Positions 1 to 38,012 of a stretch of 38,012 bases of DNA are shown one piece after another. The stretch is taken from IMG/VR virus record IMGVR_UViG_3300032229_000682, positions 1-38,012 of that record. One strand, given 5' to 3'. A program made the position numbers and the translations under genes. The DNA is from a virus. The number at the start of each line of letters is the position of its first letter. Within the stretch, counting starts at the first letter, position 1. The notes below the pieces were generated by a model. That model saw nothing but the letters and a program-made list of their open reading frames with translations, had not been told where the DNA came from and made no database searches.

Positions 1-32
1 ATAACAAAATTGTTTTCAATAAATTTTTTCAT
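1..32 (-). CDS. Possible start of a further minus-strand gene (partial)
   Basis: An ATG at base 32 on the minus strand opens a frame of ten codons (MKKFIENNFV) that runs off the left edge. It follows the sigma-factor terminator and keeps the same orientation. No ribosome binding site or Bacteroidota-type promoter is visible before it, so it could be chance. Confidence 0.3.
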   Translation of the reverse strand, partial: MKKFIENNFV

Positions 33-64
33 TCTGAAATGTTTTACGTTTATCCTTAAAATAT

Positions 65-97
65 AAAAGGTGTATTAAATAAATACACCTTTTTTTT
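65..97 (-). terminator. Intrinsic terminator after the sigma factor gene
   Basis: A perfect 12-base-pair stem (AAAAGGTGTATT and its complement) with a 5-base loop lies just past the sigma-factor stop codon. Runs of T follow it on both strands, more strongly on the plus strand, so it may work in both directions. It closes the minus-strand cluster. Confidence 0.75.
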
Positions 98-100
98 GAT

Positions 101-898
101 TTACAAGTAATCGAACAAAATACTGGTCTCGTTCCGTAACTTTCTTAGAGCCTTTTCTTTGATTTGTCTAACCCTTTCTTTGGTCAAATCGAAGTCACTT
201 CCAATGTCTTCAAGGGTCCTAACTGAACCAGATAACCCAAAATAGTCTTGGATAATAATCTTTTCTCTCTCATCCAAGACATCCAACATACCCAAAAGTT
301 TTTCTTTCAAAATACCTTCGGTCGACATATTTTTATCTGCAGCGTCAGCGTTTGGATTAACCAAAATATCAAGTAGGGTATCACCTTCTTCATTCAAAGG
401 ATTATCCAAATTGATGGTATAAGGTAAATTCACCAACTTCTCAGGAAGGTCAATACCCGCTTTATCCAATTCTTTTTTCGCTCTCTGAAGTTCTTGAACA
501 ACATTGACTGGTAGTCGAATGGTTCGAGCATTTTCATTCAAGGATTGCAAGATAGATTGTCTTACCCACCATACCGCATATGAAATGAATCTTAGTCTTT
601 TACTCCAATCGAAGTTTTCGATCGCTTTCATCAGTCCCAAATTACCCTCAGCAATAAGATCACAAAGATCTAATCCTTGATTTTGATATTGTTTGGACAC
701 AGTAATCACAAATCGAAGGTTTCCCTCCAACAACTCCTTTTGAATTTCTTTTTTCTCCTCCTCAGTAATGAAACCTGATAACATTCTGTCAGCAAGTTCC
801 CTTTCTCTTTCGGGAGTCATCACTTTGAGTTTACGAATATCCTTTAGATAATGACTGATTTCTTCTTGATTGATAGGAATTCCTGATTTTTCTTTCAT
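101..898 (-). CDS. RNA polymerase sigma factor, RpoD-like (Bacteroidota type)
   Basis: This 265-residue sigma-70 family protein should direct host RNA polymerase to phage promoters. Region 1.2 lies near residues 6-38. Region 2, near 58-130, includes the NLRFV core-binding stretch, GNLGLM and the promoter-melting segment SYAVWWVRQSIL. A helix-turn-helix region 4 lies near 225-257 with the signature KERVRQIKEKALRKLR. Region 3 appears about 20-25 residues shorter than in host RpoD. The closest resemblance I recognise is to the short primary sigma factor of Bacteroidota rather than T4 gp55. The start is one base past the stop of the upstream gene, so the two are probably co-transcribed. It could recognise either the TAnnTTTG promoters in this window or phage late promoters. 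The family call is firm; the promoter class it reads is unknown. Confidence 0.93.
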   Translation of the reverse strand: MKEKSGIPINQEEISHYLKDIRKLKVMTPERERELADRMLSGFITEEEKKEIQKELLEGNLRFVITVSKQYQNQGLDLCDLIAEGNLGLMKAIENFDWSKRLRFISYAVWWVRQSILQSLNENARTIRLPVNVVQELQRAKKELDKAGIDLPEKLVNLPYTINLDNPLNEEGDTLLDILVNPNADAADKNMSTEGILKEKLLGMLDVLDEREKIIIQDYFGLSGSVRTLEDIGSDFDLTKERVRQIKEKALRKLRNETSILFDYL

Positions 899-899
899 A

Positions 900-1472
900 T
901 TAGTTATTACCGTAGTTTTGAAGTAGAGTTAATTCGTGTTTAGTAAGTGAGTCCATTCCTAAAATATTAATCTTATCTAGGATAGTATCCAAAGTTGGTT
1001 TGGACGGCAAAGTGCCCATCCATTGTGAAACCTTTGACATAAATTGAGCCTCGAAATCCTTTGAAAATTTTAGTTCATTTGAAAAACTGATATCGATGTC
1101 GTCCTCATCTAAGTCGTTATACAAATCAGTATTCTCGATAACACCTTTCATGTCGATTGAATAGTCATTATTTAGTCCAGGATTATCCAAATCAAATAAA
1201 TGTCCAGATTTTTCGTAAGGGACGTGAACTGACACCTTGTCAGATACTTCTGTCAAAATTAATATTTCACTATCAACATGGATGAGTCCAGTAATATATT
1301 CAAAGATTTCTTCTTTAGGGACATCTGTTGCGAAGTGCATCAGTATAATTCCTCCACCGAATTGATACTTCATGTTTCGCGAATCCACCAATGGTGCAAC
1401 TGACATTACCATATCATTACAACTTTCGTCTGTAATGAAATTACCAATAACTGTAGCTAAGTAGTTTTTCAT
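900..1472 (-). CDS. Hypothetical acidic protein with a C-terminal SLTKHE motif
   Basis: I do not recognise this 190-residue protein. The middle, around residues 95-135, is rich in Asp and Glu. The last 32 residues (LDTILDKINILGMDSLTKHE and on) resemble the short DUF6576-like helical tail found at the C-terminus of some Bacteroidota proteins, where ILDKI and SLTKEE are conserved. No membrane segment or catalytic motif is visible. It has its own promoter, and its stop codon lies one base before the sigma-factor start, so it may be co-expressed with the sigma factor. A regulatory partner role is possible but speculative. Confidence 0.8.
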   Translation of the reverse strand: MKNYLATVIGNFITDESCNDMVMSVAPLVDSRNMKYQFGGGIILMHFATDVPKEEIFEYITGLIHVDSEILILTEVSDKVSVHVPYEKSGHLFDLDNPGLNNDYSIDMKGVIENTDLYNDLDEDDIDISFSNELKFSKDFEAQFMSKVSQWMGTLPSKPTLDTILDKINILGMDSLTKHELTLLQNYGNN

Positions 1473-1488
1473 ATGTTCGATTATTTTT

Positions 1489-1989
1489 TTACAAAGTTAC
1501 TAATTTTTTATTCAACTCAAAATAAACTCTACCTTTTGTTCCCGAATGTTGTTCGTACCACTTACCATCTTTATCCTTCCACACATACGGATTCGTAGGG
1601 TCGACAGTCCATCTATATTGAGAATAAAAATCAAAATCTTTTTTCAATAGATTGGACTTATGTGAATCATGAAACTTTTGATTTCCCCACCAATCAGGGT
1701 AGGTAACCGACTCATCAATGTCTTCCTTATCCATAGTATTCTTGAACCCACGTTTGATCCACTCATCAATACTTGCATTCAAATACATCTTAAGAAGTGG
1801 AACGTGGTTCCTCCACATAACAGAGCATGGATGGTTTATCCACCCTTTGTAGGGGGAACCATCCAGCTTTGGTCTGCCAGTAATTGCACTTATAATTTGA
1901 TAGGTCTCAACTCGTTGTTTTCCAAGTCTCTTGTCATCAAGGACTCTCATTGATTCAGTAATGTCTGAGTATGGTAAGAATGTTTGCAT
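1489..1989 (-). CDS. Pyrimidine dimer DNA glycosylase / endonuclease V-like (MSMEG_6728 family)
   Basis: The 166-residue protein begins MQTFLPYSDITESMRVLDDK followed by RLGKQRVET. This start is typical of the MSMEG_6728 family in the Pyr_excise group (PF03013), which is related to T4 endonuclease V (DenV). A conserved NHPCSVMWRNH segment lies near residues 51-62. The expected role is removing UV-induced pyrimidine dimers from phage DNA. In T4 DenV the second residue, Thr, is the nucleophile; here it is Gln2 with Thr3, as elsewhere in this family, so the exact chemistry is uncertain. The gene has a well-formed promoter whose -7 box lies four bases before the ATG. Family membership is likely; activity is inferred. 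Confidence 0.75.
   Translation of the reverse strand: MQTFLPYSDITESMRVLDDKRLGKQRVETYQIISAITGRPKLDGSPYKGWINHPCSVMWRNHVPLLKMYLNASIDEWIKRGFKNTMDKEDIDESVTYPDWWGNQKFHDSHKSNLLKKDFDFYSQYRWTVDPTNPYVWKDKDGKWYEQHSGTKGRVYFELNKKLVTL
1492..1521 (-). promoter_or_regulatory. Bacteroidota-type promoter for the 190-aa gene and sigma factor
   Basis: On the minus strand TTTG (1521-1518), an 18-base spacer and TAACTTTG (1499-1492) match the Bacteroidota -33/-7 consensus. The -7 box ends 19 bases before the ATG at 1472, leaving room for a short leader. The promoter lies inside the end of the upstream coding region. Confidence 0.6.
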
Positions 1990-1993
1990 ACAA

Positions 1994-2024
1994 CAAAGGT
2001 ATACAAATTTCTAATAATTGCAAA
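1994..2024 (-). promoter_or_regulatory. Bacteroidota-type promoter, leaderless arrangement
   Basis: TTTG (2024-2021), a 19-base spacer and TACCTTTG (2001-1994) on the minus strand match the Bacteroidota consensus exactly. Only four bases (TTGT) separate the -7 box from the ATG at 1989, so transcription would begin at or beside the start codon. Confidence 0.7.
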
Positions 2025-2025
2025 A

Positions 2026-2838
2026 TTATTCTTTGACTTCAAGTCTTTTGACACATATGTCAAAATATTCTTTAGAAATTTCACTTCCAAGATAAGATCT
2101 TTCAGTTTGAATTGCAGCCTTTGCAGTGGTCCCACTACCCATAAAAGGGTCGAAAACCAAATCACCAGGATTTGTCCAACTTATGATGTGGTCTTTAACT
2201 AACTGTGTTGGGAATATTGCAGGGTGTTGGTAAGCTATTTCATCCTCTTGGCCATTTTTCGAGGTTTTGAATGTCCACACATTGTATCTTTGCCCATACT
2301 CCTCGATAACTTTTCGTTTTCTTTCGACCATACTTCCATCGACTTGTCTCGATGTATTTTTTCCCCAACTGCCGATTTGACCACCATAAACATTTTTTCT
2401 GTCTTTAATCGAATTGAATGTTTTGGGTTTTCCTTTAGACAATACAAACATATATTCGAAAATTTGATGATACCTATTTGAAGATGGGTTCGAAAAATTA
2501 TTTTTCATGTAAATCATGGTATCATGTATGTTGAATCCAATTTCTTTGAAGAATAATGCTTGTCTAAATGAGGTTCCTGTCTCACTACCCTTTTCTGTTC
2601 CATCTCCTACCACCCAAACAACAACCCCACCTTGTTTCGTCGTTCTATATAATTCTCTCGCAATAGTTTCAAAATCAAAAGAATACCCATTAAATTCAGT
2701 TTTTTTCCCTGAGATATGATTATTATAAGTTCTCAAATCATCATAAGGTGGTGATGTTACAGTCAGGTCAATAATGTTATTATCCATATTTGACATAGTC
2801 ATTAAACAATCCTCATTGTAAATTTTATTTAACTCCAT
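2026..2838 (-). CDS. DNA methyltransferase, beta class (N4-cytosine or N6-adenine)
   Basis: An S-adenosylmethionine-dependent DNA methyltransferase of the N6_N4_Mtase family (PF01555), 270 residues from the chosen start. The catalytic motif TSPPY is at residues 28-32 and the AdoMet-binding motif FDPFMGSGTT at 229-238. Catalytic motif before cofactor motif defines the beta class. SPPY is more usual in N4-cytosine enzymes, but N6-adenine cannot be excluded. I chose the ATG at 2838 because GAGG sits six bases upstream; the frame extends to a TTG at 2886, which I consider unlikely. The start overlaps the end of the nuclease-like gene by 14 bases, so the two are translationally coupled. Together they may form a restriction-modification pair or protect phage DNA. 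Confidence 0.9.
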   Translation of the reverse strand: MELNKIYNEDCLMTMSNMDNNIIDLTVTSPPYDDLRTYNNHISGKKTEFNGYSFDFETIARELYRTTKQGGVVVWVVGDGTEKGSETGTSFRQALFFKEIGFNIHDTMIYMKNNFSNPSSNRYHQIFEYMFVLSKGKPKTFNSIKDRKNVYGGQIGSWGKNTSRQVDGSMVERKRKVIEEYGQRYNVWTFKTSKNGQEDEIAYQHPAIFPTQLVKDHIISWTNPGDLVFDPFMGSGTTAKAAIQTERSYLGSEISKEYFDICVKRLEVKE

Positions 2839-3277
2839 CATATACCTCATAAAATTTTTTAGCGGTGATATCTTTATTCTTACCAATTGGTAATGTATCT
2901 AATTGTTCTTTTTTAACTTCTATCATGTGTACCTTACCTTCTTTCAATCCCCTTATATCTAATAATATATATTTGTCCAAAGAATTCAACTTTTCAGCAA
3001 ATCCTTCTTCAGTTACACTTCTTCCATACCCAACTTCTTTGGATGAAGCAAAACTTACTTTCTTTGTGATAGAACGAACTTCGATTCTTTCACCATTATT
3101 ATTCTTTACGTCGAATGGGGAGTTTTCATTTTGTCTTTGTCCTTCTACCCAAAATTCACCTAATCTCCCAATAATTCTACCATCATTCAGAAAATTATAA
3201 GCATCCTCACTATTTGCAAGACCCAATGCTTGTGCTAGTAGTTCTAAATTAATTTCTGTTGTTTGTATTTTTCTCAT
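2825..3277 (-). CDS. Putative restriction endonuclease-like protein beside the methyltransferase
   Basis: This 150-residue protein shows a possible PD-(D/E)XK-like core: Glu41 in GRLGEFW, Asp56 in PFDVKN, then Glu66 and Arg68 in RIEVRS, followed by a VSFASSKEVGYGRS stretch. An Arg in place of the usual Lys would be unusual. A second Glu120-Val-Lys122 occurs in HMIEVKKE. Its 3' end overlaps the DNA methyltransferase start, an arrangement common in restriction-modification pairs. The nuclease call rests on weak motifs plus this neighbour, so it is an inference. A promoter with its -7 box four bases upstream of the ATG suggests independent, leaderless expression. Confidence 0.5.
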   Translation of the reverse strand: MRKIQTTEINLELLAQALGLANSEDAYNFLNDGRIIGRLGEFWVEGQRQNENSPFDVKNNNGERIEVRSITKKVSFASSKEVGYGRSVTEEGFAEKLNSLDKYILLDIRGLKEGKVHMIEVKKEQLDTLPIGKNKDITAKKFYEVYDGVK

Positions 3278-3281
3278 ACCC

Positions 3282-3312
3282 CAAATATATGAAAACTATC
3301 TAATTAAACAAA
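3282..3312 (-). promoter_or_regulatory. Bacteroidota-type promoter nested in the preceding terminator
   Basis: TTTG (3312-3309), a 19-base spacer and TATATTTG (3289-3282) on the minus strand match the consensus fully. Four bases (GGGT) separate the box from the ATG at 3277. The -33 element overlaps the T-tract of the gp46 terminator. Confidence 0.7.
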
Positions 3313-3338
3313 AAGTCCCACATTATTGTGAGACTTTT
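3311..3338 (-). terminator. Intrinsic terminator overlapping the gp46 stop codon
   Basis: On the minus strand AAAAGTCTCACA and TGTGGGACTTTT pair as a 12-base-pair stem with one U-G pair and a 4-base loop, followed by TTTTTGTTTAATT. The TAA stop of the Rad50-like gene lies in the loop region, so the hairpin is partly coding. Confidence 0.75.
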
Positions 3339-5704
3339 GAAATATTATCTGTCTTTGTAATTCGAACCACATTGTTCGCCCAATTGTTAACCAATGGATT
3401 GTGAGTGATAACAAAGATCTTTTCGAAATATTCTTTCATTTTTGTAAAAAACTCTCCAACCATTTCAAGGTTATCATTAGAAATCTTTCCGAACACCTCA
3501 TCCCAAACGATGATATTAGGTTTTGGTAACGAACACACTTTAGATAGAACTGCTCTGAGTGCCATCGCTGCGATTGTTCTTTCATATCCCGATCCTGAAA
3601 CCATTAGTTTTTCAACACCAGTCGAATTATCGATCATCATGAATTCAACTTCGTTCTTATCGTTGATTCTAATCTCCAAGTTGAAATAGGCTGAGTCTTG
3701 AAGAAGTCTCTGAAGTTCTGAATTTATCAGAGGCATCATCGTTTTCATAATCATTTTGGAAATACCATTCTTACCATAAATTTCCAAATAGATTTTGTAT
3801 AATCGTTCTCTTTCAAATTCTTCTGCGATCTTTAAAATCACATCGTTATTTTTTTCAATCCGAGCCTCCAAAGATTCAATTCTCGTGAAATTCGTAGTTT
3901 GGATTTTTTCATAATTCCGTTTCTCTCCAATCAACTCATCAATACGTGCTCCCGCCTTCAGAAGTTGTGTTTCGATCTCATTATTTTTTTTGATCTTATC
4001 TTGAACTTCTTCATATTTTTTGAGTTTATCTTTGACTTGATCCAATTTCATTTGATTAGATTCCAAAGATAGTTCATACTTCTCCTTGATGAGTTTGTTT
4101 CTTTCATATTCATCAAAGTCTTTCTTAAGTTGAGTGTAGGATTTCTCCTTGCTATCAAGGTCTTTCCATTTCTTTGAAAGCTTCTCTACCTTCTTCTCCC
4201 AATCAGAGAGTTCGTCAATCTTTTTCTTTGTAAGAGCTGCTTCCATCAATTTGATTCCACAGTGTTCACATTGAATCCCATCTCCAAACTTCTTAACCAT
4301 CTCCTCAATCTCTTCAACTTTATTCTGAGCAAGGACTAATTCGCCATTAACGGTTTTCATTTCGTCCTTAATCTCATCGTGTTTGTCCTCATGATAATAT
4401 TCTTTTGGTTCGATGATTTTAACTTCTTTAATCAATCTTGAAGTGTTATCAATTGCACCTTCGAGGTCAGAAATTTCCGATTGCAACTTGATTGGATTTA
4501 AAGAAATAAGTTCTTGATCCAAGTCAGTAAATTTGGACTTCAACAAGTTATCTTTATAGTCTTGTCCTTTCTGAAGTCTATTGTCAACGTCTAAGATGTT
4601 TTTGTCCATCTCCTTGATTTCCCCTTTCATTCGAGAAATCTCCTCTGAGGACCCTATATTATCTTGTTTAAGAGACTCTGTGTTGTAGACGTTAGACATC
4701 ATACCTTTGGAGAACTCAGAATAAATTTCTTTACCAGTCTCCTCTTTTTTCTTCAAGAATTCTAATCCTAAAAATCTTGTAAGGACCTGTCCTCGGGCCG
4801 TTGGTTTCGCTTCCAAAAGATCTTCAAGATTGGATGCTGTAGTAACAATGGTCATTAAGAAATCCTCCATACTTCCGATGGAGTTTTTCATAAAGTTTTC
4901 GGTCTCCCTTCTTTGTTCACCAGTAAAGTTCAATAATTGTCCATCTGCTAGTTTTTTGAAGAACTCAAGTTCAGTCTTGATATTCCATTCACCAGCCTTC
5001 GACTTCTTTCTCTCGATCTGACGAACAATGACGTAGTCTTCACCATCGATTGTGATGTCACCTTTGACACTAACTTTATTTACATCAGTAAACCTGTTGA
5101 AGATCTCTTCAGCTTTCTGAGTCTTGGTTGTGGTATTGAAGAATAGAAATAAAAGTAGATCAACGGTCAATACAGTTTTTCCCCCAAAATTTGGTGGATC
5201 TGATTCAACCACAGTAATCCCATTACATTTTTCGAAATCGATTACCTGATTCTGTCCATAAGATAGAAAGTTACTGAATTCGATTTTTTTAATATACCAT
5301 CTTTTGAATGGAGTAACCTCAACTTCATTTATCAACATTCTGTTTTCAACCGCAGAATCAATATTCATAATATCATCGAGATATTGATCTTGTCCTTTGG
5401 ACTCCAAAAAGTTTTTAATAAGTTCTTTTTGGTAATTCTTATCCATAATGTTAACCGAAACATCAACGGTTTGCATTCCATCTTGGTCACCAGTTTTAAC
5501 TTTGGTGATAACATTGATGTTTGTGGATTGGTATTTTTTGGCAAAATATTGCTTAACCGATTTGATTTTTTCTTGGGTAAAGTTTTCTGAGGTGTCCTCC
5601 CAAATTACCTGAATGTAAGGATTTTCTAATGTAGATATATCTAAATTAGTTGGCATATTTGTATAATTGTAAGTTGGATATGGATTGAATAAATCCCATT
5701 TCAT
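3323..5704 (-). CDS. Recombination endonuclease large subunit (T4 gp46 / SbcC / Rad50-like ATPase)
   Basis: A 793-residue SMC-like ATPase that should pair with the gp47-like nuclease to process DNA ends for recombination-dependent replication. The ATPase head begins near residue 136 (WYIKKIEFSNFLSYG). A Walker A-like FGGKT lies at 173-177, with a Gly-poor start to the loop. Long coiled coils flank a zinc-hook CEHC motif at Cys479-Cys482. The C-terminal head has the SGSGYER signature near 703-709, Walker B IIVWDE ending at 736, and the ITHNP switch. Residues 1-130 form an extension not expected in gp46/SbcC. The start overlaps nothing; the next upstream gene ends one base away. Family assignment is firm. 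Confidence 0.95.
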   Translation of the reverse strand: MKWDLFNPYPTYNYTNMPTNLDISTLENPYIQVIWEDTSENFTQEKIKSVKQYFAKKYQSTNINVITKVKTGDQDGMQTVDVSVNIMDKNYQKELIKNFLESKGQDQYLDDIMNIDSAVENRMLINEVEVTPFKRWYIKKIEFSNFLSYGQNQVIDFEKCNGITVVESDPPNFGGKTVLTVDLLLFLFFNTTTKTQKAEEIFNRFTDVNKVSVKGDITIDGEDYVIVRQIERKKSKAGEWNIKTELEFFKKLADGQLLNFTGEQRRETENFMKNSIGSMEDFLMTIVTTASNLEDLLEAKPTARGQVLTRFLGLEFLKKKEETGKEIYSEFSKGMMSNVYNTESLKQDNIGSSEEISRMKGEIKEMDKNILDVDNRLQKGQDYKDNLLKSKFTDLDQELISLNPIKLQSEISDLEGAIDNTSRLIKEVKIIEPKEYYHEDKHDEIKDEMKTVNGELVLAQNKVEEIEEMVKKFGDGIQCEHCGIKLMEAALTKKKIDELSDWEKKVEKLSKKWKDLDSKEKSYTQLKKDFDEYERNKLIKEKYELSLESNQMKLDQVKDKLKKYEEVQDKIKKNNEIETQLLKAGARIDELIGEKRNYEKIQTTNFTRIESLEARIEKNNDVILKIAEEFERERLYKIYLEIYGKNGISKMIMKTMMPLINSELQRLLQDSAYFNLEIRINDKNEVEFMMIDNSTGVEKLMVSGSGYERTIAAMALRAVLSKVCSLPKPNIIVWDEVFGKISNDNLEMVGEFFTKMKEYFEKIFVITHNPLVNNWANNVVRITKTDNISKVSQ

Positions 5705-5705
5705 T

Positions 5706-5894
5706 TTATTGGTTTGTTTCTGAAGTTTCGTTTTTCTCAGCTTCTTGTTTTTTCTTGAACTCTTCCATCTGAAGTTTCATTGTTTCATTGAAAAGTTTTT
5801 GAATTGCAGATTGTTGTGTCTTAATGTTTTGATTTCTATTCTCAACTCTTTTTCTGTGAGCCTTGGCTCCACCTCTTACTTTTGATTTTCCCAT
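5706..5894 (-). CDS. Small basic hypothetical protein
   Basis: A 62-residue protein with a strongly basic N-terminal third (GKSKVRGGAKAHRKRVENR), then a Gln/Lys/Glu-rich helical tail. This suggests nucleic-acid binding or a charged helix, but I recognise no family with certainty. The start follows the membrane-protein stop by 17 bases, and its stop lies one base before the gp46 start, placing it inside the recombination operon. Confidence 0.75.
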   Translation of the reverse strand: MGKSKVRGGAKAHRKRVENRNQNIKTQQSAIQKLFNETMKLQMEEFKKKQEAEKNETSETNQ

Positions 5895-5911
5895 TTGTTT
5901 TTTTATTTAAT

Positions 5912-6265
5912 TTATTCTGATTTAGGTCTATTAACTTCGAACCACTCAATTATTGCATTGATTGCCCATACAGCTCCTGACGCTAAAAATGCATCAAAAA
6001 ACCAAGATATCCAAATGGGAACTCCAAGAATATGACTGACAGGTGAATATATTGTGATAGCTAAAAACCATCCACAATGAAACCCGAAACACATCATACA
6101 AGACATCATTTCGGTTAGAAATTTTCCAACATCGCTGAAAATATAGTATTCATCATTACCCCAATTTCTGATCCAAGTTCTTGGTTTATCAAAAATTTTA
6201 CCATAAACGACGATATTACTTAACCCATAAGCCAATATCATCCATAATAACAATTGTGTATTCAT
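5912..6265 (-). CDS. Small membrane protein with a cysteine cluster
   Basis: A 117-residue protein with about three membrane segments: residues 3-22, roughly 53-74 and 77-108. The second carries the cluster CMMCFGFHC (Cys56, Cys59, Cys64), a pattern that resembles DUF1360-type phage membrane proteins; I am unsure of this family. It lies between the two subunits of the recombination nuclease, without obvious connection to that role. A holin-like function cannot be excluded, but nothing specific supports it. Confidence 0.75.
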   Translation of the reverse strand: MNTQLLLWMILAYGLSNIVVYGKIFDKPRTWIRNWGNDEYYIFSDVGKFLTEMMSCMMCFGFHCGWFLAITIYSPVSHILGVPIWISWFFDAFLASGAVWAINAIIEWFEVNRPKSE

Positions 6266-6268
6266 AAT

Positions 6269-7045
6269 TTATTTATAAAGTGTTTCATCCAAATTTGATC
6301 CTTTCAAGAATGCAGCCTTTTTATCCATCTGAAACTTTTGAATGTCTTCAATGGTTTTTTCATATTCTCGAATTTGTTTATCCTTTTCTATATTGTCAAG
6401 TTTCAACTTTTGAACTGTATTCTGAAGAGCGTCGAGTTTGGATTTCAATCCAAGGTCTACAACTTCTTTTTCAACAACTTTCGGAGGAGCGTTTTCCAAC
6501 TGTTGTATTTTCAACAACAATTCGTTTTTCTCATTGTGAAAATTATTTTCCAATTCTTGTGTTTTAGTGGAAAATATTTGTCTTTGTTCTTCAAACTCTT
6601 GTTCTTTTTGGGAAATTTTTGAATTCATTTCCTCTTGGTCTGTAACATAAACAATCTTTTCAACCACTACCTCAACAGGTATTTCTTTAATGACATCTCG
6701 AATGACAACCTTTTCAACAGGAATCTCTCTGATTACTTCGATAGGTTTTTCAATCTCCTTGATTACTTCGACAATTTTTTCAACAGGTTTCTCGACTTCA
6801 ACATATTCTATTTTGACAACCTCTTTAATGACTTCGACTGGAATCTCCACCCGTTTTTCAACAATAACCTCCTTCTCTACCTGTTTTTCACGAGTCCCAC
6901 CCACATTCAATAATCCATACCTCTCGATGTTGAATCCCTCAAGGTAAGATTTCATAATCACCTCACTAATCCTTAAGTCATTAAGATTACAATAAGATAC
7001 CAAGTCTGTGTTCTGAGTGTTCGAGAGAGTTATTTTGTATTCCAT
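6269..7045 (-). CDS. Coiled-coil protein with Val-Glu-Lys repeats
   Basis: A 258-residue protein I cannot assign. An N-terminal region (1-52) may be folded. Residues 53-137 are an irregular repeat of VEK, VEV(I)KE and IPVE units, nearly all Val, Ile, Glu, Lys and Pro, with alternating hydrophobic and charged residues. A classical coiled coil follows (about 140-250), with a second VVEKEVVDL unit near 194. Its first gene neighbour is the gp47-like nuclease, with which it overlaps by one base, and gp46 is further downstream. A structural or scaffolding role in the recombination complex is possible but only inferred from position. Confidence 0.8.
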   Translation of the reverse strand: MEYKITLSNTQNTDLVSYCNLNDLRISEVIMKSYLEGFNIERYGLLNVGGTREKQVEKEVIVEKRVEIPVEVIKEVVKIEYVEVEKPVEKIVEVIKEIEKPIEVIREIPVEKVVIRDVIKEIPVEVVVEKIVYVTDQEEMNSKISQKEQEFEEQRQIFSTKTQELENNFHNEKNELLLKIQQLENAPPKVVEKEVVDLGLKSKLDALQNTVQKLKLDNIEKDKQIREYEKTIEDIQKFQMDKKAAFLKGSNLDETLYK

Positions 7046-7824
7046 TAGTAATTAACCAATTTTTCAGATCCTTCAATTAAGTTATCAATCGAGTTTATGT
7101 AAAAGGATAAGAAAGGTTTTGGATTTGGAATATCGACAAAGTCGTATTGATCTTTATCAATATCATAAACTCCATATCCGTGTTTGGTTACCTTCTCACC
7201 AAAGTTTTGTTGAATTGTAGACCCAACCATATATGCTTTCTTCCCACCAGGGATATCGAAAACTTGTCTCTTGTGGATGTCTCCACATAAAACCAAATCG
7301 CAACCTTTGAATTTGGAAACATCGAAACTATCTTCGAACTTATATCCAATATCAGTGTATAAACCTGTGATTGGACCGTGAAATAGACCGATGTTCTTGT
7401 TATTTGATTTTTGGATATCAGGTGGAATATTATGTTCCATTAAAGAATAAACACACCAGTTAATGTTCTCGTCCTCATAGACTCCTCGATTCTTGAGATA
7501 AACAATGTTTTCATTATTCAATGAGTCAATGATTGGAGTGAGAGCATCCAATCTCGTATTGTTGTTTTCAAGAAAGTCGTGGTTCCCTATAATAACTATT
7601 GTCTTTGCGATTTTAGAACACTCAGAAAGAATCCAAGCCACAAATTCAATTAACTCTGGTGTCATTTGATTTTTGGAATGCACTAAATCACCAGTGAAAA
7701 CAATTCGATCGGGTTGAAGTGTTTGCCACTCCTTTAAAGCAAATTCAAGGACCGATCGATATAAATCGTGGTCCTTGAAAAGCCTGATGTGTAAGTCAGA
7801 AAAATGTATTAGTCTCTTAATCAT
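7045..7824 (-). CDS. Recombination endonuclease small subunit (T4 gp47 / SbcD / Mre11-like)
   Basis: A 259-residue metallophosphatase-fold nuclease, partner of the gp46-like ATPase. The metal-binding motifs are all present: FSDLH (Asp10, His12), TGDLVHS (Asp46), GNHD (Asn81, His82), LFHGP (His149) and CGDIHKRQ (Asp182, His184). The protein is shorter than bacterial SbcD and lacks a long C-terminal tail, as in phage versions. It starts five bases past the zinc-ribbon gene's stop and overlaps the coiled-coil gene by one base, so it belongs to one operon. Three other genes separate it from gp46. Confidence 0.95.
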   Translation of the reverse strand: MIKRLIHFSDLHIRLFKDHDLYRSVLEFALKEWQTLQPDRIVFTGDLVHSKNQMTPELIEFVAWILSECSKIAKTIVIIGNHDFLENNNTRLDALTPIIDSLNNENIVYLKNRGVYEDENINWCVYSLMEHNIPPDIQKSNNKNIGLFHGPITGLYTDIGYKFEDSFDVSKFKGCDLVLCGDIHKRQVFDIPGGKKAYMVGSTIQQNFGEKVTKHGYGVYDIDKDQYDFVDIPNPKPFLSFYINSIDNLIEGSEKLVNY

Positions 7825-7829
7825 TAACT

Positions 7830-8066
7830 TTACGCCTCCAATGAAACTTTATCTTTATCCTCAAAAGGATTGAAACCCTTGTTGACGTGTCCACAAGAAT
7901 CGCATTTGTAAATTGGGAATGGAACGGTTGTATCTTCAGCGGCGCCTACCAAAAGTTTTGGAACAAGTTTAAGATAAGTTACCTCTCTGAAGTATATTCC
8001 ACCACAATTATCACATTTAACCGTTGGGACCTCCCGTAAGTTGAGTTTTGGTTTATTTATTTCCAT
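7830..8066 (-). CDS. Small zinc-ribbon protein
   Basis: A 78-residue protein with two CxxC knuckles, KCDNCGG (Cys18, Cys21) and KCDSCGH (Cys55, Cys58), spaced as in a zinc ribbon. Similar short zinc-ribbon proteins recur in T4-like phages; their role is unknown. The start overlaps the end of the TKWC-motif gene by 14 bases. No catalytic residues are visible, and DNA, RNA or protein binding are all possible. Confidence 0.8.
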   Translation of the reverse strand: MEINKPKLNLREVPTVKCDNCGGIYFREVTYLKLVPKLLVGAAEDTTVPFPIYKCDSCGHVNKGFNPFEDKDKVSLEA

Positions 8067-8928
8067 ATTTAGATTTTTTTATTGCTGAAACGAATGTTTC
8101 AATTTTAGTTTTAGTTTCTTTAATATATTCATCGCTTGATGTTTCATCAAGTTTATTAAAACATTTTTCGAACTTATCAATGTCCAATGAACTTACTGTT
8201 TTCACAAAAGAATCAACAAAATCTTTATTCTTTTTATATTCTTTCGTCTTGTAAAATACGTATCTGAGTGCGGAAAAAACATGAAATAAGTCTTCAAAGT
8301 TCCAACCCTTTTCAACCATCATAGTTTCACCAGTATATCTATCTTTCACATCATAGATGGTGAAATTTTCATTCAATCCCGAATTTGCGAAATTCATACT
8401 GAATGCGATTTTCTTGAAGTCTTCATGTTTATTCCCTTCTTTATCGATCAAATACGCCAATATTCCCTCTTTGGAATATTTGTTGAATAGGTTGTCGTTC
8501 CCCCTTGTTGTCGTGCACCATTTGGTGTTAGCCCCATACTTCACGGAACCCTGATGTGTTATTGGAATTAGTAAGAGGAATCGTTCGTTTTCGATTAGAA
8601 CTTTAATATGGTCTTTCCTAATAAAAGATTTTTCTTCTTTAGTTTCTTGAGCTTTGATTACGGTATGCTCTAAATTTCGATAGTCCGAATATTCCTTTGA
8701 ATAAATGTCTTTGTTTTCAATATATGAGATTAACGCATCGAATAGAAGAACGTTTTCGATAATACCTCCAATTGTTCTTTTATGAGTATAATCTTGACGC
8801 TCAGTCCATGCCTTTAGCATATACTCCAAATACTTCTTGGTTGGTGTTTTATCTCCTTCGACAAACTTATTGAACGTAGATTTAGCAACTATTTGATACT
8901 TCTGCCGTAAATCGTCTACCTTTGACAT
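8053..8928 (-). CDS. Conserved phage protein with YGxxTKWC motif
   Basis: A 291-residue protein of unknown function. Residues 131-138 (YGANTKWC), followed by an aromatic and small-residue stretch (LFNKYSKEGILAYLIDK), match a motif I have seen in many T4-like and cyanophage hypothetical proteins. The N-terminal 120 residues appear helical and charged, and the C-terminal 80 are Lys/Glu-rich. No transmembrane segment is seen. A clean promoter lies 23 bases upstream, so it probably starts a transcription unit that includes the zinc ribbon and gp47-like genes. Confidence 0.75.
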   Translation of the reverse strand: MSKVDDLRQKYQIVAKSTFNKFVEGDKTPTKKYLEYMLKAWTERQDYTHKRTIGGIIENVLLFDALISYIENKDIYSKEYSDYRNLEHTVIKAQETKEEKSFIRKDHIKVLIENERFLLLIPITHQGSVKYGANTKWCTTTRGNDNLFNKYSKEGILAYLIDKEGNKHEDFKKIAFSMNFANSGLNENFTIYDVKDRYTGETMMVEKGWNFEDLFHVFSALRYVFYKTKEYKKNKDFVDSFVKTVSSLDIDKFEKCFNKLDETSSDEYIKETKTKIETFVSAIKKSKYGNK

Positions 8929-8951
8929 ATTTTTTCATTTTAGATATGAAT

Positions 8952-8982
8952 CAAAGGTAAGAATTTTTTGGGTGAATTCAAA
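8952..8982 (-). promoter_or_regulatory. Bacteroidota-type promoter for the TKWC-gp47-gp46 operon
   Basis: TTTG (8982-8979), a 19-base spacer and TACCTTTG (8959-8952) on the minus strand match the consensus fully. The box ends 23 bases before the ATG at 8928. Downstream genes to gp46 lie in tight order up to the terminator at 3311, suggesting a single mRNA of about 5.6 kb. Confidence 0.7.
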
Positions 8983-8985
8983 ATC

Positions 8986-9828
8986 TCATTTCAGATATTC
9001 TCGGATATCCATTTCTAAGATGAGATCGATCACATCTTGTGGAACTCTGTATTCAGAAAAAAAAGTATCTTCCTGTAAATGAGATATGATACACCCATAA
9101 AGTTTGATATTTTCATACTTTGTTCCTTCCAACATTTTTAATAATAACTTACCATACAATGGTAGTTGGAGGTAATAGTGGCCAAGTGCAGTGTTAGGAT
9201 ATTTTTTAAATGGTTCATACATTCTATCGGTATAACTTGTCTCTTGGAAATTCTTTTTCTTATTTGTTTTCCAATCTGTAATCAACAACCCGAAGTCATC
9301 CCCCTTTTTATTATACGTCAACCAAACTTTATCTGGTTGTCCAACATATCCTAAGGTCGGGTCACCCAAAACCATTTCAGTATCCAAAAGAACTACGTTT
9401 CGGCTTTCCATAAGTTCCAAATACCTTTTGCCTCCCATAATCATATTGTCACTCTTCATTAGTTGAGTAAGGTCACATTCGAAAATTGGCTTTCTGATTT
9501 CTTTATACGAACCATTTTGTTCAATAAGAAACTTTTCGAGCTCGTAGTGAACTCTACTTCCCAAGTTGGTTGAGTATCTACCCGCGGCCTCCCATTCTTC
9601 GATCAAAGCTTGTTGCTTATATGGGTCACCACCAGCTTTATTGTATGCGGCTTCTTGAGTTGGGAACTCTCGATAGAATTTTTTTAATACTTTTGAAACG
9701 GAGGGCCAATCTGACTTTCCATTCATTGTATACAAGTGTTGTTCTTCTTCGAAAGTTAACCCTAATTGATTTTGTCTATCAAAAATTATACTTCGAATCT
9801 CTTTGGATATCTCCTTTAAATCTGTCAT
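8986..9828 (-). CDS. PD-(D/E)XK exonuclease, RecB/Cas4-like
   Basis: A 280-residue nuclease of the PD-(D/E)XK superfamily, closest to the PDDEXK_1/RecB nuclease group. Visible motifs are His94 and Glu98 in VHYELEKF, Glu151 after LLDT, Asp166 in VGQPDKVW and Asp185-Trp-Lys187 in ITDWKTNK, in the expected order. A QLPLYGKLL segment near residue 222 resembles the QxxxY motif seen C-terminal to the core in RecB-type nucleases. It likely degrades or trims DNA ends in replication or recombination. Its start overlaps the primase stop by one base, pointing to coupled translation. Confidence 0.85.
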   Translation of the reverse strand: MTDLKEISKEIRSIIFDRQNQLGLTFEEEQHLYTMNGKSDWPSVSKVLKKFYREFPTQEAAYNKAGGDPYKQQALIEEWEAAGRYSTNLGSRVHYELEKFLIEQNGSYKEIRKPIFECDLTQLMKSDNMIMGGKRYLELMESRNVVLLDTEMVLGDPTLGYVGQPDKVWLTYNKKGDDFGLLITDWKTNKKKNFQETSYTDRMYEPFKKYPNTALGHYYLQLPLYGKLLLKMLEGTKYENIKLYGCIISHLQEDTFFSEYRVPQDVIDLILEMDIREYLK

Positions 9829-10742
9829 TATCTCATTTCATAATAATACTCATCGATCTGACCTCTGAGGTCGCAGACATCCTTATCAATGGGTAATTTC
9901 ACTATTTTAATTTTATTGTATAATCTACCCCCATTCAATTCTTGGTAAACTCTTAATCCATCTTCGAAAGCATCTCCGTCACAACAAATAATTATGTTAG
10001 CATTCGCCTTCGAATACAAAGTTTCAAAAAGCAATTTACTCATTTTTTTTCCTAACATCACAATAGAGTTGGATAAGAATAAGGAGTCAAATGGTCCTTC
10101 ACACAAATATACGTCCTTATCCCAATCAATTAAACTCTCATTAAAGATTATCTCATCTTTGGGAACTGAAGGGTTCTTATACTTCATTTTCTTGGGGACC
10201 CAAGATCTGGCAGTAAAATAATTTAATACTCCTTCCTTGTTGAAGGATGGTATAATAATTCTATATGCAAAGTCACCACTTACGGTATATCCTATCTTGA
10301 ACCTCTCAATCATTTCATCAGTAATACCTCTTGATTGGAGGTATCTGTATGCCTCCATGTGTGGAATGAATCTTGGGTTGGAATCTTGGAAGGTTGTGTA
10401 ACCTTCGGGCAATCTGAGTTTGGGTCGTTTGATATCCTCTTGCTTGAGTTCCTCAGGTTTGATTAAGTTGTAAACTTTCTTTTGACCTTTGGTCGCATAC
10501 TGGTCAAATAGTTTACCCAATGGTCCGTGAGTTCCGTGAGTCTCACCACAAGACCAACACTTATAAACGTGTTTACCGTAGTTGATTTCCAAGTTACCTT
10601 TACCATCACCACCGTCCAATCCTTTTTCTTCAGCACAGACAGGACAGTCAAATGATATTTGACCTTTTGATTCGTAGTGTTGGTGAAAGTCACCAAGAAA
10701 CTCTGTGAGTAATTCTACTAAAACTTCAACTTCATCGCTCAT
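9828..10742 (-). CDS. DNA primase, DnaG-like (zinc finger plus Toprim)
   Basis: A 304-residue primase that synthesises RNA primers for lagging-strand replication. An N-terminal zinc-binding site has CPVC (Cys33, Cys36) and CWSC (Cys62, Cys65). The Toprim domain has the conserved Glu in YLCEGPFDSL (Glu215) and the DGD pair in CCDGD (Asp255, Asp257). I start at the ATG at 10742; a TTG one codon upstream is less likely. The -7 promoter box TATATTTG lies four bases before this ATG. It is shorter than bacterial DnaG and lacks a helicase-binding domain, as with T4 gp61. Confidence 0.93.
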   Translation of the reverse strand: MSDEVEVLVELLTEFLGDFHQHYESKGQISFDCPVCAEEKGLDGGDGKGNLEINYGKHVYKCWSCGETHGTHGPLGKLFDQYATKGQKKVYNLIKPEELKQEDIKRPKLRLPEGYTTFQDSNPRFIPHMEAYRYLQSRGITDEMIERFKIGYTVSGDFAYRIIIPSFNKEGVLNYFTARSWVPKKMKYKNPSVPKDEIIFNESLIDWDKDVYLCEGPFDSLFLSNSIVMLGKKMSKLLFETLYSKANANIIICCDGDAFEDGLRVYQELNGGRLYNKIKIVKLPIDKDVCDLRGQIDEYYYEMR

Positions 10743-10746
10743 CAAA

Positions 10747-10754
10747 CAAATATA
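10747..10754 (-). promoter_or_regulatory. Candidate -7 box for the primase gene
   Basis: TATATTTG on the minus strand matches TAnnTTTG and is followed by TTTG and then the ATG at 10742, the same four-base spacing seen at three other genes. No good TTTG is present at the -33 position (GATG instead), so the promoter may be weak. Confidence 0.45.
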
Positions 10755-10759
10755 ATAAA

Positions 10760-10915
10760 TTATTTGAGAATATCATCCTGACGACCAACGATATGTTTTC
10801 TCCACCAAATCATAATTGGATGATCTTCTTTCAAATATTCTTCAAACAGGTGAAAAGTCACAAAAAATAAAATTGTCGTAAATAAACAAATTGAATAGAT
10901 TATCAACCAACCCAT
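10760..10915 (-). CDS. Small single-pass membrane protein (51 aa)
   Basis: A 51-codon frame begins with ATG at 10915 and ends with TAA at 10760, encoding MGWLIIYSICLFTTILFF, then a charged tail with EEYLKED and IWWRKHIVG. Residues 2-20 form a clear transmembrane helix. The start overlaps the end of the upstream gene by 13 bases and the frame fills an otherwise empty gap before the primase. Sense composition supports a real gene; the function is unknown. Confidence 0.75.
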   Translation of the reverse strand: MGWLIIYSICLFTTILFFVTFHLFEEYLKEDHPIMIWWRKHIVGRQDDILK

Positions 10916-11265
10916 TTGACTTTCTTGATATCTGTGGAAACATGTAGATTGATACTGAAATACGCCAACTTATTGCTCACGGGATAAAACAACCTTCTTT
11001 TGAGAAATCTAGTAAGTTTTACCTTGGAAATTTGGTTTTTGACTTTTTCCATTTCCTCCAAACTATACCATTTATCAGGTGATATATACCCAACTCTGGC
11101 ACTAATTTCACCTCGAAATTCGATGTCGATTTCTTCTCTGCAAGAGTATTTACGGTATCCAATAATGGAAACTTCTCCACGAATGTATCTTTCGTCGATT
11201 TTTACCTTACAATGTTTCTTAAGTAAGGTCCTTCTTAACTTGGATTGTGATGTCTGTAGTGCCAT
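10903..11265 (-). CDS. Hypothetical basic protein (120 aa)
   Basis: A basic 120-residue protein with no motif I can identify. Lys/Arg-rich segments (KLRRTLLKKH at the start, TRFLKRRLF near residue 85) could bind nucleic acid. The start at 11265 is supported by a promoter-like element whose -7 box ends four bases upstream. Its last codons overlap the start of the small membrane-protein gene. Confidence 0.7.
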   Translation of the reverse strand: MALQTSQSKLRRTLLKKHCKVKIDERYIRGEVSIIGYRKYSCREEIDIEFRGEISARVGYISPDKWYSLEEMEKVKNQISKVKLTRFLKRRLFYPVSNKLAYFSINLHVSTDIKKVKWVG

Positions 11266-11269
11266 GAGG

Positions 11270-11300
11270 CTAAGATACGAAAAAAAATTTGTTTACCAAA
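11270..11300 (-). promoter_or_regulatory. Bacteroidota-type promoter, leaderless arrangement
   Basis: TTTG (11300-11297), a 19-base spacer and TATCTTAG (11277-11270) on the minus strand match the consensus with one mismatch in the -7 box. Four bases (CCTC) precede the ATG at 11265. Confidence 0.5.
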
Positions 11301-11895
11301 TTTCTTTCATCTTCATGTAACCCAAAGCTGCACAATAAGCGTCAGTTTGATCGAAGTTTTCTTTTTTTAATGTGTTGTTCTTAGTATATTGCCACGTGAT
11401 TTGAGGTTCTCTCTTGGCGACTAACTCTAAAATAATTTGTTTTTTATCAATATCCTTTGGTAATCCTCCAAACAATACAAATTTACCTTTGTCATTTTCT
11501 TGGACCAAGTGTGGGAAAGCAAATTTTCTTGAGTTATAAGTTGAAATGAAATCAGGAACTACTCCGAGAACGTCATAGACTTCTTTACAAATTAGTGTAT
11601 TAAACCTTAACAAAGTTCCCACAGTATAAACGTTATTCGAATTCAATAGTGGTTCTTCGATAACAACGTATTGAATCCCCATATTAACGTAGGATTCGAG
11701 TTTTTTCTTGAAGATATGTCCCTTGAGTAAGAGTTCTTCAATTTTGTTCTCGACTTTAGGTTTAGGAACTGGTGAAATGTGTGTCAATTCTAATAAGTTA
11801 CCAGTCTCAATGTCGAACAAAGACCATCCGATTGTTTTTGTCGACACATCGAGTCCAAGAACTTTAGGTGAATCCTTTCTGATGTTTTTTCCCAT
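11293..11895 (-). CDS. RuvC-like Holliday junction resolvase
   Basis: A 200-residue protein with an RNase H-like RuvC fold. The acidic catalytic residues are visible: Asp16 in LGLDVSTKTIGWS, Glu80 or Glu81 in VVIEEP, and Asp182/Asp185 in FDQTDAYCAALG. The expected role is resolving branched recombination or replication intermediates before packaging, alongside the gp46/gp47-like pair downstream. It starts three bases past the stop of the tail-fibre-like gene, the junction between structural and DNA-processing genes. Confidence 0.88.
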   Translation of the reverse strand: MGKNIRKDSPKVLGLDVSTKTIGWSLFDIETGNLLELTHISPVPKPKVENKIEELLLKGHIFKKKLESYVNMGIQYVVIEEPLLNSNNVYTVGTLLRFNTLICKEVYDVLGVVPDFISTYNSRKFAFPHLVQENDKGKFVLFGGLPKDIDKKQIILELVAKREPQITWQYTKNNTLKKENFDQTDAYCAALGYMKMKEIW

Positions 11896-11898
11896 AAA

Positions 11899-14085
11899 TT
11901 AAAAATCTAATTTTACTACAAACTGTTGAATTCCTTGACGTAATTCTGGTGATTGTAGCTTAGATATAACTATAAGATCTTTGTTGGAGTCGTAAAGCCC
12001 AATTTCAGTAATATATGATTTTGTTCCTTTTGTCCAAGTCGGGTTGGATGTGTCTGTGAACTGATTTCTGTTTAAATTTATGAGATACTTCATCTCATAA
12101 ATCGTTGCGGAGATATCTGTTTCAAAATTTCCATAAAAATAATACTCATCTCCAAAGTTCAATACATTTGTTTGTCCATTCATGGGAATGTCCAAATAGT
12201 TTTGTAGTTGGTAGATTGATGCATTATTATAATCATCAGCGGTAATTTGGAATGTTGTTCCCGTTAATGAATTTTGTGTGATGAACCCATTCGATAAAGT
12301 CATTGCTGAGGTAACATCTATTTCTCTCCAAGCGGTTGGTGATGGTCTAGTATCCCCTGTTACCAATTGGCAAATAATTTTCATCGATGTCGCAGTATAT
12401 CCTGTGAACTGATTTGATCCCAAGAAGTTGAATTCTCCTGCAAATCTCACCGCTACGTTCTGAGTGTTTGCTGTCACAGTATTATTTGCAACAACTTGAG
12501 AATAATAGTTACAATGTAACGAACTTGTTATACCAGTCTGAGATTCGAACAAATAACTAACCCACAATCTTTGGGTTGGATCGGTCATAAGTCCAGTTGA
12601 ACTATTCCCTGTATCACAAATATTCGGAGTCAATAGATTAACCTTAGGTGCTGGTAACGTGAAATTTCTATTAGACTTGTAGGATAATGCTGCAATAACT
12701 TCTTCATCATCTATGACAATAATTTCTTGATCAGGGAATACTTTACCTATTCTATTAAGGTTTCCATTGGAGTCAGCGTTAGTATCCCATAAGTGGAAAT
12801 ATCTAATACCAGGATCATTCATATCAATGTTCTTAGTTGACTTAATGTAATATGGTTTACATAAATCATATCCTGGAGGGTCAATAAAGAATGTCTGACC
12901 GATTGTCGATCCAGTTGATTTGTGCCACATCAAAGTTGGGATGGACAATTTAAGGTGTCTAGCCAAACCAATATCATCTGTTGGGTTTTGCGGATCGAAT
13001 GGTTGTGTTGAAAACTTCTCTCCATAAACATGATCAATATCTTGATTTGTGTAGTGAATGATTGCGATAGTTTTCTGATCCTGAGGTCTTACTATAATTT
13101 TCTCATCGAAAGAATTATAATAGAAAACTTGGCTTGTATCGGTTTGACCTGATGGTTCATTATAACCCAAATACTCCTTTGTTCCGATATAAGATACTGA
13201 TCCAAATTTTGTATAATCTTCGTATTGATTACTAAACAAACCTGCGGGACTCTCAGTCCAAGGGATATTCATGTTCCAAATGGGAGTATTCTCTCTGTTG
13301 CTCACATCACAAGGTGACTCAAAATTCAACGTGTCAGTTTGCCAATATGGAGCAGGTGTAACAAAATCATAAAGTTCAGTCATCCCAGATGGATAAACAT
13401 ATAGTCTAGCGAAGTTTGTTTGAACTGGTAAAAAGTCGTAATTTGGTAGAGCTCTATCTAATGTCAAAGTAAATGTAGATCCTGTTGTTCCTGTCACAGG
13501 ACTCATATTTTGAATTTTATAGGTTAAGATTTGATTTGTTACAAAGTCCCCACAACCACCATTACCATCATAAACTATTGTAACAAAATCATTTATCGAT
13601 GGAGTGCCTGTTGTTGTTAAATCACAAACGTTTGGATCAAATTCGATATCCAATGTAGTTTGTCCAGAAACGGTTGACATATCAACCCAAAAGTTTGATG
13701 TAATCGTATAAGCCGAATTTGTTTGAATCTCAGTAGTCCCTGTGGTGAAGAACCCTTTTACGCCAGCAGAGTTATAAACTTGTTGGAAATTAGAATCCAT
13801 AAACGGAATACCATATGTATTGCCCGTTGTTCCTTGAACGTAATATGGATATTTTATATTTTGTTTGTTAGACTGTGGTGACCCTGTATCATTCTGAGCA
13901 TTGAATGCTGGCATCAAAATATTATTATTTGTTTGATTGTAATTTGGGACTGCAGTGTAACTGACTTCACTATCTCCTATTTGAAAATAAGAAATACTGA
14001 AATTACCTTGAGACAAATTTCTCCTACCAACATCAGTCAATCTGGTGTTAATTAATCCCGCGGTATTTTTAATAATATATGCCAT
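11899..14085 (-). CDS. Putative tail-fibre or baseplate structural protein (tail-collar-like end)
   Basis: A 728-residue protein that begins MAYIIKNTAGLINTRLTDVG, then RRNLSQG, and is Asn/Thr-rich throughout with few charged residues, as in phage structural proteins. Near the C-terminus SYITEIGLYDSNKDLIVISK resembles the conserved EIGLYD segment of phage tail-collar fibre proteins (PF12571), though here it sits at the end rather than the start. No enzymatic motif is seen. It is the last gene in a run of five large structural genes and probably attaches to, or forms part of, the baseplate. Virion location is inferred from composition and neighbours. Confidence 0.65.
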   Translation of the reverse strand: MAYIIKNTAGLINTRLTDVGRRNLSQGNFSISYFQIGDSEVSYTAVPNYNQTNNNILMPAFNAQNDTGSPQSNKQNIKYPYYVQGTTGNTYGIPFMDSNFQQVYNSAGVKGFFTTGTTEIQTNSAYTITSNFWVDMSTVSGQTTLDIEFDPNVCDLTTTGTPSINDFVTIVYDGNGGCGDFVTNQILTYKIQNMSPVTGTTGSTFTLTLDRALPNYDFLPVQTNFARLYVYPSGMTELYDFVTPAPYWQTDTLNFESPCDVSNRENTPIWNMNIPWTESPAGLFSNQYEDYTKFGSVSYIGTKEYLGYNEPSGQTDTSQVFYYNSFDEKIIVRPQDQKTIAIIHYTNQDIDHVYGEKFSTQPFDPQNPTDDIGLARHLKLSIPTLMWHKSTGSTIGQTFFIDPPGYDLCKPYYIKSTKNIDMNDPGIRYFHLWDTNADSNGNLNRIGKVFPDQEIIVIDDEEVIAALSYKSNRNFTLPAPKVNLLTPNICDTGNSSTGLMTDPTQRLWVSYLFESQTGITSSLHCNYYSQVVANNTVTANTQNVAVRFAGEFNFLGSNQFTGYTATSMKIICQLVTGDTRPSPTAWREIDVTSAMTLSNGFITQNSLTGTTFQITADDYNNASIYQLQNYLDIPMNGQTNVLNFGDEYYFYGNFETDISATIYEMKYLINLNRNQFTDTSNPTWTKGTKSYITEIGLYDSNKDLIVISKLQSPELRQGIQQFVVKLDF

Positions 14086-14111
14086 TGTCTATAAATAGTT
14101 ATTCTGTTTTT

Positions 14112-16601
14112 TTATGCTATAGCTCCGAAGTCGCAATTTACTACCACAGTTATACAAGTCTTGTTAGATGGGTTATTAGAATCTCTAAGTCCGAAGTATA
14201 CAGTTCCACTTGGAATATATAGATAATCTTTTGACGTTCCTACAATCGAACTGAACGATCCATTCAATGCATCACCACAAGTTTCATAATAGGTATCCGT
14301 CATATCATATTGACCTGAACCACCAACAATATTGTTGATCAACACAGTATTGATGTCATTAAACCCACAAAGGACATTAGCAGTTCCATTAAGAGGTTTG
14401 GACGGTGCGTTACCAGTCGCGTTGTATGTCACACTATTATTGTTGATTGTATTGGATGTGGCATCCGCAACCACAGTGCAACAAGCACATCCATTAACAG
14501 ATGCTTGAGTAATCTGTGCAAATATTTGTTGTGTAAGATTTGTCAAACAGTTACTTTGGGCACCTGCGGCTCCATTTGTAATACTCAACACCGACGTGTT
14601 TGTAATCAACACTGGTGATCCATTTCCAATCTGTAAACTGTATGTATCAGCCTCAGTTACAGCTGAATAAGTTTCAGGGCTACAATTTGGTCTTCCACCA
14701 GTTTGTGTAGATACTTGTGAAGACACAGGTGTTTTGGTTACACCATTCTGTGTGATAGAGAATGTGTCAGTTATAGTTCCTGTACCAGGCCCATTGAAAG
14801 TTTTAATTGATGAAAGTGTAAGATTGAATCCAATAGTCAGTCCAACAGGTAAAGGTGGATTACTTACCACTTGATAATAAGTTGTGCTCGAGTTGTAGTT
14901 ACTCAAACTTGTAGTTTGTGCCGCTGAGGTGTTAGCACTTAATGACAATTGATAAGTTGTAGGTTGGAAATCAAATCCAACAGTAGTTCCAACTATCTGA
15001 GAGTTGCCAGCTGAGTCTCTTACAAGAACATTGTAAGAACCTGAGCATAGATCTTCGAAAGTATTGGTTGATTGGTAAGTCGATCCATTGTTTATCGAGA
15101 ATAGATATGGTGGATATCCGTATGTGGCGTTAACCGTAATAGATCCATCACAATTAGAAACAGTATTACAAGAACTATTATCAACTGTCAAACTTACTTG
15201 TACAGGGATAACAGGAGGACAAGTTCCTTGAGTCATTGTCAAATTATATGTATTTACCCCACCAATAATACCCCACGCTGAAAGTGGAACCATTGATGTA
15301 GACGTGCTAGCAAATATTCCACCACCAACTGGATTAAACAATACAGTTGGATCCGATCCTGTGACCTCCCATCTTACAGATGCAGGATTCCATACGATGT
15401 TATACTGACCATTTGACGTTCTCCAAGTAGTTCTTCCATTTCTCATTCCGTTGCAATTGAATTGAAGTGGTCCGTATGATGTAGAATCACTTATAGCTAT
15501 TAGACACAACTGAGGACAAACACCAGATGGTGTAACTGTAGGAGTTGCTGTTGGTGAAGGTGTGATTGTTTGTGTTGGAGGGAATAGACTACAAATTGTA
15601 GATGCAGTATAGTCACCATAATAATCAACAACGGTGACTTCATAGTTACCTTGTGGTATTCCAACCAATGTTTGTGTCCTTTGTCCACCTGCCCAATAAA
15701 TTGAATATGGACTTGTTCCTCCTGTAATTCTTAATGATAATATTCCATCCAAAGAACTCGATGAGTTAGGATATACTATTGGTAAACAGGAAACTCCCAT
15801 ATCAAATAGAGTGAAAGTTTCACAATTGTTTCTTAAGGAAAAAACTTGGCTATTAGTTGGAGTCGGACTTGGTGTTCTCGTTAAGGTAGGTGTGGTTGTA
15901 TTGGTTGGTGTTACTGTAGGTGTGGTTGTTACAGTTGGTGTTTGAGTTGGAGTCTTGGTTGGTGTTGGTGTTGGACAACTGACCGAAGCCGTCACGTTCA
16001 ACTTCACAACCCCATTCGATGGCTTGGTATAATCCATTGTTATGGATAAACCACTCTCTGTCCCTTGTTGGAAATTTCCGCAACAATCGGTATAGAAATA
16101 AGTGCTACCAGGGTTTACCGAAGTGAAAGCTTGTCCACACAAAATTGGTGTGGGAGACGGAGTTGCATTCGGAGTTCTTGTCTGAGTTGGTGTTACCGTT
16201 GGAGACGAGGTAATTGTTGGAGTAGGTCTCGGTGTGCTTGTTGGAGTTACAGTCGCGGTTTGGGTTGGTGTATTTGTTGGAGTGTTGGTTGGTGTTGCAG
16301 TTTGACTTGGTGTGACTGAGGGATAACAACTCGAATCATCAATACAACTGTTTCCAGTGTCTGTAACTGTAATACCACCAATTACTTCGATATCACCGAA
16401 AAAACCATATTTGAAAGTCGGAGCATTAGATAAAAATGAACAAACATAGAATGCAAATCCTCCTGAAATATTTATTGTTGGGAGAGTCGCGGTATTTGTA
16501 TTTTGAGTAACTCCGTTACAATCTGTATACACAACATACAATTGTTGCCCTCCACTGGTGGACAATTCAAATGGGACTTCAATGTAAAAACAAGTACACA
16601 T
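14112..16601 (-). CDS. Pro/Thr-stalk adhesin with SprB-type repeats
   Basis: An 829-residue modular protein. A short N-terminal domain (1-93) is followed by Pro/Thr-rich stalks near 94-153, 210-250 and 342-358, separated by Cys-containing globular modules. Two modules match the SprB repeat of Flavobacterium gliding adhesin: GILSLRITGGTSPYSIYWAG with QGNYEVTVVD, and GSITVNATYGYPPYLFSINNG with SGSYNVLVRD. There is no signal peptide. Cys residues occur in pairs, such as CACC. I infer a tail fibre or virion-surface decoration that binds host glycans or proteins; the stalks are likely extended and may be O-glycosylated by the enzymes encoded to the right. Confidence 0.75.
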   Translation of the reverse strand: MCTCFYIEVPFELSTSGGQQLYVVYTDCNGVTQNTNTATLPTINISGGFAFYVCSFLSNAPTFKYGFFGDIEVIGGITVTDTGNSCIDDSSCYPSVTPSQTATPTNTPTNTPTQTATVTPTSTPRPTPTITSSPTVTPTQTRTPNATPSPTPILCGQAFTSVNPGSTYFYTDCCGNFQQGTESGLSITMDYTKPSNGVVKLNVTASVSCPTPTPTKTPTQTPTVTTTPTVTPTNTTTPTLTRTPSPTPTNSQVFSLRNNCETFTLFDMGVSCLPIVYPNSSSSLDGILSLRITGGTSPYSIYWAGGQRTQTLVGIPQGNYEVTVVDYYGDYTASTICSLFPPTQTITPSPTATPTVTPSGVCPQLCLIAISDSTSYGPLQFNCNGMRNGRTTWRTSNGQYNIVWNPASVRWEVTGSDPTVLFNPVGGGIFASTSTSMVPLSAWGIIGGVNTYNLTMTQGTCPPVIPVQVSLTVDNSSCNTVSNCDGSITVNATYGYPPYLFSINNGSTYQSTNTFEDLCSGSYNVLVRDSAGNSQIVGTTVGFDFQPTTYQLSLSANTSAAQTTSLSNYNSSTTYYQVVSNPPLPVGLTIGFNLTLSSIKTFNGPGTGTITDTFSITQNGVTKTPVSSQVSTQTGGRPNCSPETYSAVTEADTYSLQIGNGSPVLITNTSVLSITNGAAGAQSNCLTNLTQQIFAQITQASVNGCACCTVVADATSNTINNNSVTYNATGNAPSKPLNGTANVLCGFNDINTVLINNIVGGSGQYDMTDTYYETCGDALNGSFSSIVGTSKDYLYIPSGTVYFGLRDSNNPSNKTCITVVVNCDFGAIA

Positions 16602-16664
16602 CTAATAATTTATTATATCTTATAATTATAAGAACTCACAATATTTTGTATACATTTGTGAAGT

Positions 16665-17312
16665 TTATGGACACGCAACAAAACTTGTTATCATTCCACT
16701 AGTGTCCACCTGAACCGCGTAATTATTACCTCCGAAAGTAAACTTGGTGAATCTATTATTACCATTGTATGGATTGAATAAAGATCCCCCGAAAGCTGTC
16801 TGATAAATCACAGCTCCGATAACAGGAACAGTATTTGCTTGACTTATATAGGTATAATAATTTACCGATGTAAAAGTATCACTACAAGTATTTGCTGAAG
16901 TAGGAAATGTGTTTTGACCAACCAAATGTAATCCAAAGTTTGGTGTAGTAGATGGTGTCGGAGTGAACGTAGGAGTTGTAGTCGGACTTAGAGTATTTGT
17001 AGGTGAAAGTGTTGGAGTATTTGTAGGAGTCTTAGTTATTGTAGGGGTGTTTGTGGGAGTCTTAGTTACTGTCGGAGTAACTGTAGATGTTGGTGTCGGT
17101 GTTATATAAATTACTTCTCCATCGATACAACCATTGTTGTCCTCAATTTTGATAACAATGTTTGTCTCATCATTAGGTGAGGGAACCGTAAAGGTGAAAG
17201 GAAAAGTTGAAACCGTTCCAACAGACACACAACTCGCACTAAATGCATTACAGTAATATACATCAACTGGTGTGTTTGCGGTTACTGAAGTTATTGTTAC
17301 TTGTCGACTCAT
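16665..17312 (-). CDS. Short Pro/Thr-stalk fibre protein
   Basis: A 215-residue protein with a 73-residue N-terminal domain, a Pro/Thr stalk (about 74-125) built of TPT, NTPT and LSPT units, and a C-terminal domain ending in Cys-Pro. The N-terminal domain is clearly related to that of the next gene (shared TPxDxYxC, SxFPxxF and IKxxDxNxCI), so both probably dock to the same virion site. A TATAAATA box lies eight bases before the ATG. Likely a minor fibre or decoration. Confidence 0.75.
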   Translation of the reverse strand: MSRQVTITSVTANTPVDVYYCNAFSASCVSVGTVSTFPFTFTVPSPNDETNIVIKIEDNNGCIDGEVIYITPTPTSTVTPTVTKTPTNTPTITKTPTNTPTLSPTNTLSPTTTPTFTPTPSTTPNFGLHLVGQNTFPTSANTCSDTFTSVNYYTYISQANTVPVIGAVIYQTAFGGSLFNPYNGNNRFTKFTFGGNNYAVQVDTSGMITSFVACP

Positions 17313-17320
17313 AATTTTTT

Positions 17321-17328
17321 TATTTATA
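17321..17328 (-). promoter_or_regulatory. Candidate T4-like late promoter box
   Basis: TATAAATA on the minus strand equals the T4 late-promoter -10 consensus and lies eight bases before the ATG at 17312. Weaker forms, TATACAAA before 24184 and TATAATAA before 16601, occur at comparable positions. In an AT-rich genome this can be chance. Confidence 0.35.
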
Positions 17329-20300
17329 TACCTCCGTCAGTAATTGACCAATTGTTTGGGGCTCCTGTCAAAATGTTTCTTCCTGATTGTCCAGCAGCAG
17401 TGTATTTTATTGTATTGAAATCGATCACTATATTAGGTTGTAGGGTCAACAAACTCCATCCATTATAAATAGCATTAAGGTTAGTTGCACTATAATTCGT
17501 AAATGTTTTATTGTTCATGAAATCTACAAAATTAGTCACATTAGAAATATCCCAGCTTCCGATATTTTGATCGAAAATACTTGCACTATTGAACATTCCC
17601 TCCATATCTGTTACACTCGAAACATCCCATCCACCAATGTTTTGATTGAAGTTTGCTGCCAAATAGAACATTTCTAGCATGTTAGTGACACTAGATACAT
17701 CCCATCCACTGATGTTTTGATTGAATGCCGCCGCACTTCGGAACATTCTACTCATATCGGTGACATTTGAAACATCCCAACCACCAATATTTTGATTAAA
17801 TGTAGTCGCGTCCCAAAACATTCCTGCCATGCTTGTTACTCCTGATACATTCCAATTACTGACATTTCCATTAAAATTGTCCGCACCATAGAACATTAAC
17901 TCCATTGTAGTTACATTTGAAACGTTCCAACTATTAAGATTTTGATTAAAACTATTTGCATTAGAAAACATGAAGAACATATCTGTTACACTCGAAACAT
18001 CCCATGTATCAATATTTTGGTTAAATGCTAAAGCGCTATTAAACATCGATCCCATATCTGTTACACTCGAAACATCCCAAGAACTAATATCCTGATTGAA
18101 GATTGACGCTGAAGCAAACATTTGACCCATATTTGTTACATTTGAAACGTTCCAACTACCAATATTTCGGTTAAAACTAACTGCAGATAGAAACATTTGG
18201 CCCATATTGGTCACCCCTGAAACATTCCAAGATGTTATGTCTCCATTGAATACATTGGCCAAACTAAACATTCCCGCCATGTTCGTAACATTAGAAACAT
18301 TCCAACTATTCAAACTCTGATTGAAACTATCCGCATTAGTGAACATAGACGCCATGTTCGTAACGTTAGAAACATTCCAAGAATCAATATTTTGGTTGAA
18401 TGATGATGCAGAACCAAACATACCAATCATGGTTGTGACGTTAGATACATTCCATCCACTTATACTTTGGTTGAATGAAGTTGCTTGATCGAACATTTGA
18501 ACCATAGTTGTGGCGTTCGAAACATTCCAAGAACTAATGTTGCTATCAAATGCTGTTGCTCCTTGGAACATATAGGAAAAAGTTGTAGCACTTGATACGT
18601 TCCAAGTGTTCAAATCTTGATTGAAACTACTTGCAAATTGGAACATACCCCCCATATTTGTAACATTAGAAACATCCCAACTACCAATATCCTGATTGAA
18701 ATCTTGTGCCGCTGAGAACATGTAAGACGTATTAGTCACGTTTGAAACATCCCAAGAACTTATATCATCGTTAAAATTAGTTGCCCCTTGAAACATGCTC
18801 AGCATGTTAGTTATGTTACTTACATCCCACAAATTTATATTGTTAATTGTAGTCAACCCACTACATCCATAGAACATTTGCGCTAATGTAGTCATAGATG
18901 ATAAATCAGGAGTATCAGTGACTCCAGTCAAAGTTAAATTAAAACAGTTGGAGAATTGTGTTGTAATATCACCTAAAACCACATTCCCGAAAGATATAAT
19001 AGTCAGAAGTTTATTCCTATCACCTCCTCCTCCAAATCCGAAGTCTTCGCAAGTTCCACTAATTGTAATTGTATATTGGCCAGGACTTGCGTAAGTATGA
19101 GTCACTTCAGGTTGGTTCCAAGACGTGATTGTGTTGGTGTTACTATCACCCCAATTCACAACAAAATTATAAACTCCGCTTGATTGAAGCGGTAATGCAA
19201 TCTGATTTGAAGCACTCGACCCCACACTAGTATTCGAAGTATTCCAAACTGAAACGAATGGTGTAAATCCACCAGACGTAGGGGATGGCGTTGGAGTTGT
19301 TGTAGTTGTTGTTGTATTTGTTGGCGTCGCAGTAGGTGTAATATTAATTGTTGAAGTATTAGTTGGAGTTGTTGTAGTTGTTGGTGTAGTTGTTGGAGTT
19401 GAAGTGGTTGTTGGTGTATTTGTTGGGGTTCTTGTAGTTGTTGGTGTATTTGTTGGGGTTCTTGTAGTTGTTGGTGTATTTGTTGGGGTCAATGTTGGCG
19501 TTGCAGTAGGTGTTGGTGTCAATTGAGGACAATTCAATAAAGTACCAAATGGATTCAAATAAGCCACATCATTCACTTCATATCCATTATATTGAGTAAA
19601 TTGGCCAACCAAAAGATATGTAGAGTTGGATAATATTAGACCTAAATTATATGATGTACCAGCGAAAAGAAGCCCAGTACCCGTGTTAAATGTATTATCA
19701 ATTGACCCGTCACTATTCAATCGAATCAGTCCATTTGCAGTGGTTCCATTATATGAGTCATAATCACCAACGATAAAATATTTACTAGAATCTTGAATTA
19801 CGACAGATGTAAATGTCAGACCTGATGTTCGGTCAAATCCAGATCCAGAATTGAATGTGTTATCTATAGTTCCATTACTATTCAATCTGACTATTTGACG
19901 AGCAGTCTGTCCACTATATTCGAAATACGCCCCCACAGCCATTATCTTACCATCATCTTGAACCAAACCAGAATATGTAGTTCCATTGAATCCTGTGCCT
20001 GTTGTGAATGTGCCATCTACCGTTCCATTATCGTTCAACCTCAGAATACGATTGTGAGAGTTCCCGTTAAAGGTCGTAAAGCTACCGAATATTAGTTTTT
20101 TACCATCACTTTGAATAACGATATCAAAGACTGCAGTATTGAAACCTGTTCCAATACTGAAAGTATTATCAACACTACCATTACTATTCAACCTTATTAA
20201 TCCATTGAATAAATTACCATCATATTGTGTGAATATACCACCAACTAATATTTTTCCATCAGTTTGTACTTTAATAACCCAAACAGTATTATTAAATCCT

Positions 20301-20881
20301 ACTCCACTGTTAAAGGTGTTATCAATGGTTCCATCATTATTCAATCGAATGATTCGATTAGCTGAAGATCCACTATATGAAGTAAAATTACCTCCAACCA
20401 ATATTTTACCATCACTTTGTACTCTAACTTCATTAACATCAGAATTAAATCCAGTCCCAATATTGAATGTATAATCAATATTTCCATTCCCATTCAATCG
20501 AACTATTCGGTTATAAGATTGACCACTATATGTTGTGAATAAACCACCATAAATTAGTCTTCCACTCAAATCTTCGGTAACAACCTCAGCTTGATTGTTG
20601 AATCCCCCATCGAGTTCGTAACAGAAATCCCAAGGAGTTGGTGTGGGAGTTGGAAAGAATTGAACCGCACTACTTCCTGATATAATACAGTTATTTGCAT
20701 CAATTGCCTTGATCATATAATTTGGCGAAGTGTTGTATGGTGCTGGTATGTTAAACACATAAGGGAAAGATGAGCTATTTATAGTTGAAATATAAAAACA
20801 ACCACTACCATCCGTTTGACAAACATATATGTCGTAAGGGGTTTGTCCTGTTATATTATTTATCGTACATTGAACTTCCAT
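17324..20881 (-). CDS. Adhesin fibre: delta-60 propeller, Pro/Thr stalk, PKD-like domain, BspA repeats
   Basis: A 1185-residue modular protein. Residues 1-75 are an anchor domain shared with the 215-residue gene. Residues from about 90 to 440 hold seven delta-60 repeats (units such as SDGKILVGGNFT and RLNNDGTIDNTFN), expected to form a seven-bladed beta-propeller. A Pro/Thr stalk (about 450-540) follows, then a PKD-like domain (VNWGDSNTNTI, HTYASPGQYTITISG). The C-terminal half has 18 BspA/DUF285 units of 25 residues, each starting WDVSNVTNM or a variant and containing MF and FNQNI. There is no signal peptide, so export by a host secretion system is unlikely; a virion fibre fits better. I infer host-surface binding. 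Confidence 0.85.
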   Translation of the reverse strand: MEVQCTINNITGQTPYDIYVCQTDGSGCFYISTINSSSFPYVFNIPAPYNTSPNYMIKAIDANNCIISGSSAVQFFPTPTPTPWDFCYELDGGFNNQAEVVTEDLSGRLIYGGLFTTYSGQSYNRIVRLNGNGNIDYTFNIGTGFNSDVNEVRVQSDGKILVGGNFTSYSGSSANRIIRLNNDGTIDNTFNSGVGFNNTVWVIKVQTDGKILVGGIFTQYDGNLFNGLIRLNSNGSVDNTFSIGTGFNTAVFDIVIQSDGKKLIFGSFTTFNGNSHNRILRLNDNGTVDGTFTTGTGFNGTTYSGLVQDDGKIMAVGAYFEYSGQTARQIVRLNSNGTIDNTFNSGSGFDRTSGLTFTSVVIQDSSKYFIVGDYDSYNGTTANGLIRLNSDGSIDNTFNTGTGLLFAGTSYNLGLILSNSTYLLVGQFTQYNGYEVNDVAYLNPFGTLLNCPQLTPTPTATPTLTPTNTPTTTRTPTNTPTTTRTPTNTPTTTSTPTTTPTTTTTPTNTSTINITPTATPTNTTTTTTTPTPSPTSGGFTPFVSVWNTSNTSVGSSASNQIALPLQSSGVYNFVVNWGDSNTNTITSWNQPEVTHTYASPGQYTITISGTCEDFGFGGGGDRNKLLTIISFGNVVLGDITTQFSNCFNLTLTGVTDTPDLSSMTTLAQMFYGCSGLTTINNINLWDVSNITNMLSMFQGATNFNDDISSWDVSNVTNTSYMFSAAQDFNQDIGSWDVSNVTNMGGMFQFASSFNQDLNTWNVSSATTFSYMFQGATAFDSNISSWNVSNATTMVQMFDQATSFNQSISGWNVSNVTTMIGMFGSASSFNQNIDSWNVSNVTNMASMFTNADSFNQSLNSWNVSNVTNMAGMFSLANVFNGDITSWNVSGVTNMGQMFLSAVSFNRNIGSWNVSNVTNMGQMFASASIFNQDISSWDVSSVTDMGSMFNSALAFNQNIDTWDVSSVTDMFFMFSNANSFNQNLNSWNVSNVTTMELMFYGADNFNGNVSNWNVSGVTSMAGMFWDATTFNQNIGGWDVSNVTDMSRMFRSAAAFNQNISGWDVSSVTNMLEMFYLAANFNQNIGGWDVSSVTDMEGMFNSASIFDQNIGSWDISNVTNFVDFMNNKTFTNYSATNLNAIYNGWSLLTLQPNIVIDFNTIKYTAAGQSGRNILTGAPNNWSITDGGI
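17530..18850 (-). repeat. Eighteen tandem 75-bp BspA-type coding repeats
   Basis: The coding strand repeats a 75-base unit encoding W(D/N)VSNVTxMxxMF, about 18 times, diverged at DNA level but strictly 25 codons long. The constant length and conserved Trp, Met-Phe and Phe-Asn positions show selection for a regular solenoid. Recombination between units could change copy number. Confidence 0.85.
19411..19490 (-). repeat. Near-perfect 30-bp tandem repeat in a Pro/Thr stalk
   Basis: A 30-base unit occurs at 19411-19440, exactly again at 19441-19470, and partially at 19471-19490. It encodes the repeated TPTNTPTTTR of the fibre stalk. Exact copies suggest recent duplication by slippage or recombination, in frame, lengthening the stalk. 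Confidence 0.8.
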
Positions 20882-20893
20882 TTCGAATTTTGT

Positions 20894-23800
20894 TTAACAT
20901 TGTGTTGATGATAATCCAGTTACAACACCTGATCCATTAAGATCCCAGTTTGCACCTTGGTGGAATACATATATCTCACTAACCACTGTTGTCAAATTAG
21001 AGTTGTCATATAATATACATCCCACATTTATCTCTGTACAGTTAGAATATAATGTCTTAGGGTTAATTATTGCGTCGGAACAAGCGTCGGCAACACTCAC
21101 ATTACTAACTCCGCTATTTCCAAATGTTCCGAGGTTAGCTGTTGCACAAGTGACACAATCAGTGTAGGTCTGACTCGGAACACCTGTAAAATAATTCCCT
21201 CCAAAGTTGATTGGAGTAACTTTTGGAGGAGCAATGTAAGATGTATTAAATTGCCCAACATAATACCAACAATTTCCGTTAGTATCTTTGAACACTTCAT
21301 TGACCGCAATAGTAAAACCAACTGGTTGTGTTTGAATTACTTGAGTAAAGCTTCCCACTCCCCCACCAATTCTGTTACAAGATTGATACACATACAAGAA
21401 GTTTGGTGTTGCCGATGGCGACGCAGTTATAGATGGTGTTGGAGTATTGGTAGCCGTTGGCGAACTTGTTTGTGTAGGGGTTGGAGGAGGTGTTGTTCCA
21501 ACGGTTGCGGTCTGAGATGGTGTCGCAGTTTGTGTAGCTGTCACACTTGGAGTAATTCCCGCAGTTGATGTTGGAGTATTGGTTGGCGTTGATGTCGTAG
21601 TTGGTGTTGGAGTTGGGATGGTGCTACAATATTCACAAGAAGCATATATCTGAGTGATAGCCCCCAAATTACTATTTGAAGATAAATTCTTATCGTCTCG
21701 AGTGTAAACTACGCATCGATTTACACCATTAACTTGAACAAACATTGTCATTCCAATAACCACAGGGGTTCCATCGAAAGACAGAGAATCTGCGGTATAG
21801 AATTCTTCCCCTGATCCACAATCCGTGAGAACTTTTACTGAAACACAACTGAAAGTTTGATCCATAATTCCATAGGTCACTACCCCTTCGATTGAAACGG
21901 TTTTAGTGAGAGTCACCGATGGAGTCAAAGTTACCGTTGGAGTTGAAGGATTATATCCACTCAGACTGAAATTAATACCAACTCCACTACAAAAATTTCC
22001 AGTTGGTGAAGGGGTTGGAGTTACTCCAAACGATGATATTGTAAAGTTTACGTCATCACAAGCTATACTTGGAGTTGGAGTTACAGGAGGAACGTAAGCA
22101 CAATCGAAATATGCGTCGAAGTCGAACGTCGAACAATCTATTGCGGTTGGAGTTGGTGTCGGACAAACCCCTCCACTGAAATCATTGGCTGAAATATCAG
22201 GACACTGAGATTTACAAGGGTAAGACCCTCTCAACAAACAAGAACCTCCCAATGATGTACTCAAACACCAATAATTACCAGTGTGGTAAATAACAGCAGA
22301 GGTCAAACCATCTCCAGAATAATATAACCTTGAGTTGTAAGTTCCTGCTACTTCATAATTTCCATTATACCCTGAAAAAGAAGGTAAAGTTGTATAGAAA
22401 CAAAAATCAGTAAATGCACATGCGGAAGGTGAAGGTGATACGGTTGGTGTTTGAGTTGGAGTAGGTTGTGGTGTGTTAGTAGGTGTTGGAGTCGGAACAC
22501 AAAATGAACAATCATCAAAATCAGGATCATTCAAATCAGGTCCACCTGGACCTGAGAATTCAACAAAACTATAACATTCTCCGTTATATAGATAAGCCGC
22601 TCCAAAGAATGCAGTATCTTCTTTTACGTTAGCATAAAATACCGATCCATTAGAACATTTATATAATAAAGCGGCAACATTAGATTCTGTAGGACAAACT
22701 GCGTCAGCGCATCCAGACGCGGTCTGAGTAAAACTGTATCCACCTCCATCATATAAAGCTCCTGCGCCAGTTGTTGCAACAACCGTTGCACATCCTTCAA
22801 ATTCAACTCCTCCACTTATATAATACACCAACCCTGGAGTTAGTGTCATCGGGATGTCAAAAAATCTGAATATATTTAAACTGTTTGTACAATCTTGGAA
22901 TTGGACAGTATAACCTGGAGTTTGTGTTGGTGTTGGAGTTTGAGTCGACGTTGAAGTATTTGTTGGAGTTTGAGTCGATGTTTGAGTTGGAGTTGAAGTA
23001 TTTGTTGGAGTTTGAGTCGATGTTTTAGTTGGGGTTTGGGTTGAAGTTTGAGTTGGTGTCCCTGTCGGTGTAGACGTATTAGTCGGTGTTTGGGTTGAAG
23101 TTTGACTTGGTGTTTGAGTTGGAGTTTGAGTAGGTGTTTCTGTAGGTGTAGATGTGTTAGTTGGTGTTTGTGTTGGAGTTTGAGTAGGTGTTTGTGTAAT
23201 AGTCTCAGTTGGTGTTTGTGTTGGAGTCTCGGTAGGTGTTGTTGTTGGAGTCTCGGTAGGTGTTGGTGATAACCCACTTGTTGATGTATTAGTCTGAGTA
23301 ACAGTCTGAGTTGGTGTCTGAGTTGATGTTTCTGTTGGAGTTGTGGTTGGGGTTTCTGTTGGCGTAGGGCTCAATCCCGAGGTTACGGTTGCACTTGGTG
23401 TCGCAGTTTGAGTAGGTGTTTCTGTTGGAGTAGCAGTCTGAGTTGGTGTTTCTGTTGGTGCAGGAGGATTACAGTCACATTGACTGTCAAGACAACTAAT
23501 CCCTAAATTGTTAAAATTACACGTATCACTAAGTATTGAAACAGCACAAAGTGTATAACATAAACCAGCATCTTCAGGTGGTATATTGAAATTTATTGTG
23601 TTGCCAAACTGGTTGATATATTGGACACTGCATCCTCCAAATGGAACTGAAGGTAAAATCCAGCATGTAGCAGTACTCAAAGTTTGAGTAGGAGTTAGTG
23701 TTGGTGTCGGAGTTGGAGTTTCAGTATTGGTTGGAGTTTGCGTTGGTGTTTGGTTAGTAGGTGTATTTGATGGTGTTTGGGGTGGGGTTGAATTTGGTGT

Positions 23801-24184
23801 TGGGTTTGGCGTTGGTGCTGGACCACAATCAACTTCAATATCATACGCATCGGTAGTAGGTGCACCTGGATCTGCTGGTCCAATAAGAATATCAACTGAA
23901 TATGACTTTGTATTATCGTATGTAATTGTTGAAAAAAAATACGAAGTTGGTCCACTCAGAGTTGCTCCCCAAGGTCCAGGGTAGGTTGCGAATCCTATCC
24001 ATCCAGAATTTTCAACAGGAGTTCCATCAATTTTGACTGTGAAATAATCAGGTCTTTCTATAGAACCAACTGTAATGTCAATAGAGGATCCGTTAGCCAA
24101 TCCCGTAAAGTCCAAGTCATAAACTTGGGTTATTGAATCAAACCCTGTATACCCACTATTTAAGATTGTACTACAACTCGACAT
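20894..24184 (-). CDS. Large Pro/Thr-stalk adhesin with multiple Cys-rich modules
   Basis: A 1096-residue protein. An N-terminal beta-rich domain (1-123) precedes alternating Pro/Thr stalks and Cys-containing globular modules. The main stalk, about residues 240-425, is almost wholly made of [10 protein letters not shown] and NTSTPT units. Other stalks lie near 124-170, 565-585, 855-930. The modules share a pattern such as Cys-Asp-Cys or FCFYTT with paired cysteines, but I do not recognise the domain. It has no signal peptide. It is the first gene of the minus-strand structural run, beside the divergent start of the glycosyltransferase operon. The Thr-rich stalks are the most obvious candidate substrates for the neighbouring O-glycosyltransferases. 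Confidence 0.75.
22910..23460 (-). repeat. Low-complexity Pro/Thr coding repeats
   Basis: About 550 bases consist of imperfect 18-24 base units that read GTTGGTGTTTGAGTTGGAGT or variants on the plus strand and encode TPTQTPTNT on the minus strand. The run is strongly G/T-skewed on the plus strand. Similar, shorter runs lie at 15880-15970, 16150-16310, 16950-17100 and 19280-19510. They favour slippage and recombination. Confidence 0.8.
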
Positions 24185-24202
24185 AAAAATTTTTTTGTAT
24201 AA

Positions 24203-24210
24203 TATAAATA
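24203..24210 (+). promoter_or_regulatory. Candidate T4-like late promoter box for the plus-strand operon
   Basis: TATAAATA on the plus strand lies in the 111-base divergent region between the large adhesin gene and the small plus-strand frame. It equals the T4 late -10 consensus and would give a leader of about 80 bases. Chance occurrence in AT-rich DNA is possible. Confidence 0.35.
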
Positions 24211-24295
24211 ACCAGTCTAAAGGTTTTTACTCATCCCAAAATATAGTTTTCTAAAAAAACAAATAAAGTAGACCTTGGATAATATTTATTGATGT

Positions 24296-24463
24296 ATGAA
24301 ACTCTTGAAGACAATACAAAATATTATCAAGGAAGCTCAAGACCAATATGAGGCAGCATGTGACACTTGTGTAACTGTAGAAGAACTTGACAGATTGGAA
24401 AAACGTTATAAAGATTCTCTCAAACTTCTCAAATTATACAATTCTGAGAAAAAAACTAGATAA
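24296..24463 (+). CDS. Small charged helical protein (55 aa)
   Basis: A 55-codon frame from ATG at 24296 to TAA at 24461 encodes MKLLKTIQNIIKEAQDQYEA, then two cysteines (ACDTCVTVEEL) and a Lys/Leu-rich helical tail. It is the first plus-strand frame after the strand switch and precedes the glycosyltransferase gene by 53 bases. Composition is protein-like and probably coiled coil. The function is unknown. An overlapping ATG at 24292 gives only 19 codons. Confidence 0.65.
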   Translation: MKLLKTIQNIIKEAQDQYEAACDTCVTVEELDRLEKRYKDSLKLLKLYNSEKKTR

Positions 24464-24516
24464 ACACACCATTAGTTTATAGATTTTGACCTCAGTCTTT
24501 CATATATTTTTTTAAT

Positions 24517-25458
24517 ATGAAAGAACCATTATTAGATTTACACTTATGTAAAGGACTCGGAGACACAATTTGTTCCACTCCATCTTTGAGAAAACTTTTT
24601 GACGTATACGGAAAAAGAATCTCTGTATTGACTGATTTCCCTCAGTTATTTAAAAACAACAAGTATGTAAATAAAATTTACAATACAGATAATTCCAATA
24701 GGGAGGAATTACAAGAAAATTATGAATTGCTAGTAAGTTTTGCCCCCAACTTAGAGAACAAATATGATCTCGGTTTGAGACATAACGTGATGGATATTAG
24801 ACAATTTCATGCCGCAGGTCTTGGATTTCAACTTTTACCCGAGGAGTGTCAAATGGATTTTTTCCCCGATGAATGGAAACCAATACCTGATCTACCTGAA
24901 AAATTTGTTGTGATACATCCCGTTCAATCTTGGCCATCAAGAACTTGGTCAGGAGAAAAATGGGTATTACTTACAACCATGTTGAACGATTATGGGATTT
25001 CAGTTATTTCGGTTGGTAGAACTTCCCACGAGGATGGGTTTCACCAAGTTCAAAAACCAATTTTTGATTTCCCAATTAGAGATGGATTGAATTTGATGAA
25101 CCTGACATCAATTTCTCAAACTTGGTGGTTAATACAAAAAAGTCTGGCAGTTGTTACAATGGATTCAGGCATTCTACATTTAGCAGGAACTACGGATGCA
25201 AATATTATTCAACTTGGTGGTTCGATAAACCATAAATTAAGGGCCCCTTACAGAAATGGTTCACAAGACTACAAATATCATTATGTCGATGGTGCTTGTA
25301 AAATCGCTTGTGCGTCTGATATGAGATATGGAGTGAAAGAATGGAATTCTATTCGAGGAATCCCTCCGTTGATTGGATGTTTGGAAAACAAATCAGAATT
25401 TGTTTGTCATCCAAACGTTATTCAAGTTTTCAATAAATTAATTGAAATTATTAAATAA
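24517..25458 (+). CDS. Glycosyltransferase family 9 (heptosyltransferase-like)
   Basis: A 313-residue GT-B enzyme of family 9, the group of ADP-heptose:LPS heptosyltransferases such as WaaC and WaaF. The N-terminal GLGDTICSTPSLRKL motif is at residues 14-28. The nucleotide-sugar binding half has VVIHPVQSWPSRTWSGEKW and TMDSGILHLAGTT. GT9 members usually have a His or Asp-rich GLGDxxxxTPxxxxL start as here. Three CxxC-like positions near the end (CKIACAS, GCLENK) are of unknown use. It is the first enzyme of the operon, its stop two bases from the next start. The donor is not determined; heptose is suggested by the TibC-like domain next door. Confidence 0.85.
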   Translation: MKEPLLDLHLCKGLGDTICSTPSLRKLFDVYGKRISVLTDFPQLFKNNKYVNKIYNTDNSNREELQENYELLVSFAPNLENKYDLGLRHNVMDIRQFHAAGLGFQLLPEECQMDFFPDEWKPIPDLPEKFVVIHPVQSWPSRTWSGEKWVLLTTMLNDYGISVISVGRTSHEDGFHQVQKPIFDFPIRDGLNLMNLTSISQTWWLIQKSLAVVTMDSGILHLAGTTDANIIQLGGSINHKLRAPYRNGSQDYKYHYVDGACKIACASDMRYGVKEWNSIRGIPPLIGCLENKSEFVCHPNVIQVFNKLIEIIK

Positions 25459-25459
25459 G

Positions 25460-28400
25460 ATGCCAGAAAGTTATAAATTTTATAAGGAGGAAGTAAGGGA
25501 TTTTATAATTGCAAACATTCCTTTGGACAGCAAGATTTTAGATGTTGGTCCAGGTAAAGGAACATATTCTGACTTATTAAGACAATTTGGTTATCAAATG
25601 GATTGTGTTGAAATTTGGGAACCATATGTTAAGGAATTTAATTTACAAGAAAAATATGACAACGTATTCATTGGAGACATATGTAATTTTGACTTCAGTG
25701 AATATGATTTTTTAATTTTAGGAGATGTACTGGAACATTTATCAGAACTTCAAGCAGTTGATTTGATTGATAGAATACACTCCAAATTCAAAACTTGCTT
25801 AGTTGCAGTTCCTTATTTAATGGAACAAGGTGAATACTTCGGGAATAAATATGAAACCCATCATCAACCTGATTTAACTCCTGAGGTAATGTCGTTAAGA
25901 TACCCCAAGTTAAAAATGATCTATTCAAATAATGAATACGGATATTATTTTACAGATAAAAATCAATCCAAGCCAGATAAAGCGTTTGTTTTATATTGCA
26001 CTGAAAATTATTTGGATGTTGTCACAATGTGTGTCAAATCAATCAGAAGATATAGTGGAATTCCAATTATAGTTTATTTGATTAACTCCAATAAAAAAAT
26101 AAATGTGGAAAACGTGACAGTTGTAAGATGGAATTGTGAAATTGATCAACTAGATAAAAATTCATATCTATCGGTTGGCGGCAATTTTTATATTGATAGG
26201 AAAAATCCAACAATATATAAAATTTTAATACAAAGACCTCTTATAATTAAAGACGCTCTTCAGAAATACGCTCATAATGTTTGCTATGTTGATAGTGATT
26301 CAGTCGCAACACCTTTAGTAGACACAATTTTTTATTACTATGACCGAACATCATTTTTTCCATATTTTGTCGAAGGTGTCTATGAATACCTTACTTATAA
26401 TGGGAGAGGTAAAGGAGGTCCTTTAGGTGGAGAATTATGTGATACGTTGGAACACAATGCTTGTGAACTTTTTGAGGTTGATCAGTCTGTCAGAAAATTA
26501 TATAGACAGACGGGTTACTTCGTTGCTGGACAAAATACTTTGGATTTCCTTGATGAATGGCATTGGATGTGCACACATCCGAAGATTCAACAAAACATCA
26601 GCCATTACGCCCCATATGATGAGGAAACAATCCTGAATGTTTTACTTTGGAAACGCAAAATAGACATCGGGCTTCCATACCTTTATGTCAACGGAACTTT
26701 AGGAACTGTTAAGAAGATGTTCACCGAAGTTGAGTATAAAGGCCCAGATGTTTTAAACTTTTTAGGGGATTGGTTAAGAGCTCCTGCAATCAAAGAACAA
26801 ATCCTATTTTTTCACGGAGAAAAAGATCCCGAAATAATGGAAATGATGATGCATGACATCCAAAAATATTTCTATATAAGAAAATACGAATATATTAAAC
26901 CTGAAAATAATTGGGGAGATATCGTATCAAAACATATTTTGACTCACTTTGCCGAAAAATCTTTAGACGATATGGATGTATTTCATTTCGATCCTGAAAG
27001 ACAAATGATTGAAAAAAATGGGAAAATTTTATCCGTAGGTAGTAACCTTTTATTTACGAAATCGAATGATTATGTGTGGGGGTCAGGGTGTTTAGACCCT
27101 TATAGTATTGGTGAAATACCACAAAAAGTTTATGCGGTTCGAGGTCCTCTAACAAGAAATTGTTTGTTGAAAAATGGGTGGGATGTTCCAAATGTATTTG
27201 GTGACCCCGCATTACTTTTTCCAAAAAAGTATAACCCGAGTTTTGAAAAACGATATAAATATGGAGTTGTTCCCCACTATTCAGATTTCAAATCAGATTC
27301 AAGTTTGAAAACAATTAACCACTTAGAAGATTTGGGGGTGAAAATTGTCAATATTACATCTGGTGTTTATGAGTTTATAGATCAATTATTAGAATGTGAA
27401 TTTATTTTATCCTCCAGTTTACACGGTTTAATTGTATCAGACGCTTATGGTATACCAAATCATTATGTGAATTTGGGTAATAATTTAATCGGAGGAGAAT
27501 TTAAATTTATGGATTATTTTGCTTCGGTGAATCGAGAATTTTATAATGCAACGATAGTTAATCCTGAATTTACATATAAATCATTTTCAGAATTAAATTT
27601 TGAAGTAAGTGATACTTCAATTTCTGAGAATTTATTGATAAACTCACCTTGGAACGACAGTAATAATGAGTTTTTTTCAGACAAGTTTTCCAAAAAACTC
27701 CGAATACTTTATTTGGCCCCACATTTATCGACTGGAGGAATGCCAGCATACCTATTGAAAAGAATCCAATCGTTACAAAAAAATTATCCAGAAATTGAAA
27801 TTTATGTTGTTGAATATTGTTTATACTCCTCGACATATACCGTTCAGCGAGATATTATCAGAAATATTATTCCCGACAATAGATTTTGGACTCTAAATTC
27901 ATTAGGTAATAACAATGACACCGATTCACTGAAATTAATTGACATCATCAAAAAAAATAATATCGATATTGTGCATGTGGATGAAATGTTAGAGGGGTTT
28001 GATTCATTTAACAAAGTTTCGGGAACTGTAATGAAAGCTCTGTATGATAATGATAGAACTTGGAGAATTGTGGAAACTTGTCACAACATTTGGTTCAAAC
28101 CAGAATTAATGAAAAAATATGATCCTGATGGTTATGCGTTTTGTACTCCATTTCATGAACAACAAACATTCAAAAATGTGTCTTCTCCAACTGAGGTAAT
28201 GGAATTTCCGATTGAAAATAAATTCAGAAATAAAGAAGATCAGACAAACGCGCAAATGGAATTGGACTTTGACCCAACAAAAATTCATGTATTGAGTGTT
28301 GGGCTATGGTCACAAGGAAAAAATCAAAAGGAAGCTATCGATATCGCAAGATATTTTCAATCTGAGGGAGTTGAATTCCATTTCGTGGGTAATCAAGCCC

Positions 28401-29869
28401 CAAACTTTGAGGAATATTGGAAACCATTAATGTTGAATTTACCTTCCAATGTTCATATTTGGGGAGAAAGAGGAGACATTGAAACATTTATGAAAGCTTC
28501 AGATGTTTTTATTTTCAATTCAACTTGGGAATGTAATCCATTAGTTGTGAGAGAAGCGGCTTCTTATGGATTAAAAATTATTTGCCGTAATTTACCACAA
28601 TACATGGAAATGTTTGATCCATTCATTGTAAATCTCGAAGAAGATTTGGAAAGAAATGTTCAAATATTACGAGATCTAATAAGTTCAGAAAGAAAATATA
28701 ATGAGACTAAAGGTTCTTTAGAGAAATTTGCAGATACTCATTATATTTTTTATAAAAAAATAATGTCTAATGAAATCAAAAAAAATAATATGATTGATCC
28801 AAATATTTCAATAACCCAATATTTTATTAACCAACCTTTCTTAGAAATCAAAGGAGAAAGTGATAGCGATTTTAGCATCATGTTGTTCGACGAAGAAAAT
28901 TATTGTCATTATCACAATGTCATTAAATCAAATCATTGGATAAAATTAAATAGACAATATTTTACCCGTTGGAGAACAAAAATATTTGAGAATGGAGATT
29001 TGATATATGATAAAACTTTAGACTATAAAGGACTTCGAGTTTTTATAAACTTCGATAGTAAATCTTTGGGTGACAATATTGCTTGGTTACCCTATGTTGA
29101 AAAATTTAGAGAAATTCATCAATGTGACGTTACAGTTTGCACTTATTGGAACAAGTTATTTAAGGATGTTTATCCGAATTTAGAATTTGTGGAACCTGGA
29201 AGTATAGTTCATGGTATATTTGGTCAATATAACCTCGGCTGGTTTTACGACATTAATAAAGAACCAGCTTTGCCGAACACAATTCCATTACAGAAAGCTG
29301 CAACAAACATATTAGGTTTACCATTTGAAGAAATTAGGCCAAGAATTTCATTCACCCCAAAAGATAACCCATATGATACAAAATATATTACAATTGCAAC
29401 CAACTCTACCGCTGGTTGTAAATTTTGGACAAGGGACGGATGGCAAGAACTAATAAATCATTTAACTTCCATCGGATATAAAGTGATCAATGTATCTAAG
29501 GAAGATAATGCATTCAATAATTGCGAAAAGATTTTTGACACATCTATTGAAAATACAATGAATGTTATTCATCATAGTGACTTTTTTATCGGTCTTTCAA
29601 GCGGATTGTCTTGGTTATCTTGGGCACTAGGAAAACACGTAGTCATGATTAGTAACTTCACAGAAAAAGATCATGAGTTTACTTCAAACTGCACAAGAAT
29701 TACAAATCCTAACGTATGTAATAGTTGTTGGAATAACGCTGATTTCACGTTCGATAAAGGCGATTGGAACTGGTGCCCTCTACACAAAGGGACTTCAAGG
29801 CAATTCGAGTGTCACACTTCCATCACATCAGAAATGGTAATAAATCAAATTAAAAATTTACTTGTATGA
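25460..29869 (+). CDS. Five-domain glycosylation enzyme with C-terminal TibC-type O-heptosyltransferase
   Basis: A 1469-residue fusion from the ATG at 25460. Domain 1 (about 1-165) is a class I methyltransferase with DVGPGKG at 28-34 and GDVLEHL. Domain 2 (about 170-460) is a GT-A-like transferase with a DSD metal motif at 278-280. Domain 3 (about 474-690) matches polysaccharide pyruvyltransferase (PF04230): NNWGD, VRGPLTR, FGDPALL, SSLHG. Domain 4 (about 747-1085) is a GT4-type transferase with LAPHLSTGGMPAY, SVGLWSQGK and CNPLVVREAASYG. Domain 5 (about 1115-1469) is a complete autotransporter O-heptosyltransferase (BAHT/TibC) with a beta-barrel, SLGDNIAWLPYVE, YNLGWF and HKGTSRQFEC. Cysteines 1420, 1423, 1439 and 1451 have the TibC iron-finger spacing. 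The stop overlaps the next start as ATGA. Confidence 0.88.
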   Translation: MPESYKFYKEEVRDFIIANIPLDSKILDVGPGKGTYSDLLRQFGYQMDCVEIWEPYVKEFNLQEKYDNVFIGDICNFDFSEYDFLILGDVLEHLSELQAVDLIDRIHSKFKTCLVAVPYLMEQGEYFGNKYETHHQPDLTPEVMSLRYPKLKMIYSNNEYGYYFTDKNQSKPDKAFVLYCTENYLDVVTMCVKSIRRYSGIPIIVYLINSNKKINVENVTVVRWNCEIDQLDKNSYLSVGGNFYIDRKNPTIYKILIQRPLIIKDALQKYAHNVCYVDSDSVATPLVDTIFYYYDRTSFFPYFVEGVYEYLTYNGRGKGGPLGGELCDTLEHNACELFEVDQSVRKLYRQTGYFVAGQNTLDFLDEWHWMCTHPKIQQNISHYAPYDEETILNVLLWKRKIDIGLPYLYVNGTLGTVKKMFTEVEYKGPDVLNFLGDWLRAPAIKEQILFFHGEKDPEIMEMMMHDIQKYFYIRKYEYIKPENNWGDIVSKHILTHFAEKSLDDMDVFHFDPERQMIEKNGKILSVGSNLLFTKSNDYVWGSGCLDPYSIGEIPQKVYAVRGPLTRNCLLKNGWDVPNVFGDPALLFPKKYNPSFEKRYKYGVVPHYSDFKSDSSLKTINHLEDLGVKIVNITSGVYEFIDQLLECEFILSSSLHGLIVSDAYGIPNHYVNLGNNLIGGEFKFMDYFASVNREFYNATIVNPEFTYKSFSELNFEVSDTSISENLLINSPWNDSNNEFFSDKFSKKLRILYLAPHLSTGGMPAYLLKRIQSLQKNYPEIEIYVVEYCLYSSTYTVQRDIIRNIIPDNRFWTLNSLGNNNDTDSLKLIDIIKKNNIDIVHVDEMLEGFDSFNKVSGTVMKALYDNDRTWRIVETCHNIWFKPELMKKYDPDGYAFCTPFHEQQTFKNVSSPTEVMEFPIENKFRNKEDQTNAQMELDFDPTKIHVLSVGLWSQGKNQKEAIDIARYFQSEGVEFHFVGNQAPNFEEYWKPLMLNLPSNVHIWGERGDIETFMKASDVFIFNSTWECNPLVVREAASYGLKIICRNLPQYMEMFDPFIVNLEEDLERNVQILRDLISSERKYNETKGSLEKFADTHYIFYKKIMSNEIKKNNMIDPNISITQYFINQPFLEIKGESDSDFSIMLFDEENYCHYHNVIKSNHWIKLNRQYFTRWRTKIFENGDLIYDKTLDYKGLRVFINFDSKSLGDNIAWLPYVEKFREIHQCDVTVCTYWNKLFKDVYPNLEFVEPGSIVHGIFGQYNLGWFYDINKEPALPNTIPLQKAATNILGLPFEEIRPRISFTPKDNPYDTKYITIATNSTAGCKFWTRDGWQELINHLTSIGYKVINVSKEDNAFNNCEKIFDTSIENTMNVIHHSDFFIGLSSGLSWLSWALGKHVVMISNFTEKDHEFTSNCTRITNPNVCNSCWNNADFTFDKGDWNWCPLHKGTSRQFECHTSITSEMVINQIKNLLV

Positions 29870-30540
29870 ATTTAGAAAATTTTATATGGGAACCTAAATG
29901 TTACAATGGGTTTCAAGAAACCGTAACTAAAGAAATTTTTCAAGATAAAATCTACGAAAGATTTTTCGAAGTCGAAGAAGGTGATATCGTTTTCGATATA
30001 GGAGCTAGTTTGGGCCCATTTACTTTTTCGATTTTAGATCGAAATCCAAAACATGTTTTTTGTTTTGAGCCAAGTTTTGAAGAATTCAAGACATTGGTAA
30101 TGAATACAAGACATGGAAACGTCACACATATAAACAAAGGGATATCTGATAAAATCGGCAAATTTGATTTTAAATTTGTATTTGAAAATACAAACAATGA
30201 TGTCTTATATTCAACAACTTTCCAAAAAGTTATTGAAGATTATAATATACAAAAAATCGACTTTTTGAAAACTGATTGTGAAACAGGTGAATACGACATA
30301 TTCACAGTCGAAAATTTATTTTGGATAAAAAATAATGTGAAAAAAATAGTTGGGGAATGGCATTTAGGCGAACCTTGGATGAAATCCAAATTCACTGTTT
30401 TCAGGGATTTATATTTACGAGTTTTCCCTAATTTCAAAATTATTTCATTCGATGGAGTTGATATTACTAATCAAATTTGGGATGAAAACTTCATACCATA
30501 CTATCGAGAAATTATGATTTATATTGACAATAGAAATTAA
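29866..30540 (+). CDS. FkbM-family methyltransferase
   Basis: A 224-residue AdoMet-dependent O-methyltransferase of the FkbM family (PF05050). The AdoMet loop reads VFDIGASLGPFTFSIL near residues 42-57, followed by CFEPSFEEF and the FkbM-typical IDFLKTDCETGEYD near 135-148. Members of this family methylate sugar hydroxyls in glycans and secondary metabolites. Its ATG overlaps the stop of the large glycosylation enzyme, so it is translationally coupled to it. The likely role is capping sugars added by that enzyme; the exact substrate is unknown. Confidence 0.85.
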   Translation: MNLENFIWEPKCYNGFQETVTKEIFQDKIYERFFEVEEGDIVFDIGASLGPFTFSILDRNPKHVFCFEPSFEEFKTLVMNTRHGNVTHINKGISDKIGKFDFKFVFENTNNDVLYSTTFQKVIEDYNIQKIDFLKTDCETGEYDIFTVENLFWIKNNVKKIVGEWHLGEPWMKSKFTVFRDLYLRVFPNFKIISFDGVDITNQIWDENFIPYYREIMIYIDNRN

Positions 30541-30553
30541 ATAAAATTAATTC

Positions 30554-31039
30554 ATGAATCTTAATATGGATAAAATTATTTGGTATGAATTTGATAAATT
30601 TTCCGAATTCCAAATTATTGAAATAAATTCATATAATTTGTCCATTTCCAAAATTGATTATCACAACTATATCTTGTTTTTAGATAAAATACAAATTTCA
30701 ATTGATAAATTCAATTCACAAATCAAATGGGATGGAATGTGGGATATATCGGAAGCAAAAAAAAGATTACACAAAAATGATTCACTATATCTATTATCCA
30801 AGATGAATTTACCAATAGGTCATGTTTGGTATACTGGCGAATATCTTTACAATGCATTTGTATCTAACGAACGTATTCACGGAGAATCCCAATGGTTCAT
30901 TCAACAGACAATGTTAGATAGATATAAATCAGGTCATAATCAGATTGTTCTTTATACCGAAGAATTCAATCATCGCGCCGTCAATTTTTGGGAAAAACTA
31001 GGTTTCAATCGAGTCAAAAAAATAAAAACTTTAGATTAA
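30554..31039 (+). CDS. GNAT-family N-acetyltransferase
   Basis: A 161-residue protein with GNAT features in its C-terminal half: the beta4 segment IGHVWYTGEYLYNAFVSNE, then an acceptor helix WFIQQTMLDRY and the beta5/alpha4 region IVLYTEEFNHRAVNFWEKLGF. The pyrophosphate loop is atypical (RIHGES in place of Q/RxxGxG). An alternative start is Met5. It ends the plus-strand operon and its 3' end overlaps the opposing SGNH gene by nine bases. It may acetylate an amino sugar or a protein; which one cannot be read from sequence. Confidence 0.75.
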   Translation: MNLNMDKIIWYEFDKFSEFQIIEINSYNLSISKIDYHNYILFLDKIQISIDKFNSQIKWDGMWDISEAKKRLHKNDSLYLLSKMNLPIGHVWYTGEYLYNAFVSNERIHGESQWFIQQTMLDRYKSGHNQIVLYTEEFNHRAVNFWEKLGFNRVKKIKTLD

Positions 31040-31840
31040 ACTACCATATTTGGGGATGTAATTTTCAAAATTATCTTTTATATGTTTCAAAAGTAATTTA
31101 GAGTATTTACGATTATGATTTGGTCCTGGATGAACATTATCAGTGCCCATATCTGTAAATTTTCCGTATCCCCCATCAAAACGATTATATTCATCGTATA
31201 TTGAAGGCACCCCCAACCACCCATTCCACAACCAATTACAATTTTTTGTTTGTAAAAAATATTTTATCAGGAGATGATTTTTATACCAATTCATAAAGTC
31301 TTCATTATCATTTTGAATTGAAATCAAATTTTTTTGTAATTCAATACCTTCTTCAGTTTCCTCGGTATACCCCCATTGGCACGTTGCCATAAAAGGGATT
31401 AAACCATTATCATTTGTGTAATATTCCCTCCTATGGGGAGATGTATACATAATAAGAACTAAGTCTGGATTTATTAAATCATAAAAGGATAACAGAGTTC
31501 TACAAATAAAATCGTTACTTCTCCCTCCCATACCAAAATTAATGTTAACACCATTAGGAATCAATCTACTAAATTGATATGACCATGTGTCCTCATAATT
31601 TACTCCAACACCTTCTGTGTTTGAATCACCAACGCACATTATTTTGAATCCTTGGTTTGTTATGGGATTTCCTCGGAATCCTAACTCATTGTATTTGTAA
31701 ATACATAAACCAGATTGATCTGACCCAGATGTACTAAGGGTTTTGTTTTTCCTATTATTTAACTCAGAGTCATATCCCGAAGTTTCAAATCTATTACAAT
31801 CCCAATATTTCAAATTTTCAATTATATTATACTGACCCAA
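31031..31840 (-). CDS. SGNH/GDSL-type hydrolase
   Basis: A 269-residue esterase-like protein. Block I is CVGDSNTEG with nucleophile Ser73. Block II is FGMGGRSND (Gly105/106, Asn109). Block V is DNVHPG with Asp234 and His237. The N-terminal YKYNELGFRGN stretch resembles that found before the GDS motif in many glycan-modifying SGNH enzymes. It may be an O-acetylesterase or transferase acting on glycans of the fibres or on the host surface. It is last in the minus-strand operon, converging on the acetyltransferase gene without a visible terminator. Confidence 0.8.
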   Translation of the reverse strand: MGQYNIIENLKYWDCNRFETSGYDSELNNRKNKTLSTSGSDQSGLCIYKYNELGFRGNPITNQGFKIMCVGDSNTEGVGVNYEDTWSYQFSRLIPNGVNINFGMGGRSNDFICRTLLSFYDLINPDLVLIMYTSPHRREYYTNDNGLIPFMATCQWGYTEETEEGIELQKNLISIQNDNEDFMNWYKNHLLIKYFLQTKNCNWLWNGWLGVPSIYDEYNRFDGGYGKFTDMGTDNVHPGPNHNRKYSKLLLKHIKDNFENYIPKYGSLI

Positions 31841-31852
31841 CTTTGAATAATA

Positions 31853-32677
31853 TTAAATGAAAGTTTTATTTTGGTTGAAATGATTAGTTAAAGGATTCCC
31901 GTCCCAAATTGATTCAAATTTTTTTGGAGTATTATTTTCAACTAATTCAGGACGATACAATTTTAACCAATCAAAAATTTTTTTTGCAATATATTCATAA
32001 CCCTTTTCATTAGGATGGTCACAAACTATTGATTTCATATGAAGATTATCGGAATAATCAGGTAAAATACCATTTTCAAAATTCATGAAATTTGTGGTGT
32101 CATACATGTTTTCAAAAAATCTAAACCTTTTACTAGAAAGAGTGGTATAAAGAAAATTATATTTCTTAAATTTACAATGTTCTTCAAATATTTTGAGATA
32201 AAAAATTTGTTCTAATACTGTATCATATTCGATATTTTTAATAAATTTGACATATTCTTGTCCTAAATCATATGAATCGGTATTGAAAAAATATTTACGT
32301 GTGTATGGAATAATATTTTTTATTGAGGAGTCTCTATAAAACGAAAATCTGCTCGGTTCGGGAAGTAACCAAATTACCAATACATCATATTCATTTATAA
32401 AAGTTTTATTATAATATTTTTCGAACCAAACTTTCAGGTTACCCGAAGTTGAGGACCCACCGAATCCTAAATTAATTAATAAATCATAGTTCAAATGTTT
32501 CTGAAGTATAGACGGCCAAGAATATTTATGAAACCGTTCACGATTCATACTATAAACTTCCGATCCTTTTTTGTGTGTGACCACATCAATCATATCGGAA
32601 GGCAAAGTTTCAGGGTCATAACACCCTACCCCCTCGGTTAATGAACACCCTAACGTTATTAATAATTTTTTTTTCAT
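31853..32677 (-). CDS. Second SGNH-like hydrolase with GCS in place of GDS
   Basis: A 274-residue protein in the SGNH fold. The nucleophile motif reads TLGCSLTEGVG, so Ser12 is present but the usual Asp is Cys. Block II is NLGFGGSSTSGN, block III may be WLLPEPSR, and the end carries CDHPNEKG with a likely catalytic His221. It overlaps the upstream oxygenase gene by four bases and lies 12 bases before the other SGNH gene. The pair may be ancient duplicates, since both have a GxGxG-rich block II, but sequence similarity is modest. Substrate unknown. Confidence 0.7.
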   Translation of the reverse strand: MKKKLLITLGCSLTEGVGCYDPETLPSDMIDVVTHKKGSEVYSMNRERFHKYSWPSILQKHLNYDLLINLGFGGSSTSGNLKVWFEKYYNKTFINEYDVLVIWLLPEPSRFSFYRDSSIKNIIPYTRKYFFNTDSYDLGQEYVKFIKNIEYDTVLEQIFYLKIFEEHCKFKKYNFLYTTLSSKRFRFFENMYDTTNFMNFENGILPDYSDNLHMKSIVCDHPNEKGYEYIAKKIFDWLKLYRPELVENNTPKKFESIWDGNPLTNHFNQNKTFI

Positions 32678-33123
32678 ATAAATTGTCTTGGGATATTGAT
32701 GTTAAGAGGGTTATTTAACATAAATCCAATAAGAGTATATCTATTACCAATACAATTATTAACTTTATGTTTTTCTTCTCCACTAAAATATATCATATCA
32801 CCAATCTTAGGTTTATATTCAATTTTTTCAAAAAAAACTTCTCCTCCTTCAAAATCATCATTTAGAAAAATAATAAAAGACCACGGATTCAAATGTGAAT
32901 GAGGTCTTTCAATTTGGTTTATAGTTTCATTTACCATTTGTACTCTGAACTTTTTGAAAGAAAATGTGTCAAACTTATTGACATTTAGATTCTTACCCAT
33001 CAAATCTACAAAATAAAATTTATAAACATCATCACCAATGTAGTCCATTTTTTCCTCATTAAACATTTCAAGGAAATATTTAACTTCTTCATTTGTTAGA
33101 AAAGATGGAATATACTTTACCAT
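32674..33123 (-). CDS. 2OG-Fe(II) oxygenase-like protein, HxH variant
   Basis: A 149-residue protein from the ATG at 33123 (a TTG two codons upstream is less likely). The fold signature is clear: PHSHLNPWSFIIFLNDDF, EGGEVFF, YKPKIGDMIYF, then KHKVNN and GNRYTL. Ligand candidates are His75 and His77, the distal His119, and Arg128 for 2-oxoglutarate. The usual HxD aspartate is replaced by His. Prolyl 4-hydroxylases share this fold. It is one of four such genes in a row and starts two bases past the stop of the next one. It may hydroxylate proline or another residue in fibre proteins. Confidence 0.75.
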   Translation of the reverse strand: MVKYIPSFLTNEEVKYFLEMFNEEKMDYIGDDVYKFYFVDLMGKNLNVNKFDTFSFKKFRVQMVNETINQIERPHSHLNPWSFIIFLNDDFEGGEVFFEKIEYKPKIGDMIYFSGEEKHKVNNCIGNRYTLIGFMLNNPLNINIPRQFI

Positions 33124-33125
33124 TA

Positions 33126-33653
33126 TCAAAATAATTTTAGTTCTACCCCCAATTCTTTATACGTTATAAAGTATACAAAAGAATATCTTACACCTTTTGT
33201 GATTTCAGTAACTTCATGAATGACCTCGGAATCCATTTTATATAAATTCCCGACCTCAACCGCCAACTCTCCATCAGGATCATAGGTAATAAGTCTACCA
33301 CCCTCAAAATCATCATTTAATTTTGCTCCAACAACAAGAGCCCAATCGTTTTGTCTTTCTTTATCTACATGTTTGGTAAATTTACCTCCAGTAAAAAATT
33401 CATGGGCATAAAAATAATTACCTTCTTTAATTTTATTATTCGGATAATCATCCATCAAAAATTCTGAAATCAAATCAAAAAACCATTGTGTAGATTCTTC
33501 TCGTTTAACTTCACAAATGTTATAATCCAATCTTGATTTATGTAATCCCGCAGGTGAACATACATCTGGACAATATCTGACGTTAGATTTACCAAAATAC
33601 GAAATCCATGATATGATTTCACCGCATTGTTCATTTGTCAATTTCATATTCAT
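33126..33653 (-). CDS. 2OG-Fe(II) oxygenase (prolyl hydroxylase-like)
   Basis: A 175-residue dioxygenase with the full ligand set: His95-Val-Asp97 in FTKHVDKE, His146 in SEVIHEV and Arg156 in KGVRYSFV. The core NDDFEGGRLITY and AVEVGNLYKM is typical of P4H-type enzymes. It should couple decarboxylation of 2-oxoglutarate to hydroxylation of a substrate. Start ATG at 33653 overlaps the stop of the upstream oxygenase gene by one base. Given Pro/Thr-rich fibres nearby, protein-bound proline is a plausible substrate, but that is inference. Confidence 0.85.
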   Translation of the reverse strand: MNMKLTNEQCGEIISWISYFGKSNVRYCPDVCSPAGLHKSRLDYNICEVKREESTQWFFDLISEFLMDDYPNNKIKEGNYFYAHEFFTGGKFTKHVDKERQNDWALVVGAKLNDDFEGGRLITYDPDGELAVEVGNLYKMDSEVIHEVTEITKGVRYSFVYFITYKELGVELKLF

Positions 33654-34195
33654 TATATTATTTCTTGTGGTAACATTAAATCACTTTTTTTAGCCCAAAA
33701 TACCATAGAGTATCTAACTCCTTCCGTCACTTCACTAACCCAATGTGGTAATTTTGAATCAAAACTAACGCAATTTCCACGGGAAGAGTTAGCGAGATAG
33801 TTTTCAAACATTAAGTCTCCACCAATATAAGATCCAATATCAGACAACTGGAAAATATATGATCGATATCGTTCTCCTCTTTCCTTATCTCCAGAATCAT
33901 AATTAAGAATGTTATTATCCCTGTGGACAGGAAAAGAATCACCAACAACATATTTCCTAACTAATAGGTTATGGACTTGCTCTTCATTTGAGAATATAAA
34001 AGGTTTGAGGTTTAATTCAGGAAAAATTGAAAAAAACTCTTCGGGAATATCTTCATGAGATACTAACCCCTCCTGTCCGCATCTTCCATATCTTTTTCCC
34101 CGTTCGATAACATCTAAAACTCCACTTTCAAAATATTGAATAAAGTAGTCACATAAACTCGGGCTCAACAAGATTTTTTCTTCAATTAATTTCAT
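33653..34195 (-). CDS. 2OG-Fe(II) oxygenase (prolyl hydroxylase-like)
   Basis: A 180-residue dioxygenase. The iron ligands are His91-Arg-Asp93 in FPVHRDNN and His151 in KLPHWVSEV; Arg161 in EGVRYSMVFW should bind 2-oxoglutarate. The double-stranded beta-helix strands YIFQLSD and IGGDLMFEN lie between. It resembles the 175-residue neighbour (both have xVTEGVRYS-like ends), so the two are likely paralogues from duplication. It overlaps the upstream oxygenase gene by four bases. Confidence 0.85.
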   Translation of the reverse strand: MKLIEEKILLSPSLCDYFIQYFESGVLDVIERGKRYGRCGQEGLVSHEDIPEEFFSIFPELNLKPFIFSNEEQVHNLLVRKYVVGDSFPVHRDNNILNYDSGDKERGERYRSYIFQLSDIGSYIGGDLMFENYLANSSRGNCVSFDSKLPHWVSEVTEGVRYSMVFWAKKSDLMLPQEII

Positions 34196-34773
34196 ATGAT
34201 TTGTTTTTCTATTTTTTTTTGATCGAATATATCAATACAAAAACTTCCAGCATAAACTATTCTCTTTTTTTCTGAGTTTGGTGTTGGTATCGCAGTATGT
34301 CTTATATCACCAGGAAAAATGAAAATATCCCCAACTTCAGGTAAAAATTTATGTCTTTGTTTATTTTCGTCTTCAAATACTATACATCCTTCATCTCCAG
34401 TTATTTCATCTGTCGTTTGTAAATAAAAAGTGAAAGTATAATCTGACAATATGTTTGACCTACCAGGAGGGTGAACTTGGATATGTTGATGCATCCATTC
34501 TAAGTTAAATGCCTTCCTTTGAGTATAAACCCAATAATGTTGAGCGTAATTGATAAATTTTTTATTAGTGATACTTTCTATTTGTTTTTTTATATATGAG
34601 TTTACTGATTGGAAACACTCTGTTTCAATTTCAATCCACACCGAATTATCATTAGTGTGTATCGCCATTCTATCATTTAAATCAACATACTTCAAAAATT
34701 CCTCAATAGAATATTCGTTATTATATCTACCTACGTATATTGTAAACTTTTCAGATAATTTTATTGGGGTCAT
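34192..34773 (-). CDS. 2OG-Fe(II) oxygenase-like protein, HxH type
   Basis: A 193-residue protein resembling the 2OG-FeII_Oxy_5 type of phage dioxygenase. It has MHQHIQVHPPG (His95, His97, His101), TFTFYLQT, GCIVFEDE, LPEVGDIFIFPGDIRHTAIP (His159) and KKRIVYAGSF (Arg171). The first ligand motif is HxH rather than HxD. It overlaps the methyltransferase gene upstream and the next oxygenase gene downstream by four bases each, so all are translated from one message. Substrate unknown. Confidence 0.75.
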   Translation of the reverse strand: MTPIKLSEKFTIYVGRYNNEYSIEEFLKYVDLNDRMAIHTNDNSVWIEIETECFQSVNSYIKKQIESITNKKFINYAQHYWVYTQRKAFNLEWMHQHIQVHPPGRSNILSDYTFTFYLQTTDEITGDEGCIVFEDENKQRHKFLPEVGDIFIFPGDIRHTAIPTPNSEKKRIVYAGSFCIDIFDQKKIEKQII

Positions 34774-35372
34774 ATGACAGATGTGGGAGATTTGAATTTT
34801 ATAACTCCATTTCCTTTTTGAAAATTCCCATTTTTAAAATATGTCCAATTAATCGTATGAGTTGGAGCGACTATTTTTGTAAATTTATGTGGCTCAACTT
34901 TATATTCATAATAATTTAACTCATTTTGTTTTTTAAATGTAAAATAATTGAAAATAGATAAAATACAATTGTCATTCGCAATAGTTTTACAATAATCTTC
35001 AAATTTTTCGTAGTTAACGTCATCATGTGTATCCATGAATATACCATCAAACTTTTGATTAAGTCTCGGAATTACTTCAACCCAATCTCCAAATATAATA
35101 GTTACATTTGATTTATTTTTAGCCCATTCTTGAGCCTTTTCATAAATCTGTGGATTAATTTCAATACAAGTATAGTGATTAGCCAAACTACTCATTTCAT
35201 TTGCTGAAAATCCCATACCAAACCCAACATCTAAAACATTCCCTCCATTTTGACAAACTATATATGAATACATTTCCATCAAAGACTTTGAAGCAGCATC
35301 CATAACCACAGATCTCGGGTTATTTTTGAAATGAATGTTTTTTTCCGTAAAAACGACCACTTCATTTTTCAT
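34770..35372 (-). CDS. Methyltransferase similar to guanidinoacetate/arginine N-methyltransferases
   Basis: A 200-residue class I AdoMet-dependent methyltransferase. The cofactor loop NVLDVGFGMGFSANEM is at residues 45-60, the acidic strand CIEINPQIYE at about 70-80, and FDGIFMDTHDD near 110-120 is followed by NYEKFEDYCK and ILSIFNYF. LDVGFGMG and the DGIxxDT pattern are typical of GAMT and the related fungal Rmt2 protein-arginine delta-methyltransferase. A protein or small guanidino substrate is therefore possible. It lies in the oxygenase operon, 12 bases after the SET gene. Confidence 0.75.
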   Translation of the reverse strand: MKNEVVVFTEKNIHFKNNPRSVVMDAASKSLMEMYSYIVCQNGGNVLDVGFGMGFSANEMSSLANHYTCIEINPQIYEKAQEWAKNKSNVTIIFGDWVEVIPRLNQKFDGIFMDTHDDVNYEKFEDYCKTIANDNCILSIFNYFTFKKQNELNYYEYKVEPHKFTKIVAPTHTINWTYFKNGNFQKGNGVIKFKSPTSVI

Positions 35373-35384
35373 CTTAACAATAAA

Positions 35385-35816
35385 TTATAGTAAATCTTTT
35401 TTGTCAAATCTCTCATACCTACCGTAATTACTTAGTAATTCTTCCCCCTTATAAATTATTCGATTAGTTAATAGTGTATCTTTATCTATGTTGGACTTAT
35501 CGAATCCGCTATTTATAAAATAATATGGTGTAGTATAAATCCAATGGCATCCTTGAGTAAGTTTCACATAAGTATGGGTATCTGTTGGAAATTCGGGACC
35601 ATACAAGAATATGTCTTTAATATGAGTATATAATTCTTGAGGTAATAAAAGTAGTTCAGATTCTGATATCGGATATATACCTGTCTTCCCATTCCAAATT
35701 TCAAATGGATTTGTTCTACTTGGAATATCTTTCAATGCAAATACACCGATACCCTGAATTCTACTCGGTTTTAGCTTAACAAATATTTTTGTAGAAATAT
35801 ACTCAAAAGGTGTCAT
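35385..35816 (-). CDS. SET-domain protein (putative lysine methyltransferase)
   Basis: A 143-residue protein that is nearly all SET domain. The start has KPSRIQGIGVFALKDIP (GxG near residues 22-24). The pseudoknot region has YYFINSGFDKSNID and KGEELLSNYGRY, matching the usual NHSxxPN and GEELxxxY motifs with Ser-Gly in place of His-Ser. SET enzymes methylate protein lysines. SET proteins occur in large phages and in plant and algal viruses, and virion or host targets are possible. It starts in the stop codon of the 47-residue gene (TAATG). Confidence 0.8.
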   Translation of the reverse strand: MTPFEYISTKIFVKLKPSRIQGIGVFALKDIPSRTNPFEIWNGKTGIYPISESELLLLPQELYTHIKDIFLYGPEFPTDTHTYVKLTQGCHWIYTTPYYFINSGFDKSNIDKDTLLTNRIIYKGEELLSNYGRYERFDKKDLL

Positions 35817-35959
35817 TACAAATGTTTTTGAATAAACAATTCAAAAAATTTCAATACCGTTTGGTTTACTTGAGTTTTTTCAGTTTGACTCAAAGCACTT
35901 GTGGTTCGATTCTCAACTGCCGTAGTAGATATTTTTTTATATAATGTAGGATTTGTCAT
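35816..35959 (-). CDS. Small hypothetical protein (47 aa)
   Basis: A 47-codon frame from ATG at 35959 to TAA at 35816 encodes MTNPTLYKKISTTAVENRTT, then SALSQTEKTQVNQTVLKFFE and a short end. The start is seven bases past the stop of the Hint protein, and the stop overlaps the SET start by one base (TAATG), which fits translational coupling and supports a real gene. It fills an otherwise empty 149-base gap. Thr and Gln are frequent. Function unknown. Confidence 0.7.
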   Translation of the reverse strand: MTNPTLYKKISTTAVENRTTSALSQTEKTQVNQTVLKFFELFIQKHL

Positions 35960-35965
35960 TTTTTA

Positions 35966-38012
35966 TTATTTGTTATGAACTAAAATTTTATTTGCAAAAA
36001 AGTTATGGTTTTCAGAAACATTAAGTAAATTAAATACGGTAAACTCTTTCTCATATTGTTTAACGTCAACAATCATACTCTCCATGTCATCGTCTCTTAA
36101 ACATATGTCTCCAACAATTAAACTTTTGGCATCCACCCAACCTCTACTTTTTACAAAAAATGGATGTTCAGATGTTGTTGTAATTGTATCAACATTATTG
36201 AAAGATATGTCAATTACATCTTTAACAGTGTGAGATTTTAAATCGCCAACAATCCCCTCCTCACAGATTTTCAAGTTTTCATTATAACTCATAACTTTTT
36301 CCCCCACACTGATGTCTTCAATGTTTTTATATTCTCCATTTGGTAATGTTATTTTTGTTCCAGCAATAAAACAACGATTATGTACTAGTAAATCGTTTGC
36401 GAAGAAATTATGATTATTTTCTACCGTTTTAACATTATACACAGTTGTAGGTTCATCAATTATTTCTATCGAAACAATAGTTGACACATTACCATTTATT
36501 CTCAAAATTTTTACTCCTACTTCTGATCCAGTAGTTTTCAATTTATAAACATTGAATGTGTATTGTGGATCCATCGAAATCCATCCATTGTTAGGTGAAT
36601 ATAATGGATGATCTAAGGTTGATTCCAAAATAGAGTCGTCATCAAAAGTGTATTTAACTATCTTATCAACTTTTCTAGAACCAACACCTCTCACTTTTTG
36701 TTTTTCAACAGTTGATGTGTTAAAATTATAAGATAACACTACATCTCCGATTTCCACATTTTCAACATTTTTATGAGATTCATCGGACATGGTAATTTTA
36801 GTTCCTGAGACAAAACAAGGTGCATTGTGAGAAATTACTCCATTAAAAGGGGTCGACCCACTAATAATGTAAGTATCCGTGTCTTCAGCATCAAGTTCTA
36901 TCATTTTCAATTCAGTTTCACTTGTTACGTAAAAATTAACATCATCAATAGCAATTAAGTTGCCGTCGATATCGAACAAATAATCGATTCCAGGTTTTAA
37001 ATAAACTGAAAGTTTATATTTTGATAGATCGTTTACTGAATCATAAACCAAAAAATGTTTATTTGGACCTATGAATTTAGATTCGGAATCAACTATAATT
37101 TCTATGATTCCACCATATTTAAGTTGTTTTTCATCTTTGAACACCACTTCAGAAGAAGTTAAAACAGATCCAGTTGGGAAATATTGTCCTTCGAATGTCC
37201 AGTTCATAATTTGGGAATTGATCTCGACTTGTGGTGAACCAGAAATAAAAAAAGATTTTATAGATTCCCCAACATTAACATCACCAATAGGCTTGTATGT
37301 TTCATCATTCATCAAAATATTATGAGTCGACAACAAACCTCCACAGTCTAATTTGATGAAGTTTGTAGTATATTCATAATAATGATGATCAGGTAATTTA
37401 TTTACGTAAAGACTTTGATCTATTTCGTTCGAAATGTTGTTTGGAAGTTCAAATATTGAACTAATTTTATAATTATGTAACGTTAATACATTTAAATTAC
37501 TACTACCATAAACAATGTGAAAACTTCGTATAGAAGTTACATGTCCATCATTATCCAAACTTGATGGTCCAAAATGATATTGTTGGACAATTTTATGTTC
37601 TGTGTCAACTGAATTCAAAAAAGAATCCCATCTATTTACATCCGATTCCGTTTCATTGTTACCTCCAATTTTATAAAAATCAATGGGGTTAAATTTTTCA
37701 ACAATGTCTTTTATCGCTACATCAGGTACGTTAGATTGGTTTATTGTGGATTCCAATGTATTATACGATCCATCTGTTGATGAATAATAGTAAGAAACCA
37801 CCCGAGAAGACTCGTTATTAGATGCGAATAAATTGAGAAGCTCTACAGTGCCCTTACAATAGATACTATCAAATAATGCTGATTCATCGTAAGCAAGTCG
37901 TAGAATAAATTTATCACTTGAATCCATAATTGAAATTGGATATATCGCATTAATGTCTTCATCGTGTAAATTTATTGTGGTTATTGATTGGGTATTTGCT
38001 GAAATCGTATTG
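35966..38012 (-). CDS. Protein with three tandem C-terminal Hint (intein/hedgehog-like) domains, 5' partial
   Basis: The reading frame is open from the window edge to the TAA at 35966. An ATG at 37927 exists, but the frame upstream is coherent sense (ITTINLHDEDINAIYPISIM), so the gene starts beyond the window. Counting from that ATG, residues 1-194 show a possible structural domain. Hint 1 runs 195-368 (Cys195 to His367-Asn368), Hint 2 371-517 (Cys371 to His516-Asn517), and Hint 3 519-652 (Cys519 to His651-Asn652), with a single Lys after it. Hints 2 and 3 have CF(V/I)xGTKIT, a TxxH block, and NHNFFAN. No Cys, Ser or Thr follows any HN, so cleavage is more likely than splicing. Confidence 0.9.
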   Translation of the reverse strand, partial: NTISANTQSITTINLHDEDINAIYPISIMDSSDKFILRLAYDESALFDSIYCKGTVELLNLFASNNESSRVVSYYYSSTDGSYNTLESTINQSNVPDVAIKDIVEKFNPIDFYKIGGNNETESDVNRWDSFLNSVDTEHKIVQQYHFGPSSLDNDGHVTSIRSFHIVYGSSNLNVLTLHNYKISSIFELPNNISNEIDQSLYVNKLPDHHYYEYTTNFIKLDCGGLLSTHNILMNDETYKPIGDVNVGESIKSFFISGSPQVEINSQIMNWTFEGQYFPTGSVLTSSEVVFKDEKQLKYGGIIEIIVDSESKFIGPNKHFLVYDSVNDLSKYKLSVYLKPGIDYLFDIDGNLIAIDDVNFYVTSETELKMIELDAEDTDTYIISGSTPFNGVISHNAPCFVSGTKITMSDESHKNVENVEIGDVVLSYNFNTSTVEKQKVRGVGSRKVDKIVKYTFDDDSILESTLDHPLYSPNNGWISMDPQYTFNVYKLKTTGSEVGVKILRINGNVSTIVSIEIIDEPTTVYNVKTVENNHNFFANDLLVHNRCFIAGTKITLPNGEYKNIEDISVGEKVMSYNENLKICEEGIVGDLKSHTVKDVIDISFNNVDTITTTSEHPFFVKSRGWVDAKSLIVGDICLRDDDMESMIVDVKQYEKEFTVFNLLNVSENHNFFANKILVHNK

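Follow-up and report, generated by a model that had tools for sequence, protein, structure and literature searches.

The four 2OG-Fe(II) oxygenases encoded in tandem in the 38,012-nucleotide stretch of viral DNA analysed here (the window; IMG/VR virus record IMGVR_UViG_3300032229_000682) may belong to a larger enzyme assembly addressed by a shared tag and need not form a system of their own for hydroxylating stalk prolines, a reading that we hold with about even confidence. What is seen directly is that unrelated enzymes share a C-terminal tag and cluster around one conserved protein, here called the hub. The shared tag on unrelated enzymes near a single hub therefore points to an assembly to which its members are addressed by the tag.

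The oxygenase genes themselves are as originally predicted: four tandem, overlapping genes of the prolyl-hydroxylase-type 2OG oxygenase class at 32674-34773 on the minus strand, borne out by the open reading frames, by profile matches and, for the class, by a structural model. Oxygenase A (34192-34773; 193 aa; PF13640/PF13759-like) ends in KIEKQII (34195-34215), B (33653-34195; 180 aa) in MLPQEII (33656-33676), C (33126-33653; 175 aa) in GVELKLF (33129-33149) and D (32674-33129; 151 aa from a TTG start or 149 aa from an ATG start) in NIPRQFI (32677-32697). Adjacent genes, read from D to A, overlap by 4, 1 and 4 bases. The residues expected to bind iron and 2OG follow the pattern HxD..H..R in B and C (HRD and HVD) and HxH..H..R in A and D (HSH in D), and are kept in relatives. 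Against the curated PF13640 cut-off of 27 bits, B (38.2 bits) and D (27.6) lie above and C (26.2) and A (21.0) below; the phage profiles PHROG 61, 81 and 2297 match oxygenases A-D with E values from 7e-8 to 3e-15, PHROG 61 and 81 supporting the two that fall under the PF13640 cut-off. For A, the most divergent of the four and the one that was modelled, AlphaFold gave a pLDDT of 91 with the last residues disordered, and a fold comparison matched this model to the P. putida P4H, PBCV-1 vCPH and PHD2 (E ~2e-6). As modelled, oxygenase A has a double-stranded beta-helix of the P4H type. Its assignment as FlmC was rejected, the NCBIfam match being far under the cut-off.

These genes form part of a cassette of eight minus-strand enzymes: the four oxygenases, two SGNH/GDSL hydrolase-like proteins, a SAM methyltransferase and a SET-domain-like protein. 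The methyltransferase (34770-35372, 200 aa, ending KSPTSVI) and the SET-domain-like protein (35385-35816, 143 aa, ending FDKKDLL) lie on one side, and the hydrolase-like proteins (31853-32677, 274 aa, ending NQNKTFI; 31031-31840, 269 aa, ending PKYGSLI, the next gene being convergent) on the other. Beyond them is a plus-strand glycan block (24517-31039), mostly untagged, with a GT9 protein, a methyltransferase/glycosyltransferase fusion (1475 aa, ending NLLV), an FkbM methyltransferase and a GNAT protein. The number of oxygenases between the SET and SGNH genes varies among relatives, with four in the window and in loci L003 and L007, two in L261 and one in L198, and relatives carry extra oxygenases upstream (for example L003:70-681 and L003:4866-5378). 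The original prediction mentioned neither these upstream oxygenases nor the other four enzymes of the cassette, nor the tag described below. A defence reading was discarded, since the PADLOC output amounted to a methyltransferase hit and a generic model for CRISPR-associated 2OG proteins.

All eight cassette enzymes end in a hydrophobic dipeptide at the carboxyl terminus, compared with 1 of 24 other genes in the window (p 9e-7). In 57 non-redundant phage loci, tailoring enzymes that are unrelated to one another have in common a tag with the approximate consensus K-x-x-K-[S/T/K/N]-[L/I]-[I/L]-COOH; among 384 tagged open reading frames, K is found at -4 in 47%, S or T at -3 in 47%, L at -2 in 66% and I at -1 in 66%, conservation peaking at the last residues. 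Individual tags vary even within the window, as MLPQEII and GVELKLF illustrate. The motif was spotted first and tested later, and loci found by the hub alone test it with only partial independence: some come from the same contigs or lineages as the loci that first revealed it. In these hub-found loci, the gene directly after the hub is tagged in 46 of 53 cases (87%), and the rate then runs 75, 74, 68 and 55% at positions +2 to +5, 58, 53 and 47% at -1 to -3, and 20% beyond 12 genes from the hub; the background is 26 of 350 random viral open reading frames (7%). A stricter tag definition gives 40/53 for hub-next genes versus 7/372 for the background.

The tag also follows the hub within a single enzyme class. 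Oxygenases are tagged in 29 of 30 cases when the hub is in the locus and in 4 of 67 when it is not (p 3e-19), and for two of those four (L197) the contig has a hub elsewhere (L312). Tagged fractions are likewise high for radical SAM proteins (25/25), tryptophan halogenases (12/12), methyltransferases (9/9, the cluster of the window's methyltransferase), two clusters of sulfotransferase-like proteins (35/37 and 20/20), the SET-domain-like cluster (19/22) and the main SGNH cluster (39/52), and carbamoyltransferases and RmlD-like proteins are among the tagged enzymes of relatives. The hub itself is tagged in just 1 of 58 cases.

Could the pattern instead be a DNA signal, for example the following gene's start region or a joint at which cassettes recombine? 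Tight gene overlaps, the differences between cassettes of related phages and a raised use of ATA for the terminal Ile (0.65 versus 0.49 in gene bodies) are consistent with this. However, the Leu codons of the tag are at background (TTA 0.67 versus 0.61), all six being present, and the motif keeps its position relative to the stop codon alike in overlaps, in gaps of 0-40 bases, in gaps above 40 and before the few convergent neighbours. Genes separated from the following one by more than 40 bases, among them those at array ends, are tagged in 45% of cases. The codons of the tag match the usage of the genes that carry it and the stop sets its position, which puts the signal at the protein level; a nucleotide-level origin is disfavoured, and we regard it as highly improbable.

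The hub gene (35966-38011, minus strand) is cut at its 5′-end by the end of the contig. Its product, which is untagged, comprises an ATP-grasp-like N-domain and, after it, two Hint/intein-like domains. The window lacks the N-terminus (roughly 80 residues of the N-domain), so the domain was modelled on the relative in L003, and Foldseek matched this model to YgiC (E 8.5e-6, probability 1.00, but a TM-score of 0.39) and also to glutathione synthetase. The modelled N-domain thus has an ATP-grasp-like fold; a sequence search of solved structures with the hub gave no useful match. Residues D9, E22-x-N24, R109 and K172 are invariant in 53 relatives, and this conservation suggests a catalytic role, the acidic, Asn and basic residues being candidates for Mg-ATP binding. 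A Hint-like pattern occurs on 73 of 106 hub open reading frames (a redundant set), and 55 of 57 hub loci contain at least one oxygenase, with a median of three. No hub was found in 84,980 bacterial and archaeal genomes or in 50,697 phage records. The few Shine-Dalgarno motifs (2 of 32 starts), the 34% GC content and weak SprB and strong DUF285 matches hint that the host could belong to the Bacteroidota.

ATP-grasp enzymes ligate carboxylates to amines, and the hub might therefore be a ligase that joins the tag carboxylate to an amine, leaving tagged enzymes attached to the hub, the virion or a glycan. Although the predicted likeness to YgiC and glutathione synthetase and the strong conservation of the last tag residues agree with this, binding of the tag with no ligation would fit just as well and the Hint domains suggest self-cleavage instead; we consider ligation very unlikely.

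The original prediction made the oxygenases prolyl hydroxylases for TPT-rich stalk proteins, which would yield plant-like hydroxyproline-rich glycoproteins. The P4H-type fold and family and the presence of TPT stalks and glycosyltransferases in the same phage favour this, and plant and viral P4Hs act on proline-rich repeats. The candidate substrates are encoded on the minus strand by four open reading frames within 14112-24184: a stalk protein with 69 TP and 49 TPT (20894-24184, 1096 aa), tied to the oxygenases by proximity only; a TP-linker protein with DUF285 and DUF5122 repeats and 17 TPT (17324-20881, 1185 aa); and two further TP-rich proteins with 9 TPT (16665-17312, 215 aa) and 15 TPT (14112-16601, 829 aa). 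They are rich in Pro and TPT, but the claim of hundreds of prolines in TPT context was overstated: the four hold 237 Pro, 127 TP and 90 TPT. The stalks do belong to the same phage, yet ‘beside’ is a loose description because 8.5 kb and the plus-strand glycosyltransferase block separate them from the oxygenases.

When co-occurrence, a check suggested with the original prediction, is examined across phages, the proposed link is not obligate and mostly fails. Neither PF13640 nor the array profile finds an oxygenase in 45 of 50 TPT-stalk contigs (records that are fragments), and 41 of 50 oxygenase-array contigs, fragments included, lack the stalk pattern. PF13640 matches occur in 4 of 50 stalk contigs versus 2 of 39 random contigs, the random set having less sequence, and the strong tagged-type oxygenases among the 50 are in the two contigs with the ATP-grasp/Hint protein. 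A TP-rich open reading frame lies within 10 kb of distant oxygenase homologues at 1 of 68 loci, that one being from a relative of the window phage. Moreover, oxygenase number shifts while the stalks stay, as in the contigs of L261 and L198, and the nearest solved sequences to B and C are PKHD-type PiuC hydroxylases, with P4H at E ~0.2. The stalk pattern is enriched in hub contigs (9/50 versus 0/74 others), but this is confounded by the lineage and length of the contigs, and four of the nine have the stalk at least 27 kb away; as proof of substrate it is weak. Stalk prolines are thus a possible oxygenase substrate but not a favoured one, and we judge their dedicated hydroxylation quite unlikely.

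A stronger competitor is that the substrates of the oxygenases are nucleotide-sugar or glycan intermediates made by the adjoining sugar genes, with the tag serving something unrelated such as enzyme stability. In two phage lineages a tagged 170-aa oxygenase is partnered by an RmlD-like protein and a NodU-type carbamoyltransferase, and in L011/L012 sugar-nucleotide-type genes continue for tens of kilobases; similar cyanophage clusters have been read as polysaccharide decoration or metabolite synthesis (Iyer et al. 2021, PMC7824862). This would leave unexplained why one tag is found on non-homologous enzymes, mainly with a hub near, and we consider it possible but doubtful.

In a tag-addressed assembly, the tag would gather the enzymes together, in the simplest case because it binds the hub or a hub partner, and the gathered enzymes would place several oxidations, methylations, acyl changes and the like on one product. 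Less surely, the virion or the infected cell may carry that product on its surface as a glycan or a glycosylated adhesin, since genes for glycosyltransferases, sugar-nucleotide enzymes and fibre-like proteins flank the array. In that case the sugar, lipid or peptide portions of the product would be what the oxygenases hydroxylate. More broadly, and more tentatively than for the assembly itself, we propose a phage peptide-address system in which the tag recruits swappable, non-homologous tailoring enzymes to the ATP-grasp/Hint hub, or attaches them covalently through an ATP-grasp ligase, and so diversifies a surface product.

Taken alone, the oxygenases are new members of an established class; what is novel is the tag and the hub. 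The phage and genome collections searched, like the open-access papers, yielded no counterpart for these, though they may have been described elsewhere. Were the tag an address, viruses would have a modular route for adding enzymes to a common assembly line, in which a gain of about seven residues lets an enzyme join the set, and this would help to explain the strong cassette variation between related phages. The tag would also be an easy sequence marker by which to look for phage tailoring enzymes not yet described, and it could be put to use in building enzyme assemblies.

Several known systems resemble parts of this arrangement. Encapsulin cargo-loading peptides and PDZ ligands are short C-terminal addressing peptides; like them, the array tag is one short C-terminal peptide on unrelated proteins, although its sequence differs. 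Its S/T-x-hydrophobic end does resemble class I PDZ ligands, but neither PF17820 nor PF13180 finds a PDZ domain in any of 29 hub-bearing phage records, which speaks against docking to a phage-encoded PDZ protein; the result concerns phage genes, not host PDZ proteins. With the PF13640 superfamily (P4H and PKHD-type PiuC/YbiX), the window oxygenases share the fold (for A), the HxD..H..R pattern (two of four) and profile matches, and differ in the HxH of the other two and in the tagged C-terminal extension. The viral P4H-type oxygenase vCPH of PBCV-1 is among the best fold matches of oxygenase A, but the identity is just 13-14%.

Closest in gene content are other phages. The run of four oxygenases is real but not unique, as the pelagiphage HTVC008M also has four in a row (gp069-gp072), near baseplate genes; no TP-rich protein was found in the 29 kb of that phage examined. 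Unlike in hub loci, the oxygenases and halogenases of the cultured phages HTVC008M, P-SSM2 and S-H38, in which the hub was not detected, are untagged but for chance-like endings. The window has no halogenase. HTVC008M gp069-gp079 and the cluster of the jumbo cyanophage S-SSM6a, the latter compared by its published description, resemble hub loci in combining several 2OG oxygenases with a tryptophan halogenase, and the S-SSM6a cluster also has carbamoyltransferases and methylases (PMC7824862). All four kinds of enzyme, namely carbamoyltransferase, 2OG oxygenase, halogenase and methylase, are found among the hub-linked loci when these are pooled.

Four minus-strand genes, A (34192–34773), B (33653–34195), C (33126–33653) and D (32674–33129), form the originally predicted tandem of overlapping oxygenase genes (32674–34773; overlaps of 4, 1 and 4 bases) in the window, a 38-kb IMG/VR virus record that is probably a fragment. 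Their expected 2OG-Fe(II) class is established here: all four match the superfamily, with PF13640 scores (B 38.2, D 27.6, C 26.2 and A 21.0 bits; cut-off 27) and phage profiles backing each. An HxD...H...R motif in B and C and an HxH...H...R motif in A and D are kept among relatives. The proposed prolyl-hydroxylase type is also borne out for the fold of A, whose predicted model (34 sequences, pLDDT 91) is of this type; among the structures that it matches well are P. putida P4H, PBCV-1 vCPH and PHD2, and for B and C the nearest sequences among solved structures are PKHD-type PiuC hydroxylases. By themselves, A–D are further examples of an already known kind of oxygenase. Shine-Dalgarno motifs are nearly absent (2/32 window gene starts), as in Bacteroidota-type translation.

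One scan yielded five relative loci, four from nearly identical phage, with one contig of 326 kb. Relatives keep the arrangement SET–methyltransferase–A–B–C–D, and upstream of it lie more oxygenases, a NodU-type carbamoyltransferase, an RmlD-like protein and a pair resembling a split thiamine-enzyme. In two relatives, L011 and L012, some 30 kb of apparent sugar-nucleotide, SGNH and glycosyltransferase genes runs to a (GTS)n fibre-like protein (all named by eye). At the far end of this region, L012:11889-15338 encodes a long protein of collagen-like (GTS/GTD/GSS)n repeats, with a terminus that resembles an S74-type chaperone domain. Of the A–D relatives, just A and D are left in L261, and a single different oxygenase replaces them in L198; both contigs carry TP-rich stalks.

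Non-homologous enzymes of the cassette have alike C-terminal ends, a short tag of about K-[S/T/K/N]-[L/I]-[I/L]-COOH. Two terminal hydrophobic residues occur in 8/8 minus-strand cassette genes versus 1/24 other window genes. Because this motif was noticed before it was tested, we used loci centred on a conserved hub protein, whose window copy (35966–38011, minus strand) adjoins the cassette and is truncated by the contig end, as a further test; an alignment of the hub N-domain gave 139 viral stretches, 80 of which were retained, and independence is partial since some of these loci come from contigs or lineages already represented in the first locus set. The gene at +1 from the hub is tagged in 46/53 cases (under a stricter tag definition, 40/53 versus 7/372). 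Tagged shares are 75, 74, 68 and 55% at +2 to +5 and 58, 53 and 47% at −1 to −3, falling to about 20% more than 12 genes away; the background is 7.4% in random viral ORFs and 2.5% in replication-region genes of the window's lineage. Oxygenase homologues are tagged in 29/30 cases with a hub in the locus versus 4/67 without (p = 3e-19), and two of those four have a hub elsewhere on the contig. The existence of the tag and its association with the hub are established.

Within hub loci the tag is carried by oxygenases (123/126), radical SAM proteins (25/25), halogenases (12/12), two sulfotransferase-like groups (35/37 and 20/20), RmlD-like proteins (11/11), methyltransferases (9/9), SET proteins (19/22) and SGNH proteins (39/52), and also by PF13759, PhyH, Asp/Asn hydroxylase, carbamoyltransferase and GNAT families. 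The hub itself is tagged in 1/58, and many other protein clusters in none. A hub-adjacent family of Cys-rich proteins of about 95 aa (L336:9674-9964, L339:7324-7602) is tagged in 17/17; one member scanned had no Pfam match. In three cultured phages, the oxygenase and halogenase genes that were checked lack the tag; one HTVC008M oxygenase ends in IV, without the basic/polar context.

Among 384 tagged ORFs the consensus has K at −7 (35%) and −4 (47%), S/T/K/N at −3, L at −2 (66%) and I at −1 (66%), with KSLI, KTLI, KTLL and KSII the most frequent endings; columns −2 and −1 are hydrophobic through the way the tagged ORFs were selected, and the remaining columns are free of it. The tag is disordered in the predicted A model. 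Its codons match gene-body usage, bar a modest ATA excess, and its position relative to the stop is constant across overlapping genes, short gaps, long gaps and a few convergent pairs; this argues for a signal acting in the peptide.

The hub is conserved among relatives as MKGTLFSADFVKD...LELNTDT..., with invariant D9, E22, N24, R109 and K172. A predicted model of its ATP-grasp-like N-domain, based on 53 sequences and with a pLDDT of 88, resembles YgiC and glutathione synthetases (probability 1.00 at E 8.5e-6, yet TM 0.39). The window hub has two Hint domains, and a Hint-like pattern occurs in 73/106 redundant hub ORFs. These domains lie in tandem at the window hub's C-terminal end, with VHN immediately before the final residue, an arrangement that would allow self-cleavage or thioester chemistry. 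Searches of 50,697 phage records and 84,980 genomes turned up no hub relatives.

The original prediction linked the oxygenases to stalks with hundreds of prolines in TPT context. This was overstated: TP linkers in four ORFs (14112–24184) hold 237 prolines, 127 TP and 90 TPT, and a plus-strand glycosyltransferase block separates these ORFs from the oxygenases. At window positions 25442–29869, methyltransferase, pyruvyltransferase-like and glycosyltransferase domains are fused into one 1475-aa protein, which is 1914 aa long in L261. Among 50 stalk contigs selected by a TPTQ DNA pattern, PF13640 is present in 4, versus 2 of 39 random contigs with less sequence, and the array profile matches 4/50 versus 0/39, most strongly in the two stalk contigs also encoding the hub; with both searches combined, no oxygenase was found in 45/50. 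A TP-rich ORF lies within 10 kb in 1/68 loci of distant oxygenase homologues. With a looser pattern and whole contigs, stalks occur in 9/50 hub contigs versus 0/74 others (p = 1.8e-4), the hub contigs being longer than the controls; five of the nine have a hub that shares 51–57% identity with its counterpart in L003, a relative of the window, and at least 27 kb separates off the stalk in the remaining four. Co-occurrence therefore stands as an overlap of stalks and oxygenase array in some lineages, with neither requiring the other.

In the cultured pelagiphage HTVC008M, gp069–gp072 are four oxygenases in succession, flanked by baseplate and head-tail genes, and the 29 kb examined holds no TP-rich stretch. 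These four genes lie in a row at NC_020484.1 57442–59681 (L343:7665-9904), and another is beside a tryptophan halogenase. At least one oxygenase is present in 55/57 non-redundant hub loci and four or more in 17/57, so a count of four is ordinary there.

We propose that the tag docks enzymes onto the hub or onto a partner common to them, and that the array's product may be a surface glycan or glycosylated adhesin; in a bolder variant, the ATP-grasp domain would covalently attach the tagged enzymes. Searches of 29 hub-bearing phage records with PF17820 and PF13180 found no PDZ partner for the tag. Related enzyme repertoires occur in jumbo cyanophages, for which a polysaccharide-decoration or metabolite role has been suggested (Iyer et al. 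2021, PMC7824862). The passages of that paper considered here mention neither a tag nor this hub; the new element here is the tag-and-hub organisation.
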